Position numbers and translations under genes: made by a program. Shown here piece by piece: positions 1-56,974 of a stretch of 56,974 nucleotides of DNA. The notes under the pieces were generated by a model that saw only the letters and a program-made list of their open reading frames with translations, did not search any database and was not told where the DNA came from. Location: positions 1-56,974 of the forward strand of contig JACPSH010000051.1 of the NCBI GenBank assembly GCA_016193395.1. The letters are read 5' to 3'. The DNA comes from Gammaproteobacteria bacterium (GTDB taxonomy: Bacteria > Pseudomonadota > Gammaproteobacteria > Eutrophobiales > Eutrophobiaceae). Each line of letters begins with the position of its first letter. Position 1 is the stretch's first letter.

Positions 1-46
1 GCCTTCTGAAATCGATGGGGTCAGGCTCGATTGATTTTTGGATTTT

Positions 47-84
47 CGGATTGGGGGTCAGGTCTCGGATTGGGGGTCAGGTCT
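47..84. repeat. Tandem 19-bp direct repeat (gggggtcaggtct motif)
   Basis: Two exact back-to-back copies of cggattgggggtcaggtct occupy 47-65 and 66-84. A degenerate copy (ggggtcaggct) lies at about 17-27, and the reverse complement (agtagacctgac) occurs at about 185-196. Motifs of the form GGGGTCAGGTCT are typical of REP-like debris linked to RAYT transposases in gammaproteobacteria, but no transposase is encoded here. I see no convincing gene in 1-273. Confidence 0.6.
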
Positions 85-273
85 TGCAATCCAGCATTCA
101 ACTTGTAATCCCTAGAAGCGCTCGGCCAGAGTAGACCCCTCCGTTGGAAAGGGGGTGTCGAATCGATCTTCTGGCTGCGGGAGAGTAGACCTGACACATT
201 CCCGTTTCCAGAATGAAAGGCGAACCCCTGCTGCCAAGCATCAGGGGCCGCCCGCTGCAGTTGTTGCCAGTTG

Positions 274-618
274 TCAATGGATCGCCCGATCCCCCATCTC
301 TGCGCCTGGCGCGAACGGAAGCTCAAATTGACGTTGCTGCTCCGTCCTCCGCCGCAATGCATTGGCCATGTCCAATGCCTCGACGACAGTTCTCTTCCTT
401 AGCAGCAAATATTCAAGCGCCCGAATGCCAAGATGCGCCAGGGACTCGCCGCGTTCACTGAGCTGCTTCGGTGAAACGCTGCGCGATTCCCGGGCAACCG
501 GATCCAGCGCGATGCGGTAGTGAATCAGGCCGCCTTCGTGCTCATCGAGGGTAACCCTGACGGAAAAAGTGGAAGTGACCGGCCCGGGATCCCGGGGCAA
601 GAACTCGTCTTTAGACAT
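274..618 (-). CDS. Hypothetical protein, 114 aa
   Basis: I do not recognise this small soluble protein. It starts MSKDEFLPRDPGP and is preceded on the minus strand by a good ribosome site (aaagaggagaag) about 6 nt before the ATG, which supports it as a real gene. The first 50 residues look beta-rich (TSTFSVRVTLDEHEG, LIHYRIALDP). The rest looks helical and charged (ERGESLAHLGIRALEYLL, RRRTEQQRQFE). There is no signal peptide or membrane segment. Its upstream region (631-682) is duplicated at 815-866. The gene stands alone and points away from the DUF2283 pair, so context gives no function. Confidence 0.6.
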   Translation of the reverse strand: MSKDEFLPRDPGPVTSTFSVRVTLDEHEGGLIHYRIALDPVARESRSVSPKQLSERGESLAHLGIRALEYLLLRKRTVVEALDMANALRRRTEQQRQFELPFAPGAEMGDRAIH

Positions 619-630
619 GAAACTTCTCCT

Positions 631-682
631 CTTTAGCAGAATTTATCAACGCGCCCGCAAGCTGAAAATCAAATCGGCGCGA
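631..682. repeat. Copy 1 of a ~52-bp duplicated upstream sequence
   Basis: The stretch ending gcaagctgaaaatcaaatcg... recurs with few mismatches at 815-866 (gcaagctgagcatcaaatcg). Copy 1 carries the ribosome site and leader of the 274-618 gene on the minus strand. The shared part includes ctttagc(a/t)g(a/c)atttatc followed by gcgcccgcaagctga. It is either a local duplication of a regulatory leader or the two ends of a lost insertion. Confidence 0.6.
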
Positions 683-762
683 CCCGGTGGAAGCCGGGAT
701 TTCTCCTGCGTTGGCGGCACTTGCAGCGCCCCGCCGGTGCAGGGTTAAGGCGCACTTCTGAC

Positions 763-798
763 AATAAAAAACCCGCTCAGCATGCGCCAAAGCGGGTT
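763..798 (-). terminator. Rho-independent terminator (minus strand)
   Basis: An 8-bp stem, aacccgct (770-777) with agcgggtt (791-798), is followed on the minus strand by a T-rich tract (complement of aataaaaa at 763-769). No minus-strand gene is visible immediately upstream (800-1021). It therefore ends either an unrecognised short transcript starting near the second leader copy (815-866) or a leader truncated by rearrangement. Confidence 0.55.
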
Positions 799-814
799 CC
801 TGACTACTCCCATC

Positions 815-866
815 GCTTTAGCTGCATTTATCGGGCGCCCGCAAGCTGAGCATCAAATCGGCGCGA
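815..866. repeat. Copy 2 of the ~52-bp duplicated upstream sequence
   Basis: This is the second copy of 631-682, in the same orientation and about 184 bp away. On the minus strand it is followed within 50 nt by the terminator at 763-798 instead of by a gene. The gene-free stretch 619-1021 holds only the two copies, this terminator and anonymous sequence; I found no tRNA-like cloverleaf in it. Confidence 0.6.
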
Positions 867-1021
867 GCGGATTATACATCAACGCTTCCAAGAGGCCAGG
901 TACATATTCTTGCGGGACGAGGTCCCGTATGGCAGGGTGGGGCCTGTCTCGTTTCAGGGAACAGGGAGGTTCTCGATGCCACATCGTCGGTGCTCTGCGG
1001 AAGGCACGGAGTAACGGCGCC

Positions 1022-1333
1022 ATGCGTGTCGTATACTCCCGAAACCGGGTCCCGATCCGACTTACGGTTGAGCGGTGGCAGCACATCGTGGCCTACCACC
1101 AGGAACTCGATGGACGGCAGGATGAGGTGCTTGAAACGGTTGCGGAGCCGGAGCAGATACAGATCGGTGATTATGGCGAATTGCTGGCATTCCGGTTCTA
1201 TGGAGATACGCCGCTTGGCGGGAAGTTCCTGGTGGTGGCGTATCGCGAACTGAGCGATGCGGACGGGTTTATCCTGACGGCGTACTACACGCGTCGATTG
1301 TCGATAAAGCGAGAAATGTTATGGAAGCATTGA
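1022..1333 (+). CDS. Small protein upstream of DUF2283, putative toxin or nuclease-like partner (103 aa)
   Basis: The ATG at 1022 is chosen over an upstream start at 782 because the extra 80 residues would run through a terminator and a repeat. The protein (MRVVYSRNRVPIRLT...) has the pattern ERWQHIVAYHxEL, VLETVAEPEQIxxGDYGELLA, LGGKFLVVAYRE, DGFILTAYYTRRLS. I recognise this as a widespread small family often encoded next to DUF2283 proteins. The compact alpha plus beta layout with late Tyr/Thr/Arg residues resembles barnase/EndoU-type or RelE-like RNases, but that is inference. Its stop overlaps the next start by 13 nt, so the two are translationally coupled, as in toxin-antitoxin pairs. 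Confidence 0.7.
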   Translation: MRVVYSRNRVPIRLTVERWQHIVAYHQELDGRQDEVLETVAEPEQIQIGDYGELLAFRFYGDTPLGGKFLVVAYRELSDADGFILTAYYTRRLSIKREMLWKH

Positions 1334-1551
1334 AAATTCTGGAGCACCCGGACAAGGTAAAGTGGGATTACGATGAAGAGGCAGATGTGCTCTATCTCTC
1401 CATCGGCGATCCAAAGCCGGCGGCCGGCGTGGATATAGGCGAAGGAGTTGTGCTCAGATACGACGAAAATGCGAACGAAGTCGTCGGTCTGACCCTTATT
1501 GGCCTGCGCGCGCGGTTGATGAAAGAACTTTCGACACGTACATCGGGTTGA
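1321..1551 (+). CDS. DUF2283 domain protein (putative antitoxin)
   Basis: This 76-residue protein carries the DUF2283 signature WDYDEEADVLYLSIGDPKPA followed by VDIGEGVVLRYDENANEVVGLTLIGLR. The domain is a short beta-rich fold often found as the partner of a small nuclease-like protein in two-gene modules. It overlaps the upstream gene by 13 nt, implying co-expression. The antitoxin role is inferred from gene order only; the family assignment is firm. No downstream partner is present, and the next gene is convergent. Confidence 0.8.
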   Translation: MEALKILEHPDKVKWDYDEEADVLYLSIGDPKPAAGVDIGEGVVLRYDENANEVVGLTLIGLRARLMKELSTRTSG

Positions 1552-1633
1552 TGACGATAACCTGGTTGAACCGGGCGGTGTACCGGCGCATTATCGCGGT
1601 CGTCAAGGCAAGTAGTCGCCCTGCGGTACTTCT

Positions 1634-1658
1634 GTGGGTTTCGCTGCGCTCAACCCAC
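1634..1658. repeat. GTGGGTT...AACCCAC dispersed palindrome
   Basis: The segment gtgggtttcgctgcgctc then aacccac forms a 7-bp inverted repeat around a GC-rich loop, followed by cctacg. The pattern (taGGGTGGGTTgagcgcagcgAAACCCAC on the other strand) is a common dispersed repeat in proteobacterial genomes. It lies between two convergent genes and may act as a bidirectional stop. Confidence 0.5.
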
Positions 1659-1684
1659 CCTACGACATTCCACCCCACGGTCGG

Positions 1685-3016
1685 TTAATTCGAAGGGCGT
1701 GACCGCGTCCACTGCAGCCAGACGTACACCGGCACGCCGGCCATCAGCAGCAGGAAGCCCCAGTAGATGACCTCCTGGCCGGCGCCGCCGATCGCCCACA
1801 TTGAATAGAGAAATCCCGCGGCGCCGAGCGCGACGATGCCTGAGGTCGGCCGCTTCGCCTTTGCAGGTTCCCGCAGGTAGATCGCGATTTCCGCGATACT
1901 GCAGAAGACATAGGGCACAAGCGTGTTCAGCGTCGCGAGCAGGATGATGAAAGTGAACTGCTCGACGAGGGTCTTCGTGTAATTTGTCAGCAGCAGCGCG
2001 CTCACCAGCAGGCTTGAAATGACCATGCCGCGCGCCGGCGTACCGTACTTCGACAGCTTGCCGAACTCGGATGGGAACAGCCGGTCCCGCGCGGCCGCCA
2101 GCGGGATCTGCCCCTGCAGCAGCAACCAGCCATTCAGCGCCCCGAAGCAGGAAATACAGGCGCCGATCCCGATCGCGTAGCCGGCCCAGTTCCCCCACAG
2201 ACGGTTGGCCGCATCCGCAAACGGCGCATTTGAGGTGGCAAGTTCGCTGGATGGGATGACGCCCATCACCACGACCGTCCCGAGGATGTAGACCACCGCG
2301 GTCGCCAGCGTCCCGATGATCGTGGCGCGCGCCTTGGTCACGCCGGGATTCTCCACATCGTCCGAGGGCACGCTGCCGGATTCGAGGCCCGTGAACGCCC
2401 AGAGCGTGAGCGCGACCGTCGCCGTGATCGCCGAGAGCGGCGTGCGGTCGCTCGCATTGAAGGGCGTGAAGTGATCCAGATCGATGTGGAAAAGGCCGAA
2501 GACGATAATCGCCGCGAGCGGCAGAACCTTGAGAATGGTGGTGACCAGTTGCACCCGGCCGGCGGTATGGACGCCGAGGATATTGACCCAGGTGAGCAGC
2601 CAGATAAAGCCGAGCCCAGCGCCCGCGGCCAGCGCGTTGTTCCTGGCCAGCACGGGCACGAACAGGGACAGGTAGCTGACCAGCGCAACCGTAATCGCTG
2701 CATTCGTGGTCCAGATGCAGATCCAGTATCCCCAGGCGATCAAAAAACCGGCGAAGTCGCCGTAGCCCACGTAGGTGAACACGTACGGTCCACCGGACTG
2801 AAGCACGATGCTGCTCAGGCGCGCGAAGATGATGGCGAGCACAACGGATCCCGCGGCGGAAACCAGCCAGCCGACGATGCTGATTCCGCCGTACGGACCC
2901 AGGGCGGCGGGCAGCAGGTAGATCCCCGAACCGATCATGTTGCCCATCACGAGCGCGGTGCACATCCACAGGCCGAGTTTCTTTCGTGCGGTTGGGATTT
3001 CGCGGTTCATCGCCAT
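1685..3016 (-). CDS. APC-superfamily amino acid permease / antiporter (AdiC-like)
   Basis: This is a 443-residue polytopic membrane protein of the APC superfamily, close in length to AdiC-type arginine/agmatine antiporters. The first helix carries GNMIGSGIYLLPAALG, the substrate-binding GSGI motif of APC carriers. About twelve hydrophobic segments follow, including an FTGLESGSVPSDDVENP stretch typical of helix 6. I chose the ATG at 3016 because cagga lies 6 nt upstream; reading further back to 3088 would add a charged tail unlike the family. It is divergent from parC. The substrate cannot be read from sequence: amino acid uptake or amino acid/amine exchange at the inner membrane is likely. 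Confidence 0.88.
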   Translation of the reverse strand: MAMNREIPTARKKLGLWMCTALVMGNMIGSGIYLLPAALGPYGGISIVGWLVSAAGSVVLAIIFARLSSIVLQSGGPYVFTYVGYGDFAGFLIAWGYWICIWTTNAAITVALVSYLSLFVPVLARNNALAAGAGLGFIWLLTWVNILGVHTAGRVQLVTTILKVLPLAAIIVFGLFHIDLDHFTPFNASDRTPLSAITATVALTLWAFTGLESGSVPSDDVENPGVTKARATIIGTLATAVVYILGTVVVMGVIPSSELATSNAPFADAANRLWGNWAGYAIGIGACISCFGALNGWLLLQGQIPLAAARDRLFPSEFGKLSKYGTPARGMVISSLLVSALLLTNYTKTLVEQFTFIILLATLNTLVPYVFCSIAEIAIYLREPAKAKRPTSGIVALGAAGFLYSMWAIGGAGQEVIYWGFLLLMAGVPVYVWLQWTRSRPSN

Positions 3017-3068
3017 GAAGTCCTGGTGTGATCGCCATCGGCTTCGCTGCCGGCACGCCACACTAATA

Positions 3069-3074
3069 TATAAT
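3069..3074 (+). promoter_or_regulatory. Candidate -10 element (tataat) for parC
   Basis: A perfect tataat lies 35 nt before the parC start in the permease/parC divergent gap. The best upstream hexamer (ttcgct, 3043-3048) is a weak -35 at a long 20-bp spacing, so this is only a candidate promoter. Confidence 0.35.
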
Positions 3075-3108
3075 TGCATCCTCCGCATTCACGGATTTTC
3101 AGGCGCTG

Positions 3109-4914
3109 ATGGGGGAAAACCTCAGTTTCGACTTCGACCGGCACGAGAACCGGCCGCTCCAGGAATTCACCGAGAAGGCGTACCTGGACTACTCCATGTA
3201 CGTCATCCTTGACCGCGCGCTGCCCCATATCGCGGACGGTCTGAAGCCCGTGCAGCGCCGCATCATCTACGCCATGTCCGAGCTCGGCCTGCGCGCCGCG
3301 GCGAAATTCAAGAAATCCGCCCGCACGGTGGGCGACGTCATCGGCAAGTTTCATCCGCACGGCGACAGCGCCTGCTACGAGGCCATGGTGCTGATGGCCC
3401 AGGACTTCAGCTACCGCTATCCGCTGGTGGACGGCCAGGGCAATTTCGGGTCGAGCGACGACCCGAAGTCCTTTGCCGCGATGCGCTACACCGAGTCCAG
3501 GCTCAAGCCCTACGCGGACGTGCTGCTCGCGGAACTGGCGCAGGGCACGGTCGAATGGACGCCGAATTTCGACGGCACGCTGGAGGAGCCCCGGCTGCTG
3601 CCGGCGCGGCTCCCGAACGTATTGCTGAACGGGACCACGGGCATCGCGGTCGGCATGGCCACCGATATCCCGCCGCACAACCTCCGCGAGGTAACGAAGG
3701 CCTGCATCACCTTGCTGGATACGCCCTCGGCGTCATTGCGCGATCTGTGCAAGGACATCCAGGGGCCGGACTATCCGACGCGCGCGGAAATCATCACGCC
3801 GAAGAAGGAAATCCAGCAGATCTACGAGACCGGCAACGGCTCGGTCCGCATGCGCGCGCGCTGGGAGGAGGAGGACGGCAACATCGTCATCACGGCGCTG
3901 CCGTACCAGACCTCCGGCAGCCGCGTCCTCGAAGAGATCGCCGGCCAGATGCAGGCGAAGAAGCTGCCGATGCTGGAAGACCTGCGCGACGAATCGGACC
4001 AGGAGAATCCGACCCGGCTCGTGCTCGTACCGCGCTCCAACCGGGTCGATCTGGCCGAGCTCATGTCACACCTGTTTGCCACCACCGATCTGGAGCGCGG
4101 TTACCGCGTGAACTTGAACATGATCGGCACGAACGGCCGGCCGCAGGTGAAGGATCTCAAGACAATCCTCAAGGAGTGGCTCAAGTTCCGTATCGACACG
4201 GTGACGCGCCGGCTCGAGTACCGGCTGCACAAAGTCGAGGAGCAGATCCATATCCTGCAGGGCCTGATGATTGCCTACCTGCACCTGGATCAGGTCGTCG
4301 CCATCGTCCGCAAGGAAGACGAGCCCAAACCGGTGTTGATGAAGCGTTTCAAGCTCTCCGACATCCAGGCCGAGGCAATCCTGGAGCTGAAGCTGCGCAA
4401 ACTCGCCAAGCTTGAGGAGATCAGAATCAAGGGGGAACTGGCGGAACTGGAGGCGGAGGCCAAGTCACTGCGCCAGGTGCTCGGGTCGAAGCAGCGGCTG
4501 CGCACGCTGGTGAAGAAGGAATTGCAGCAGGACGCGCAGACCTACGGTGACGAGCGCCGCTCCCCGATCGTCGAGCGCGAGGTCGCCCAGGCGCTGGACG
4601 TCACGGAACTGGTGCCGACCGAACCGCTGACGGTCGTGCTCTCGGAAAAGGGCTGGGTGCGCGCGGCGAAGGGACATGACATCGATGCCGAGGCGCTCGG
4701 CTACCGTCCCGGCGATGCGCTGCGCCAAGCCGCGAAAGGCCGCAGCAATCAGCTTGCCGTGTTCATCGACTCGACCGGCCGCTGTTATTCGGTTCCGGCA
4801 CACACCTTGCCATCGGCACGCGGCCTCGGCGAGCCGGTGGCGAGCCGGGTCACGCCGCCCGAGGGGGCGACCTTTCCGGGCGTCGAAGCTCGAAGAGCTG
4901 TACACGCGCAATAG
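3109..4914 (+). CDS. parC: DNA topoisomerase IV subunit A, 3'-truncated reading frame
   Basis: ParC is the DNA-cleaving and -rejoining subunit of topoisomerase IV, which unlinks daughter chromosomes with ParE. Residues 1-592 match it throughout: winged-helix region with [13 protein letters not shown], catalytic tyrosine in AAMRYTES (Tyr127), tower and coiled-coil ([17 protein letters not shown]), then the start of the C-terminal beta-propeller ([16 protein letters not shown]). The quinolone-determining positions are the sensitive-type Ser87 and Glu91. After [10 protein letters not shown] (codon 592, ending 4884) the frame changes and this ORF ends in 9 unrelated residues. The remaining propeller is encoded in another frame from 4886, and about 20 residues expected between are missing. 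It is either a real lesion or an assembly error. Confidence 0.9.
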
Positions 4915-5335
4915 CAACGGCAAGCAGGTATTGAACGTCCCGGCCGCGGCCGGCGTGCTGTCGCCCGCGCCGGTCGTGGATGTTGCGAATGATCTGATCG
5001 CCGCCGTGAGCAACATCGGCCGCATGCTGGTGACGCCGGTCGCGGAACTGCCGGTGCTGGCGCGGGGTAAGGGTCTCAAGATCATCCAGATCCCGACAGC
5101 GAAACTGAAGACGCGCGAGGAATTCGTAGCCGCGATCACGGTGCTTAGCCCCGCTGACACACTCGTGTTGCATTCGGGCAAGCGGCACCTTTCGCTCAAA
5201 CCAGCCGATCTGGAACACTACCGCGGCGAGCGCGGCCGGCGCGGCAACATGCTGTCGCGCGGCTTCCGCCAGGTCAGCAGGATGGGGCCGGAGAACAGAT
5301 CCGAGGATAAGACCGGGCCGGAAGGCGCAAGTTAA
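4886..5335 (+). pseudogene. parC: C-terminal fragment of ParC (out of frame with 3109-4914)
   Basis: This frame continues Par[97 protein letters not shown]. It matches the last beta-propeller blades and ends with the usual acidic, polar tail. It has no ribosome site or start of its own. Compared with E. coli ParC from memory, the junction at 4884-4886 lacks about 20 residues (the segment with the conserved ASDAGYGF-type strand) and shifts frame. A single deletion of roughly 60 bp, not a multiple of three, explains both. Confidence 0.85.
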
Positions 5336-5363
5336 GGACTGACGGGTTCTCCCGGAGGGGCTT

Positions 5364-5471
5364 ATGAACCGGATAATGATGGCGGCAATCGTGCTACTGG
5401 CCGGCGCCCCAACTGCCGCGGGCGCTCAGGAATCAGAGACCGTAGACGAGGGATTGAAGCTGGTCTCCTGA
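5364..5471 (+). CDS. 35-residue secreted peptide or truncated gene start
   Basis: A short frame starts MNRIMMAAIVLLAGAP and continues TAAGAQESETVDEGLKLVS before TGA. It has a clear Sec signal peptide with a likely cut after AGA-Q, and a strong ribosome site (cggaggggctt) 6-12 nt before the ATG. The mature part would be only about 14 residues, too short for an independent protein. It looks like the intact 5' end of a small periplasmic protein gene cut short by a stop or deletion. It sits 28 bp after the damaged parC, so both could stem from one decaying or misassembled patch. I do not know the parent family. Confidence 0.4.
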   Translation: MNRIMMAAIVLLAGAPTAAGAQESETVDEGLKLVS

Positions 5472-5537
5472 AGTGAGGTCGCGAAGGTAGCTGAAAATTA
5501 GCCTTGGATTTTCCGGACGAGGCTGAAGCCGATTGCA

Positions 5538-6497
5538 TCAGGAAGGCACTTGCGGACGATACGCCTTGGGCGAAATCGCAAATTCCTGTTTGAACCGCTT
5601 GCTGAAGTGGGTGGCATCGCTGAATCCCCAGAACATGGCGATATCCGCAAGCTTTCTGTGGAGCATCTTCGGATTGGAGATGTCCCTGACGCAATGCTCG
5701 AGCCTGTTGCGGATAATGTACTCGGTAACCGTCTCCTCGGACGATTTGAAGAGCCAGTGCAGGTAGCGAAGCGACATATTCGTCGCACGCGCGATCGACG
5801 CGGGAGAAAGTGACGGCTCCCTGATGTTCGCGTTTATGTATTCCTTGACGAACCGCAATTGCGTCTCACGCAGAGGAACGGCGCCGCTGTCGTCACTGAT
5901 TTCCAGCGCGTTTGCAAGCATACAGATCGTCGCGTCTATGAGCGCGTAATCATCGTTGCAACCGGATTTGAATGCTACGCCGGAAAGGGATTCAATGTAA
6001 TTCGCGAGTAATCTTCCATCACCTGAATGACCGTCAATCCATCGTCTTATGGACGACCAGGATTTGGGAAACCAGCAACGGAACCGCTGCAACGGCAGTA
6101 CGACGGAAATCTTGTGCAGTCTCTGTTCGACGTTGAAATGCATCGGTTTGGTGCTGTCCCAGACGAGCAAATCACCGGCATTGAGCAATATCTGCTCGCC
6201 ATTGAAATTAATGGACTCGCGTCCCTGAAGGACCATCTGTACCGTCAGGGTTTCCCCTGCATCGGAGGCTATGTCTCGTCGACAGCGAGTGGCAGAGCAC
6301 GGATCACAGGTACACTCGACGATTTTGAGGAGATTGTCGTCATAGGACTTGACGGCCGCAAAAAAACCCGCGTTGGAGATCGGGATGGCGTTCCACCGAC
6401 CGAAGGCTTCGTTCAGCTTGCCCACCCAGGCGTCGTAACGGGAGACGATCGGACAATCTTCGCTGGTCCAGTTGACAACATGAGGATGTTGCGCCAT
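5538..6497 (-). CDS. AraC-family transcriptional regulator
   Basis: This 319-residue regulator has a beta-rich N-terminal sensing half (residues ~1-200, FNGEQILLNAGDLLVWDSTKPM, the AraC_binding_2 type found in FeaR/XylS-like activators of aromatic catabolism). A C-terminal double helix-turn-helix follows (residues ~210-319: FVKEYINANIREPSLSPASIARATNMSLRYLHWLFK; LADIAMFWGFSDATHFSKRFKQEFAISPKAYR). Both HTHs look intact. It is divergent from the TonB receptor across a 438-bp gap, the usual arrangement for an activator of the neighbouring operon. Codon use is more AT-rich than in the 13-55 kb region. The effector is unknown. Confidence 0.9.
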   Translation of the reverse strand: MAQHPHVVNWTSEDCPIVSRYDAWVGKLNEAFGRWNAIPISNAGFFAAVKSYDDNLLKIVECTCDPCSATRCRRDIASDAGETLTVQMVLQGRESINFNGEQILLNAGDLLVWDSTKPMHFNVEQRLHKISVVLPLQRFRCWFPKSWSSIRRWIDGHSGDGRLLANYIESLSGVAFKSGCNDDYALIDATICMLANALEISDDSGAVPLRETQLRFVKEYINANIREPSLSPASIARATNMSLRYLHWLFKSSEETVTEYIIRNRLEHCVRDISNPKMLHRKLADIAMFWGFSDATHFSKRFKQEFAISPKAYRPQVPS

Positions 6498-6935
6498 CAG
6501 GCATCACCACAAAGTACGCGTTGCCGACGCTGGTGCCACAAGCAGCTCCCCGCTACCTCAACCGTTCAGCCTAGCGAAAAGCACGATTGTGCAGCAAGGT
6601 AAATGCTGGAAGCCGCGGAAGATTTGCGCTGTGAACCACACGAATATGCGCGTACAGCAAATAATTCCTGCGGACAGGTATTAGCGGCGCTACAAAAAAA
6701 TCGATTCCAGTCACAGAGTTATAATCGTGTCAGTATCACCCAGCGTTGCTCATGACGACAACGTGATGATTATTGCATTTCTGACAAAGAAACGTTGCAT
6801 TTATGGGAATGCTGCTGTTTGGACGCCACGTTATAGTCAAAAAAGGCAGAAAGCCGGGTCGGTACCCGCGAATCTCTTGTACTGCGCCGGGACCGAAAAA
6901 TAGAAATACGTGGAGCCAAGAGGGGGGCTTTTTAA
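6498..6935. promoter_or_regulatory. Divergent control region between AraC regulator and TonB receptor (438 bp)
   Basis: No gene is supported here. The stretch is AT-richer than its flanks and should hold promoters for both neighbours. An imperfect palindrome cgttgctcatgacgacaacg lies near 6743-6762, and a further cgttgcatt lies near 6793-6801. These are candidate binding sites for the AraC protein. The receptor has a strong ribosome site, aagagggggg, just before 6936. Assignments are by eye only. Confidence 0.45.
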
Positions 6936-9338
6936 ATGAAGCCGAAGATCATTGCGTCTTTAATCTATATCTGGGCAATGTACCTGCCAGCGGGGAATGC
7001 ACAGGAACAACCTACACACACCGCAGTGGTAGGTCTGGAAGAGATTGTCGTTACGGCCCGTAAGAGAGAGGAATCTATGATGGAGATTCCGGAGTCCGTC
7101 AGCGCCATGTCCAGTTTCGAAATGGAAATGGCCAACGTGGACCAAATAAATGACATCGGTGGCCGGATTCCAAACCTCACGCTTACGACGCGGGCCGATG
7201 GCTACCCCAATGTCACAATTCGTGGCGTCGGTTCGTTCGGCAATACGCTGGGTGTGGGATTCTTTGTGGATGGAGTGCAGGTGATTTCGGATGCATCGGT
7301 GAAATTCGGAGACATAGAAAGACTGGAGGTACTCAAAGGTCCCCAGGGCACGCTCTATGGCGGAAGCAATGTCGGCGGGGCGATCAAGCTGATCACCAGG
7401 CGGCCGGACCTCGGGCAACGAGACGGGAATGTGATGGTTACGGTGGGTGACCAGGATACGCGCAATTTCCAGGGCTCGGTCAGCATGCCTCTTGTCAAGG
7501 ACCGGCTTGCCGTCCGCATTTTTGGTTATCACGAGGAGGACGACGGCTTTCTCAAGGCGAGCAATTCAACTCGACTGAATGGCGAATCCAATACCCACAT
7601 TCCGCTGCCGGGGGGCGGGACGACCGACGCCTTCTGGCCCACCAATAACGTGTGCAACGCGCCGTTCGCAACGCCGACGAACTGCGACATTCCGGACATC
7701 GCGCTGAAATGGCGCAGCCGCCCGAATGAGCGCGACGAGAACGGGATTCGCTTGTCGGTGCTCGCCCAGATCACGGACAACATCGAGTTCTTCGGCACGG
7801 CCCGTTATAACGAAACGGACACGGGCGCCAACAATTGGCGCTTCGAAGATCCGGAGCAACTGACCTTCAGTCATGAGCGAGATCTGACCTTTGCCGGCAG
7901 GCTCGAGCGGCGGACCTATGCGGGCACCTGGGAATTCAATTGGGACGCTGGCCCCGTCCTGCTGACCTATCTGGGGTCTTTCACCGACTTTCAGCGTTTC
8001 GAGACCACAGATCTGGACGTCTCAGTCGAAGTGGGCTTCGATCTGTATCGCCCGGAATGGACGAAATTTCCCACGCACGAACTGCGCATAACGTCGACGG
8101 ACGAAGGCCCGTTCAAATGGTTGGGCGGTCTTTACACATCCAAGAAGCGAAACGACTGGGATACCTTCGCGAATTTCTACAACACGACCAGCGTGCTGAC
8201 CGGGGCCCCATTCGGTCCGGGCGGCGCTCCGCTTGCCCCTGGTGCGCTGGCGATACTTGACACAGTGCTGGGAGATACGTCGTTGCCGCCGACGCTTGCC
8301 GACGAACAATTGGTCAGGATCTATTTTCCGTTCGAGAACAGATACAGGGAAATTCAGCACATCGGCGCATTCGTCAATGGCAGTTATGAGTTTCTGGATC
8401 ACTGGGAACTGAGCTTGGGTATACGCGCCGACTACTGGTCGTCGGATACCGAAGATCGAGATGCCGCCCTGTATGGAACCGGGGTGCCGTACCTGAAGCA
8501 GAGCGAAACCGAGTACCTGCCGAAAGCGTCGCTGTCCTACACCTTCGATGACGGAACGTTAGCGTATTTCACTTTTGCCAAGGGATACGAGCCGGGAGGA
8601 TACAACCTTTACAATCCGGTGGGCGTGCCGCTGCTGAATCCCTTCACGGAGGAGGAGGCCACCAGTTACGAGCTGGGCGTCAAGGCCAGCCTGTTGGAAG
8701 ATACCTTGGAAACGAACCTCGCCGGCTTCTACATCGACTACAAGGACAGGCAGTTCGAAATTCAGCAGCAGATCGCCATCGGTGGTATTGTCGAAAATAT
8801 CCTCAACGCCGGCGATTCGAGGCAATATGGCGCCGAGTTCGAATTTCACTGGCAGCCGATTGAACACCTGCTCGTCACGGGCGGCGCGGGTTGGGTCCAT
8901 GCCGAGTTCAAGGAAGGCAGTCAGGTCATCAACGTCAACAGCGGCGTTACCGCGCTGGACGAGGACAATTTCCCGCCCTGGATCAACAAGTACAGCTATA
9001 ACCTGTCAGGTCAATACACCCATCCTCTGACGGACAATCTGACGCTGAACGCGAGACTGGATTGGTTGGGAAAGGGCCCGTTCTGGTTCAACATGGAAAA
9101 TACTGCGAAGAATCCGGGTTGGGACGTGGTCAACGCCCGGATTGCAATCGATCTCGGCGAAACCTGGACGCTGGGATTCAACGCGGAGAATATCTTCGAT
9201 GAGGATTATTATGTCGACGGGTCGATATGGCCGGGTGACGCAGTGCCGGGTACGCCGGCACCCAGTTTCGATCCCGTGATTGGAACGCTGGGTCAGCCAC
9301 AAAGACTGACCGTGGACTTGCGCGCACGATTCTGGTGA
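6936..9338 (+). CDS. TonB-dependent outer membrane receptor
   Basis: This 800-residue receptor has a signal peptide (MKPKIIASLIYIWAMYLPAGNA), a TonB-box-like EEIVVTARKREES, and a plug domain (residues ~45-160: IPNLTLTTRADG, TIRGVG, GFFVDGV, IERLEVLKGPQGTLYGGSNVGGAIKLITRRP). A 22-strand barrel follows, ending LRARFW with a terminal aromatic residue as expected for BAM insertion. The plug ends typically, but GG-S-N replaces the usual G-R-N. TonB-ExbBD-powered import of a scarce ligand is the expected role. Position between an AraC regulator and the BKACE/MoxR/VWA/NicO genes suggests uptake of that pathway's substrate or of a metal complex. The ligand cannot be read from sequence. Confidence 0.93.
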   Translation: MKPKIIASLIYIWAMYLPAGNAQEQPTHTAVVGLEEIVVTARKREESMMEIPESVSAMSSFEMEMANVDQINDIGGRIPNLTLTTRADGYPNVTIRGVGSFGNTLGVGFFVDGVQVISDASVKFGDIERLEVLKGPQGTLYGGSNVGGAIKLITRRPDLGQRDGNVMVTVGDQDTRNFQGSVSMPLVKDRLAVRIFGYHEEDDGFLKASNSTRLNGESNTHIPLPGGGTTDAFWPTNNVCNAPFATPTNCDIPDIALKWRSRPNERDENGIRLSVLAQITDNIEFFGTARYNETDTGANNWRFEDPEQLTFSHERDLTFAGRLERRTYAGTWEFNWDAGPVLLTYLGSFTDFQRFETTDLDVSVEVGFDLYRPEWTKFPTHELRITSTDEGPFKWLGGLYTSKKRNDWDTFANFYNTTSVLTGAPFGPGGAPLAPGALAILDTVLGDTSLPPTLADEQLVRIYFPFENRYREIQHIGAFVNGSYEFLDHWELSLGIRADYWSSDTEDRDAALYGTGVPYLKQSETEYLPKASLSYTFDDGTLAYFTFAKGYEPGGYNLYNPVGVPLLNPFTEEEATSYELGVKASLLEDTLETNLAGFYIDYKDRQFEIQQQIAIGGIVENILNAGDSRQYGAEFEFHWQPIEHLLVTGGAGWVHAEFKEGSQVINVNSGVTALDEDNFPPWINKYSYNLSGQYTHPLTDNLTLNARLDWLGKGPFWFNMENTAKNPGWDVVNARIAIDLGETWTLGFNAENIFDEDYYVDGSIWPGDAVPGTPAPSFDPVIGTLGQPQRLTVDLRARFW

Positions 9339-9519
9339 GCGCGTAGCGCCGGTTGCAGATACGGACCGGTTCGACATCCGATCCGTCCGGAACGATTGCA
9401 CTAATGGCAGGGTCGACTTGCCGTGAAGAACAAGAATTCTCGATGCACATTCAGTAGATTCCCGCACATCCACGAAGTCCGCCGCCCTTGGCGGCCGAGG
9501 CGATGATTTGGGGGCGTTC

Positions 9520-10560
9520 ATGGCAAAGCGCGATAAAGTCAACTGGAAATATATTGAAGAACTGAAGAAATCCGAGGAATTCAAGACACATTGGATTCCT
9601 TACGGGCTTCCCGAGATCGTCGATCCTTTCACGTCGAAGTACGGCGACATCGAGGTGTATCCAAAGTGGGATGTGTCCGAAAAAGTCGTCATTTCCCAGA
9701 CGATCAACGGCGCGTTCTACAGCAAGCGGGCAAATCCTAACATCCCCGTATCTCCGGACGAGATTATCAAGTCAGCCAGGGAGTGTGCGCTCCTCAACCC
9801 AAGCACTGTGCACGTCCATGTTCGTGATAAACAGGGGTACAATGTGCTGGATCCGGAGCTTTTCCACCGTTGCATCGACCCTGTGCGGGAGGAGTTCTCG
9901 CTTCCGGTATATGACGGCTGCATGGTCCCGTTCCAGGAGGGCGAATGGGATCGAATGGTCACCGTACTCACCGACCGCTTGCTCGAGGTGACGCCGGTAA
10001 ACACGACTGCCTGCTATTGCGGCGATACACTGTTTGCCAAACCGCCTCATGTGATGATCGAGAAAACGCGCCTGTGCCAGGAATTGGGAGTCAAGCCACA
10101 GGTGGCGGTGTATTCGGATGGGGACGTCGATAATGCGCACCGTTACCTGATCAAGACCGGGCTTCTGGAGAAGCCGTATTTCTGGATCATCCTCGCCACT
10201 CTCCCCGGCGGCAGTCCGATGCACAACCCCAGGCAGATGGTCCACACACTCATGCATCTTTGCGAGCTGATATATGACATCGACCGGGATTCCGTCATCG
10301 TCGTGTGTGCGGCAGGACGGGCCTCTTCCTATCTCGCGGTTCTGGCCATGTTGCTCGGACTGCATGTGCGCGTGGGCATGGAAGATACGATATGGGAATT
10401 GCCCCACAAGGATGCGCTAATCAAGTCCAACGCGGAATGTTTCAGAAAATACAAACTCATCGCGCAACTCTTGGGTCGTGAAGTGGCGGACGGAAACGAG
10501 TATCGCGAACTGATTGGCCTCCCGGTCCGCGACGAAGCGGGCAGGTCGGCCAGGGCGTAA
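9520..10560 (+). CDS. BKACE-family (DUF849) beta-keto acid cleavage enzyme, divergent with N-terminal extension
   Basis: BKACE enzymes are TIM barrels that use a divalent metal to cleave a beta-keto acid with acetyl-CoA, giving acetoacetate and a new CoA ester. Diagnostic parts are KVVISQTINGAF (strand 1), NPNIPVSPDEIIKSARECA, the metal-binding HVHVRD (residues 98-103), and RVGMEDTIWELP near the C-terminus, where the Glu is the usual further metal ligand, then LLGREVADGNEYRELIGLP. At 346 residues it is longer than the usual 270-310 because of about 50 extra N-terminal residues (VNWKYIEELKKSEEFKTHW). Start: ATG 9520 with gggggcg upstream; a TTG at 9508 is in frame. The next three genes suggest metal delivery to this enzyme. 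The substrate is unknown. Confidence 0.85.
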   Translation: MAKRDKVNWKYIEELKKSEEFKTHWIPYGLPEIVDPFTSKYGDIEVYPKWDVSEKVVISQTINGAFYSKRANPNIPVSPDEIIKSARECALLNPSTVHVHVRDKQGYNVLDPELFHRCIDPVREEFSLPVYDGCMVPFQEGEWDRMVTVLTDRLLEVTPVNTTACYCGDTLFAKPPHVMIEKTRLCQELGVKPQVAVYSDGDVDNAHRYLIKTGLLEKPYFWIILATLPGGSPMHNPRQMVHTLMHLCELIYDIDRDSVIVVCAAGRASSYLAVLAMLLGLHVRVGMEDTIWELPHKDALIKSNAECFRKYKLIAQLLGREVADGNEYRELIGLPVRDEAGRSARA

Positions 10561-10633
10561 CGGGCCGCCGCGGTTTGCCCAGTCTTTCCGTGACGATCAA
10601 CTTGAACAAGCTGTTGCACTGACAGCCGGACGC

Positions 10634-11599
10634 ATGCGCGAGTTATCTGAACGGATAGGCCGGCGACTGGTCGGCCGGCACAGGGAAGTCATGGTCATCC
10701 TTGCGGCCCTGCAAACCGGACGCAACCTGTTTCTGGAAGGTCCCCCCGGTACTTCGAAGTCCACGATCCTGAAGGCAGTAGTCGAAGAACTCGGCCGCCC
10801 ATTCTACTGGGTCACCGGAAACAGCGATCTGACCGCGACTAAGCTGCTCGGTTATTTTGATCCTGCCCTGATCCTGTCGAAAGGGTACCGGCCGGAAGAT
10901 TTTGAATATGGTGCGCTGACGCTCGCGATGAAAGAAGGCGGAATCCTGTACGTGGAGGAATTCAACCGACTTCCGGACGATACAAGCAATGCCTTTGTGA
11001 CCGCTATGTCCGAACGGGCCATACCGGTTCCGAGACTGGGCACGGTGAGGGCCCAGCCGGAATTCGGCATCGTGGCCTCGCTCAATCCATATGACGATGT
11101 CGGCACCTTGCGCATTAGCCGTGCGCTGCGTGACAGATTCTGCTCCCTGTGGATGGACTATCAGAGCAAGGACGAGGAAAAGGAGATTGTGTCGCGGCAG
11201 ATCGCCGGTATGCCCGTTCCCGCTTGGCTAGACGTTCCCGCCCTCATCGATGTCGCCGTGGAATCCTGCCGCCGTACCCGGACCCATGAAGACGTCCATC
11301 TGGGCGCTTCCGTGCGAGGCGCGATCGACATGACGCTCGTTGCGATGCAGTTGCTCGCCAATCATAAAGGCGGAGCCGGAATGGAGAATCGTTCCGGTCT
11401 GATCCGAATGGCAGCCCACGCGGCCCTGCGCGACAAGATTCGCCTGAATGACGTCAGCGAGCGCAGGGCAGATGATGTCATAGACGACATCTGGACCGCG
11501 CTGGCGGCTGAGTTGCCAATGGACGCCAACGAGTTCTGGCAGGTGGGTTTGCGGGACGGCGTAAAAAAAAAGCCGGAAGAGATGCGATTGACGTACTAA
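10634..11599 (+). CDS. MoxR-type AAA+ ATPase
   Basis: With the ATG at 10634 this is a 321-residue AAA+ protein. It has Walker A GPPGTSKST (residues 36-44), a Walker B with EE in place of DE (GGILYVEEFNRLPDD), sensor-1 VASLNPYDDVG and an arginine-finger region SRALRDRFC. MoxR ATPases such as NorQ and CbbQ work with a VWA partner to insert metal or remodel an enzyme's active site. A TTG start at 10514, overlapping the BKACE gene by 47 bp, would add 40 residues; neither start has a strong ribosome site. The VWA partner follows 17 bp downstream, so the pair is almost certainly co-expressed. The likely client is the BKACE enzyme just upstream, by inference. Confidence 0.87.
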   Translation: MRELSERIGRRLVGRHREVMVILAALQTGRNLFLEGPPGTSKSTILKAVVEELGRPFYWVTGNSDLTATKLLGYFDPALILSKGYRPEDFEYGALTLAMKEGGILYVEEFNRLPDDTSNAFVTAMSERAIPVPRLGTVRAQPEFGIVASLNPYDDVGTLRISRALRDRFCSLWMDYQSKDEEKEIVSRQIAGMPVPAWLDVPALIDVAVESCRRTRTHEDVHLGASVRGAIDMTLVAMQLLANHKGGAGMENRSGLIRMAAHAALRDKIRLNDVSERRADDVIDDIWTALAAELPMDANEFWQVGLRDGVKKKPEEMRLTY

Positions 11600-11616
11600 C
11601 CGGGGACCATCTGCAT

Positions 11617-12672
11617 TTGGCGGAGGGATCGGATGCGCCAACCCGGGTGCAGCATTCTCCAAGGCGAATTCTCACGGCGGCCGAGCAGAGGCTTCTCTCT
11701 CATCATCCAGGCACAGCAGCGGAACACAGGCACAACCTGAACGCCCCGCTGGACCGCAAAACCGACCGCCTCCTGCGCGAAGGGGGGCTCGAAGACGTCA
11801 TTGCCCTGGCCGAGATTGCGCCGGGCCGCGTGGCCGAGGCGATGGCTCGCAACCGGCTCGTGCTCGATCATTTCCACGACCATGACGCGCACGCAAGGCT
11901 CCTGGCCCTTACCTGGGATGCACTCGATCCGGAAATGCGCGCCAGAAACCTCAGGCGCATGCTGATGATGATCCAGAAGATGGCGAGGAAGGTCTCGCCG
12001 GCGGCCCGGAGATACGACGGTGCCGAGGAATCCGTGCCCTACCGGTTTGTCGGGGAAGAACTGGATGTGGACGCGTCGATTGACAGGCTGGTCGCAAACG
12101 CAAGGATTCAGCACGGCAAGTTCGCAGCGACCCGTCACTCGGACTTTTACGTAATGGAACGGTCGCGCCGCCCCCGCGCCTTTGCCGTGATGCTTGACGA
12201 GAGCCGATCCATGAGAGGATCGAAATCCGTGGCGGCAGCGCTGGTCGCCGCAGTGCTGCTTCTAAATCTAAGACCGGAGGATGCGTACGCAGTAATCGGA
12301 TTCGCGGAGCATGCGCGCGTCATCCGGTCCATGGGACAGCGCCGGGACCGGGATCGGACGCTGCACGATATTCTTGAGATGAGGCCGAGCGGATGCACAG
12401 ATGTCGCCGCGGGTCTCGAATCCGGTCTGATTGAATTGCACAAGGTCGGCACGTCGCAACGCATCGGCATCCTGGTCTCCGACGGCTGGCTGAATACGGG
12501 ACATGATCCGATGCCCCTGGTGCGGCGTTTCAAGCGGCTGCACGTCATCGAACTGCCCGGAGGCGATCACAAAGTGTGCGCCGACATTGCGGCGGCCGGG
12601 AGGGGTGTCATGACGGCGGTACGGGATGTGTCGCAGGTTCCCGCGGCAGTGCACCAATGCCTGGCCGCGTGA
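11617..12672 (+). CDS. VWA-domain protein, MoxR partner (NorD/CbbO/CoxE-like role)
   Basis: This 351-residue cytosolic protein has a helical N-terminal half of about 180 residues. A C-terminal von Willebrand A domain begins FAVMLDESRSM with an intact MIDAS (Asp194-x-Ser196-x-Ser198). The later MIDAS residues appear as SGCTDVAAGL and LVSDGW. There is no signal peptide or membrane segment. The start is taken at TTG 11617 with gggga upstream; GTG 11647 is an alternative. MoxR-VWA pairs act as chaperone machines for metal-centre insertion, for example NorQ/NorD on nitric oxide reductase and CbbQ/CbbO on Rubisco. The target here is unassigned but should be encoded nearby. Confidence 0.83.
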   Translation: MAEGSDAPTRVQHSPRRILTAAEQRLLSHHPGTAAEHRHNLNAPLDRKTDRLLREGGLEDVIALAEIAPGRVAEAMARNRLVLDHFHDHDAHARLLALTWDALDPEMRARNLRRMLMMIQKMARKVSPAARRYDGAEESVPYRFVGEELDVDASIDRLVANARIQHGKFAATRHSDFYVMERSRRPRAFAVMLDESRSMRGSKSVAAALVAAVLLLNLRPEDAYAVIGFAEHARVIRSMGQRRDRDRTLHDILEMRPSGCTDVAAGLESGLIELHKVGTSQRIGILVSDGWLNTGHDPMPLVRRFKRLHVIELPGGDHKVCADIAAAGRGVMTAVRDVSQVPAAVHQCLAA

Positions 12673-12712
12673 GACTCCTTTCGCTGCGGTCTGATGCCGC
12701 TGGAATACGACG

Positions 12713-13465
12713 ATGCTGGGCATCCTGCTGATCGGCTTCGTCATTGGATTGTGGCATGCATTCGACCTGGACCATATCGGGGCGTTGATAACGTTCGTAG
12801 CCTCGCGGGACTCATCGCCAAGGCGGGCGGTCATTTATGGCGTGTTGTGGGCCCTCGGACACGCCTCGATGCTGATCCTGATGACCCTGCTGACGATCAC
12901 TTTTCACGTGGAGGTCTCGGGAGAAATCGCGTCCCTCATGGAGTTCATGGTTGGCGCATTGCTCGTCGTGCTCGCGCTGGACATGCTTCGCAGGATGGGA
13001 TCCATGACACTCCACTCGCATCATCACCCCCACCATGGCAATTCCATGCATGACCATTTCCATGTGCATTTTCAGTTGCAGGCGCACGGACATGATTCAC
13101 ATGCGCACCCGCACGTGGTCATGGATGGATATCATGTCAGGGCGTTGCTGGTCGGTCTGATGCACGGGATGGCTGGTTCGGCGGCACTGATGTTGCTCGT
13201 GGCGGGCACCGTGGCCTCGGCAGGCATGAGAATGCTGTACGTGGTGTTTTTCTCCCTGGGCGCGATGGCAGGAATGGCGGCGCTGTCGCTCGTCATTTCC
13301 ATGCAATTGCGGCGTTCGGCGCGGTGCTCGCTTGCACTTGCCGCAAGGGCACGTGGATGCGCTGCAGTCGTTATCCTTGCCATCGGGTTGTTCCTGATGT
13401 CAACGACGGATATCGCACCTGCAGCCGTGCAGGAATTCGCCGTGGACCTGGCGCACTGGCGTTGA
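12713..13465 (+). CDS. NicO/NiCoT-like nickel/cobalt permease with His-rich loop
   Basis: This 250-residue membrane protein has about six hydrophobic segments. The first carries HAFDLDHIGA (His15-His21), close to the NiCoT signature HAxDADHI that lines the metal path. A cytosolic loop at residues 101-134 holds about sixteen histidines with few other charged residues, the typical metal-sensing or storage loop of Ni/Co transporters and UreH-like proteins. It follows the VWA gene by 40 bp on the same strand. Its neighbours suggest it supplies a transition metal to the BKACE enzyme or to a MoxR/VWA client. Direction and metal (Ni, Co or Zn) cannot be read from the sequence. Confidence 0.82.
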   Translation: MLGILLIGFVIGLWHAFDLDHIGALITFVASRDSSPRRAVIYGVLWALGHASMLILMTLLTITFHVEVSGEIASLMEFMVGALLVVLALDMLRRMGSMTLHSHHHPHHGNSMHDHFHVHFQLQAHGHDSHAHPHVVMDGYHVRALLVGLMHGMAGSAALMLLVAGTVASAGMRMLYVVFFSLGAMAGMAALSLVISMQLRRSARCSLALAARARGCAAVVILAIGLFLMSTTDIAPAAVQEFAVDLAHWR

Positions 13466-13553
13466 GCTTCCATCCATGGGTGGCTGCGCGTCGCTGAGCC
13501 GGATACTGCGGCGCCAGGCGAGCCGCAATGCTTGAATGCAGGACCCGACCCCT

Positions 13554-13710
13554 AAGGAAGCTCTGAACAAGTCCGTCCTGGACTTGTCAGAGCACGGAAA
13601 ACGAAAAGTATGATTTTCGTTTTCCTTCATTTTCCAATCGCTTAGGCGATTGGAAAATGGCCATACGTCCATGTATGGCGGGAACCTCTGAACTTGTTCA
13701 GAGGTTCCCT
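13554..13710. repeat. Five-hairpin palindromic element with 19-bp terminal inverted repeats
   Basis: This 157-bp element is bounded by aaggaagctctgaacaagt (13554-13572) and the inverted acttgttcagaggttccct (13692-13710), 16 of 19 positions matching. Between and including the ends lie five consecutive hairpins: 13560-13593 (stem 7+7), 13596-13625 (perfect 12 bp), 13628-13659 (perfect 14 bp, loop ttag), 13661-13678 (6 bp) and 13680-13709 (perfect 14 bp, loop tt). The last overlaps the IclR stop codon. It separates two convergent operons, so it can also act as a bidirectional terminator. It looks like a MITE or complex REP unit. Confidence 0.85.
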
Positions 13711-14488
13711 AAACCTTCAGTGTCGCCTGGATCTCGGCGGCGGCCTTTTTCAGGACAGGCAGGAACTTCCTGACCATCGTTTCGATGGAGACGGTCGCGG
13801 CGTTCGTGCTGATGTTGATAGCCGCCACGACGTGATTGGCTGGATCCCGCACGGGCACGGCCAGCGACCGCAGTCCTTCTTCGAGTTCCTGGTCGACGAG
13901 GGCGTAACCCTGTTCGCGGATCTTGACCAGTTCCTTGCGCAAGGCCGACTTGCTCGTCACTGAAAACCGCGTCCGCGGTTCGAGCATGAGACCGCTCAGA
14001 AATTGCTCGCGTTCCTCTTCATCCTTGAAGGCCAGCAGCACGCGGCCCAGGGAGGTGTAGCTGGCGGGCAGGCGGGTGCCGACCTGGATGCCGGGCATGA
14101 GGATGCGCCGTGTGGAAGATCGCGCGAGATAGACGATGTCCGCCGTGTCCAGCACGGCGAGCGATGAGGATTCCCCGGTCTGCTCCGTGACCTGCTTCAG
14201 ATAGGGCTGCGAGCGTTCGGAGATCGGCATGGAAGCCATGAACGCGTAGCCGAGTTCCAGCACCTTGGGCGTGAGCCGGAACATGCGGTGGTTCTTCCGC
14301 ACGTAGCCCAGCTCCACCAGCGTCAACAGGAAGCGCCGCGCGCCGGCCCGCGTCAGCCGGGTCCGCCCCGCCACCTCGGTCAATGTCATCTCCGGGTAGT
14401 CGGCGTTGAACGCGCGCAGCACGCTCAATCCGCGGGCGAGCGATCCCACGAAATCGCGGATCTTTGCGCCTTGCGCGGACGATTCCAT
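13709..14488 (-). CDS. IclR-family transcriptional regulator (PcaR/PobR-like)
   Basis: This 259-residue IclR regulator has an N-terminal winged helix (residues ~12-70: FVGSLARGLSVLRAF, MTLTEVAGRTRLTRAGARRFLLTLVELGYV). The C-terminal effector domain follows (LPASYTSLGRVLLAF, EEGLRSLAVPVRDPANHVVAAINIS). The sequence is close to the PcaU/PcaR/PobR branch that controls aromatic acid catabolism. It is the last gene of the E2-E1alpha-E1beta operon, 3 bp after E1beta, so it should regulate that operon autogenously. A perfect 8+8 palindrome at 17931-17952 upstream of E2 is a good candidate operator. Its stop codon lies inside the five-hairpin element. Confidence 0.92.
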   Translation of the reverse strand: MESSAQGAKIRDFVGSLARGLSVLRAFNADYPEMTLTEVAGRTRLTRAGARRFLLTLVELGYVRKNHRMFRLTPKVLELGYAFMASMPISERSQPYLKQVTEQTGESSSLAVLDTADIVYLARSSTRRILMPGIQVGTRLPASYTSLGRVLLAFKDEEEREQFLSGLMLEPRTRFSVTSKSALRKELVKIREQGYALVDQELEEGLRSLAVPVRDPANHVVAAINISTNAATVSIETMVRKFLPVLKKAAAEIQATLKV

Positions 14489-14491
14489 GAA

Positions 14492-15499
14492 TTACGCAGC
14501 CATGACTTCGCGCACGGCCGCCTCGATCTGGCCGGTCGACGGCACGTAGAGTTTCTCCAGCACCGGCGACGCCGGCACGGGCGTGTGCGGAGCCGAAATC
14601 TTCCTCGGCGCGGCCTTCAGGGAAGCCAGCGCATTCAGCGCCACCACGCTGATGACTTCGGAGGCGAGATTGCACATCGGGTTGGCCTCGTCGACCGCCA
14701 CCAGCCGGCCGGTGTGCGCGACGCTCTCGACAATCACGTCCGTATCCAGCGGGGAGGTCGTCCTTGGATCGACTACCTCGACGGAGATGGTGCCCTTGAG
14801 CTTGTCCGCGACCTGGTTCGCGAGCTGCACCATCCGGCCGAAGGCGACGATGGTGACATCCGCGCCTTCGCGCGTAATCTTGGCCTCGCCGAAAGGGATG
14901 GTGTAGGGCTCATCCGGGACTTCATCCTGCGTGTCATATAGCAACTTGTGTTCGAGGAAGATGACCGGGTCGTCGTCGCGAATGGCCTGGGCCAGCAGTC
15001 CCTTGGCGTCATACGCGCAGGAGGGCAGCACGACCTTCAGGCCGGGGATATGCGTGAAGATCGGCCACAACGCCTGGGAGTGCTGCGCCGCGCACACGAG
15101 GCCGGCGCCGGTCATCGCCCGGATCACCATCGGCGTGCGCGCGTTGCCGCCGAACATGTAGCGGAACTTGGCGGCCTGGTTGTAAATCTGGTCGAAGCAG
15201 ACGCCGAAGAAATCCACGAACATCATTTCCGCGACCGGGCGCAAGCCGGTCAGCGCGGCGCCGGCGGCGGCGCCCATGATCGCGCTCTCCGAGATCGGCG
15301 TATCGATGACGCGCCTCTCGCCGAATTTCTGGTAGAGGCCGGCGGTCACGCCCATCATGCCGCCCGAGGATCCCGGCTTCTTGGCCGATCCGCCGTGACC
15401 GCCGACGATGTCCTCGCCGATGAGAATGACGGTCGGGTCGCGCTCCATTTCCTGGTGCAGCGCTTCGTTGATGGCCTGTCTGAAGGTTTTGACGCTCAT
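14492..15499 (-). CDS. acoB: 2-oxoacid/acetoin dehydrogenase E1 beta subunit (AcoB-like)
   Basis: This 335-residue E1beta carries VILIGEDIVGGHGGSAKKPG, the TPP-site IDTPISESAIMGAAAGAALTGLRPVAEMMFVDF, and the C-terminal transketolase-type domain (VEVVDPRTTSPLDTDVIVESVAHTGRLVAVDEANP). It pairs with the E1alpha encoded 15 bp upstream to form the thiamine-diphosphate decarboxylase of a dehydrogenase complex. Length and wording match acetoin dehydrogenase (AcoB) better than pyruvate or branched-chain E1beta, but the substrate is not proven. No E3 (dihydrolipoamide dehydrogenase) gene lies in the window, so the complex must borrow a housekeeping E3. Confidence 0.88.
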   Translation of the reverse strand: MSVKTFRQAINEALHQEMERDPTVILIGEDIVGGHGGSAKKPGSSGGMMGVTAGLYQKFGERRVIDTPISESAIMGAAAGAALTGLRPVAEMMFVDFFGVCFDQIYNQAAKFRYMFGGNARTPMVIRAMTGAGLVCAAQHSQALWPIFTHIPGLKVVLPSCAYDAKGLLAQAIRDDDPVIFLEHKLLYDTQDEVPDEPYTIPFGEAKITREGADVTIVAFGRMVQLANQVADKLKGTISVEVVDPRTTSPLDTDVIVESVAHTGRLVAVDEANPMCNLASEVISVVALNALASLKAAPRKISAPHTPVPASPVLEKLYVPSTGQIEAAVREVMAA

Positions 15500-15514
15500 C
15501 CTGGCATTCCTTTC

Positions 15515-16483
15515 TCAATACGAAACGTAAACATCGGTGAGCAGATCTTCCGGAGTCGGATGCGGCGCGACCTTCGCCGCCTCCACCGCCTCATCGATCA
15601 GGGCCAGCACGTCCAGGTCGACCCGGTCCATCTCGTGCGCCTCGAGCTTCTTGTCCTCGCGCACGCGCTCGCGAAACAGCTTCAGGCAATCCTTGCGCTC
15701 GCGCAGCTCCTTGATTTCGGTCAGATCGCGATAGGCCTGGGCGTCGCCCTCAAAATGACCGCGCCAGCGCGGCGCGACGCACTCGATGGTGGAGGGTCCT
15801 GCGCCGCTGCGCGCACGCGCCGTGGCTTCGCCCATCGCGTCGTAGACCGCGAAGAAGTCCGTGCCGTCGACCATGACCGCGGGCATGCCGAAAGCCGCGG
15901 CGCGGCTCGCGATATCCTTGGCACCGAGGTGATAGGCGATCCCCGTGTGCTCGCCATAGCCATTGTTCTCCACCGCGAAAATCACCGGCAGCTTGAGCAC
16001 CACCGCGAAGTTCATGGACTCGAATACCGTGCCCTGGTTGGTAGCGCCATCGCCGCCGAAGGTGACGGACACGTTGGGCTTGCCCAGTGTTTTTGCGGTC
16101 AGGGCCGCACCGAGGGCAAGCGGCGCGCCGGCGCCGACGATGGCGTTCGCGCCCAGCATGCCTTTCGAGATATCGGCAATGTGCATGGAGCCGCCCTTGC
16201 CCCTGCACAGGCCGTCACGCTTGCACCAGAGTTCGAGCGCCATCTTGCGCACGTCGCAGCCCTTGGCGATGCAATGGCCGTGGCCGCGGTGGGTGGAGGA
16301 GATGTAGTCTTCATCCGTCAGGTGCATGCAAATTCCGGTGGCGACCGCCTCCTGCCCGAGGTAGAGGTGCGTGAATCCGGGCACCGTGCCGGCCTCGAAT
16401 TCGCGCGAGATCCGCGATTCGAATTCGCGGATCGTCTTCATCAGGCGGTAGGCGCGCAAGAGTTCGCTTTTGCTCAGTTCCAC
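15515..16483 (-). CDS. acoA: 2-oxoacid/acetoin dehydrogenase E1 alpha subunit (AcoA-like)
   Basis: This 322-residue E1alpha has the ThDP fold: STHRGHGHCIAKGCDVRKMALEL, GKGGSMHIADISKGMLGANAIVGAG, and the thiamine-diphosphate motif GGDGATNQGTVFESMNFAV ending near ENNGYG. It ends ADLLTDVYVSY-like, as in AcoA. The C-terminal GHFEGDAQAYRD is also characteristic of acetoin dehydrogenase alpha. With E1beta it decarboxylates or cleaves the substrate and passes the acyl group to the E2 lipoyl arm. It sits between E2 and E1beta; a strong hairpin (16520-16545) lies between it and E2 and may tune the relative amounts. Confidence 0.9.
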   Translation of the reverse strand: MELSKSELLRAYRLMKTIREFESRISREFEAGTVPGFTHLYLGQEAVATGICMHLTDEDYISSTHRGHGHCIAKGCDVRKMALELWCKRDGLCRGKGGSMHIADISKGMLGANAIVGAGAPLALGAALTAKTLGKPNVSVTFGGDGATNQGTVFESMNFAVVLKLPVIFAVENNGYGEHTGIAYHLGAKDIASRAAAFGMPAVMVDGTDFFAVYDAMGEATARARSGAGPSTIECVAPRWRGHFEGDAQAYRDLTEIKELRERKDCLKLFRERVREDKKLEAHEMDRVDLDVLALIDEAVEAAKVAPHPTPEDLLTDVYVSY

Positions 16484-16519
16484 GATCGGCCTCCTCGTTG
16501 ATTCTCGGGCATCGCATCA

Positions 16520-16545
16520 GGGGTCGGAGCGTATGCTCCGACCCC
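16520..16545 (-). terminator. Intercistronic hairpin between E2 and E1 alpha
   Basis: A perfect 11-bp stem ggggtcggagc / gctccgacccc with a 4-nt gtat loop lies in the 68-bp gap between the E2 stop and the E1alpha start. No T-run follows on either strand, so it is more likely an mRNA-stabilising or partial-attenuation hairpin than a full terminator. Confidence 0.6.
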
Positions 16546-16551
16546 GCATTG

Positions 16552-17877
16552 TCAGGACATCGATTCCGGCGCTTCAATGAATCTCGTCAGGTGTTGCAGG
16601 AAGCGGGCGGCCAGCGCGCCATCGATGACGCGATGGTCGCAGGACAGCGAAAGGGTAAGCATCGTCGCCACCGCCGCCTTGCCGTCGCGCGCCACCGCCC
16701 GCGGTTCGGCGCGTCCGACCGCAAGGACCGCAGCTTGCGGCGGGTTGATGATTGCGTCGAATTGCCGGATCCCGTACATGCCCAGGTTCGAGATCGTCAG
16801 CGTCCCCCCGGCGTATTCGCTCGTTTTCAGCTTGCTCATCTTCGCGCGTTCGGTGAGATCGCGCGTCTCGCTTGCGATCTGTGCAAAGCTCTTGAAGTTC
16901 GCGTTACGGACTATGGGCGTGATGAGCCCGCCATCGAGGGCGACGGCGACGGAGATGTCCGCATTGCGGAAACGGCGGATGACCCCGCCTTCGAACTGGA
17001 TATTGCATTCCGGCACGGCCATGAGCGCCAGGGCGCAGGCCCTGATCAACATGTCGTTCACCGTGATACGCGCATCCGGCGAGGTTTGATTCAAGCGGCC
17101 GCGCAGCGCGAAGAGCGCGTCGACCGATGCATCCGCCACCAGCCGGTAGTGCGGCACGGTCCGTTTCGATTCCTGCAGCCTGCGGGCTATCGTTTCGCGC
17201 ATCCCGGCCATGGGGATTTCGTGCACGATTTCCGGCGCAGCCGTCACGGACTGCTGGCCGGGGGCCTTCGTTCCGGCCCCGGCACCGGTCACCGGCGACT
17301 TCGGCGCAACCGTGCCGCCGGCGGCAATGATGACCCGCTCGATGTCCAACTCGGAAACCCGGCCGTTGCGGCCCGAGCCTTTCACGTTGTTCAAGTTGAT
17401 GCCGAGGCTCTGGGCCATGCGACGCGCGTGAGGCGTGGCCGGTATGCCGGAATCGTCGCCACCCTGTTTCAGGCTGGCAGGGACCTGGGTTTGGGTTTGT
17501 CCCCGCGGCTGTTCCGCGGGCAGGGAAGTCAGGGCAGACGGAGTGCCGGTACCCGCAGTCACTTCGCCTGCTGTGATACCGCGCGTTGGCTGAAAACCGC
17601 TGACGAAGGCATCAATCTCGGTGTCCGCGACGCCGGCTTCCGAGATGACCGCGAGCAGGGCGCCCACCGGCAGCGTATCGCCGATATTCGCGGTCTTGCG
17701 CCGCAGGGTGCCGCCAAAGTGCGTCTGCAGCACGTTCACGATCTTGCTCGATTCGAGCTCGGCGACATCCGCACCTTCCGCGAGGGCGTCCCCTTCCTCG
17801 ACCAGCCAGTTGACGAGAGTCCCTTCTTCCATGGCCATGCCCCATTTCGGCACAGTGAGGGGGATTATTTTTGACAT
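16552..17877 (-). CDS. acoC: Dihydrolipoamide acyltransferase E2 of the acetoin/2-oxoacid dehydrogenase complex (AcoC-like)
   Basis: This 441-residue E2 has an N-terminal lipoyl domain (PLTVPKWGMAMEEGTLVNWLVEEGD, lipoylation lysine in ELESSKIVN near residue 46) and an Ala/Pro/Gly-rich linker. A peripheral subunit-binding domain follows (IPATPHARRMAQSLGINLNNVKGSGRNGRVSELD, ~145-180), then the catalytic domain with HRVIDGALAARFL (the active-site HxxxDG). It transfers the acyl group to CoA. It is the first gene of the operon E2-E1alpha-E1beta-IclR; the upstream gap holds a palindrome suited to IclR binding. Confidence 0.92.
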   Translation of the reverse strand: MSKIIPLTVPKWGMAMEEGTLVNWLVEEGDALAEGADVAELESSKIVNVLQTHFGGTLRRKTANIGDTLPVGALLAVISEAGVADTEIDAFVSGFQPTRGITAGEVTAGTGTPSALTSLPAEQPRGQTQTQVPASLKQGGDDSGIPATPHARRMAQSLGINLNNVKGSGRNGRVSELDIERVIIAAGGTVAPKSPVTGAGAGTKAPGQQSVTAAPEIVHEIPMAGMRETIARRLQESKRTVPHYRLVADASVDALFALRGRLNQTSPDARITVNDMLIRACALALMAVPECNIQFEGGVIRRFRNADISVAVALDGGLITPIVRNANFKSFAQIASETRDLTERAKMSKLKTSEYAGGTLTISNLGMYGIRQFDAIINPPQAAVLAVGRAEPRAVARDGKAAVATMLTLSLSCDHRVIDGALAARFLQHLTRFIEAPESMS

Positions 17878-17930
17878 TTGGAGTCCGCGGACTTCGGAGC
17901 GTCGTGACGCGTACGTCGAACGTTCTTGTT

Positions 17931-17952
17931 ATTGTAACCGTGAAGTTACAAT
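17931..17952. promoter_or_regulatory. Candidate IclR operator upstream of the E2 operon
   Basis: attgtaac and gttacaat form a perfect 8-bp inverted repeat with a 6-bp spacer, about 54-75 nt before the E2 start codon. On the minus strand it abuts a taatat box (17953-17958) that could be a -10. The regulator at the end of this operon is IclR-type and such proteins bind short palindromes near their promoters, so this is the natural candidate site. Confidence 0.5.
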
Positions 17953-18014
17953 ATTAAACAAAAGTTCGCATCAGGTACATTTGCGTGCCGGGAATCGCGG
18001 ACGTGCGTTCCGGC

Positions 18015-18088
18015 CACATTATTTAATGTGCGGGGCCAGCGTACGTGGATCGCGGCCAGCAGGTTGATGCAAAACTCGATTTTGCATC
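18015..18088. repeat. Two palindromes: cacatta-tt-taatgtg and gatgcaaaa hairpin
   Basis: 18015-18030 is a perfect 7-bp inverted repeat; its 14-mer cacattatttaatg recurs exactly at 43973-43986. 18066-18088 is a hairpin with stem gatgcaaaa / ttttgcatc; the preceding agcaggttgatgcaaaa (18058-18074) matches 16 of 17 positions at 21067-21083 in the element downstream of the MetE-like gene. Both palindromes lie in the gap between the LigM-like operon and E2. Confidence 0.6.
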
Positions 18089-18104
18089 TTTGGCTAGAGA
18101 GCAA

Positions 18105-18132
18105 CGGGGCCGGAGCGCGCGATCCGGCCCCG
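18105..18132 (-). terminator. Strong GC hairpin ending the O-demethylase operon
   Basis: A perfect 10-bp stem, cggggccgga (18105-18114) with tccggccccg (18123-18132), lies 15 bp beyond the stop of the 18148-19524 gene on the minus strand. It lacks a T-run, so it is a terminator-like hairpin and not a textbook intrinsic terminator. Confidence 0.6.
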
Positions 18133-18147
18133 CCGCGGCAGGTCGAA

Positions 18148-19524
18148 TCAGGATCGGCGGTACGAGGTGCGGGCGGCCGCGACGTAGGGGACGGGGCAGA
18201 CGGTTGCGCGGATCTCCACCTGCACGTGGCGCTCGACCGTCGGCTTGGCGGATCCGCCGTCTTCTTCTCCCCAGACGAAGGTGACCTCGGTGCCCGGCTC
18301 GCTGAACTGGGCTTCGACGATCGCGAGGGTGAGCATGGTGCGTTCATTGGCGCTGTAGCCGCACCAGGTCGAGACGCCGATCACTTTGCCGTCCTTCATG
18401 ACCTTGTCGTAGGGAAACATCGAATAGACGGCCGAAGGGAATTCGAAGTACTTCGCCCGGTCGCCCTTCTGGAACATGGTGCCGATGGCGCGTGTAACAT
18501 CTTCGCCGTTCAGTTCCAGCGTGACCTTCCTGCGCCGCGGGTTCCTGGCGATTTTCTCCAGCGCCTCGCGGCCGATGAATTCGTGATCGAACTTGACGAT
18601 CGGCCCGTAGCCCAGGTCCCACGGCGTGAGGTAATAGTCCCCGATATTGTCGGAGTAGAAGCTTCCGCCGAGCGAGGCCACGGCCTCCCAGCCATTCGCC
18701 GGCAGCCACTGCCTGTAGGGTTTCATCTTCTCGCCGGAATAGATCGCGGGCATGGGGGAGGGGATCCAGCCCGATTCCAGCGTGTTGCTGGAATAGGTCC
18801 TGGAACCGGAAAGTTTCAGTCCGAACTCCTGGCCTGCCTCGACGATGGCCGTTTTCACATCCTCGCCATCCGCCCAGGGTCCGAACAGCTCGAATCCCGG
18901 CTGCCCGACCATGCCGTGGCGCAGGGCGCGGACTTTCCTGCCGGCGATGGTGAACGCCGACATGTTGAAGAACTTGACGTCCGGCACCGGCTTGCCCGTT
19001 ACTTTCTCCATGACCTTGAGGGCGTTCGGTCCCTGGATCTGGTAGCGATAGACCTTGCGGACCGCCGGTCCCTGCCGGGCGGCGGAGCGCTCGTCCCTTT
19101 CGAGCTTGGCCTGGTATCCGCCCGTCTCGCAATGGTACTGGACCCAGTTATGCACGGCAGGGCGGCCGACGAGATTGACCAGGTTCTTCTCCAGATGGAA
19201 CAGGATCACGTCGCCGATCACGTAGCCGTCGTCATTGCAGGCGACGAACTGCTTGGCCTTGTCGGGCTCGAAGCCCTTGAAGCTGTTGACGCCGAGGGCG
19301 GTCAGGAGTTTGAGCGTATCCGGCCCTTCAACGTACATATCGGTCATGTGGTAGGACTGGTTGAACAGTATGCAGGTCTCCTGCCAGGCGCGCTGCTCGT
19401 CGCGCCAGTTCGAATATTCCAGCGGCACCACGGGATAGACGTTGGGGCCGGATTGCGAATTGCGCAGCAGCTTCACCGGGCCGCCCGCGGCTTGCATAAG
19501 GTCGTCCAGGTTCCTGTGACTCAT
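18148..19524 (-). CDS. GcvT-fold tetrahydrofolate O-demethylase (LigM/DesA-like), copy 1
   Basis: This 458-residue protein belongs to the aminomethyltransferase (GcvT) superfamily. From memory it resembles Sphingobium LigM (vanillate/3-O-methylgallate O-demethylase) and DesA (syringate O-demethylase) along its length: [115 protein letters not shown] and VWGEEDGGSAKPTVERH. Such enzymes move an aryl O-methyl group to tetrahydrofolate, giving a phenol and 5-methyl-THF. The ribosome site is ggaggagaaacc. It pairs with a paralogue 53 bp upstream, and the pair may split substrates (vanillate-like versus syringate-like). Confidence 0.82.
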   Translation of the reverse strand: MSHRNLDDLMQAAGGPVKLLRNSQSGPNVYPVVPLEYSNWRDEQRAWQETCILFNQSYHMTDMYVEGPDTLKLLTALGVNSFKGFEPDKAKQFVACNDDGYVIGDVILFHLEKNLVNLVGRPAVHNWVQYHCETGGYQAKLERDERSAARQGPAVRKVYRYQIQGPNALKVMEKVTGKPVPDVKFFNMSAFTIAGRKVRALRHGMVGQPGFELFGPWADGEDVKTAIVEAGQEFGLKLSGSRTYSSNTLESGWIPSPMPAIYSGEKMKPYRQWLPANGWEAVASLGGSFYSDNIGDYYLTPWDLGYGPIVKFDHEFIGREALEKIARNPRRRKVTLELNGEDVTRAIGTMFQKGDRAKYFEFPSAVYSMFPYDKVMKDGKVIGVSTWCGYSANERTMLTLAIVEAQFSEPGTEVTFVWGEEDGGSAKPTVERHVQVEIRATVCPVPYVAAARTSYRRS

Positions 19525-19577
19525 GGTTTCTCCTCCGACCGGTTCAACGAACGAGGGCGAACCGCCTCGCGGCCGGT

Positions 19578-21014
<1,437 letters not shown>

Positions 21015-21015
21015 C

Positions 21016-21115
21016 TAACAGGATGTTGAAAAAGCAAAATCCGCCGGGTCGTGCGCCGCACATCCTAGCAGATTGATGCAAAAGTCCGTCCTTGGAGTTT
21101 TGCATCAGCCTGTTA
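21016..21115. repeat. 100-bp palindromic element (taacagg...cctgtta)
   Basis: Terminal 7-bp inverted repeats taacagg (21016-21022) and cctgtta (21109-21115) enclose a hairpin at 21075-21106 with stem gatgcaaaa / ttttgcatc. The core agtccgtcct(t)gga is shared with the first hairpin of the five-hairpin element at 13560-13593. It appears to belong to one family of intergenic repeats marking gaps in this minus-strand block. Confidence 0.65.
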
Positions 21116-21150
21116 ACGCAACGTTCGGCGATAGAAAATTCGATCCGCCT

Positions 21151-22272
21151 TCAACCCCAGACTTCTCTCGCGGTCTCGACGACGAGCCGGAGCTTGGCTC
21201 TTTCCTGATCTTCAGTCAGGTCGTTTCCGTGCACCGAACTCGAAAACCCGCACTGGGGGCTCAGGGCGAGGTGCTCGAGCGGCACGTACTTCGATGCCTC
21301 TTCAATCCGCCTCTTGAGTTCGTCCTTCGACTCGAGCTCCGGCCGTTTTGAAGTCACCAGGCCGAGGACGACGACCTTTCCCCTGGGGACGAGGCGCAGC
21401 GGTTCGAAGTTGCCGGAACGCATGTCGTCGTACTCGAGCAGAAACCGGTCCGCATCGATCTCGTTGAACAGGGTGCGGGCAACGGTTTCGTACCCGCCTT
21501 CCGCCACCCAGGCGCTGCGGAAATTCCCGCGGCACAGGTGAATGCCGATGATCATGTCCTTGGGCCGGTCGCGGACGCAATCGCTGATCAGTTTGGCATA
21601 GATGGATGGAAGCCGCTCCGGATCCTCCCCGATACTGCGGACGCGATCGCGGTGCACCGGATCGCAGAGGTAGGCGAAGTTGGTGTCGTCGAGCTGGAGG
21701 TACCTGCACCCGGCCTCGGACAGCCCGGCGATTTCCTCCCGGTAAATGCGCGCCAGGCCGCTGAAAAATTCCTCGATCTGGGGGTAGGCTGCCATGTCGA
21801 CGCTTTTCCGGCCGCCGCGGAAATGCAGCATGCTCGGCGAGGGAATGCAGACCTTTGGCGTGCGGCGCGTGACGGCGGCAAGGTACTTGAAATCCTCCAG
21901 GGCGATGCCGCCCTCAGGCAGCGACATCCTGCCTGTGACGGCAAGCACCGGCGGCGCAAAATCCACTTCCTCCTTGGCGCCGCGGAACTTGACCTTGTAG
22001 TTCGATTGCGTCGCCTGCACGCCGTGGATTTTTTCGAGGAAATCGACGTGGAAGAGAAAACGGCGGTATTCCCCGTCCGTGATTGCGTTCAGACCGGCGT
22101 CTTCCTGCAGTTTGACCGCGTGCAGGATGGCCTGATCCTCTATTTTCCGAAGTGCAGCGGCGGAAATCTCGTTCTTCTCCCGGCGCGCTCGCGCGTCGAG
22201 CAATTCCGGGGGGCGCAGCAGGCTGCCGACATGGTCGGCTCGGAAAGGAATCGTGTCTTGATGCATCGTCAT
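21151..22272 (-). CDS. Cobalamin-independent methionine synthase II family protein (MetE C-terminal-domain-like)
   Basis: This 373-residue single-domain protein resembles the C-terminal catalytic half of MetE. It has FRADHVGSLLRPPELLDAR, DAGLNAITDGEYRRFLFHVDFLEKI, TGRMSLPEG, CRYLQLDDTNFAYLCD, IGIHLCRGNF (Cys of the HxC zinc site), and LALSPQCGFSS (second zinc Cys). It lacks the N-terminal MetE half, as is usual in this stand-alone family. MetE proteins take the methyl group from 5-methyl-THF. Next to two THF-dependent O-demethylases, the economical reading is a methyl sink that recycles THF. The acceptor is homocysteine or another thiol; which one is unknown. Confidence 0.82.
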   Translation of the reverse strand: MTMHQDTIPFRADHVGSLLRPPELLDARARREKNEISAAALRKIEDQAILHAVKLQEDAGLNAITDGEYRRFLFHVDFLEKIHGVQATQSNYKVKFRGAKEEVDFAPPVLAVTGRMSLPEGGIALEDFKYLAAVTRRTPKVCIPSPSMLHFRGGRKSVDMAAYPQIEEFFSGLARIYREEIAGLSEAGCRYLQLDDTNFAYLCDPVHRDRVRSIGEDPERLPSIYAKLISDCVRDRPKDMIIGIHLCRGNFRSAWVAEGGYETVARTLFNEIDADRFLLEYDDMRSGNFEPLRLVPRGKVVVLGLVTSKRPELESKDELKRRIEEASKYVPLEHLALSPQCGFSSSVHGNDLTEDQERAKLRLVVETAREVWG

Positions 22273-22341
22273 GGTGGTTCCAGCTCCGGGTGCGGTTGCG
22301 AGAGCAAATCCTTGGCGTGTCCAGCGCCGGAATCGCCCGGG

Positions 22342-23229
22342 TTATACCGGCCAGGTGTCCGGCTTCGGACTCCGCGAAAGATTCAGGCCGAGCAATCGAT
22401 TGGCGTTGTCGAACAGGATCTTGGAACGGACCTCGTCCTTGAAGGGCGCCTTCGTGAAATCCTGAAGCCAGCGTTCCGGCGTGATCAGAGGGTAATCGGT
22501 GCCGAACATGATCTTGTCCTGAAGCAGGGAATTCGAATACCGGATCAGGGATTCCGAGAAATATTTCGGCGACCAGCCGGACAGGTCGATAAAGACGTTC
22601 GGTTTGTGCACGGCCATGGCCAGGGCTTCTTCCTGCCACGGCCAGGAGGGATGCGCCAGGATGAAATTGATCCCGGGAAAGTCCGCCGCCACGTCATCTA
22701 TATAAGGAATGGGCCGGCACCCCCCAAGCTTGACACCGCCGCCGCCGGGCAGGCCGGCGCCGATGCCGGTCGTGCCGGTGTGAACCAGGACCGGGACGTT
22801 GTAACGGGAAATCGCCGCGTAAATCGGATAGAAACGCGGCTCGTTCGGATAGAACGCCTGTGTCGCCGGATGGAATTTGAATCCCTTGAGCCCGAGTTCT
22901 TCGACCGCGCGCTTGACCTCGTCCACTGCTTTCCCGCCGGCCCAGGGATCGACGCTGGCGAAGCCGATGTAGACGTCCGGGTTCTGGCGCTGCGCTTCCG
23001 CCACGAATTCGTTCGTGACGCAGGTGCCGATGCCGGACTCCGAATTGACCGCGAGCAGCACGGCCTTCATGTCCAGCTTGCGGTACATGTCGGCAGTTTC
23101 GCCCACCGACTGGTGTTTGTGTTTCGCGCGGAAGTATTTGAGCGCCGCTTCGTGGAATTCCTTGGCCCGTCCCGTGATCACGCGCGGATCGGCGTCCGCA
23201 TGGATGTGCATGTCGATGGCGTACGTCAT
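22342..23229 (-). CDS. Amidohydrolase-2 family metal-dependent hydrolase or decarboxylase (ACMSD-like)
   Basis: This 295-residue TIM-barrel hydrolase starts with the metal motif DMHIHAD (HxH), then VLVHTGTTGIG, FILAHPSWPWQEEALAMAVHKPNVFIDLSGW and FGTDYPLITPERWLQD (catalytic Asp). The order HxH...H...H...D is that of the amidohydrolase-2 group, which includes aminocarboxymuconate-semialdehyde decarboxylase, OMA/PDC-type hydratases and aryl decarboxylases. It lies 69 bp upstream of the MetE-like gene on the same strand, so it probably belongs to the O-demethylation operon. It may act on a ring-fission or carboxylated aromatic product, but the substrate is not readable. Confidence 0.83.
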   Translation of the reverse strand: MTYAIDMHIHADADPRVITGRAKEFHEAALKYFRAKHKHQSVGETADMYRKLDMKAVLLAVNSESGIGTCVTNEFVAEAQRQNPDVYIGFASVDPWAGGKAVDEVKRAVEELGLKGFKFHPATQAFYPNEPRFYPIYAAISRYNVPVLVHTGTTGIGAGLPGGGGVKLGGCRPIPYIDDVAADFPGINFILAHPSWPWQEEALAMAVHKPNVFIDLSGWSPKYFSESLIRYSNSLLQDKIMFGTDYPLITPERWLQDFTKAPFKDEVRSKILFDNANRLLGLNLSRSPKPDTWPV

Positions 23230-23443
23230 TCTCCCCGTCCCCGGTGGCAGTGTCGCGTTTCGGCCGGCGATTATAACGCATCCCGATCGCCGCCCCCGGG
23301 CTCGGCTTGATCCGGATCAGCCCCGGCGCATTCTTGTTTTTATCTCGGGCGCGGGCTAGCTTATCCGGCGTCACCGCGCGGCGATACTCGAAACCCTTCA
23401 AGCGCCGCCGGTCCGCGTCGTCAATCTGTCGAGGGGGAACGTC

Positions 23444-24028
23444 ATGATGATTACGCGCCGCGGTTTCCTGCGGACCACGCTGGTCACCGTCGGCATGCAG
23501 GCCGCTACGCCCGCGCACGGTTCGATGCGCTCGTTCCTCGTGCCGCCCATCCACGTCATCGCCGTGGCGGGATGCGGGGCAGGCGAGGCGTTCTGCGACG
23601 CGCTATCGCTGCGCGCGCAGCGGTTCAGTTTTGACGTCGGCGAAGTGCTCCAGGACCTCGAGGCGGGGCACGGCGCGGAGCCCGGTTCCATCTGTCTCGG
23701 GCTGACGCGCGATTCCGACCATCTGCTCATCCGCCAGATCCTGATCGAACGCGGTTCCGCCGAGATCTATGCTGGCACGCATGAAATCGCGCACGATGGT
23801 TGGCGGCACCTGCTGCATGCGCCCAAGGCGGTGATCGAACCGCTGTCCGCGGCGATCATTGCCCCGGGGACGGACTGGGCCGGCGCCATTGCCGCGCACG
23901 CATCCGGCATTGCCGCGGGCACGGGCAGGCGCACGAAACGAACGCTCATTTCGCCTCACTCCCGGGTGCCGGCAGGTCCGACCTGCCTGGTCTCCTGGGC
24001 TTATCGCGTAGGAGCGGCCCCGGCATGA
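23444..24028 (+). CDS. Tat-signal hypothetical protein preceding a VAO-type flavoprotein
   Basis: This 194-residue protein of unknown family begins MMITRRGFLRTTLVTVGMQA, a clear twin-arginine signal (TRRGFL) with a likely cut after AHG. The mature part has HVIAVAGCGAGEAFCDAL and ERGSAEIYAGTHEIAH and no domain I recognise. Its stop overlaps the next start (ATGA at 24025-24028), so it is translationally coupled to the flavoprotein. It may be an assembly or maturation factor for the periplasmic redox complex. It is divergent from the amidohydrolase at 22342-23229 across a 214-bp gap that must hold both promoters. Confidence 0.7.
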   Translation: MMITRRGFLRTTLVTVGMQAATPAHGSMRSFLVPPIHVIAVAGCGAGEAFCDALSLRAQRFSFDVGEVLQDLEAGHGAEPGSICLGLTRDSDHLLIRQILIERGSAEIYAGTHEIAHDGWRHLLHAPKAVIEPLSAAIIAPGTDWAGAIAAHASGIAAGTGRRTKRTLISPHSRVPAGPTCLVSWAYRVGAAPA

Positions 24029-25596
24029 GCCGCGTGCTTCCACCCGGAGTGAACGCCGCCGACTTCGAGCAGGCGGTCGGCGAAATGAAGGCACTCCTGG
24101 GCCGGGAGTGGGTGTACGACGAAGAGCCGCGTCTGCACGGATACCAGGACCACTTCGCCATCCTCGACCCGGAGAAACATGCGCCATCAGCGGCGATCGC
24201 GCCCGCGGGCGTCGAGGACATACAGCGCGTGCTTGCGATCGCGCGCAAGTACCGCATCCCGCTCTGGACAGTTTCCACCGGCCGTAATCTCGCCTATGGC
24301 GGAGCGGCGCCGCGCCGGGCCGGCTGCATCGTCCTCGACCTGCGACGGATGAACCGCATCATCGAGGTGAACGAGAAGCACGCCTATGCGGTCGTCGAAC
24401 CGGGCGTCAGTTATTTTGCCCTTTACAACCACCTGAAGAAGATCGGCAGCAGGCTCTGGATCGACTGCGCGGCGCCGGGCTGGGGCGGGGTCGTCGGCAA
24501 CCTCATGGATCGCGGCGTGGGCTACACGCCTTACGGGGAACATTTCATGGCCCAGTGCGGGATGCAGGTGGTGCTCGCCGACGGCACGGTGGTCGAGACC
24601 GGCATGGGCAGCCAGCCCGGCAGCAACGCGGGTGGCGTCTACAAGTACGGCCGCGGCCCCTGGGTGGACGGCATGTTCACACAGGCGAACTACGGCATCG
24701 TTACGCGGCTCGGCATCCACCTGATGCCGGAACCGCCCGGTTACCGGCCCTACCTCGTGACCTTCCCCGAGGAGGACGACGTGCACCAGGTGACCGAGGT
24801 CATCCGGCCTTTGAAGCTGAATATGCTGATCCCGAATGCCGCGGTCACGGTGGAACTGAACCTCGAGGCTTCGGCCGCCGTCAGCCGCGCGCAATACTAC
24901 AGCGGGGAAGGGCCACTGCCCGAGAGCGCGCGCAGGAAGATCATGGAGGACCTGCGCGTCGGCAAGTGGAATTTCTACGCCGCGCTGTACGGGCCGGAGA
25001 AGATGATGGACAACGACTGGAAGGTGATCGAGGAGAGCTTCCGGCAGGTCAGAGGCGCGCAGTTCTACTTCGAAAAGGACAAGGGGCAGGAGCCGGCGTT
25101 CAACTACCGGGCGAAACTCATGCGCGGGATCCCGAACATGACCGAGTTCGGCATCCTCAACTGGGTTCCAAACGGCGCGCACGTCGGCTTCTCGCCGATG
25201 GCGGCGGTGGACGGCGACACGGCGCTGGAGCAGTACCGCTTCGCGCGCGACCTCGCCAACCAGTACGGCTTCGACTACACCGGCGAGTACATCGTCGGCT
25301 GGCGCGACATGCACCATGTCTTTGTCATCTTCTATAGCCGCGACAACGCTGACCAGAAACGGCGCGTGCACGAGCTGATGAACGTGATGATCGACCGCGC
25401 CGCGGCGCAGGGATACGGTGAATACCGCACGCACCTCGACTACATGGATCGGATCGCGGCAAGCTATAACTGGAACAACGGCGCCCTGGGCCGGTTCAAT
25501 CACCGCATCAAGGACGTCCTCGATCCTGACGGCATCCTTGCGCCCGGCAAGAGCGGCATCTGGCCGGCTAACCTGCGCCCATCGGGCCCCGCATGA
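24025..25596 (+). CDS. VAO/4-cresol-dehydrogenase-type FAD-linked oxidoreductase, subunit A1
   Basis: This 523-residue flavoprotein is of the vanillyl-alcohol oxidase/PCMH family. The FAD_binding_4 half is at residues ~45-230 (TVSTGRNLAYGGAAPRRAGCIVLDLRRMNRIIEV, VEPGVSY, NLMDRGVGYTPYGEHFMAQCGMQVVLADGTVVETGMGS). The C-terminal substrate domain ends RFNHRIKDVLDPDGILAPGKSGIWP. The family oxidises para-substituted phenols (4-cresol, vanillyl alcohol, eugenol) through a quinone methide; PchF passes electrons to cytochrome PchC. The following gene is a cytochrome c, so a dehydrogenase, not an oxidase, is likely. The start is ATG 24025, overlapping the Tat gene stop. No signal peptide is visible on this subunit. 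Confidence 0.88.
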   Translation: MSRVLPPGVNAADFEQAVGEMKALLGREWVYDEEPRLHGYQDHFAILDPEKHAPSAAIAPAGVEDIQRVLAIARKYRIPLWTVSTGRNLAYGGAAPRRAGCIVLDLRRMNRIIEVNEKHAYAVVEPGVSYFALYNHLKKIGSRLWIDCAAPGWGGVVGNLMDRGVGYTPYGEHFMAQCGMQVVLADGTVVETGMGSQPGSNAGGVYKYGRGPWVDGMFTQANYGIVTRLGIHLMPEPPGYRPYLVTFPEEDDVHQVTEVIRPLKLNMLIPNAAVTVELNLEASAAVSRAQYYSGEGPLPESARRKIMEDLRVGKWNFYAALYGPEKMMDNDWKVIEESFRQVRGAQFYFEKDKGQEPAFNYRAKLMRGIPNMTEFGILNWVPNGAHVGFSPMAAVDGDTALEQYRFARDLANQYGFDYTGEYIVGWRDMHHVFVIFYSRDNADQKRRVHELMNVMIDRAAAQGYGEYRTHLDYMDRIAASYNWNNGALGRFNHRIKDVLDPDGILAPGKSGIWPANLRPSGPA

Positions 25597-26018
25597 ACTG
25601 GACCGTTGCAGTGCTTTTGTGTCTTTGCGTTTGCCTGTCGGGATGTTCCGGCGAAGGCTCTGCCGGTGGCGGAACGGCGAAGGAGATCGGTCCGTCCACA
25701 CCGGACGCGGCGGCGCGGACGGGACCCGATCTGCACGCCGGGCGGCAGACCTTCGAATTCTGGTGCGCGCCGTGCCACGCGGCGGGCGATGAACACCCCG
25801 GGACGCGCCGCCTCGGCGAGCGCCTCGGTCCTGAACTCGCCGTCCTGCTGGAACGCCCCGGTCTGGACGGCACCTACGTTCAGACCGTCGTCCGCAGCGG
25901 CTTTCAGATGATGCCGCCGTTCCGCACCACCGAGATCTCGGACGAGGAGTTAAATGCGCTGGCCGCTTACGTCGCCGATGCCAGCAGGCGCGCCGCGCGC
26001 ACCGGAACCACGCCATGA
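25593..26018 (+). CDS. Lipoprotein cytochrome c, electron acceptor of the VAO-type flavoproteins (PchC-like)
   Basis: This 141-residue protein has a lipoprotein signal (VLLCLCVCLSGCSGEG, lipobox LSGC), then a single haem motif CAPCH near residue 60 and a probable axial methionine in GFQMMPPF. It ends in a short helix ISDEELNALAAYVADA, as class I cytochromes do. It overlaps the flavoprotein genes on both sides by 4 bp (ATGA), so the three are made together. It should take electrons from the flavin and pass them to the respiratory chain from the periplasmic face of a membrane. PchC of 4-cresol dehydrogenase is the closest functional analogue. Confidence 0.87.
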   Translation: MNWTVAVLLCLCVCLSGCSGEGSAGGGTAKEIGPSTPDAAARTGPDLHAGRQTFEFWCAPCHAAGDEHPGTRRLGERLGPELAVLLERPGLDGTYVQTVVRSGFQMMPPFRTTEISDEELNALAAYVADASRRAARTGTTP

Positions 26019-27484
26019 GCGAAACGCTGATCCGGGATCTCCAGGCACTCGTGGGCGCCGGCCATGCGTTTGGGGCGGCGGATCCGCGCGCGGCGATCTA
26101 TACGCAACTTTTTGGACTGGAACCCGCGAGTGTGCCTGAGTACGTCGCCGTGGCGCGGCCGGACAGCGTCGAATCGCTTCAATCGGTCGTGCGCGCGGCG
26201 GCGGGCGAGGGAATGAGCCTGTGGAGCGTGCCCAATGCCGCGGGCAACGATGCGCGGCTCGGCGAGCCAGGCATACCCGGCCTGGTGATCGACCTGCGGC
26301 GCATGAACCGGATCCTGGACGTGGATGTGAATTCGGCGTGCGCGCTGGTCGAGCCGGGCGTCAGTTACCGGCAACTGCACGTGCACCTCGTGAAGAACGG
26401 GATCGCGATGTGGGTCGACAGCGATCGCGATGCGGACCATTCCATTGCCGGCAGTATCTGCTCGCGGCAATTCGGGTTCACGCCGTATGCGGACCACCTG
26501 CAGATGCAGTGCGGCATGGAAGTCGTGCTGGCGGACGGCGAGGTTCTGCGCACGGGGATGGGGGCGCTGCCCGGCAACAACACCTGGCAGTTGTTCAAGT
26601 ACAGCTTCGGGCCGTACCTGGACGGCCTGTTCACGCAATCGGGACTGGCGCTGGTCGCCAAGATCGGGTTATGGATCATGCCCGTGCCACCGCGCTACCG
26701 GCCGTTCATGGTGACGCTACCCGATCAGCCGGCGCTCGAGCAGGCGGTCGAGGTGCTGAGGCCGTTGAAAATCGGCGGAGTGATCGGGAATACCGTCACC
26801 GTCGCCACGGCTGCACTGGATGCAGCCGAGTCCGGTCCGCGCGGTGATTACCAGGCCGGCGGCCGGCTCGATCCCGCAAAACTCATGCGGGGACAGGAGC
26901 GCGGCGGCTGGGATCTTTACGGCGCGCTCTACGGCGCGCCGGGGAATATGGAGCTGTCCTGGCAGGTGGTGCAGGATTCGTTCCATGCGATTGCCGGAGC
27001 AAGACTGTTCACGGCAGGCGAGCGCGCGCAGGACCCGGCCTGGCGCATGCGCCAGGATCTGATGGGCGGCCGGATACCGGCGCAGCCGCGGGATCTGGCG
27101 AGCTGGGGCGGCCCGCAGTGCATGCGGCTGACCGCGGCAGCACCGATGGAAGGACAACACGCCGCGCGCATGGGACAGATCGCGTCGCGGATCCAGGCGG
27201 CGAAGGGTTTCGATAGCCTCCACGAATTCGTACTGACCTCTAGAACCCTGCTGATGCATGTCCATCTGCCCTACGACCGCGGAAACGCATCGACCTTCGA
27301 CAATGCCCTTGCCGCCGCAGACTTGTTGCTCAAGGAACTGACCGGGGCGGGATACGGGATCGTGGATGAGAGCGTGGAGCTGCGGCGGCTGGCCGATCGC
27401 CACACGGGCGGCAGCGATCTCGCGGCGCTGCTGCAGCGATTGCAGCGGGGATTGGCGCCGAGAGCAGGAGCGGCGAGCGGATGA
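26015..27484 (+). CDS. VAO/4-cresol-dehydrogenase-type FAD-linked oxidoreductase, subunit A2
   Basis: This second PCMH/VAO-type flavoprotein has 489 residues and is clearly paralogous to 24025-25596: VIDLRRMNRILDVDVNSACALVEPGVSYRQLHVHL, ICSRQFGFTPYADHLQMQCGMEVVLADGEVLRTGMGALPGNN and YSFGPYLDGLFTQSGLALVAKIGLWIMPVPPRYRPFMVT. It is shorter and diverged; the FAD-binding SxGRNLxYG loop of copy 1 is replaced by VPNAAGNDAR, so flavin binding may be altered. It overlaps the cytochrome upstream and the MBL gene downstream by 4 bp each. It could be a second catalytic subunit of other specificity or a non-catalytic partner in a heteromeric complex. Confidence 0.85.
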   Translation: MSETLIRDLQALVGAGHAFGAADPRAAIYTQLFGLEPASVPEYVAVARPDSVESLQSVVRAAAGEGMSLWSVPNAAGNDARLGEPGIPGLVIDLRRMNRILDVDVNSACALVEPGVSYRQLHVHLVKNGIAMWVDSDRDADHSIAGSICSRQFGFTPYADHLQMQCGMEVVLADGEVLRTGMGALPGNNTWQLFKYSFGPYLDGLFTQSGLALVAKIGLWIMPVPPRYRPFMVTLPDQPALEQAVEVLRPLKIGGVIGNTVTVATAALDAAESGPRGDYQAGGRLDPAKLMRGQERGGWDLYGALYGAPGNMELSWQVVQDSFHAIAGARLFTAGERAQDPAWRMRQDLMGGRIPAQPRDLASWGGPQCMRLTAAAPMEGQHAARMGQIASRIQAAKGFDSLHEFVLTSRTLLMHVHLPYDRGNASTFDNALAAADLLLKELTGAGYGIVDESVELRRLADRHTGGSDLAALLQRLQRGLAPRAGAASG

Positions 27485-28416
27485 TGATGCGGTGTTTCCC
27501 TGTCGTATCACTTGCCCTGGGCCTGCTGTTCTGCGCCGCCGCGGTGCAGGCGCGCACGTCCTCCGATCTCGAGTTCCAGATGTTCACCGGCGTGGAAGCG
27601 TCGCTGTTCCCCAACTCCGTGCTGATCCTGGGGAAACGCGACGCGGTGCTGATCGACGGGCAATGGTGGCTGAGCGAAGGGCGCAAGCTGGCGGACATGA
27701 TCGAGCGTTCGGGGCGCAGGCTGAAGGCCATCCTGGTCACCCATGCCCATCCCGACCATTACATGGGTCTGACGCCCATCGTCGAACGCTTCCCGGGCGT
27801 GCGCGTGCTGGCGCGCAAACCCGTCCGCGAAGAGATCCAGTACGGTTTTCCGGGCAAGCTCCTGCACTGGCAGGAACTGGTGCCGGATGATATGCCGGCG
27901 CACGCGGTCGTGCCCGAGGATCTCAGGGGCAATTCGATCGACCTCGAAGGCCACGAGATCCGCTTCATCGATCTGCCGCCCGCTGAAACGGTGTATGCAA
28001 CGGCCTTTTACGTGCCTTCGGCGCGGGCGCTCATTGCCGGCGACCTGATTTTTGCGGGGACGCACACCTACATGGCGGACCTGAGCGACGCCACGGTCTG
28101 GATCAAGGCGCTGGAATTTGCGAAGAAGGCGGGTCCGATCGAGAAGGTTTACCCAGGGCACGGCCACCTAGGCGGCCCCGAGTTGATCGACCAGCAGGTC
28201 GAATACCTGCAGAGCTATAACCAGGTAGCCACGCCTGGGAAGCGCGTGCGGGAGATCGCGCCCGAGATGACGCGCCGGTATCCGGACCATCGCGGCGCGA
28301 TACTGCTTTGGCTCACGCGCGGCCCGGGGTTCGGCCTGTCGGGCGCGAGAGAGTTCGGCGTTCCGCCCGGACTGCTCCCGCCCGAGCTCCTGGCGCCGTC
28401 CCCCGCAACGCAATGA
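27481..28416 (+). CDS. Secreted metallo-beta-lactamase-fold hydrolase
   Basis: This 311-residue exported protein has a signal peptide MMMRCFPVVSLALGLLFCAAAVQA. The MBL-fold core carries THAHPDHYMGL (HxHxDH metal motif), LIAGDLIF (bridging Asp) and YPGHG (final His). The full zinc set seems present. It ends the five-gene run joined by 4-bp overlaps that starts at 23444, so it should act in the same periplasmic pathway. Possible roles are hydrolysis of an ester, lactone or quinone-methide adduct arising from phenol oxidation. PQQ- or methanol-type dehydrogenase clusters also carry such proteins. The exact reaction is unknown. Confidence 0.85.
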   Translation: MMMRCFPVVSLALGLLFCAAAVQARTSSDLEFQMFTGVEASLFPNSVLILGKRDAVLIDGQWWLSEGRKLADMIERSGRRLKAILVTHAHPDHYMGLTPIVERFPGVRVLARKPVREEIQYGFPGKLLHWQELVPDDMPAHAVVPEDLRGNSIDLEGHEIRFIDLPPAETVYATAFYVPSARALIAGDLIFAGTHTYMADLSDATVWIKALEFAKKAGPIEKVYPGHGHLGGPELIDQQVEYLQSYNQVATPGKRVREIAPEMTRRYPDHRGAILLWLTRGPGFGLSGAREFGVPPGLLPPELLAPSPATQ

Positions 28417-28432
28417 GGACACGACCGCAGGC

Positions 28433-30427
28433 ATGACGATAGAAGGCGAACTGCTCTGGACTCCTGACGCGGACTGGGTCGAGCGCGCGAACATCACTGA
28501 CTTCATGCGCTGGCTCAAGCGCGAACAGGGGCGGGAGTTTCGCGATTACCCGGAACTGTATGAATGGTCGGTGAACCACCTGGAGGAATTCTGGGAGGCG
28601 GTCTGGAAGTATTTCGGCATCCAATCGTCCACGCCCTACGAATGCGTCCTGGCGTCGAAGCAGATGCCGGGGGCCCACTGGTTTCCCGGCGCAAGGCTGA
28701 ATTATGCGCAGCACGCGCTGCAGCACGAGCACCTGGCGGGCGATGCCGTGATTGGCCTGAGCGAACTCAGGCCTGCGCAGCACATAAGCTGGCACAGGTT
28801 CGCGGCCGACGTGCGCATCGTGGCCACGCAGCTTCGCGGTCTAGGCATCGGTCCGGGCGATCGCGTCGTGGCCTACCTGCCGAACATCCCGGAGGCCGTG
28901 GTCGCCCTGCTGGCCGTCACCAGCATCGGCGCAATCTGGTCCAGTTGCTCGCCAGATTTCGGGATCCGCAGCGTGCTCGATCGCTTCACGCAAATCGCGC
29001 CGAAGGCGCTGTTCTGTGTCGACGGCTACCGCTACCGCGGCAAGGATTTCAACCGCAAGCAGGAGCTGGCGGAGGTCATCGCCAGGCTGCCGACGCTCGA
29101 GCGCGTCATTTTCCTGCCGTACCTGGACCCGTCGGATCGCGCGCTGCCCTCCGCGAACGCGCGCTTCTGGTCGGACCTGATGGACCACCCGGCCGTGCAC
29201 GCGGAAGACTTCAGGTATGAACACCTGCCGTTCGAGCATCCGCTCTGGATCCTGTTCTCGTCCGGCACGACGGGACTGCCCAAGGCCATCGTCCATTCGC
29301 ATGGAGGCATCACGCTCGAGCAGTCCAAGCTGATCACCTTCCACATGGATATGAAGCCGGGCGAGCGGCTGTTCTTCTTCACCACCACTGGCTGGATGAT
29401 GTGGAACTTCCTGGCCAGCTCGCTGCTCGTGGGCGCGACTCCGATACTGTACGACGGCAACCCCGCCCACCCGGAACCGGACGCTCTGTGGAAGATCGCC
29501 GCGGAGCACCGCGCCACCGTGTTCGGCGCCAGCCCGACCTATGTGCAGATGCTCGAGCAGGCGGACGTCGTGCCGCGCGACAAGCATGACCTTTCGGCGC
29601 TTCGCGAAATCGTGCTCGCCGGCTCGCCGGTGACTGCCGAATGCAATGACTGGTTCTACAAGAACGTGAAACGGGACCTGTGGGTCGCCGCGGGCAGCGG
29701 CGGCACGGACGTATGCACCGGCTTCTGCGGCGGCATCCCGACCCAGCCGGTCTACGCGGGCGAGATCCAGGCGCGGCACCTCGGGGTGGACGCGCAATCG
29801 TTCGACGCGCAGGGCAGGCCGGTGATCGACGAAGTGGGGGAGCTGGTGATCCGGCAGCCGATGCCGTCCATGCCGGTGTATTTCTGGAACGACGAGGGCG
29901 GCCGGCGTTACCGGGAGTCGTACTTCGAGGAGTTCCCGGGCGTCTGGCGTCACGGCGACTTCTTCAAGCTCAACGCGCGCGGCGGCTGCTTCGTGCTCGG
30001 CCGATCGGACGCGACGCTGAACCGTTATGGTGTGCGCATCGGCACGGCGGAGATCTACCGCTGCGTCCAGGCGCTGCCCGAGGTCGCCGACGCCCTCATC
30101 GTCAATCTCGATCTGCCGGGCGGGAAGTTCTTCATGCCGATGTTCGTGCAGATGGCGGAAGGGCGGGTGCTGGACGAAGCGGTCAGGGACAGGATTCGGA
30201 GACAGTTGCGCACGGATTATTCCCCGAGGCACGTGCCGGATCAGATTTATGAAATCAAGGCCGTGCCCTATACGCTGACCGGCAAGAAGATGGAGATCCC
30301 GGTGCGCAGGATCCTCATGGGCCAGCCGGTGGAGAAGGTCGCGAACCGCGACGCCATGGCCGATCCCGCCGCGCTCGACTATTTCGTCCGTTTCGCCCGG
30401 GAATGGCGCGATTATTCACCGGGATGA
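28433..30427 (+). CDS. Acetoacetate-CoA ligase (AacS-like acyl-CoA synthetase)
   Basis: This 664-residue adenylate-forming enzyme is of usual AacS length. It has the N-terminal ACS cap (SVNHLEEFWEAVWKYFGI), the AMP-binding P-loop ILFSSGTTGLPKAIVHSHGG, the TTGWMMWNFL block, an A8-type RHGDFFKLNARGGCFVLGRSDATLNRYGVRIGTAEIYR, and the late lysine in YTLTGKKMEIPVRR. It converts a short beta-keto acid, typically acetoacetate, to its CoA thioester with ATP. BKACE enzymes such as the one at 9520 release acetoacetate, so the two could be steps in one route. A beta-keto aryl acid substrate is also possible. It lies 16 bp after the MBL gene. Confidence 0.85.
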   Translation: MTIEGELLWTPDADWVERANITDFMRWLKREQGREFRDYPELYEWSVNHLEEFWEAVWKYFGIQSSTPYECVLASKQMPGAHWFPGARLNYAQHALQHEHLAGDAVIGLSELRPAQHISWHRFAADVRIVATQLRGLGIGPGDRVVAYLPNIPEAVVALLAVTSIGAIWSSCSPDFGIRSVLDRFTQIAPKALFCVDGYRYRGKDFNRKQELAEVIARLPTLERVIFLPYLDPSDRALPSANARFWSDLMDHPAVHAEDFRYEHLPFEHPLWILFSSGTTGLPKAIVHSHGGITLEQSKLITFHMDMKPGERLFFFTTTGWMMWNFLASSLLVGATPILYDGNPAHPEPDALWKIAAEHRATVFGASPTYVQMLEQADVVPRDKHDLSALREIVLAGSPVTAECNDWFYKNVKRDLWVAAGSGGTDVCTGFCGGIPTQPVYAGEIQARHLGVDAQSFDAQGRPVIDEVGELVIRQPMPSMPVYFWNDEGGRRYRESYFEEFPGVWRHGDFFKLNARGGCFVLGRSDATLNRYGVRIGTAEIYRCVQALPEVADALIVNLDLPGGKFFMPMFVQMAEGRVLDEAVRDRIRRQLRTDYSPRHVPDQIYEIKAVPYTLTGKKMEIPVRRILMGQPVEKVANRDAMADPAALDYFVRFAREWRDYSPG

Positions 30428-30430
30428 ACA

Positions 30431-30517
30431 GACGGGCGGGTCCTGCCATCGGGTACCGTCTTCGTGCTCGCTATCGCTGCGCGCGAAGAGCGGTGACCCG
30501 ATGTCACCCGCCCGGTC
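30431..30517. repeat. Palindromic intergenic element, copy R1
   Basis: This 87-bp imperfect palindrome (gacgggcgggtcctgcc... to ...tgtcacccgcccggtc) lies after the AacS stop. Its reverse complement recurs at 49585-49670 with only about 3 differences. Its right flank ends cttgaatccgg, a tail shared by the other family members. With it the element spans to about 30540. Confidence 0.85.
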
Positions 30518-30579
30518 AGCGACTATGCTTGAATCCGGCCGATAATGGGCAACGCAAGAGTCGCTTCGGGAATGGATAG

Positions 30580-31002
30580 ATGCCGCTGACAGGAATGGAA
30601 CACTATCTCGTCCTCGCGGACGACATCGACGCCACGCGCGATTTCTACCGCGACGTGTTGGGCCTCAGGGTCGGATTCAGGCCGCCGCTGGGATTTCCCG
30701 GCCATTGGCTCTATATCGGTGATGCGCCCTGCATCCATATCGCCGAGTGGAAGACCTATACGGAACATTCCCATCGCCTCGGGATCCCGGTGACGGCCCG
30801 CGCCGCGGGAACAGGGCCCCTCGACCACATTGCCTTCAACGGCAGCCGCTATGACGAGATGCTTGCCCGGCTCGACCGCCACGGCGTCCGGTACAGCCTG
30901 AATGCCGCGCCGGGGGTCGGCCTGCGGCAGGTCTTTCTCGACGATCCGAATGGCGTCAAAATCGAACTGAATTTCATGCCGGAAAAGGCGCAAAACGGAT
31001 GA
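30580..31002 (+). CDS. VOC-family (glyoxalase/ring-cleavage dioxygenase fold) protein
   Basis: This 140-residue single-module VOC protein has GMEHYLVLADDIDATRDFYRDVLGLRVGF (first betaalphabetabetabeta unit, His metal ligand), HIAEW, GTGPLDHIAFNG (second His) and the closing NGVKIELNF (Glu ligand). The metal site therefore seems complete. This size fits glyoxalase-like lyases, isomerases or resistance proteins rather than an extradiol dioxygenase, which needs two modules. It is followed by the TIM-barrel isomerase 12 bp later; both may process a small aldehyde or keto product of side-chain cleavage. The substrate is not known. Confidence 0.85.
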   Translation: MPLTGMEHYLVLADDIDATRDFYRDVLGLRVGFRPPLGFPGHWLYIGDAPCIHIAEWKTYTEHSHRLGIPVTARAAGTGPLDHIAFNGSRYDEMLARLDRHGVRYSLNAAPGVGLRQVFLDDPNGVKIELNFMPEKAQNG

Positions 31003-31014
31003 AGGGGGAATGAC

Positions 31015-31896
31015 ATGACGCAGCAACAGGTCGAGTTGATTGGTTCCTATTGGACGCTTGCCGGTGGCGCTTACCCGCATACCGACCGCGAATACAGCCC
31101 CTGGGACTTCAGGGAACGCGTGGAAGCGGCCGCGCGCGTCGGATTCAAGGGGTTGGGCATCTGGCACGCGGATCTGATCCATGTGCAGAAGAAGCGCAGC
31201 CTCAGGGAGATGAAAAAGATCCTGGACGACAACGGCATGACGCACATCGAGCTCGAATTCATTTTCGACTGGTTCCTGGAAGGGGAAAAGAAGAAGAAAT
31301 CCGACGAGCTGAGAAACCTGCTGCTCACCGCGGCGGAGGCGTTGCACGCCAACCACGTCAAGGTCGGGGATTTCTTCAACACGCCCTGCCCGATGCCGAA
31401 ACTGCTGGAAAGCTTCGCGGAACTGTGCGAGGACGCGGAGGATTACGGGACCAAAATCGCTTTCGAGATGATGCCCTTTGCCAACGTCCACACGCTGGAG
31501 GACACGCTGGCCCTCGTCGAAGGCGCGGGCGCGAACGGCGGCATCATCCTCGACCTGTGGCACATCGTGCGCATGGGCATCCCCTACGAGGAGCTGAAAC
31601 GCATTCCCATCTCACGGCTGATCGGCGTCGAGCTGAACGACGGCGACATGAAGGTCGAAGGCGACTTGCACCTCGCGACCATCAACAACCGCAAATTGTG
31701 CGGGGAGGGCGAGTTCGACGTCCGGGGATTCATCCAGTGCCTGTTCGACATGGGCTATCGCGGGGCCTGGGGCATCGAGGTACTGAACGCCGAAATGCGC
31801 GAATGGCCCATGGATCGGCTGTTCACGCAGTCATTCGAAACCACCATGGCGCAATTTCGAAACATTCGAACGCCTGCTCTCAAAACGAGAAAATAG
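31015..31896 (+). CDS. Sugar phosphate isomerase/epimerase-like TIM-barrel protein
   Basis: This 293-residue protein is of the xylose-isomerase-like (AP_endonuc_2) TIM-barrel family: EAAARVGFKGLGIWHADLI, DNGMTHIELEFIFDWF, NHVKVGDFF, GTKIAFEMMPFANVHTLEDTLALV (metal Glu), GIILDLWHIVRMGIPYEEL (Asp/His), GVELNDGD and YRGAWGIEVLNAEMREWPMD (final Glu). The metal ligands look conserved. It has a good ribosome site (gaaggggga). Members in aromatic catabolism islands include dehydroshikimate-dehydratase-like and hydroxypyruvate-isomerase-like enzymes, so an aromatic or keto-acid isomerase is possible. I leave the reaction open. Confidence 0.83.
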   Translation: MTQQQVELIGSYWTLAGGAYPHTDREYSPWDFRERVEAAARVGFKGLGIWHADLIHVQKKRSLREMKKILDDNGMTHIELEFIFDWFLEGEKKKKSDELRNLLLTAAEALHANHVKVGDFFNTPCPMPKLLESFAELCEDAEDYGTKIAFEMMPFANVHTLEDTLALVEGAGANGGIILDLWHIVRMGIPYEELKRIPISRLIGVELNDGDMKVEGDLHLATINNRKLCGEGEFDVRGFIQCLFDMGYRGAWGIEVLNAEMREWPMDRLFTQSFETTMAQFRNIRTPALKTRK

Positions 31897-31922
31897 CTTT
31901 TCCATTTCGAGAAAGTCGCTTG

Positions 31923-31940
31923 GCTGCAACACTTTGCAGC
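31923..31940. promoter_or_regulatory. Candidate operator upstream of TonB receptor 2
   Basis: gctgcaacactttgcagc is a perfect 7-bp inverted repeat with a 4-bp spacer, 105 bp before the receptor ATG. A related site lies at 34697-34714, ahead of the next receptor (14 of 18 positions equal), which suggests a shared regulator. Confidence 0.45.
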
Positions 31941-32044
31941 GTTCCTGCAAATAGGTTAGATTCCGTGCGCAAATTGAATTCTAGTGCGTTCACTTTGCGA
32001 AAGTTTTTTCGGTATTCGAAAGGAAAATAGATCGCACGGGGGGC

Positions 32045-34600
32045 ATGATGAAATTCTCGACTCTATTGACGCGCTTAACGTCCGGCACAGTCGGCGCGGT
32101 GATCGGTCTGGGCCTGGTTCCGGCAGCTTACGCCGCCGAACTGGAAGAAGTGATCGTGACCGCGCAGAAGCGCGCGGAAGATGTGCAAGACGTTCCGATC
32201 GCCATTACCGCCATCACCGGTGAAGCCATGGAAGCCAAGGCGATCAACCAGGTTGCCGAGGTCGGTGACTTTGCGCCCAACGTGTATCTCGATCCCACGA
32301 CGCCGTTCAGCGCCTCCAATAATGTCCTCGGCGCCTATATTCGCGGCATTGGCCAGAGCGATTTCGCCTTCAACTTGGAACCCGGCGTGGGCGTCTATGT
32401 GGACGGCGTGTACCTGGCCAGGACCGTCGCCGCCAACGTCGATCTGCTTGACGTGGAACGTCTGGAAGTGCTGAAAGGCCCACAGGGAACCCTGTTTGGC
32501 CGCAACACCATCGGCGGGGCCGTCAACGTCATCACCCGCCGTCCCGGCAATGAATTCGCGTACCGTGGTGAAGTCACGACGGGCAGCTACAAGCGTCTGG
32601 ATGTGCGCGGTGCCGTAGAGGGGTCGATCATCAAGGATACGCTCTATGGGCTCGTGGCCTTCTCCGCCAAGAACCGTGACGGTTACCAGGAGCGCGAACG
32701 CTTCCCGGGGATCGAAGGCAATGCCGACGACCGCTATGATCAATTCCTGCAGGCCGACTACAAGACGGATTCTGCGGCCGGCGGCGAAAATCAGCATGCC
32801 GTCCGCGGCAAGCTGCTGTGGGAAGTGAACGATGATCTGGATGTCATGGTTGTGGGGGCATACAACTCGGTGGACGAACAGGCGACGCCAAACAGCCTGC
32901 TGTCTTACCTTGATGATCCGGCGTCGTTGACGAGTCTCTACGATGCCTGTATCAGCCTGCCGTCGGCTGTTCTTCAGGCTATCCCGATACCACCCTGCTT
33001 TCTGAATCGCGGTATCAAGCCCGGATTGCCGGCGATCGGTGCACCGGGTGTCCAGCAACCTGCCCTGAACGGCGCCAATGCGGATGCTGATCCCAACAAC
33101 AACCGGACGCTGTTTGGCAACAATCCGGGGGGGTTCGGTTCAGCCTTTATCCATCCGAACAAAGACAAGAGCTATGCCAACGGTCCGAACTTCAACATCA
33201 CGGAAGTGTGGGACGTTTACGGCCATATCGACTACGACCTGGCCAATGATTGGCACGTGAAGTACATCGGCGGCTACCGTTCTCTGCACTGGAAGGGGGG
33301 ATTCGATTTCGACGGCTCCCCCCTGCCCATGCTGGAACCCTCGTTCGATACGAAGCAGGAACAGTATTCCAACGAACTCCAGTTGAGCGGACTTTCCTGG
33401 GAGGACCGCTGGAAATGGGTGCTGGGTTTCTACCAGTTTCACGAAGAGGGCGACCTGACGGACTACGTGACCTTCCCGGGCGGTCTGCTGCAGATCTTCG
33501 GCAGGAACTTTTTCGACACGGATGCCTGGGCGGTATTTACGCACAACAACTTCGCGCTGACCGACAAAATCGGGCTAACATTTGGTGCGCGTTATACCGA
33601 CGAGGACAAAGACTTCGAGGGCCAGCAGCGTGACCTGAACATGATCGCTGTGAATCCTTTCTTGCCGCTGGGGACCGGTTGCATTGGGCCGCCGGGATGC
33701 TCGCTCGATGCCTTCCCCGATCAGAACGACTTCACGCGTTACTATCCGCTCGGGGTCAACAACAAGGGCTTCACGGACCTGTCCCTCCGGGCTGGAATCG
33801 AGTACCACTTTACCGACGACATGATGGGTTACTTCTCCTATGCGGAAGGATTCAAGTCCGGCGGCTGGACCACGCGTCTGTCCACGCCGCACCTCAGCAC
33901 TGAGCCCAATGCCTTCCAGCCGCTTGGTCTGGAATTCGATGAAGAAACGGCGACCAGTTATGAACTGGGGCTGAAGTCCCAGCTTTTCGACCGCACGCTT
34001 CAGCTCAATCTGGCCGGATTCTTCACCCAGTACGACAATATCCAAGTCACCAAGCAGGTCGGCGCCTCACCGGTGTTCGACAACGCGGGTGACGGCGAAA
34101 TCTGGGGATTCGAGGCCGAGGCGGTCTGGCTGGCGACGGACAACCTGACTTTCGAGGGAAGTGTCGGCTGGATGGATGCCGAGTACACCAGCATCGATGC
34201 CGGCGTGAACAAGAATGTGGGTATAGTCGGTGTTACACCGCTGACGACCAGCGATTCATGGAACAACGTGCCGGAATGGGACATCAACCTGAGCGGCACC
34301 TATACCTTCCCGCTGGCCAGCGGCGCGCATTTGGCCTTCAGGGGTGACTGGTCGCATACCAGTGAAATGGTGAATGACCTGTCCAATACACCGGAGCTGA
34401 GCCAGGGCGATCTCAATTTCGTGAATCTGTCCCTTACCTACACGAACCCAAGCGACAACTGGGATCTGATTGTAGGTGGCCGTAACGTGACGGATGAACG
34501 ACATATTGTCGTCGGGCAGGTCCAGCCCGCCGCCGGTATGATCAACGGTACCTGGAACCGGCCGGCCGAGTGGTTCCTGACGCTGCGTGTAAGGAACTGA
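32045..34600 (+). CDS. TonB-dependent outer membrane receptor 2
   Basis: This 851-residue receptor has a signal peptide (to about AYAAE) and then TonB-box-like LEEVIVTAQKRAEDVQDVPIAITAI. The plug (residues ~40-165) reads FAPNVYLDPTTPFSASNNVLGAYIRGIGQ, VGVYVDGVYLART, VERLEVLKGPQGTLFGRNTIGGAVNVITRRP. The barrel ends in ...WFLTLRVRN. It belongs to the large receptor family abundant in Sphingomonadales and aromatic- or steroid-degrading gammaproteobacteria, whose ligands are often small aromatic acids and not siderophores. It has its own promoter region with a palindromic candidate operator and a clear intrinsic terminator downstream. It is a likely importer for the lignin-type compounds handled by neighbouring genes. 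Confidence 0.93.
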   Translation: MMKFSTLLTRLTSGTVGAVIGLGLVPAAYAAELEEVIVTAQKRAEDVQDVPIAITAITGEAMEAKAINQVAEVGDFAPNVYLDPTTPFSASNNVLGAYIRGIGQSDFAFNLEPGVGVYVDGVYLARTVAANVDLLDVERLEVLKGPQGTLFGRNTIGGAVNVITRRPGNEFAYRGEVTTGSYKRLDVRGAVEGSIIKDTLYGLVAFSAKNRDGYQERERFPGIEGNADDRYDQFLQADYKTDSAAGGENQHAVRGKLLWEVNDDLDVMVVGAYNSVDEQATPNSLLSYLDDPASLTSLYDACISLPSAVLQAIPIPPCFLNRGIKPGLPAIGAPGVQQPALNGANADADPNNNRTLFGNNPGGFGSAFIHPNKDKSYANGPNFNITEVWDVYGHIDYDLANDWHVKYIGGYRSLHWKGGFDFDGSPLPMLEPSFDTKQEQYSNELQLSGLSWEDRWKWVLGFYQFHEEGDLTDYVTFPGGLLQIFGRNFFDTDAWAVFTHNNFALTDKIGLTFGARYTDEDKDFEGQQRDLNMIAVNPFLPLGTGCIGPPGCSLDAFPDQNDFTRYYPLGVNNKGFTDLSLRAGIEYHFTDDMMGYFSYAEGFKSGGWTTRLSTPHLSTEPNAFQPLGLEFDEETATSYELGLKSQLFDRTLQLNLAGFFTQYDNIQVTKQVGASPVFDNAGDGEIWGFEAEAVWLATDNLTFEGSVGWMDAEYTSIDAGVNKNVGIVGVTPLTTSDSWNNVPEWDINLSGTYTFPLASGAHLAFRGDWSHTSEMVNDLSNTPELSQGDLNFVNLSLTYTNPSDNWDLIVGGRNVTDERHIVVGQVQPAAGMINGTWNRPAEWFLTLRVRN

Positions 34601-34623
34601 ACTAGCTCGGCACTCGATTAGGT

Positions 34624-34654
34624 GCCCCCATGTTCCGCATGGGGGCTTTTTTTT
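34624..34654 (+). terminator. Intrinsic terminator after TonB receptor 2
   Basis: The 9-bp stem gcccccatg / catgggggc with a 5-nt loop is followed directly by eight Ts (34647-34654). This separates the two adjacent receptor genes into different transcription units. Confidence 0.92.
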
Positions 34655-34696
34655 CGCCCCAATTCGACGGTCTCCGCCAATCTAATCTGTTGCCTG

Positions 34697-34779
34697 CCCG
34701 CAACAAGTTGCAGCTTTGCTCCGAATCGAATAAATTTGCAACGGTAAGCAGTTACAAAAGTTCAACATCCGAACTTTTG
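34697..34779. promoter_or_regulatory. Candidate operator and leader hairpin upstream of TonB receptor 3
   Basis: cccgcaacaagttgcagc (34697-34714) resembles the palindrome before receptor 2. Further down, caaaagttc (34755-34763) and gaacttttg (34771-34779) form a 9-bp hairpin with a 7-nt loop, 33 nt before the receptor ATG. The second could be an operator or a 5'-UTR structure. Confidence 0.4.
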
Positions 34780-34811
34780 GTACCAATATAAAGAAACCGT
34801 TAGGGGGGATT

Positions 34812-37676
34812 ATGCAAGCATCCAGGGTTCCATTCGCGCGTCTGGCCACGTTCGCATTCGGCGCGCTCTTCGGTCTGGTACTCGCTCCGGTCGCCAGCGC
34901 CGCCGAACTGGAAGAAGTCGTGGTCACTGCGCAGAAAGTCACTCAGAACATCCAGGACGTGCCCATCGCGATCACTGCGATTACCAGTTCCGAACTCCAG
35001 ACCAAGGGACTCACCGACCTGACGCAACTGTCGGCGCTCACGCCGAACGTGAACCTGGAGGGCGGCTCGCCGTTTTCGGGCGACGCCTCGGTGCTGTCGG
35101 CCTCAATCCGCGGCGTCGGTCAGGACGATTTCGCGTTCAACCTCGACCCCGGCGTTGGGGTGTACGTCGACGGCGTCTACCTCGCGCGCACCATCGGCGC
35201 GAACCAGGGCCTGCTCGATGTGGATCGCATCGAGATCGCGAAGGGGCCGCAGGGTACGCTGGCCGGCCGTAACACCATCGGCGGCGCTATTAACATCGTC
35301 ACGCATACTCCGGGCAACGAGTTCAAGGTCGCCGGACAAGCGACGCTCGGCAACTACGAGCGTCGTGATGTCCAGTTGATGGTGGATGTGCCGATCACCG
35401 AGAGCATCCTCAGCACGCTGAGCCTGTCGTCGCAGACGCGGGAAGGCTGGACGGACATTGTGCCATATCCGGCCGATTCTTCGATCGGCCAGAACGCCTT
35501 CAAAGTGATGGGCCAGGCGGACATGCCGAAGGCGCCGGGTACCGAGGGGTCGGCCCACGATGGCGGCAAGGGCGTCCAGGCGATGCGCGGCAAGATTCTC
35601 TTCAACCTTTCGGACAATCTCGACATGACGGTGGGCGGCGACTATACGCATCAGGATCAGTCCGGCCTGCCGAACACCATCATGGGCGTGTTTGCCACCA
35701 ACCAGGTTAACTATTTGGGGCCATCGCCCGCGCTCCTGGGCGGGCCACTGATGGGCAACTTTTACAACATGTGCATCACGACCCCCGACACCGCGCTGGG
35801 GACCACCGAGGGCACGGGGCCGTTCAACGGGCTGTTCAACACGCAGAATGGGCTTTGCGGTCCGCTGGGCGTGGGCACCTGGAACGAGGCCACGAACTCC
35901 TACCGCGGCAACGGGTTTACCGGTGGCGTGCCGGCCCTGGGCGGCAATGGGGCGGTGGGCGTCCCGAACACGGTCCTGCAAGGCATCGTGGCCACTTATG
36001 GCGGTGTCGCGCAGCCCGACGGCTCCTTCCTGCTTCCGGGCGGCGGTGTCGTGACCCTGGGTGCCGCCAACTCTCCGCACGGCGGCAGCGTCATTTACCC
36101 GGGCCAAACGCCGCGCCTGTACTGGGATCTTGCCAACACCCAGACGGGCAGCAAGGACAAGACTTTCGCGAACGGCGCGAGCTTTGCGCGTAATGACGTC
36201 TGGGGTACCTCGATCACTTTCGACTGGGAGATCCGGGATGACATGAAGCTCAAGTCGATTACCGGCTACCGGGGCATCGACTGGACCGTCGGGACGGACC
36301 TCGACGGCATGCCCGAATCGATACAGGAGGTCACGGACGAGCAGCAGCAAGACCAGTGGTCGCAGGAGTTCCAGCTCACCGGCAAGGCGTTTGATGAACG
36401 CCTCAATTATGTGCTGGGCCTGTATTACTTCACCGAGAAGGGCTTTGTGCACGACTTCGTGCCCTTCGACACGGCCTATCTCTGGATCTTCGACTACAAG
36501 AACGACGTAAACACGGATTCGTACGCGGGTTATATGAACCTGAACTACCAGCTCATGGATAACCTGGCTATCACCGCCGGTTTCCGCTACTCGAAGGAAA
36601 AGAAGGATTTCGAGGGCGGTCAGGGCGACCTCAATGGTTTCACCTATCAACTCTTGCAGTGCAATGACCCGGCTGCCGATGCCAATACGTACCCAGGCAC
36701 ACTCGTCCCGTGGAGCCTCATCTTCGCCGGGCTCCCGCCCGGGGCGGTGAACTGCCAGCAAGCGCTTGGGTTCCCGGATCCGAGCAACCCGCTGCGCTAC
36801 TTCCCGGTGGGAGACGACCACCAGACGTGGAACGACTTTTCGCCCACGGCCGGTATGCAGTACCACTTCAGCGACGACCTGATGGGTTACGTCAGCTACT
36901 CGGAAGGCTTTAAGTCCGGTGGCTGGACCACCCGTCTGTCCGCCCCGATCCTCGACGCGGAGGCGGCGCGGTTCGACCCCGAGCACAACACCACCTACGA
37001 GGTGGGCGTGAAGTCGGAGTGGTTTGATAGCCGCCTGAGGGCGAACATCGCGGGGTTCTTCAGCGACTACGAGGGCATCCAGATCAACGTCCAGCAGGGC
37101 CCGTCGCCCGTCTACCAGAACGCGGGAGACGCCGAGATCTGGGGCTTTGAAGCGGAGCTGCAGTCGGTGTTCGATAACGGCATTTCCATGGACGTGGCCG
37201 TAGGCTACATGGACGCCGAGTACACCCGGCTGGAAGACTGTCTGCTTTACAACGCTGTCGGCGGCGTCTGTGCGCCGGCGAATGGCTCGTCTCTCGACCC
37301 GAACTTCGGTGGATTCACCGACAACACCGAACTGCCGAAGACGCCGGAGTGGAAGTTCACGATCAGCCCGAGTTACGAGATGGCGCTGTCTGGCGGCTCG
37401 AGCCTGCTCTTCCTGCTGGATTACACACACACGTCACACATGCAGAACACGGCTCCCAACACCCCGCTGCTGAGACGTCCCTCGACCGATCTGCTCAACG
37501 CCAGCGCCCACTGGCGGCCGGAGAGCGGACGGTACGAGTTTGCCGCGGGGGTGACGAACCTCACCGACGATCGCTATCTGACCGTCGGCTCAACGAACCC
37601 GGCGGCCGGCGAGATCGTGGGCTCGTACAACGCGCCGCGCATGTGGTACGGGTCGGTGAGAGTGTACTTCGAGTAG
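34812..37676 (+). CDS. TonB-dependent outer membrane receptor 3
   Basis: This 954-residue receptor is the closest in sequence to receptor 2: AELEEVVVTAQKVTQNIQDVPIAITAI, SVLSASIRGVGQDDFAFNLDPGVGVYVDGVYLARTIGANQGLLDVDRIEIAKGPQGTLAGRNTIGGAINIVTHTPG in the plug. An elongated barrel ends MWYGSVRVYFE. It is about 100 residues longer than receptor 2, with glycine-rich extracellular insertions at residues ~330-430 that may form a lid for a larger ligand. The ribosome site is taggggggatt. Tandem receptors that differ mainly in loops suggest uptake of related compounds, for example monomeric versus dimeric aromatics. Confidence 0.93.
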   Translation: MQASRVPFARLATFAFGALFGLVLAPVASAAELEEVVVTAQKVTQNIQDVPIAITAITSSELQTKGLTDLTQLSALTPNVNLEGGSPFSGDASVLSASIRGVGQDDFAFNLDPGVGVYVDGVYLARTIGANQGLLDVDRIEIAKGPQGTLAGRNTIGGAINIVTHTPGNEFKVAGQATLGNYERRDVQLMVDVPITESILSTLSLSSQTREGWTDIVPYPADSSIGQNAFKVMGQADMPKAPGTEGSAHDGGKGVQAMRGKILFNLSDNLDMTVGGDYTHQDQSGLPNTIMGVFATNQVNYLGPSPALLGGPLMGNFYNMCITTPDTALGTTEGTGPFNGLFNTQNGLCGPLGVGTWNEATNSYRGNGFTGGVPALGGNGAVGVPNTVLQGIVATYGGVAQPDGSFLLPGGGVVTLGAANSPHGGSVIYPGQTPRLYWDLANTQTGSKDKTFANGASFARNDVWGTSITFDWEIRDDMKLKSITGYRGIDWTVGTDLDGMPESIQEVTDEQQQDQWSQEFQLTGKAFDERLNYVLGLYYFTEKGFVHDFVPFDTAYLWIFDYKNDVNTDSYAGYMNLNYQLMDNLAITAGFRYSKEKKDFEGGQGDLNGFTYQLLQCNDPAADANTYPGTLVPWSLIFAGLPPGAVNCQQALGFPDPSNPLRYFPVGDDHQTWNDFSPTAGMQYHFSDDLMGYVSYSEGFKSGGWTTRLSAPILDAEAARFDPEHNTTYEVGVKSEWFDSRLRANIAGFFSDYEGIQINVQQGPSPVYQNAGDAEIWGFEAELQSVFDNGISMDVAVGYMDAEYTRLEDCLLYNAVGGVCAPANGSSLDPNFGGFTDNTELPKTPEWKFTISPSYEMALSGGSSLLFLLDYTHTSHMQNTAPNTPLLRRPSTDLLNASAHWRPESGRYEFAAGVTNLTDDRYLTVGSTNPAAGEIVGSYNAPRMWYGSVRVYFE

Positions 37677-37717
37677 TGGGCAGAATCAGCCGGGTCTGAC
37701 ACGGCGGCAATGGAAAA

Positions 37718-37769
37718 CGGGCCCGGCGTGGCGGGGACTCTCCCCGACGCGCCGGGCCCGAACTTTTTT
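37718..37769 (+). terminator. Intrinsic terminator after TonB receptor 3
   Basis: A long GC hairpin pairs cgggcccggcg (37718-37728) with cgccgggcccg (37750-37760). Between them ggcggggactctccccg continues the stem, and a run of six Ts follows (37764-37769). Confidence 0.9.
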
Positions 37770-37891
37770 GAGTGTGCGGCGGCGCGTCGCGCGCATCGGT
37801 CCGCCGCGTGCCATTTCCTTTGCATTTGCACCGCGCAGTCCGTAACTTTGTACGCGGACGGGCGACATTCACCTCTGACTGCGTAAATCCC

Positions 37892-40018
37892 ATGCGCGCG
37901 GCTGTTCAAGCGGCACTCCTTCTGCTTTTTACGCTGTCCATCGGCTGCGGCGACTCCGGCTCGCCCGGCGCGAGGCAAGCGGACGCGAAAACAGCGCCCG
38001 CCGCCGCGGCACCGGCGCACAGGACGGCAGCCGCCGAAGTCGACGGCCCGCGCATCATTGCGGCCGAGGCCGACTCGAGCAACTGGATGACGCATGGCCG
38101 CACGTATGGTGAACAGCGCTTCAGCTCGCTTGATCAGATCAACGCCGGCAACGTGGTTGGACTCGGACTCGCCTGGTATTTCGACCTCAAGACGACGCGC
38201 GGCACGGAGGCCACGCCGCTGGTTGTCGACGGCGTCATGTACGTCCCCGGCCTGTGGAACGTGATTTACGCCCTGGACGCGAAAAGCGGCAAGGAACTCT
38301 GGCGCAACGACCCGAAGACGCGCCGTGACTGGGGCCGCTACACCTGCTGCGACGCGATCAGCCGCGGCGTTGCAACCTGGCGCGGCAAGATCATCGCCGC
38401 GACACTCGACGGGAGGCTGCGAGCGCTGGACGCGGCGACCGGCGAACTCGACTGGGAGGTCCAGGCCACGGACCCCGGCCAGCCGTATTCGATCACCGGC
38501 GCGCCGCGCGTGGTGAACGGCAAGGTCATCATCGGCAACGGCGGCGCGGAATACGGCGTGCGCGGCTACGTCACCGCCTACGATGCCGAAACCGGCAAGC
38601 AGATCTGGCGCTTCTACACCGTGCCGGGCGATCCTTCGAAGGGCTTCGAGTCGCCGGTCATGGAGATGGCGGCGAAGACCTGGTCCGGAGAGTGGTGGAA
38701 GGTCAGCGGCGGCGGTGGCACGGCCTGGGATTCCTTCGCATTTGATCCGGAACTGAACCTTCTTTATATAGGGACGGGCAACGGCGGCCCGTGGCCGCGC
38801 GACACCCGCAGTCCCGGCGGCGGCGACAACCTGTTTCTGGCCTCCATCGTCGCGGTGAATGCCGATACTGGTGAGTACATCTGGCACTACCAGACCGTTC
38901 CCGGCGAGAACTGGGATTTCACCGCCGCGCAGCAGATGATCCTTGCGGATCTGCCCATCGGCGGCACGCAGCGCAAGGTCCTGATGCAGGCGCCGAAGAA
39001 CGGCTTCTTCTACGTGCTGGATCGCGCGACCGGCGAACTGCTCTCGGCGGAGAAGATCGTGCCGATCACCTGGGCCAGCCATGTCGATCCGGAAACGGGT
39101 CGGCCGGTCGAGATCAAGGAAAACCTTTATACCGAAAAAGCCAAACTCGTCTCGCCCGGCCCCAACGGAGCGCACGACTGGCAGCCGATGTCTTATCACC
39201 CGGGCACCGGCCTCGTGTATATCCCCGTGCACGAAATGTCGTGGGTATACAGCCGTGCGCCGGAATTCAAGCTGAAACCCTGGACCTTCAGCATCGGCCA
39301 GAACCCGGACGCGCCGCCGCCGCCGGAGGCCGCGAACGCGGTCTCGAAAGGGGCGCTGCTGGCCTGGGACCCGGCGCGGCAGAAGCAGGCTTGGCGCGTG
39401 GAGCTGGGCGGACCCTGGAACGGCGGCGTACTGAGCACCGCAGGCAACCTGGTCGTGGAAGGCGCGGCGGATGGGCGCTTTGTCATCTATCGCGCGGACA
39501 ACGGCGATAAACTGTGGGAAATACCGATTCACACCGGCGCGGTGGCGGGCCCGATCACCTATACCGTGGAAGGCGAACAGTACATTGCGGTGGCGGCGGG
39601 CTGGGGCGGGGCGCTGGCATTGATGGGCGGCGGCTTCGGCGACGTGCACAGCACGCCGGCCCGCGTGCTGGCATTCAAACTCGGCGGGAAGGTGTCGTTG
39701 CCGCCCGCGCCGCCACCGCGCGCCATGCCGGAACCGCCTTCGGTCACGGCCGCCACGGACGTCATCAAGCAGGGCGAGGCGCTGTACGCGCCGAACTGCG
39801 GCAATTGCCACGGCTTCAATGCCATCTCCGGCGGCAACATGCCGGACCTGCGCTACATGACGCTGGAAACGCACCAGGCATTCAGGGACATCGTACTCGG
39901 CGGCAAACTTGCCGCGAACGGCATGGTGAGCTTTGCCGATCGGCTGTCAGATGCCGATGCCGAGGCGATCCACGGCTACATCATCAAGCGTGCCCATGAG
40001 ACCCGAAATGAAGAGTGA
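37892..40018 (+). CDS. PQQ-dependent quinohaemoprotein dehydrogenase
   Basis: This 708-residue periplasmic dehydrogenase has a signal or lipoprotein peptide (MRAAVQAALLLLFTLSIGCGDSG), then the eight-bladed PQQ propeller beginning NWMTHGRTYGEQRFSSLDQINAGNVVGLGLAWYFDL. It contains the adjacent-cysteine disulfide CC (YTCCDAIS), GENWDFTAAQQMILADL with the catalytic Asp, and a C-terminal cytochrome c domain with CGNCH (residues 636-640). This is type II quinohaemoprotein alcohol dehydrogenase architecture. The start is ATG 37892, not an upstream frame start at 37772, because the signal peptide begins there. It oxidises an alcohol or aldehyde in the periplasm, plausibly a lignin-derived benzylic or gamma-hydroxyl group. 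Confidence 0.92.
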   Translation: MRAAVQAALLLLFTLSIGCGDSGSPGARQADAKTAPAAAAPAHRTAAAEVDGPRIIAAEADSSNWMTHGRTYGEQRFSSLDQINAGNVVGLGLAWYFDLKTTRGTEATPLVVDGVMYVPGLWNVIYALDAKSGKELWRNDPKTRRDWGRYTCCDAISRGVATWRGKIIAATLDGRLRALDAATGELDWEVQATDPGQPYSITGAPRVVNGKVIIGNGGAEYGVRGYVTAYDAETGKQIWRFYTVPGDPSKGFESPVMEMAAKTWSGEWWKVSGGGGTAWDSFAFDPELNLLYIGTGNGGPWPRDTRSPGGGDNLFLASIVAVNADTGEYIWHYQTVPGENWDFTAAQQMILADLPIGGTQRKVLMQAPKNGFFYVLDRATGELLSAEKIVPITWASHVDPETGRPVEIKENLYTEKAKLVSPGPNGAHDWQPMSYHPGTGLVYIPVHEMSWVYSRAPEFKLKPWTFSIGQNPDAPPPPEAANAVSKGALLAWDPARQKQAWRVELGGPWNGGVLSTAGNLVVEGAADGRFVIYRADNGDKLWEIPIHTGAVAGPITYTVEGEQYIAVAAGWGGALALMGGGFGDVHSTPARVLAFKLGGKVSLPPAPPPRAMPEPPSVTAATDVIKQGEALYAPNCGNCHGFNAISGGNMPDLRYMTLETHQAFRDIVLGGKLAANGMVSFADRLSDADAEAIHGYIIKRAHETRNEE

Positions 40019-40532
40019 ATCCGTGCCGCCGGGCGTGCTTTCGCGCCGTTCACTGTTCGGCTTGTTCGCGCGCCTGGCCGCCGCCATCCCGGTCGCCGGC
40101 GTGTTCGGCCGGGCGCTTCCGGCGGCCGCGGAATCGCCGGACCCGGCCGCTTGGGAACAGGATGTCCTTTCTGGCATGGTTTACGAACTGTTCCCGCACC
40201 GGGGACTGGCACCGGACTATTACGCGGCGGCGGCAAAGACACTGCTGGAGCGTGCCGCGGACAAGACTGAACGGCTGAGGGCCGGGATCGCGGAGCTGGA
40301 TGCGCTCTGCGGCGAGGCCGGTTGGGCCGGATCGGAGGAAGCGGCTCGCGTGGCGGCGCTGAAGAAGATCGAACAGGGGGATTTCTTTCACTACGTGCAC
40401 TCCGCCGGCATCGAGCTGATTTACCGCGACCCGAAGGTCTGGGATCTGATCGGCTACGGCGGCGATGCGCTGAAGCGCGGCGGCTACCTGACGCAGGGTT
40501 TTAACGACATCGACTGGCTGCCGAAATCATGA
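40008..40532 (+). CDS. Gluconate 2-dehydrogenase subunit 3-like Tat protein
   Basis: This 174-residue protein has a twin-arginine signal (SRRSLFGLFARLAAAIPVAGVFG, cut near AAA-E). The body resembles gluconate 2-dehydrogenase subunit 3: QDVLSGMVYELFPHRGLAPDYYAAAAKTLL, KKIEQGDFFHYVHSAGIELIYRDPKVWDLIGYGGDALKRGGYLTQGFNDIDW. In that family it is the small partner that carries the GMC flavoprotein through the Tat system. It overlaps the PQQ-dehydrogenase stop by 11 bp and the GMC start by 4 bp, so all three are co-translated. An in-frame ATG at 39996 is an alternative start. Confidence 0.85.
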   Translation: MKSESVPPGVLSRRSLFGLFARLAAAIPVAGVFGRALPAAAESPDPAAWEQDVLSGMVYELFPHRGLAPDYYAAAAKTLLERAADKTERLRAGIAELDALCGEAGWAGSEEAARVAALKKIEQGDFFHYVHSAGIELIYRDPKVWDLIGYGGDALKRGGYLTQGFNDIDWLPKS

Positions 40533-42094
40533 CGAGCCCGCGGACCTACGCCCCGGACGACGCTTCCGTCGTCGTCGTGATCGGCTCCGGCGCGGGCGGC
40601 GGCACCCTGTCGCGCGCGCTGGCGGAGCGCGGCATCGACGTCGTTTGCCTGGAAGCCGGCGGCCGCCTGACCATGGCCGACATCGTGAACGACGAGGCGC
40701 AGATGTTCGGCAAGTTCACCTGGCTCGATGAACGCATCGGGGTGGGCGATATCCCGGCGGGTTTCCCTACCTGGAACTGCAAAACCGTGGGTGGGACGAC
40801 GCTGCACTGGACCGCCGCCTGTCCGCGCCTTCAGGCGCACGAAATGAAGGCGCTGTCGACCTATGGAAAATTGCCCGGCACGAGCATTAGCGACTGGCCG
40901 TTTTCGTTGTCGGAACTGGTGCCCTGGTATGAGCGCGCGGAACATTTGATGGGCGTGACCGGAACGCACGGCATCGAGCGCCTGCCGGCAAACAACAACT
41001 TCCAGGTGATGGAGGCGGGCGGGCGGCGCGTTGGCTACCGGGACATGGACACGAACAACGTGGCCATCAATTCCGCGCCGCGCGATGGCCGGCCTTCCTG
41101 CCTGCAACTCGGCTTCTGCACCAGCGGCTGCGCGACGGGGGCCAAGTGGTCGACCCTGTACACGGAGGTCCCAAAAGCGGAGCAGACCGGCCGCTTCGAA
41201 TTGCGAACGCAGTGCATGGCGATCGGACTCCAGTCAGGCAAAGACGGACGCGTGACAGCCGTCCGTTACCTCGATGCGCAGGGCGAGACCCGCGAACAGA
41301 AGCTGCGTGCCATTTGCGTCGCCGGAAACGTGGTCGAAACCACGCGCCTGCTCCTGAATTCCGCGACTGAACAGTCGCCACAGGGTCTGGCCAATTCGAG
41401 TGGGCAGCTCGGCAGGAACTACATGCGCCACCTGCTGGCCGGCGTGGTGGCGGTGATGCCCGGCGAGGTGAACATGCACAAGGGCGCGCAATGCGCCGGC
41501 GTCATCAAAGACGAGACACGCCACGATCCGGCGCGCGGTTTTGCCGGCGGGTTCCAGCTGCATACGGTCATGTTCACGCCCGAAACCCTGGCGAACCTGC
41601 TGATGCCCGGCGCCTGGGGCCGCAAGTTGAGCGGCGTGATTGAGCGCTATCGCAAACTTGCGGCGCTGCTCATCGTCGGCGAGGATCCGGCCATGCCGGA
41701 CAACCGCGTGACGCTGCATCCGACCCGCAAGGACCGCTATGGCCTTCCGGTTCCGGTGATGACGTACCGGCACCATGACAATTCCCGCAAGCTGGTGCGC
41801 TATGCCGTGGGCGCGGCGAAGAAAGTGTATTCCGCTCTGGGCGCGGAAGAGATCTACGAAATGGTGGACGTGTTTCCCTCCACCCACAACATGGGCACCG
41901 CGCGCATGGGCGATGATCCTGCGCGCAACGTATGCAACCGCTGGGGACGGACGCACGACATCGCCAACCTGTACATCGCCGACGGCAGCCTGTTCCCGAG
42001 CGCCGGCTGCGAGAACCCGACACTGACCATCGTGGCGCTGGCCTTGCGCCAGGCCGATTATCTCGCCGCTCAATTGGAAAGCGTCCAGGCATGA
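40529..42094 (+). CDS. GMC-family FAD dehydrogenase (gluconate 2-dehydrogenase large-subunit-like)
   Basis: This 521-residue GMC oxidoreductase has an N-terminal FAD-binding VVVIGSGAGGGTLSRALAERGIDVVCLEAGG (residues ~10-42), then TWNCKTVGGTTLHWTAACPR. The active-site end carries STHNMGTARMGDDPARNV (catalytic His) and ADGSLFPSAGCENPTLTIVALALRQADYL (Asn). It has no signal peptide, consistent with export piggy-backed on the Tat-bearing small subunit. Electrons could go to the cytochrome domain of the adjacent PQQ enzyme or another cytochrome. It oxidises an alcohol, but the substrate is unknown. It overlaps the ThDP gene downstream by 4 bp. Confidence 0.9.
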   Translation: MTSPRTYAPDDASVVVVIGSGAGGGTLSRALAERGIDVVCLEAGGRLTMADIVNDEAQMFGKFTWLDERIGVGDIPAGFPTWNCKTVGGTTLHWTAACPRLQAHEMKALSTYGKLPGTSISDWPFSLSELVPWYERAEHLMGVTGTHGIERLPANNNFQVMEAGGRRVGYRDMDTNNVAINSAPRDGRPSCLQLGFCTSGCATGAKWSTLYTEVPKAEQTGRFELRTQCMAIGLQSGKDGRVTAVRYLDAQGETREQKLRAICVAGNVVETTRLLLNSATEQSPQGLANSSGQLGRNYMRHLLAGVVAVMPGEVNMHKGAQCAGVIKDETRHDPARGFAGGFQLHTVMFTPETLANLLMPGAWGRKLSGVIERYRKLAALLIVGEDPAMPDNRVTLHPTRKDRYGLPVPVMTYRHHDNSRKLVRYAVGAAKKVYSALGAEEIYEMVDVFPSTHNMGTARMGDDPARNVCNRWGRTHDIANLYIADGSLFPSAGCENPTLTIVALALRQADYLAAQLESVQA

Positions 42095-43821
42095 ACAAGG
42101 AAACGAAATTGGTGCGTTCCACGGCGGCGGCGCTGCTGGATAGCATGTGGGCGCGGGGCGTACGCCACGTCTTTGCCAACGCCGGCACTGATTTTGCACC
42201 GATCATCGAGGCCATGGTCGAGGCGGAAGAACAGGGCAGGGACATTCCGCGCTTCCACGCCATCCCGCACGAAAACGTCGCGATCGCGATGGCGCACGGT
42301 TATTACCTGATCCGCGGCGAACCGGCCGCGGTCATGGTGCACGTCACGGTCGGCACCGCGAATGCGCTCTGCGGGATCATGAATGCCTCGCGCGACAACG
42401 TCCCGGTCCTGCTGCTGGCGGGACGCACGCCGAATACCGAGACCGGCCACGCGGGATCGCGCAGCGCCGGCATCCACTGGGGACAGGACAGCTTCGACCA
42501 GGGCGGGATAGTCCGCGAATACGTGAAATGGGATTACGAGCTGCGCAGCGGGCAGCCGGTTGACCAGGTGTTCGGCCGCGCGGTCGACATCGCCATGAGC
42601 GAGCCGCGCGGCCCCGTATATCTGTGCATGCCGCGCGAAGTCCTGGGCGATGCCGCGACCGCCGGCTCCGGGAGAGTGCCGGGGCGGATGCCGGGCAGCA
42701 TACCCGCCGAACCGTCGCCGGCGGCGATCGGCACCGTGGCGCGGTGGCTGGCAGAGGCTGAATTCCCGCTGATCCTGACCGCGACCGCCGGGCGCGATCC
42801 GGCCAACTTCGAATGCCTGTCGCGGCTCGCCGAAGATTACGGTGTCGCCGTGGCATACCCCGGCGAACCGGGACCGCGCGAAGTCAGCATTCCCTCGGAT
42901 CACCGGATGTTCCTCGGACTCAATGCGCGTGAAGCCCTGGAGCGGGCCGACCTGGTCCTCACGATCGATTGCGAAGTCCCCTGGTGGCCGCGTTACGCCA
43001 GCCCCCGGGATGGCGCGAAGCTGGTTCACGTCGCGGCGGATCCGCTGTACGGCCGCTATCCAATGCGCGGCTTCGGATCGGACATGGCCATTGCCGGATC
43101 GTCCTCGGCCGCGCTGCGCGCGTTGTCGGCGATGCTGGCGGAACGTGCCGGCGCGAACCGCGCGCGTATCGAAACGAGGCGCAAGACCATCGCGGCGCTA
43201 GCGGTCGAGCGCCGGCGGAAGATCCAGGCGGCGCAGGACAAGGCTGGGCGCGAGGAAGGCATGCAGGTCCCCTGGATCGCCGCGTGCATCAACCGCGTGA
43301 AGGGTCCAGACACCATTGTCGTCAACGAGCTCGGCGTGCCCATGGACATGCTCGATCTCAGCCGGCCGAAGACCTATCTCAGCAGCAGCTCGGCCGGCGG
43401 ACTCGGCTTCGGCCTCGGCGCATCGCTGGGCGCGAAACTCGCGGCCCCGGATCGCCGGGTGATGCTGATCGTCGGCGACGGTTCATATCTTTTCGGCAAT
43501 CCCGTGTCCGCGCATCTGGTTGCGCGCGCCGAGGGTCTGGCGTCGCTCACCGTGGTCCTGAACAACGGGCGCTGGCACGCTGTGAAGCGCTCGACGCTCG
43601 GCATGTATCCGGACGGCCGCGCCGCTGCCGCAAAGGCCATGCCGCTGGTCGAGCTCGGTCCGTCGCCTGACTATGAGAAGGTGATCGCGGCCTGCGGCGG
43701 GCATGGTGAACGCGTAGAGAAGCCCGGCGACCTGGAAGCGGCCCTGAGGCGCGCTTTAGCCGCCGTGGACAAGGGAACGCCGGCTTTGCTGAACGTCATC
43801 ACGCAACCTCTCGATTACTGA
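42091..43821 (+). CDS. Thiamine-diphosphate enzyme (acetolactate synthase/benzoylformate decarboxylase superfamily)
   Basis: This 576-residue enzyme has the three ThDP-decarboxylase domains. The Pyr domain has the activating glutamate in HENVAIAMAHGYYLI; a central domain follows; the PP domain has SSSAGGLGFGLGASLGAKLAAPDRRVMLIVGDGSYLFGNPVSA through VLNNGRWHAVK (GDG...NN metal site). It is the fourth gene in a 4-bp-overlap operon with the PQQ and GMC dehydrogenases. It may decarboxylate or carboligate a 2-oxo acid or aldehyde formed by them, as benzoylformate decarboxylase and benzaldehyde lyase do. Acetolactate synthase itself is unlikely, as no regulatory subunit gene is near. Confidence 0.87.
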   Translation: MNKETKLVRSTAAALLDSMWARGVRHVFANAGTDFAPIIEAMVEAEEQGRDIPRFHAIPHENVAIAMAHGYYLIRGEPAAVMVHVTVGTANALCGIMNASRDNVPVLLLAGRTPNTETGHAGSRSAGIHWGQDSFDQGGIVREYVKWDYELRSGQPVDQVFGRAVDIAMSEPRGPVYLCMPREVLGDAATAGSGRVPGRMPGSIPAEPSPAAIGTVARWLAEAEFPLILTATAGRDPANFECLSRLAEDYGVAVAYPGEPGPREVSIPSDHRMFLGLNAREALERADLVLTIDCEVPWWPRYASPRDGAKLVHVAADPLYGRYPMRGFGSDMAIAGSSSAALRALSAMLAERAGANRARIETRRKTIAALAVERRRKIQAAQDKAGREEGMQVPWIAACINRVKGPDTIVVNELGVPMDMLDLSRPKTYLSSSSAGGLGFGLGASLGAKLAAPDRRVMLIVGDGSYLFGNPVSAHLVARAEGLASLTVVLNNGRWHAVKRSTLGMYPDGRAAAAKAMPLVELGPSPDYEKVIAACGGHGERVEKPGDLEAALRRALAAVDKGTPALLNVITQPLDY

Positions 43822-43869
43822 TATCGTCTGCCGCGGGCAGGAGCGCTCGATGGACAAGAGTGAGGATCT

Positions 43870-43888
43870 GACCCTCAAACAGAGGGTC
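43870..43888 (+). terminator. Short hairpin after the ThDP gene
   Basis: gaccctc / gagggtc with a 5-nt aaaca loop lies 49 bp after the ThDP stop. It has no T-run, so termination strength is doubtful. The gap 43822-44064 otherwise holds the shared 14-mer cacattatttaatg at 43973-43986 and no gene. Confidence 0.45.
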
Positions 43889-44064
43889 GAGCAGTTGGCG
43901 CGTCCATCTCCCGCCCCTCGAAAAGACATGACCCGCGTCCCGTCACGGGCAAGCCGTTGAAATGACCGGCCGCACATTATTTAATGGGTCCCGGCGGGGC
44001 GATCCCCGGCCGCGTACGCCAACACGCTGAAACTTATTCCCCGCTACGGGCGCAGGAGGCCAAG

Positions 44065-44784
44065 ATGAAAAAGAAAAAGGCTCAGAAAATTGAGGCGTTG
44101 GAAAGGAAAGTCAAGAAACTCTCGAACCAGGTGGGCGTTCTGGAAGACGAACAGGCGATCCGCAAGCTCCAGCACGCCTATGGCTATTACCTGGACAAGT
44201 GCCTGTACAAGGAAGTGGTGGACCTGTTCGCGAACAAGTGTGAAGTCCGCTTCATGCGCGGCGTGTTCAGGAACAAGGCTGGCGCAAAGCGCCTTTACAT
44301 CGACCGCTTCGCGAAGAATTTCGTCGGCGGAAAGAACGGCCCGCGGTTCGGCTTCCTGCTCGATCATCCGCAGTTGCAGGACGTCGTGCACGTGGCGCCC
44401 GACCGCAAGACCGCGAAGGGGCGCTTCCGCTGCGTGATGCAGGCCGGCGTTCATGAGAGCGCCACGCAGGCCTCCGGTCCGAACAGCGTCCCGAGACAAT
44501 GGTGGGAAGGCGGACAGTACGAAAACGAATACGTGAGGGAGAACGGCGTATGGAAAATCAAGGTGCTGCACTACCGGCCGGTTTATCACGCCACGTTTGA
44601 GCAGGGATGGGCACATACGCCGCCGAATTTCGTGCCGTTTTTCACCGATGCCGACAAATTCCCAGCGAATCCGATCGGACCGGACGCGATTGACACGACG
44701 CCGGTGCTCTGGCCGGACGTCGACGTGGTGCCGTTCCATTACCCGCACCCCGTATCGGGCAAGCCATGGAAGGGCGTGAGTTGA
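44065..44784 (+). CDS. NTF2/SnoaL-like protein, possible LdpA/PcfL-type gamma-formaldehyde lyase
   Basis: This 239-residue protein begins with a basic coiled coil (MKKKKAQKIEALERKVKKL, SNQVGVLEDEQAIRKLQ). An NTF2/SnoaL_4 fold follows: AYGYYLDKCLYKEVVDLFANKCEVRF, RLYIDRF, WWEGGQYENEYVRENGVWKIKVLHYRPVYHATFEQGWAH. It ends HYPHPVSGKPWKG. The ribosome site is caggaggccaag. Cofactor-free lyases of this fold (LdpA, PcfL) remove the gamma-carbon of lignin dimers as formaldehyde in Novosphingobium. Length, the N-terminal coil and the C-terminal HYPHPVSGK pattern fit what I remember of them. The fold is secure; the lyase role is inference from that resemblance and from the island context. Confidence 0.72.
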   Translation: MKKKKAQKIEALERKVKKLSNQVGVLEDEQAIRKLQHAYGYYLDKCLYKEVVDLFANKCEVRFMRGVFRNKAGAKRLYIDRFAKNFVGGKNGPRFGFLLDHPQLQDVVHVAPDRKTAKGRFRCVMQAGVHESATQASGPNSVPRQWWEGGQYENEYVRENGVWKIKVLHYRPVYHATFEQGWAHTPPNFVPFFTDADKFPANPIGPDAIDTTPVLWPDVDVVPFHYPHPVSGKPWKGVS

Positions 44785-44894
44785 AGGCGTTGCGCCGTTT
44801 CGCCGGCGGTTAGTCCTGACCCTCGTAGTCACGAAGTTCGTGTGCGAGGCCTGAAGCCATCCGGAACTCCATCGGGGCAAGCGACCCCGCCTGC

Positions 44895-45851
44895 GTGCAA
44901 ATCAAGAAGCAGCGAAGATTGGGACGATCCAGCCTCGAAGTGGCGCCGCTCGCCTTCGGCGGCAACGTGTTCGGCTGGACCGCCGATGAGCAGACTTCGT
45001 TCAGGCTTCTGGATGCCTTCGTCGCGCGTGGCTTCAACCTGATCGACACGGCAGACGTCTATTCGAAATGGATCCCCGGCCACCAGGGCGGCGAGTCGGA
45101 AACCATCATCGGCAGATGGCTCGCGAAGTCCGGCAAGCGGTCGCAGGTCATGATTGCGACCAAGCTCGGCGTGGAGATGGACCTGGGCGAGCAGGGGTTG
45201 TCGAAGGCATACATAATGCGCGCAATCGAAAGCTCGCTGCAGCGCCTACAGACCGATTACATCGATCTGTACCAGTCGCACCGCGACGACGAGGAGACGC
45301 CGCTGGAGGAAACGCTGGAGGCCTATTCGCGGCTGATCAAACAGGGCAAGGTCCGCGTCATCGGCGCGTCCAACTACAAGCCACCGCGCCTCGCTGAAGC
45401 TTTGCACGTCAGCGCCCGGCACGGTTACCCGCGCTACGAGGTCCTGCAGCCCTGCTATAACCTTTACGATCGAGCCGAGTTCGAGGGCGAACTCGCCGAT
45501 CTATGCGTGCGGGAGCAGATTGGCGTCATTCCATATTTCTCCCTGGCCAGCGGGTTCCTGACGGGGAAGTACCGTTCCGAGGGCGATCTGGCAAACCGCG
45601 CCCGCGCCTACCGCGTGAAGGACATGCTCAACGAGCGCGGTTTCCGCATCCTGAAGGCGCTGGATACGGCCGCCGCGCGACTTCACGTCACCCCGGCCCA
45701 GGTGGCCCTGGCCTGGTTGATGGCGCGGCCGGGCGTCACTGCGCCGATCGCCAGTGCGACCAGCGAAGAGCAGTTCAATGAGATCGCCGCATCCGTCGAT
45801 CTGAAGCTCGACGATTCCGCAATGCGCGCCCTCGACGATGCGAGCGCCTGA
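44895..45851 (+). CDS. Aldo/keto reductase
   Basis: This 318-residue AKR starts at GTG 44895 (VQIKKQRRLGRSSLEVAPLAFGGN). It has the TIM-barrel signatures: FNLIDTADVYSKW (Asp-Tyr of the catalytic tetrad), MIATKLG (Lys), DYIDLYQSHRDDEETPLEETLEAYSRLIKQGKVRVIGASNY (His), YFSLASGFLTGKY, and VAPIASATSEEQFNEI-like nucleotide-binding end. It should reduce an aldehyde or ketone with NADPH, or oxidise the alcohol. It stands 110 bp after the NTF2-like gene on the same strand. Candidate substrates are aryl aldehydes such as vanillin-type compounds, by context only. Confidence 0.92.
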   Translation: MQIKKQRRLGRSSLEVAPLAFGGNVFGWTADEQTSFRLLDAFVARGFNLIDTADVYSKWIPGHQGGESETIIGRWLAKSGKRSQVMIATKLGVEMDLGEQGLSKAYIMRAIESSLQRLQTDYIDLYQSHRDDEETPLEETLEAYSRLIKQGKVRVIGASNYKPPRLAEALHVSARHGYPRYEVLQPCYNLYDRAEFEGELADLCVREQIGVIPYFSLASGFLTGKYRSEGDLANRARAYRVKDMLNERGFRILKALDTAAARLHVTPAQVALAWLMARPGVTAPIASATSEEQFNEIAASVDLKLDDSAMRALDDASA

Positions 45852-45971
45852 TCGGAGCCGCCGCCGGCGGTGTATCGCTGAACTTTGCGCGAAGCATCCT
45901 GTCCATTTGTCAGGCGCCGGATCGCGGTCTCGTGGACTGAGTCCAATCTCCCCGGCAACGGGAGTTGAAAC

Positions 45972-47099
45972 ATGATGTTGCGTGAAACCACTCTGCCGCA
46001 GGACGACGCGCTGCCGGCTATTGTCGCGGCCGGCTCGATGGTGATCGGCGGCCTGGGAACCGCACTGCCAGGGCGCCGCTATTCCCAGAAAGAATGCTGG
46101 GAGGTGCTGAAGGCATCGCCGAACTACGCAAATATGAGTTCCCCGACGAGGGCATTGATGCGCAGGCTCTTGTCCGGCAGGAACGGCATCGAAAGCCGGC
46201 ATCTTGCGGTCGAGCCCCTGGCGGAGATCTTCGATCTGACCCCGGACGCCATGCAGCGGCGCTTCGAGCGGCATGCGCCGCCCCTTGCTGCGCGCGCCGC
46301 GAAGGATGCCCTGGCGGAGGCGGGCATCGAGCCCGCCGCGCTCGACGCCGTCATCGTCAGCACCTGCACCGGTTACCTTTGTCCGGGGATTTCCACCTAC
46401 GTCGTCGAACGGCTGGGCCTGCGCCAGGACGTTTTCGCGCTCGACCTGGTAGGCAGTGGCTGCGGCGCCGCGCTGCCAAACCTGCACATGGCCCAGTGCC
46501 TGCTCGGCTCGGGGGACTGCGAACGTGTATTGAGTATCTGCGTGGAGATCTGCAGCGCCGCGTTTTACCTGGACGACGATCCCGGTGTGCTGGTCAGCGC
46601 CTGCCTGTTCGGCGATGGCGCGGCGGCGGCAGTGCTGTCTCTCGAACCGCCCGGGAACGGCAACCGTTGCGTGGAGTGGTGTGCCTGCGGTTCGGAGATC
46701 GATCCTCGCCACCGGGATCTGCTGCGTTTCGAACACCGCGGCGGCATGTTGCGCAACGTGTTGACTACGCCGGTGCCGGACCTTGCCGCGCAGTCCGCCG
46801 AAAGAGTGCTGGATCGCGTGCTCTCAGAAACCGCGCTGTCGCGCCAGCACATCGGCACCTGGATCTGGCACGCGGCCGGACGGGACGTGCTCGCGGCGCT
46901 GCGCGAGCGCCTGAAGCTCGGTGAGGAAGATACGCGCTGGAGCGCGGGCGTGCTGCGTGAATGCGGCAACCTGAGCAGCGCGAGCGTGTTGTTTGCCCTG
47001 CGCGACGCGCTGGCTGGCGATGCAGCCCCGGGATGGTGGTGGATGTCTGCGTTCGGCGCGGGATTCAGTTGCCATGGCGCCCTGCTGCGCGTGCGCTGA
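45972..47099 (+). CDS. Type III polyketide synthase (chalcone/stilbene synthase family)
   Basis: This 375-residue homodimer-type ketosynthase has the catalytic triad Cys164 (DLVGSGCGAALPNL), His300 (WIWHAAGRDVL) and Asn333 (ECGNLSSASV), with GFGVG-loop equivalent ...SAFGAGFSCHG at the C-terminus. The family extends an acyl- or aroyl-CoA starter with malonyl-CoA and cyclises it to resorcinols, pyrones or phloroglucinols. It opens a four-gene operon with a methyltransferase, a flavoprotein and an exported cupredoxin, like the srsABC trio (PKS, methyltransferase, hydroxylase) for phenolic lipids in Streptomyces griseus. The starter is unknown: fatty acyl is likeliest, an aroyl-CoA possible. Confidence 0.92.
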   Translation: MMLRETTLPQDDALPAIVAAGSMVIGGLGTALPGRRYSQKECWEVLKASPNYANMSSPTRALMRRLLSGRNGIESRHLAVEPLAEIFDLTPDAMQRRFERHAPPLAARAAKDALAEAGIEPAALDAVIVSTCTGYLCPGISTYVVERLGLRQDVFALDLVGSGCGAALPNLHMAQCLLGSGDCERVLSICVEICSAAFYLDDDPGVLVSACLFGDGAAAAVLSLEPPGNGNRCVEWCACGSEIDPRHRDLLRFEHRGGMLRNVLTTPVPDLAAQSAERVLDRVLSETALSRQHIGTWIWHAAGRDVLAALRERLKLGEEDTRWSAGVLRECGNLSSASVLFALRDALAGDAAPGWWWMSAFGAGFSCHGALLRVR

Positions 47100-47108
47100 G
47101 CCGCGGGC

Positions 47109-47846
47109 ATGACGTTCGCGGCGCTCGCCGAACGCAGGATGGAGCCGGAGTGGCTCGACATCCTCCCGCCCGCAGATCCGCGCGCCCGCCGCTCGCGGCG
47201 CGACCTTGGACTCGTCAATTCCCTGATGGGCCACCGCGGAATCCTCGTCCGCCACCTGCGCGAATTGATGGGTTCGGAGGCGCCCGGTCGCATCGTCGAG
47301 CTGGGCGCCGGCGATGGCACGATGCTTCTGTCTGTTGCGCGGAAACTGGCCCCCTCGTGGCCGGGCCTGGCCGTGCAGCTTGTCGACCGGCAGGATCTCG
47401 TGCAGGAGTGCAGCCATGCCGGCTTCGCGAAACTTGGCTGGAGAATCGAAACTGTTAAAGCTGATCTATTCTCATGGCTGAGGACGCGGCCGGGGCCGCG
47501 CGCGGACATTGCAATCGCAAACCTGGTGTTGCACCACTTTGATGCCGCATCGCTCCGTGAACTCCTGGCCCTGATCGCGAAGATAACGAACCGGTTCATT
47601 GCGGTCGAGCCGTGCCGTTCCCTTGCGGCGCTGGCCGGCAGCCGGGCGCTGGGTTTGATCGGGTGCAACGATGTCACGCGCCATGACGCCGTCGTCAGCG
47701 TCCGGGCCGGATTCAGGGGAATGGAACTTTCACGGCTATGGCCGGACAGTGGCGAATGGCAACGGGTGGAACGGCCGGCGGGCCTTTTCAGCCATCTGTT
47801 CATGGCGAGGCGGGCCGATGCGGAGACCGCCCGAAGTCAAAGATGA
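47109..47846 (+). CDS. Class I SAM-dependent methyltransferase
   Basis: This 245-residue methyltransferase has motif I RIVELGAGDGTMLLSVARKL (residues ~60-80), acidic loop LVDRQDL, and the motif IV/V region ADIAIANLVLHHFDAASLRELLALIAKITNRFIAVEPCR. It lies 9 bp after the type III PKS and overlaps the flavoprotein start by 4 bp. By analogy with SrsB it could O- or C-methylate the PKS phenol, although SrsB is of a different methyltransferase class. This layout (methyltransferase_25 type then geranylgeranyl-reductase-like flavoprotein) recurs beside bacterial type III PKS genes. Confidence 0.87.
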   Translation: MTFAALAERRMEPEWLDILPPADPRARRSRRDLGLVNSLMGHRGILVRHLRELMGSEAPGRIVELGAGDGTMLLSVARKLAPSWPGLAVQLVDRQDLVQECSHAGFAKLGWRIETVKADLFSWLRTRPGPRADIAIANLVLHHFDAASLRELLALIAKITNRFIAVEPCRSLAALAGSRALGLIGCNDVTRHDAVVSVRAGFRGMELSRLWPDSGEWQRVERPAGLFSHLFMARRADAETARSQR

Positions 47847-49039
47847 TCCATGATGCAATCGTGATCGGCGGCGGCCCGGCCGGGGCGACGGCCGCACTCC
47901 GGCTGGCGCGGGCCGGCTGGTCGGTGGCCGTGGTCGAACGGTCGGAATTTCCAAGACCAAAGGTCTGCGGCGAATTCATTTCCGCGTCCAGCCTCGGTCT
48001 GCTGGAGACGCTGGGTATTGCCGGACAATTCTTCCAGCGGGCCGGCCCCGAGATCAGGCGCGTCGGGATCTTCGTCGGCGCCGCGCGCGTAGTCGCCTCC
48101 ATGCCCTCGCCCCGCACCGCTTCTCACCGATGGGGACGCGCACTCGGGCGGGAACATCTCGACACGCTGATACTGGCGGAAGCCGCAACTGCGGGCGCGA
48201 AAATTCTTCAACCGTGGACCGTGACCCAAGTGGAACAGGACGCGGGCGAGGTGCGCTGCCGCCTGCGGTCACGGAGCGCGCCGGGACGGCTCGAATTGCG
48301 CGGGCGCATTGCCATTGCCGCGCAGGGCTCCTGGGATCGGGGTGGTTTGCCGGGCCAGGCCCAATCGGACGAAGCGCGGCCTTCGGATCTGTTTGGATTC
48401 AAGGCGCATTTCAGCGGCGCGGCGCTCGAACCGGACCTGATGCCGTTGCTCGCTTTCCCGGGCGGCTATGGCGGCATGGTTCGCAGCGATGGCAATCGGC
48501 TGAGCCTGTCTCTCTGCGTTCGACGCGATCGCCTGCAGGAATGTCGAAAGCAGTTTCCGGATACGGTGGCGGGGGAGAGTGTGCTGGCGCACATCCGTTC
48601 GCATTGCCGCGCCGCGGACGATGCTTTGGAAGGAGCCCAGGCGGCCGCTCCCTGGCTTGCGGTCGGTCCGATCCGCCCTGGATTCCGCACGCTCCGCCGG
48701 GGGCGTGTGTTCCTGGCGGGCAACGCGGCTGGCGAAGCGCATCCGGTGATCGCGGAAGGCATCAGTCTCGCGATTCAGAGCGCCTGGCTACTGTCGGAAA
48801 CATTGATCGCCCGGCGGGACGCGGTCTTTCGCGGCGAACTTCAGACGGCCGGAATCGATTATGCCGGTGCGTGGCGCAGACAGTTCGCCGGGCGCATACG
48901 GCGTTCGGCCCTGATCGCCCGGCTGTCCATGCACCCGTCGGCCGCGGCCATCGTGCCCGTGTTCAACCTGTTTCCGGGGGCACTGACGGAGTGCGCCCGC
49001 CTGAGCGGCAAGACACGCATGCTTGCCGGGCTGACCTGA
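47843..49039 (+). CDS. FAD-dependent oxidoreductase (geranylgeranyl-reductase/aromatic hydroxylase-like)
   Basis: This 398-residue flavoprotein has an N-terminal GGGPAGATAALRLARAGWSVAVVER (Rossmann FAD motif), FPRPKVCGEFIS (the PxxxxCGE motif of geranylgeranyl reductase-like proteins), and RGRVFLAGNAAGEAHPVIAEGISLAIQSAWLL (GD-type motif with N for D). It is the third gene of the PKS operon, start overlapping the methyltransferase stop (ATGA). It could hydroxylate or oxidise the polyketide ring to a quinone, as SrsC does, or reduce an alkyl chain double bond. The usual GDAAG Asp is replaced (GNAAG), an oddity worth checking. Confidence 0.88.
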   Translation: MIHDAIVIGGGPAGATAALRLARAGWSVAVVERSEFPRPKVCGEFISASSLGLLETLGIAGQFFQRAGPEIRRVGIFVGAARVVASMPSPRTASHRWGRALGREHLDTLILAEAATAGAKILQPWTVTQVEQDAGEVRCRLRSRSAPGRLELRGRIAIAAQGSWDRGGLPGQAQSDEARPSDLFGFKAHFSGAALEPDLMPLLAFPGGYGGMVRSDGNRLSLSLCVRRDRLQECRKQFPDTVAGESVLAHIRSHCRAADDALEGAQAAAPWLAVGPIRPGFRTLRRGRVFLAGNAAGEAHPVIAEGISLAIQSAWLLSETLIARRDAVFRGELQTAGIDYAGAWRRQFAGRIRRSALIARLSMHPSAAAIVPVFNLFPGALTECARLSGKTRMLAGLT

Positions 49040-49079
49040 GCCGGTTCCAATTCTGTGAGTAACGATTGAGGAGAAAGCG

Positions 49080-49517
49080 ATGGGTCAAATTCAGATCGTC
49101 GGAAGGCTGCTTATGATTATCCTGGCATGCGCGCCAGCGTATCTTCCCGCCGCAGATGAGGCCACCGTACCGGTTGCGGCGGCGCCGGTTGCCGCGGAAT
49201 TGGGCACGGACGGCGTGCAGCGCGTGGAGATGATCCTCGACAGCTACTCCTTTTCGCCGTCACATGTGATCGTCGAAGCGGGCAAACCCGTGGAGCTGAA
49301 CTTGAAGAACGTATCCTCCGTGGCCCCGCATAGCCTTGTAATCGACGACCCGGCGGCGGGGTTCACGGTGAATCAGTCTGTCTCCGCCGGGAAGAGCGCG
49401 ACCTTGCAGTTCACGCCGCCGCAACCCGGCCAGTTCGCGTTTTTCTGCGACAAGAAGCTGCCGCTGCTGCCGAGCCACCGGAAGAAGGGAATGGAGGGCA
49501 TGCTGGAGGTGCGTTGA
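49080..49517 (+). CDS. Exported cupredoxin (type 1 copper protein)
   Basis: This 145-residue protein has a signal peptide (GRLLMIILACAPAYLPAADE) and a cupredoxin barrel: YSFSPSHVIVEAGKPVELNLKN, APHSLVIDD (His84), PGQFAFFCDKKLPLLPSHRKKGMEGMLEV (Cys123, His133, Met138). The Cys-to-His loop is longer (9 residues) than in plastocyanin, as in stand-alone cupredoxin-domain proteins of proteobacteria. The ribosome site ttgaggagaaagcg lies before ATG 49080, 40 bp after the flavoprotein. It likely carries electrons or binds copper in the periplasm, perhaps linked to redox cycling of the PKS-derived quinol. Confidence 0.87.
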   Translation: MGQIQIVGRLLMIILACAPAYLPAADEATVPVAAAPVAAELGTDGVQRVEMILDSYSFSPSHVIVEAGKPVELNLKNVSSVAPHSLVIDDPAAGFTVNQSVSAGKSATLQFTPPQPGQFAFFCDKKLPLLPSHRKKGMEGMLEVR

Positions 49518-49584
49518 CCAGCGGAAGGACCGCTCGGATGCGCAGGAGTACATGAACCCTCCGCCGGATTCATGCGCGAGCATT

Positions 49585-49670
49585 GACCGGGCGGGTGACA
49601 TCGGGTCACCGCTCTTCGCGCTCAGCGCTAGCGAGCACGAAGACGGTACCCGATGGCAGGACCCGCCCGC
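49585..49670. repeat. Palindromic intergenic element, copy R2 (inverse of R1)
   Basis: This is nearly identical to the reverse complement of 30431-30517 (about 3 differences over 86 bp). Its left flank ccggattcatgcgcgag (from ~49564) matches the inverse of R1's right flank. With copy R3 it fills the 327-bp gap 49518-49844, which contains no gene. Confidence 0.85.
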
Positions 49671-49719
49671 TGAAGGAGGCTGAGGCAAGTCCGGCCGGAT
49701 CTGTGTTTGGGTAGTAGCC

Positions 49720-49810
49720 GGACGGGTCCTGTCACCGGGCACCCCTGTCCGTGCTCGCTCGGTTCCCTCGACTGCGCGCGGAACAGGGGAGTGCCCGGTG
49801 CCACCCGTCC
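49720..49810. repeat. Palindromic intergenic element, copy R3
   Basis: Outer arms ggacgggt / acccgtcc and inner arms caccgggcac / gtgcccggtg and cccctgt / acagggg form a long imperfect hairpin. The gcgcgcgg...gtgctcgctc core and the right flank aggatgaatccg follow the R1/R2 pattern, although this copy is diverged. Confidence 0.75.
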
Positions 49811-49844
49811 GTTTGTCTCCCTAGGATGAATCCGACCGCACGAG

Positions 49845-50921
49845 CTACAGATTGAATACGCGTTCCGCGTTTGACTGGAAGAACATCTTTTTCGCCCTGG
49901 CGCTGATCGGCATGGCGTCCATCGCCGCGACCTCCGCGGGCGTGAACTGGTAGGGATAATCCATCGCATACAGCACGCGGTCCACGCCGAGTACGGACTG
50001 CGCGAACATGATCGCCGGCGCCCAGGCCATGCCGCTGGTCGTGATGTAGATGTTCTCCTTCAGATAGTCGCCCGGCCGCTTTTTCAACGGCTTCGCGCTG
50101 GCAAAGCGTTTCGATCGCACGGCCGCCGCGTGCATGTAGTCGACGCGGTACATCCAGTACGGGAGCGCCTCGCCGCCGTGGCCGATGATGAATCTCAGTT
50201 TCGGGAAGCGATCTAGCGCGCCGCTGACGATGATGCGCAACATGTGCAGGCCGGTTTCACAGCCGAAACCGTAGATGGCACCATCGAGGCCGCGTTCCAC
50301 GAACGGCTGGAGCATGGTGCGCGGGAGATCCCTGGGATGAAGGTAGATGGGTACGTTCAGGGCTTCAGCCGCCTCCAGGATGTCCCAGAACTTGTCGTCG
50401 TCCAGATATTCGCCATGGGTATGCGAGTTGATCACCGCGCCCTTCAAACCGAGTTTCAGCACCGCGCGTTCGAGTTCCTTTGCGGCGGCGGGAGGATCCT
50501 GTGGCGCCACCGCGGCCAGGCCGGTGAAGCGATCGGGCCAGGTGCGGACGGCTTCGGCAAGCTGATCGTTGCTGGATTTCGCAATGGACACCGCGGTAGC
50601 GCGGTCGAAGATCTGCACGCCGGGCGCCGTCAACGCAAGCACCTGCATGTCGATTCCGCTGTCGTCCATGTCGCGGATACGCCGCTCGTCCAGCCATTGC
50701 AGCCGTTCCGCGACCTGGCGCGCGCGTTCGCTGGGGCTTTGCAGGTAGAAGCCCATCAGGCTGCGGAACCCCGGCTCGTCGAAACTGCGCTTCGCCATGA
50801 GTTTCATGTACAGCTCGAGCATCTCCGTCGGCGCCCAGGCTTCCTCGGTGGCGATGCGCCGGTAGCCCGGCTTGCGCCGTATGCGCAGGGCACTGCGCCT
50901 TTTTTCGCGAGTCTTTGTCAT
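49845..50921 (-). CDS. Amidohydrolase-2 family aryl decarboxylase-like protein (LigW/gamma-resorcylate decarboxylase group)
   Basis: This 358-residue TIM-barrel protein has IATEEAWAPTEMLELYMKL (the metal Glu of the LigW/gamma-RSD group, in place of HxH) and MDDSGIDMQVLALTAPGVQ. It continues AVINSHTHGEYLDDDKFWDILEAAEALNVPIYLHPR (His), LRFIIGHGGEALPYWMYRVD (His) and VLYAMDYPYQ (Asp). 5-Carboxyvanillate decarboxylase and gamma-resorcylate decarboxylase share this layout and remove CO2 from hydroxybenzoates. The basic N-terminus (TREKRRSALRIRRKPGYR) is an extension. It is related to the partial gene at the window end. Flanking R3 and R4 elements isolate it as a single-gene unit. Confidence 0.85.
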   Translation of the reverse strand: MTKTREKRRSALRIRRKPGYRRIATEEAWAPTEMLELYMKLMAKRSFDEPGFRSLMGFYLQSPSERARQVAERLQWLDERRIRDMDDSGIDMQVLALTAPGVQIFDRATAVSIAKSSNDQLAEAVRTWPDRFTGLAAVAPQDPPAAAKELERAVLKLGLKGAVINSHTHGEYLDDDKFWDILEAAEALNVPIYLHPRDLPRTMLQPFVERGLDGAIYGFGCETGLHMLRIIVSGALDRFPKLRFIIGHGGEALPYWMYRVDYMHAAAVRSKRFASAKPLKKRPGDYLKENIYITTSGMAWAPAIMFAQSVLGVDRVLYAMDYPYQFTPAEVAAMDAMPISARAKKMFFQSNAERVFNL

Positions 50922-50950
50922 ACATCAACTCTCCAATTATGTGGGACTGA

Positions 50951-51122
50951 CCCGGATTATTCAGGCACGGCGAGGAGTTGAGCGTACGGGTGGCATCGGG
51001 TAGCCGTCGTTCGCGCGCAGCGGGAGGGCGCTTCCGGCGGCAGGTTCAAGCGAGCACGAACGGCGGTACCCGTTGACAGGACCCGGCCGTCTGTTGCCTC
51101 CATCGTGCATGAATAATCCGGG
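50951..51122. repeat. Palindromic intergenic element, copy R4
   Basis: Outer arms cccggattattcaggca (50951-50967) and tgcatgaataatccggg (51106-51122) match 16 of 17 positions. The interior repeats the family plan: gtacgggtggcatcgggta on the left, gcgagcacgaacggcggtac and cgttgacaggacccg on the right. It fills the gap between the amidohydrolase and the MFS gene. Confidence 0.8.
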
Positions 51123-51127
51123 CCATG

Positions 51128-52498
51128 TCACCGACTCGCGCGTGCCACGGTTTCGCCGTAGGCCTTCAACCCGGACCAGTAGATCAACGCCGCCAGCGGC
51201 GCCATGACGGCGGCGGCGAGCGCCATCGCATAACGTAACTGATCCTCCGAGCCGAAGACATAATCCGTCAGGACGGCGATGAAGGTCGGCCCGAGCCCGA
51301 AGCCGATGAGGTTGAAGACGAAGAGGTACAGCGCCGTCACCTGGCCGCGCATCTGGTTCGGGGTAATGACCTGCAGCGCCGCGTTCTGAGGACCGATGCC
51401 CCACCCGACGATGAAGCTCTGCACGGCCAGCATGCCGACTGCGACCCAGGGATTGCCCATGAGTGGGAACAGCGCCAAAAGCGGCGCGGTGAGGGCGGCA
51501 ACCAGAGCGACCAGGCGCATGTTGATGTCGTCGTAGCCCATGCGCGCCAGGCGTTCCGCCAGCACGCCGCCAACCATGAGGCCGAGCGGAAGGATGAGGA
51601 GATTGATCAGGCCGATGACCTGTCCGAACTGGGATACGCTCCAGCCGTGTGTGCGGATGAAGAAACTCGGCATCCAGGCAATGATCCCCCAGACCATGAC
51701 CGACTGCACGGCGAGCCCAATGAACATCGGGGCGTACGCCCGCCGGTTGTCGAAAAGGAACCGCATGACCTCCCGGACCGGAAGCTGTTGCGGCGCAACC
51801 GCGGCGCTGCCTCCCTTCCCGTGTGTCAGTAATCCCCGGCGTTTCGGTTCCGGGACGGTCGCCATCAGCGAGGCGACAATCAGACCCGGCAGCCCGACAG
51901 CAAAAAAAGCCAGTTGCCAAGGGCGCACATTGCCGAGCAGCGGCAGGGCGATTTCCGACATCGTGGAGACGATGCCGATGACCGTACCCCCGACCAGCAA
52001 CGCGACGCCCTGGCCGGAGGCGAATCCGAGGTTGAGGACGGAGATGGCCTTGGGCAGTTTTTCCTTCGGGAACAGGTCGCTGATCATGGAAAAGGTCGCG
52101 GGGCCGTTGCAGGCCTCGCCGATCCCGACGCCGAGGCGCGCGATGAACAGGTGCCAGAAGTTCTGCGCCAGGCCGCAGGCCGCGGTCATGCCGCTCCACA
52201 TTGAGATCCCGATCCCAAGGATTGCTCGCCGGCTTTTCGAATCCACCAGCCGCGCAATCGGGAACCCGACTATGGCGTAGAAACTGACGAATGCAAACCC
52301 GACGACCAGACTGATCTGCGTGTCACTGAGCCCCATGTCGTGTTTGATGGGCTCGATGAGCAGGTTCAACATTCCGCGGTCGAGGAAATTGAACATCAAC
52401 GCCACCGTCATCACTCCGACCGCGTACCACGCTTGCGCCGGCGGCGGCCAGGGTTCAGCGGCGGCGGTTTCCTGTCTGTGCATGGGTTCCTCGTTCAC
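51128..52498 (-). CDS. MFS transporter (aromatic acid / organic acid type), copy 1
   Basis: This 456-residue, 12-helix MFS permease has FNFLDRGMLNLLIEPIKHDMGLSDTQISLVVGFAF (helix 1 with Asp), GFPIARLVDSKSRRAILGIGISMWSG (the loop 2-3 motif) and ARLGVGIGEACNGPATFSMISDLFP. GTG 52498 follows aaggagaaaacc; an ATG 5 codons in is an alternative. It belongs to the anion:cation symporter/spinster-like group frequent in aromatic catabolism islands. The paralogue lies 12 bp upstream. It is a likely inner-membrane uptake route for compounds delivered by the TonB receptors. Confidence 0.9.
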   Translation of the reverse strand: MNEEPMHRQETAAAEPWPPPAQAWYAVGVMTVALMFNFLDRGMLNLLIEPIKHDMGLSDTQISLVVGFAFVSFYAIVGFPIARLVDSKSRRAILGIGISMWSGMTAACGLAQNFWHLFIARLGVGIGEACNGPATFSMISDLFPKEKLPKAISVLNLGFASGQGVALLVGGTVIGIVSTMSEIALPLLGNVRPWQLAFFAVGLPGLIVASLMATVPEPKRRGLLTHGKGGSAAVAPQQLPVREVMRFLFDNRRAYAPMFIGLAVQSVMVWGIIAWMPSFFIRTHGWSVSQFGQVIGLINLLILPLGLMVGGVLAERLARMGYDDINMRLVALVAALTAPLLALFPLMGNPWVAVGMLAVQSFIVGWGIGPQNAALQVITPNQMRGQVTALYLFVFNLIGFGLGPTFIAVLTDYVFGSEDQLRYAMALAAAVMAPLAALIYWSGLKAYGETVARASR

Positions 52499-52510
52499 CG
52501 GTTTTCTCCT

Positions 52511-53890
52511 TCAACTGTGGGCGCTCGCCCGCAGGTAGCTTTCGCGGTACGGCTTCAGGCCGAACCAGAAAATGAGCCAGGCGATCGGTCCCAGCACGGC
52601 GGCGTTGATCGCGAGGGAATAACGCAGGGCGTCTTCAGCCTGGAACACATAATCGGTGATCACGGCGACCGTGACCGGCCCCAGCCCGTAGCCGACGAGA
52701 TTAAAGATGAACAGATAGAAGGCCGTGGCCTGCGCGCGCATCTGGTTCGGCGTGATGGTCTGCAAGGCGGCATTGGCCGGGCCTGGGCCGATGGAGGCGA
52801 GAAAGCTGTTCGCGGCAAACAGGCCGATGGCCAGCTCCGGCGTCGGCATGAGGGGATAGAGCATGGAAGTGGGCAGGATGGCGATCGTGGAAATGAGATT
52901 GACGCGCATGTTGGCGTCAGCGTAACCCCTCTTCGCGTACCATTCCGCGAGGAAGCCGCCCGTCAAGAGCCCGAGCGGGGAGATGGTAAGCAGGATCACG
53001 CCCACTGCCATCCCGACCTGGGGCGCGGTCCAGCCGTAGGTGCGGATGAAGAATGTCGGCAGCCACGCGGAGGCGCCGAAGGCAACCAGGGATCGGAGTC
53101 CCATGCCCGCGTACATCGGCCCGTAGCATTTCCAGTCGTCGAACAGGTAGCCGAATACCTGGCGGACCGGTATGGCCTGCGCCTTTCGCGTGGGCGCGCC
53201 GACCGGCGGCGCCATCAGCCCGCGGCGCTTCGGTTCCTGCACCGTGCTGACCAGCGCGGTGACCAGCAGACCGGGAAGGCCGACGGCGATGAACGCCACC
53301 TGCCAGGGGTGGATCGCGCCAAGCAAAGGGACCGTGATGTCCGGCATGCCGGAGACGAGCTGGACCACCTGGCCGCCGACGATGAGCGCAAGGCCCGAGC
53401 CCAGGAAGAAGCCGATGCTGAGCACGGCCGCGGCCTTGGCCAGTTTTTCCTTCGGGAAATAGTCGCTCAGCATCGAAAACGTAGCCGGACCGTTGCAGGC
53501 CTCGCCGACCCCGACGCCGACGCGGGCTACGAACAACTGCGAGTAATTCTGGGCCAGTCCGCAGGCCGCCGTCATCGCGCTCCAGACCGTAACGCCGATG
53601 CCGATGATCAGCCGCCGGCTCTTCACGTCGGCCAACCGGGCGATGGGGATGCCGAGGACCACGTAGAACATGACAAACGCGAAGCCGAGCAGCAGGCTCA
53701 TCTGCGTGTCGGTGACGCCCAAATCTTTTTTGATAGGGCCAACCAGCAGGGTGATGATCTGGCGATCGATGAACGCGAACATCAGGACGATTGCGAAGAC
53801 AAACACCGCGTACCAAGCTCGCGCGACGTTCGGCCACGGTTCCGCGGGCGCAACAGCGCCTGCCGGCGCAGCGGCTACAGTGCTGTTCAA
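52511..53890 (-). CDS. MFS transporter, copy 2
   Basis: This 459-residue permease is clearly paralogous to the next gene: VLMFAFIDRQIITLLVGPIKKDLGVTDTQMSLLLGFAF, GIPIARLADVKSRRLIIGIGVTVWSAMTAACGLAQNYSQLFVARVGVGVGEACNGPATFSMLSDYFPKEKLAKA. It is about 50-55% identical to copy 1 by eye, so this is an established duplication with probable split specificity. It is the first gene of the two-gene unit and divergent from the GST pair across a 254-bp gap. That arrangement suggests shared control of import and ether cleavage. Confidence 0.9.
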   Translation of the reverse strand: MNSTVAAAPAGAVAPAEPWPNVARAWYAVFVFAIVLMFAFIDRQIITLLVGPIKKDLGVTDTQMSLLLGFAFVMFYVVLGIPIARLADVKSRRLIIGIGVTVWSAMTAACGLAQNYSQLFVARVGVGVGEACNGPATFSMLSDYFPKEKLAKAAAVLSIGFFLGSGLALIVGGQVVQLVSGMPDITVPLLGAIHPWQVAFIAVGLPGLLVTALVSTVQEPKRRGLMAPPVGAPTRKAQAIPVRQVFGYLFDDWKCYGPMYAGMGLRSLVAFGASAWLPTFFIRTYGWTAPQVGMAVGVILLTISPLGLLTGGFLAEWYAKRGYADANMRVNLISTIAILPTSMLYPLMPTPELAIGLFAANSFLASIGPGPANAALQTITPNQMRAQATAFYLFIFNLVGYGLGPVTVAVITDYVFQAEDALRYSLAINAAVLGPIAWLIFWFGLKPYRESYLRASAHS

Positions 53891-54144
53891 GCTTTTCCCC
53901 CTCTTTGGTTGCCGCTGGCGGGCAATCGAGGTCGACTTTTCGATGGGGCATTAAGGTACATTTAATCGCGACGGAGCGCGAACTCTAAATGCCACGCATC
54001 ATTGTAACGAATGGGATTCTTTGGCAGTATCCGGAAGAACGCGGGCGGAGGGCCGGATGGCCGCAACCGGCCGTCCCTGGCCTTCGCGGCACCTGCACAT
54101 CCATGTGCAATGAATCCGGCCCCACAAACATAAGGAAGGAGCTC

Positions 54145-54909
54145 ATGCTGGAACTGTATCACTGGGAACCGAACGCGAATTCGGGCAAACCCATCATGGC
54201 GCTGAAGGAGAAGGGAGTCGAATTCGTCAGTCGATACACCGACATGCTGAATTTCGACCAGCACAAACCGGAATACCTGAAGATCAATGCCGCCGGCACG
54301 ATCCCGACGGTGGTCCATGACGGCGTGGTGTTGACGGAGTCTTCGCAGATGGGCGAATACGTGGACGCGACGTTTGCCGGTCCGCCGCTGCGGCCGGACA
54401 ATCCCGTCGAGCGCTGGCGCATGCGCTGGTGGACGAAGTTCTTCGATACGTTTTTCGGACCCTCGCTCAGCATGATCGGGTGGAACATCTTTGTCGGCCC
54501 CATGGTGCGCCAGAAGGATCCAGAGGAGCTGCGCCAGGCGATCGAGAGAATTCCGTTGAAGGAGCGCCGCGAGGCTTGGTCCACGGCGATCTATAACCGG
54601 TTCACCGTGGAGCAGCTCGCCGAATCGCGGAGGCGCGTCGAATATGGTATTCGGGTGTTCGAGGACGGCATCAAGGCGAGGCCCTATGTCGCCGGTCCCA
54701 CGTTTTCACTTGGCGACATCAATGTGTTCTGCATGGCCTACGCCCTGCCGGTCATGCAGCCCGAGAACGTGAACGAAGAGAAGACGCCCGGCATCATGGC
54801 GTGGCTGCGGCGGCTGTATGCCCGGCCGGCGATCCTGGAATCGTTCAAGCTGGGCCGCACGCCGATGGCGCAGCGCGCCATCGAAGTCGCCAACAAGCTG
54901 GCCGTATAG
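54145..54909 (+). CDS. Glutathione S-transferase, LigF/Bae beta-etherase-like, subunit 1
   Basis: This 254-residue GST has a thioredoxin-fold half (LYHWEPNANSGKPIMALKEKGVEF, YLKINAAGTIPTVVHDGVVLTESSQMGEYVDATF) and a helical half (WRMRWWTKFFDTFFGPSLSMIGWNIF, VNEEKTPGIMAWLRRLYARPAILESF). From memory it parallels Sphingobium LigF: ANSLKP, GQVPALWHDGKVVTEST, WTKWVDEYF...SIGW, VNEKETPGLVRWIEKINARPA. LigF-type GSTs open the beta-aryl ether of lignin dimers using glutathione. Start ATG 54145 (ggaaggagctc) beats a frame start at 53989. It precedes a second GST by 17 bp. Confidence 0.8.
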   Translation: MLELYHWEPNANSGKPIMALKEKGVEFVSRYTDMLNFDQHKPEYLKINAAGTIPTVVHDGVVLTESSQMGEYVDATFAGPPLRPDNPVERWRMRWWTKFFDTFFGPSLSMIGWNIFVGPMVRQKDPEELRQAIERIPLKERREAWSTAIYNRFTVEQLAESRRRVEYGIRVFEDGIKARPYVAGPTFSLGDINVFCMAYALPVMQPENVNEEKTPGIMAWLRRLYARPAILESFKLGRTPMAQRAIEVANKLAV

Positions 54910-54926
54910 ACCGGAGAAAGAAACTC

Positions 54927-55697
54927 ATGCTGGACCTCTACCACTGGGAACCGAATGCCAACTCGGCGAAGGTGATGATCGGCCTCGCGGAGAAAGGCCT
55001 GGAATTCCGCAGCCAATACGTCGACCTGCTCCAGTTCGAGCAATATCTCCCTGGCTTTCTCGCGCTCAACCCCTTCGGCCAGGTGCCCGTCCTCGTGCAT
55101 AACGGCGAGGTCATTACGGAATCCTCCCTGATCCTGGAATATCTCGCCGAGGCCTTCCCGGCTCAGCGCCTCGCGCCCACCGATCCGAAGGGCTGGTACG
55201 ACGCGCAGGCCTGGGGCAAGTACGTGGATTACAATCTCGGTCCGTCCGTGAGTTCAATCGGCTGGCACCAGGTCATGGCCCCGGTCATGAAGAATCGCGA
55301 TCAGAATAAACTCCGCGAGGCGGTGAACCGGATCCCCATCTGGGAGCGCAAGGCCGCCTGGATGACCGCCACGGGGGAATCCTATCCCGAGGAACAGTTG
55401 GCGAACTCGCGGCGCAAGATTGAACTGGCGGTCAAGCGCATCGAAGAGACGCTGCGCAGGTCGAGCTGGCTGCTGGGTGCGGATTACTCGATCGTCGATA
55501 TCGGCGCCTTTGCCCTCTCCTGCACGCTGCCGCGCCTGCTGCCGGACGTGGTAAATGCGAAGTCCGCTCCGAAGATGATGGACTGGCTCGCCCGCATCAA
55601 TGCGCGGCCGGCCGTGAGGAAGATCCTGGCCATGCGCGGCAAAGCGGGATACCAGGACGTTTACGCCCCCGGCCCGGAACACAGCCGCTGGGGGTGA
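54927..55697 (+). CDS. Glutathione S-transferase, LigF/Bae beta-etherase-like, subunit 2
   Basis: This 256-residue GST is paralogous to the preceding gene. It shares LYHWEPNANSAKVMIGLAEKGLEF, QFEQYLPGFLALNPFGQVPVLVHNGEVITESSLILEYLAEAFP, WGKYVDYNLGPSVSSIGWHQVMAPVM, NRIPIWERKAAW and MDWLARINARPAVRKI. The ASN-serine at the glutathione site (NANSxK) and SIGW block are LigF-like. The ribosome site is cggagaaagaaactc. Tandem unlike GSTs of this type can form a heterodimer, as for the Novosphingobium BaeA/BaeB beta-etherase; that is the natural hypothesis here. Other GST reactions (dehalogenation, LigG-type thiol transfer) remain possible. Confidence 0.8.
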   Translation: MLDLYHWEPNANSAKVMIGLAEKGLEFRSQYVDLLQFEQYLPGFLALNPFGQVPVLVHNGEVITESSLILEYLAEAFPAQRLAPTDPKGWYDAQAWGKYVDYNLGPSVSSIGWHQVMAPVMKNRDQNKLREAVNRIPIWERKAAWMTATGESYPEEQLANSRRKIELAVKRIEETLRRSSWLLGADYSIVDIGAFALSCTLPRLLPDVVNAKSAPKMMDWLARINARPAVRKILAMRGKAGYQDVYAPGPEHSRWG

Positions 55698-55712
55698 CAC
55701 TATCACTAAATA

Positions 55713-55836
55713 AAGGGGACAGATTTATTTTTCTCGAAATTAAGAGGAAATTAAGGGGACAGATTTATTTTTCTCGGAAGCTGCCGCTGAAAGCTTGCTA
55801 AAATTGCGCGGAGGGAAAATAAATCTGTCCCCTTTT
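55713..55836. repeat. REP cluster 5' of the RAYT (aaggggacagatttatttt)
   Basis: Two direct copies of aaggggacagatttattttt (55713-55736 and 55753-55776, each followed by ctcg) and one inverted copy aaaataaatctgtcccctttt (55816-55836) lie between the GST pair and the RAYT gene. A further inverted copy overlaps the RAYT stop codon. The paired arrangement (head-to-head copies with gccgctgaaagcttgct between) is typical of REP doublets mobilised by RAYTs. Confidence 0.88.
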
Positions 55837-55916
55837 TTCTCCTTCTGGAACAGGTTTTGCCGTGCCCGGATTTATGACAAACTAAAATTGCGATAAACGT
55901 TCAGGAGGAACAAGCC

Positions 55917-56627
55917 ATGCCCAGGATGGGAAGGATCGTAATGCCCGGCGTCGCTCATCATATAGTTCAGCGCGGTCACAACCGCGAAGTCGTCTTCAGA
56001 AGCGGAGAAGATTTCGGCTTTTACCTCCATAATCTCCGCGAATTGAAAAGTGTATTTTCAGTCAAATTGTATGCCTTTTGTCTGATGACGAATCATGTGC
56101 ATCTCCTTTTGGAACCCAATGACTCAGTCGGGTTGGCACTGCTCTTGAAACATCTCGCAGGCAGGCAAACACGCTATGTAAATCGGCGCATAAGGCGAAC
56201 AGGGACCCTGTGGGAAGGCAGGTACAAATCGAGTCCAGTCGAAACTGAGACATACCTGCTTGCCTGCAGTCGTTACATTGAACTAAATCCTGTGCGTGCG
56301 GGGATGGTGGAAAGTCCGGGACATTACCGCTGGTCAAGTTTTCGGCTAAAAATCGGGCTTGTTCAATCCGACATCCTCAATGTTGACCCCGCTTTTGAGG
56401 CCCTTGGAACAGACAAGACAGCTCGGCAATTGCGATACAGGCGTTTTGTGGAATTGGGTGTCCCACAGTCGGAATACACGCTGATCCGTGAAGCCCTGCA
56501 GCGCGGTCAACTCACGGGTGGCGACAACTTGTCAGCCCAAGTCGAATCGAAACTGGGCTTGCGAGTTTCGCGGCGCGGACGCGGGCGACCATCAAACAAT
56601 GGAAAAAATAAATCTGTCCCCTTTTAG
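55917..56627 (+). CDS. REP-associated tyrosine transposase (RAYT, IS200-like Y1 family)
   Basis: This 236-residue HUH single-strand transposase has GVAHHIVQRGHNREVVF, FCLMTNHVHLLLEP (His60-x-His62, the HUH metal pair), LWEGRYKSSPV and SRYIELNPVRAGMV with the nucleophile Tyr120. A C-terminal basic tail (RVSRRGRGRPSN) follows. It recognises and nicks REP hairpins; in most genomes RAYTs are domesticated single copies that spread REPs. The ribosome site is caggaggaac. The last six codons (NKSVPF plus stop) lie within a REP copy. Base composition is AT-richer than in the GST genes, a sign of transfer. Confidence 0.92.
   Translation: MPRMGRIVMPGVAHHIVQRGHNREVVFRSGEDFGFYLHNLRELKSVFSVKLYAFCLMTNHVHLLLEPNDSVGLALLLKHLAGRQTRYVNRRIRRTGTLWEGRYKSSPVETETYLLACSRYIELNPVRAGMVESPGHYRWSSFRLKIGLVQSDILNVDPAFEALGTDKTARQLRYRRFVELGVPQSEYTLIREALQRGQLTGGDNLSAQVESKLGLRVSRRGRGRPSNNGKNKSVPF
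56604..56626. repeat. REP copy overlapping two convergent stop codons
   Basis: The sequence aaaaataaatctgtcccctttta is the inverted REP. It holds the last RAYT codons, its TAG (56625-56627) and the complement of the amidohydrolase TAA (56624-56626). The convergent genes thus overlap by 4 bp inside the repeat. Confidence 0.85.
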
Positions 56628-56974
56628 GGTTTGCTGTGGAACACCCGCTCGGCGTTGGCGTGGAAGACCTTTTCCTTGTCTTCGTCCGAGATCGGCGCGT
56701 TATTCATCCATTCCGTCGCTTCCATCGTTTCCTGGTACGGGTAGTCGATCGCCCAGATGACGCGATCTGCTCCCAGCACCTGGATCGCCAATAACAGCGG
56801 CGGGTCCCAGTTCACGCCGCTGGTCGTGATGTAGAAATTCTGTTTGAAGTAGTCGCTCGGCTTCTTCTTCAGCTTGGGCCGATCCATCCGCACCGAGGCG
56901 CGGGCGTGCATCCAGTCGAGCCGGTAGAGCGACCAGGGGATGTTCTCGCCCATGTGACCGAGCACGATCTTGAG
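56624..56974 (-). CDS. Amidohydrolase-2 family protein, 3' part only (LigW-like)
   Basis: This is the C-terminal 116 residues of a gene that continues past the window edge. It has LKIVLGHMGENIPWSLYRLDWMHA (metal His), KKKPSDYFKQNFYITTSGVNWDPP, VLGADRVIWAIDYPYQ (catalytic Asp) and FHANAERVFHSKP. It aligns with the end of the 49845-50921 protein (LRFIIGHGGEALPYWMYRVD, KENIYITTSGMAW, MDYPYQ, NAERVF) at roughly 45% identity by eye. A second aryl decarboxylase or related hydrolase is likely. Its stop codon falls in the REP shared with the RAYT end. Confidence 0.83.
   Translation of the reverse strand, partial: LKIVLGHMGENIPWSLYRLDWMHARASVRMDRPKLKKKPSDYFKQNFYITTSGVNWDPPLLLAIQVLGADRVIWAIDYPYQETMEATEWMNNAPISDEDKEKVFHANAERVFHSKP

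Follow-up and report, generated by a model that had tools for sequence, protein, structure and literature searches.

Pairs of a MoxR-class AAA+ ATPase and a VWA protein are widespread, and their clients are established in few cases. NorQD is one such pair and has been established as the activator of an adjacently encoded enzyme (PMC9976466, PMC13036017). CbbQ/CbbO, the Rubisco activase of chemoautotrophs, is likewise a MoxR-VWA system, in this case for a soluble enzyme of carbon metabolism. The locus described here lies in a 56,974-nt stretch of a gammaproteobacterial contig (JACPSH010000051.1, family Eutrophobiaceae; hereafter the window), in which a MoxR-VWA pair follows the gene of a beta-keto acid cleavage enzyme (BKACE). 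It resembles NorQ/NorD in the combination of a MoxR-class AAA+ protein with a VWA partner beside a client, both with intact Walker and MIDAS motifs, and the MoxR profile finds NorQ among its best matches to bacterial proteins in the PDB (68 bits, E 5.8e-18). However, the client of NorQ/NorD is a membrane oxidase, whereas the BKACE is soluble and the MoxR of the window belongs to a separate clade; also, NorD is a 70-kDa protein (PMC9976466), whereas the VWA protein of the window has only 351 residues. CbbQ is matched with 64 bits, but Rubisco is unrelated to BKACE and the activator role of the window pair is putative.

The nearest large group of relatives is found in mycofactocin clusters, where MoxR proteins with 41–51% identity occupy the same place behind an enzyme; the window genome differs from them in having no MftC above the cut-off. 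The words MoxR, AAA, and von Willebrand are absent from the 2011 paper that defined the mycofactocin system (PMC3023750). A sister MoxR-VWA branch is located among MttB genes in corrinoid operons of Firmicutes, which differ by their pyrrolysine/corrinoid chemistry and gave no BKACE match. With Kce and other characterized BKACEs, the enzyme of the window shares the fold, the metal ligands, and an Arg-Glu-Asp motif, to which it adds an N-terminal extension. The preliminary description of the locus knew of no MoxR/VWA pair serving a BKACE, and among the open-licence literature searched, we also found no paper that joins BKACE with MoxR/VWA, or the pair with mycofactocin or MttB.

Profile searches identified five co-directional genes on the plus strand of the window. 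They encode a TonB-dependent receptor (positions 6936–9338, 800 aa; PF00593, 147.5 bits), the BKACE (9520–10560, 346 aa, ATG start; PF05853, 159.8 bits, cut-off 24.8), the MoxR AAA+ ATPase (10634–11599, 321 aa), the VWA protein (11617–12672; PF13519, 38.3 bits; PF05762, 28.3 bits), and a NicO-like permease with a His-rich loop (12713–13465; TIGR00802, 29 bits, below cut-off). Divergent from these genes is an AraC-family regulator on the minus strand (5538–6497; PF12833, 60.1 bits), which is FeaR-like but scores just under the cut-off of the FeaR model (191.6 vs. 199 bits). The preliminary description had placed all six genes correctly. With the starts as assigned, the intergenic gaps from receptor to permease are 181, 73, 17, and 40 bp; the ATG at position 10634 is the likely start of MoxR, because its relatives start there. 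The adjoining region on the minus strand (13709–22272) encodes a PcaR-like regulator, pyruvate-dehydrogenase-like E1/E2 proteins, two O-demethylases of the DesA/LigM type, and a methionine-synthase-like protein, and probably serves the demethylation of lignin-derived aromatics.

In the window, a MoxR gene is followed by the gene of a VWA protein with an intact MIDAS, which is the arrangement typical of NorQD and CbbQO. The MoxR of the window matches AAA_5 (PF07728, 76.8 bits) and PF07726 (40.4 bits), and its Walker A and B motifs are intact. AAA_5 is a far stronger match than the bpMoxR family of MoxR-vWA-beta-propeller ternary systems (PF20030), whose cut-off of 27 bits is only just exceeded (28.5 bits) over merely 56 residues; the protein also remains below the NCBIfam cut-offs of GvpN (71.7 vs. 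266.8 bits) and MadB (32.6 vs. 475 bits). A defence or conflict system was rejected, as PADLOC gave no match and there is no beta-propeller gene among the identified neighbours. In the VWA protein, the DESRS...T...D residues of the MIDAS are present, as had been described, and the single-chain model had a mean pLDDT of 53, too low for a structure search.

The predicted structure of the BKACE (mean pLDDT 90) is a Kce-like TIM barrel that aligns with Kce and other solved BKACEs from about residue 51 onward (Z 33–34; 2y7d, Z 34 over 276 residues). The HVHVRD motif noted previously is present, and the metal ligands H98, H100, and E288 are in place together with R284 and D289, as in zinc-dependent BKACEs. 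Among the aligned BKACEs, H98 is conserved in 40/40, H100 in 39/40, and E288 in 40/40 rows; the retrieval pattern included the motif at residues 282–289, whose full conservation therefore arises partly by construction, whereas H98 and H100 lie outside the pattern. Kce E14 is replaced by Phe66 in the window enzyme. The scores for the NCBIfam equivalogs were all far under their cut-offs (Kce, 136.7 vs. 382 bits; 3-oxoadipate, 82.8 vs. 350 bits; 3,5-dioxohexanoate, 85.8 vs. 430 bits), and assignment of the enzyme to a named activity was rejected for this reason. With its zinc-type ligands, the BKACE would cleave a beta-keto acid with acetyl-CoA to acetoacetate and an acyl-CoA. An acetoacetate-CoA ligase encoded elsewhere in the window (28433–30427, 951 bits) could take up the acetoacetate released by the BKACE.

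The preliminary description had proposed a metal-matured BKACE, perhaps with nickel or cobalt instead of zinc; in this reading, MoxR/VWA insert the metal, which enters via the TonB receptor and the NicO permease. The residues around the metal do not bear out such a replacement; they are those of zinc BKACEs, and the sequence carries no apparent sign of another metal. The N-terminal extension, described as unusual and as a possible docking site for the chaperone, is indeed unusual when compared to Kce and other solved BKACEs but normal within its own subfamily. An extension of 47–60 residues before residue 54 is present in 33 of the aligned BKACEs, and 30 of these 33 have no MoxR/VWA. Hence, the extension of about 50 residues is a subfamily trait and no marker of MoxR clients, and a role as chaperone dock is not borne out.

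The distribution of the operon was assessed by scanning contigs with an alignment of the N-extended BKACEs, after which the window proteins were compared by tblastn with the 48 nearest loci among the matches listed. The genomes were sampled, many of the loci are on MAG contigs with nearby ends, and a simple ORF script predicted the neighbour genes of unannotated loci. MoxR and VWA genes were found beside the BKACE and on its strand, as in the window, in at least three other genomes (3/48 related loci among the matches listed). The gammaproteobacterium UBA2168 (locus L028) has the full order of receptor, BKACE, MoxR, VWA, and NicO, with identities to the window proteins of 36, 86, 72, 65, and 51%, respectively; because the same order recurs there, the arrangement of the five genes is not due to chance. 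A proteobacterial MAG (L029, apparently the same genome as G004) encodes BKACE and MoxR, followed by a VWA protein that is cut at residue 156; the BKACE-MoxR operon (L029:8153–13331) is bordered by transposase and recombinase remnants. The third case is a MAG of Deltaproteobacteria (L035), whose BKACE, MoxR, and VWA proteins are 61, 52, and 36% identical to those of the window. Its BKACE gene has an in-frame TAG in the N-terminal extension (L035:4053–4055), where the sister locus L033 encodes a glutamate; the TAG may represent a nonsense change, a sequencing error, or recoding. Because of this TAG and the shortened VWA protein of L029, damage or misassembly may affect two of the four examples.

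By contrast, MoxR/VWA are absent near 45 of the 48 related BKACE loci (again among the matches listed), and 15 whole genomes with such BKACEs, including Papillibacter cinnamivorans with its three copies, contain no member of this MoxR clade. Apart from that of G004, no further operon was found in the sampled members of the family, class, and phylum of the window organism. The BKACE-MoxR-VWA operon is therefore conserved and older than one lineage, yet rare, and the many loci and genomes without the pair indicate that BKACEs of the extended subfamily do not generally need it. In several anaerobes (L030, L031, and L036) and in L033, the N-extended BKACE adjoins a regulator that appears, by eye, to be of the helix-turn-helix/cupin type and not MoxR/VWA. 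Nevertheless, the retention of the pair behind the BKACE in four genomes from two distant lineages makes a functional link likely, which is in line with the association originally suggested.

The conservation of the gene order thus concerns the three central genes, whereas the full order that includes receptor and permease recurs only in UBA2168. Neither of the two outer genes is found beside BKACE-MoxR-VWA in L035, and insertion sequence genes occupy the expected place of the receptor in L029. Receptor and permease therefore do not hold up as parts of the module and are optional additions to the operon. The receptor of the window, which has a 36% identical counterpart in the same place in UBA2168, is probably concerned with substrate uptake, and receptor and permease of the window may contribute to substrate import and metal handling. 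The His-rich loop reported for the permease is real, and HX4DH is present in both homologs; however, the assignment to the NicO type is weak for the window protein (PF03824, 14.6 bits, under the cut-off of 27.7) and holds for its ortholog in UBA2168 (33.3 bits).

Close relatives of the MoxR were readily separated in a search with the MoxR alignment (about 250–345 bits vs. <100 bits for other MoxRs). Among the sampled genomes, 19 of 246 from actinobacteria and 3 of 129 from Firmicutes contained them; two Rhodococcus plasmids carried them as well. At 19 of 23 actinobacterial loci, MoxR is directly preceded on the same strand by a mycofactocin-linked NDMA-dependent alcohol dehydrogenase or short-chain dehydrogenase (SDR), which ends 14–132 bp ahead of the MoxR match. 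The type of the upstream enzyme was determined with HMMs for representatives (TIGR03989 over cut-off in 2/2 tested, TIGR03971 in 1/1) and with tblastn for the rest; MftC was found in nine of the actinobacterial stretches that were read. At seven loci (L147, L148, L149, L150, L151, L153, and L158), MoxR and VWA are fused in a single ORF of 620–724 aa, which follows the gene of an NDMA-dependent dehydrogenase or a mycofactocin-coupled SDR; in L147 and L148, a further MoxR gene lies between the enzyme and the fusion. The fusions indicate that MoxR and VWA work as one unit.

In Firmicutes, the pair is located among genes for MttB (trimethylamine:corrinoid methyltransferase), a corrinoid protein, and an activase, and no BKACE match was found in these MttB loci. 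In L174, the MttB gene has an in-frame TAG (8867–8869), probably a pyrrolysine codon, and its stop overlaps the ATG of MoxR (9338–9342). In L175, MoxR is instead directly preceded by the gene of a DUF2284 protein, and MttB follows downstream. Although the preliminary description had called the pair dedicated, a specificity for BKACE is at odds with the occurrence of the same clade behind mycofactocin-linked dehydrogenases and among MttB genes.

In a MoxR tree with four BKACE-linked, 24 actinobacterial, and three Firmicutes members (long-branch rows left out), the BKACE-linked MoxRs are monophyletic (support 100/98); their clade is sister to the MttB-linked branch of Firmicutes (99/98) and nested among the mycofactocin-linked MoxRs. 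Clustering with another client family, which the preliminary description had named as a finding against it, thus applies in part: most of the larger clade has other presumed clients, while the BKACE branch remains a clade of its own. The MoxR-linked BKACEs, however, are not a single clade (rejected, AU p = 0.011); the BKACE of L035 is sister to that of L033, which has no MoxR. Either of two events would explain this mismatch: some lineages may have lost the pair, or the pair may have been transferred onto a second BKACE. The lack of monophyly, the rarity of the pair, and the other neighbours of the clade overall would also agree with a pair that joined the BKACE solely through operon assembly or transfer and acts on another protein of the cell. 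We consider this rather unlikely, because the BKACE is the sole gene adjoining the pair in all four genomes, the BKACE-linked MoxRs form one clade, MftC is missing above cut-off in the window genome, and no MttB match was obtained in L028 or L035. A hidden mycofactocin or MttB client in the window genome was rejected on the basis of the missing MftC and the location of the MttB homolog on another contig. This homolog (L177; G000:C41:3952–5337) is an MttB-like methyltransferase without in-frame stop that scores 356 bits, which is below the family cut-off.

The range of neighbours also bears on a role of the pair in metal insertion. That the pair inserts the regular zinc of the BKACE, with the metal unchanged, is suggested by the fact that BKACEs and NDMA-dependent alcohol dehydrogenases are both families of zinc enzymes and by the matches of the MoxR profile to NorQ and CobS. 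But SDRs and pyrrolysine-type MttB are generally known not to depend on catalytic zinc, and many BKACEs occur without the pair, which makes zinc insertion an unlikely function. Delivery of nickel or cobalt is improbable. A NicO-like gene follows VWA at a distance of 40 bp in the window and stands in the same place in UBA2168, a mycofactocin-linked MoxR-VWA fusion has, possibly by chance, a NicO-family permease gene (L149:14615–15364) at a distance of about 4 kb, and NorQD, itself a MoxR-VWA pair, inserts metal (PMC13036017). However, the permease might just as well serve export, the pair of L035 has no NicO or receptor alongside, most related BKACEs lack the pair, the ligands are those of a zinc enzyme, and SDRs, one of the presumed client groups, are generally known to need no catalytic metal.

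Gene order, conservation, intact motifs, and phylogeny instead point to BKACE-MoxR-VWA as a functional operon, in which MoxR-VWA probably activates the client encoded upstream. Since the pair keeps its position behind an enzyme gene, the BKACE is the likely client. Together, MoxR and VWA would form an ATP-driven activator in two parts that serves the enzyme whose gene immediately precedes theirs. If the pair works like NorQ/NorD, the VWA protein would be gripped by a hexamer of MoxR, and the MIDAS metal of the VWA domain would bind an acidic residue on the client; ATP hydrolysis would then remodel the client, which would either be loaded with a metal or cofactor that it binds tightly or be freed from a dead-end state. 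Since the other presumed clients of the MoxR-VWA clade do not share a metal, we would favour such remodelling over a choice of metal as the action of the pair.

The position of the other branches behind dehydrogenases or among MttB genes makes it seem that the pair has changed its clients among BKACE, mycofactocin-linked dehydrogenases, and MttB. This points to a family of enzyme activators, described little so far, whose members may have moved from one client enzyme to another. Somewhat more tentatively than the role at the BKACE, we propose a family of client-swapping MoxR-VWA activators located behind the enzyme they serve, be it a mycofactocin-linked nicotinoprotein, a pyrrolysine methyltransferase, or a BKACE. 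Because the clade mostly holds one place behind a changing client, its clients can be named from gene order, and it allows one to ask what unites such different client enzymes. For the mycofactocin branch, tests are easy in actinobacteria, where nicotinoprotein dehydrogenases have already been studied, and the answer would extend to the BKACE operon. If the proposal is true, such pairs would serve to activate difficult catabolic enzymes in general and would not be the metal chaperone of a single respiratory complex.
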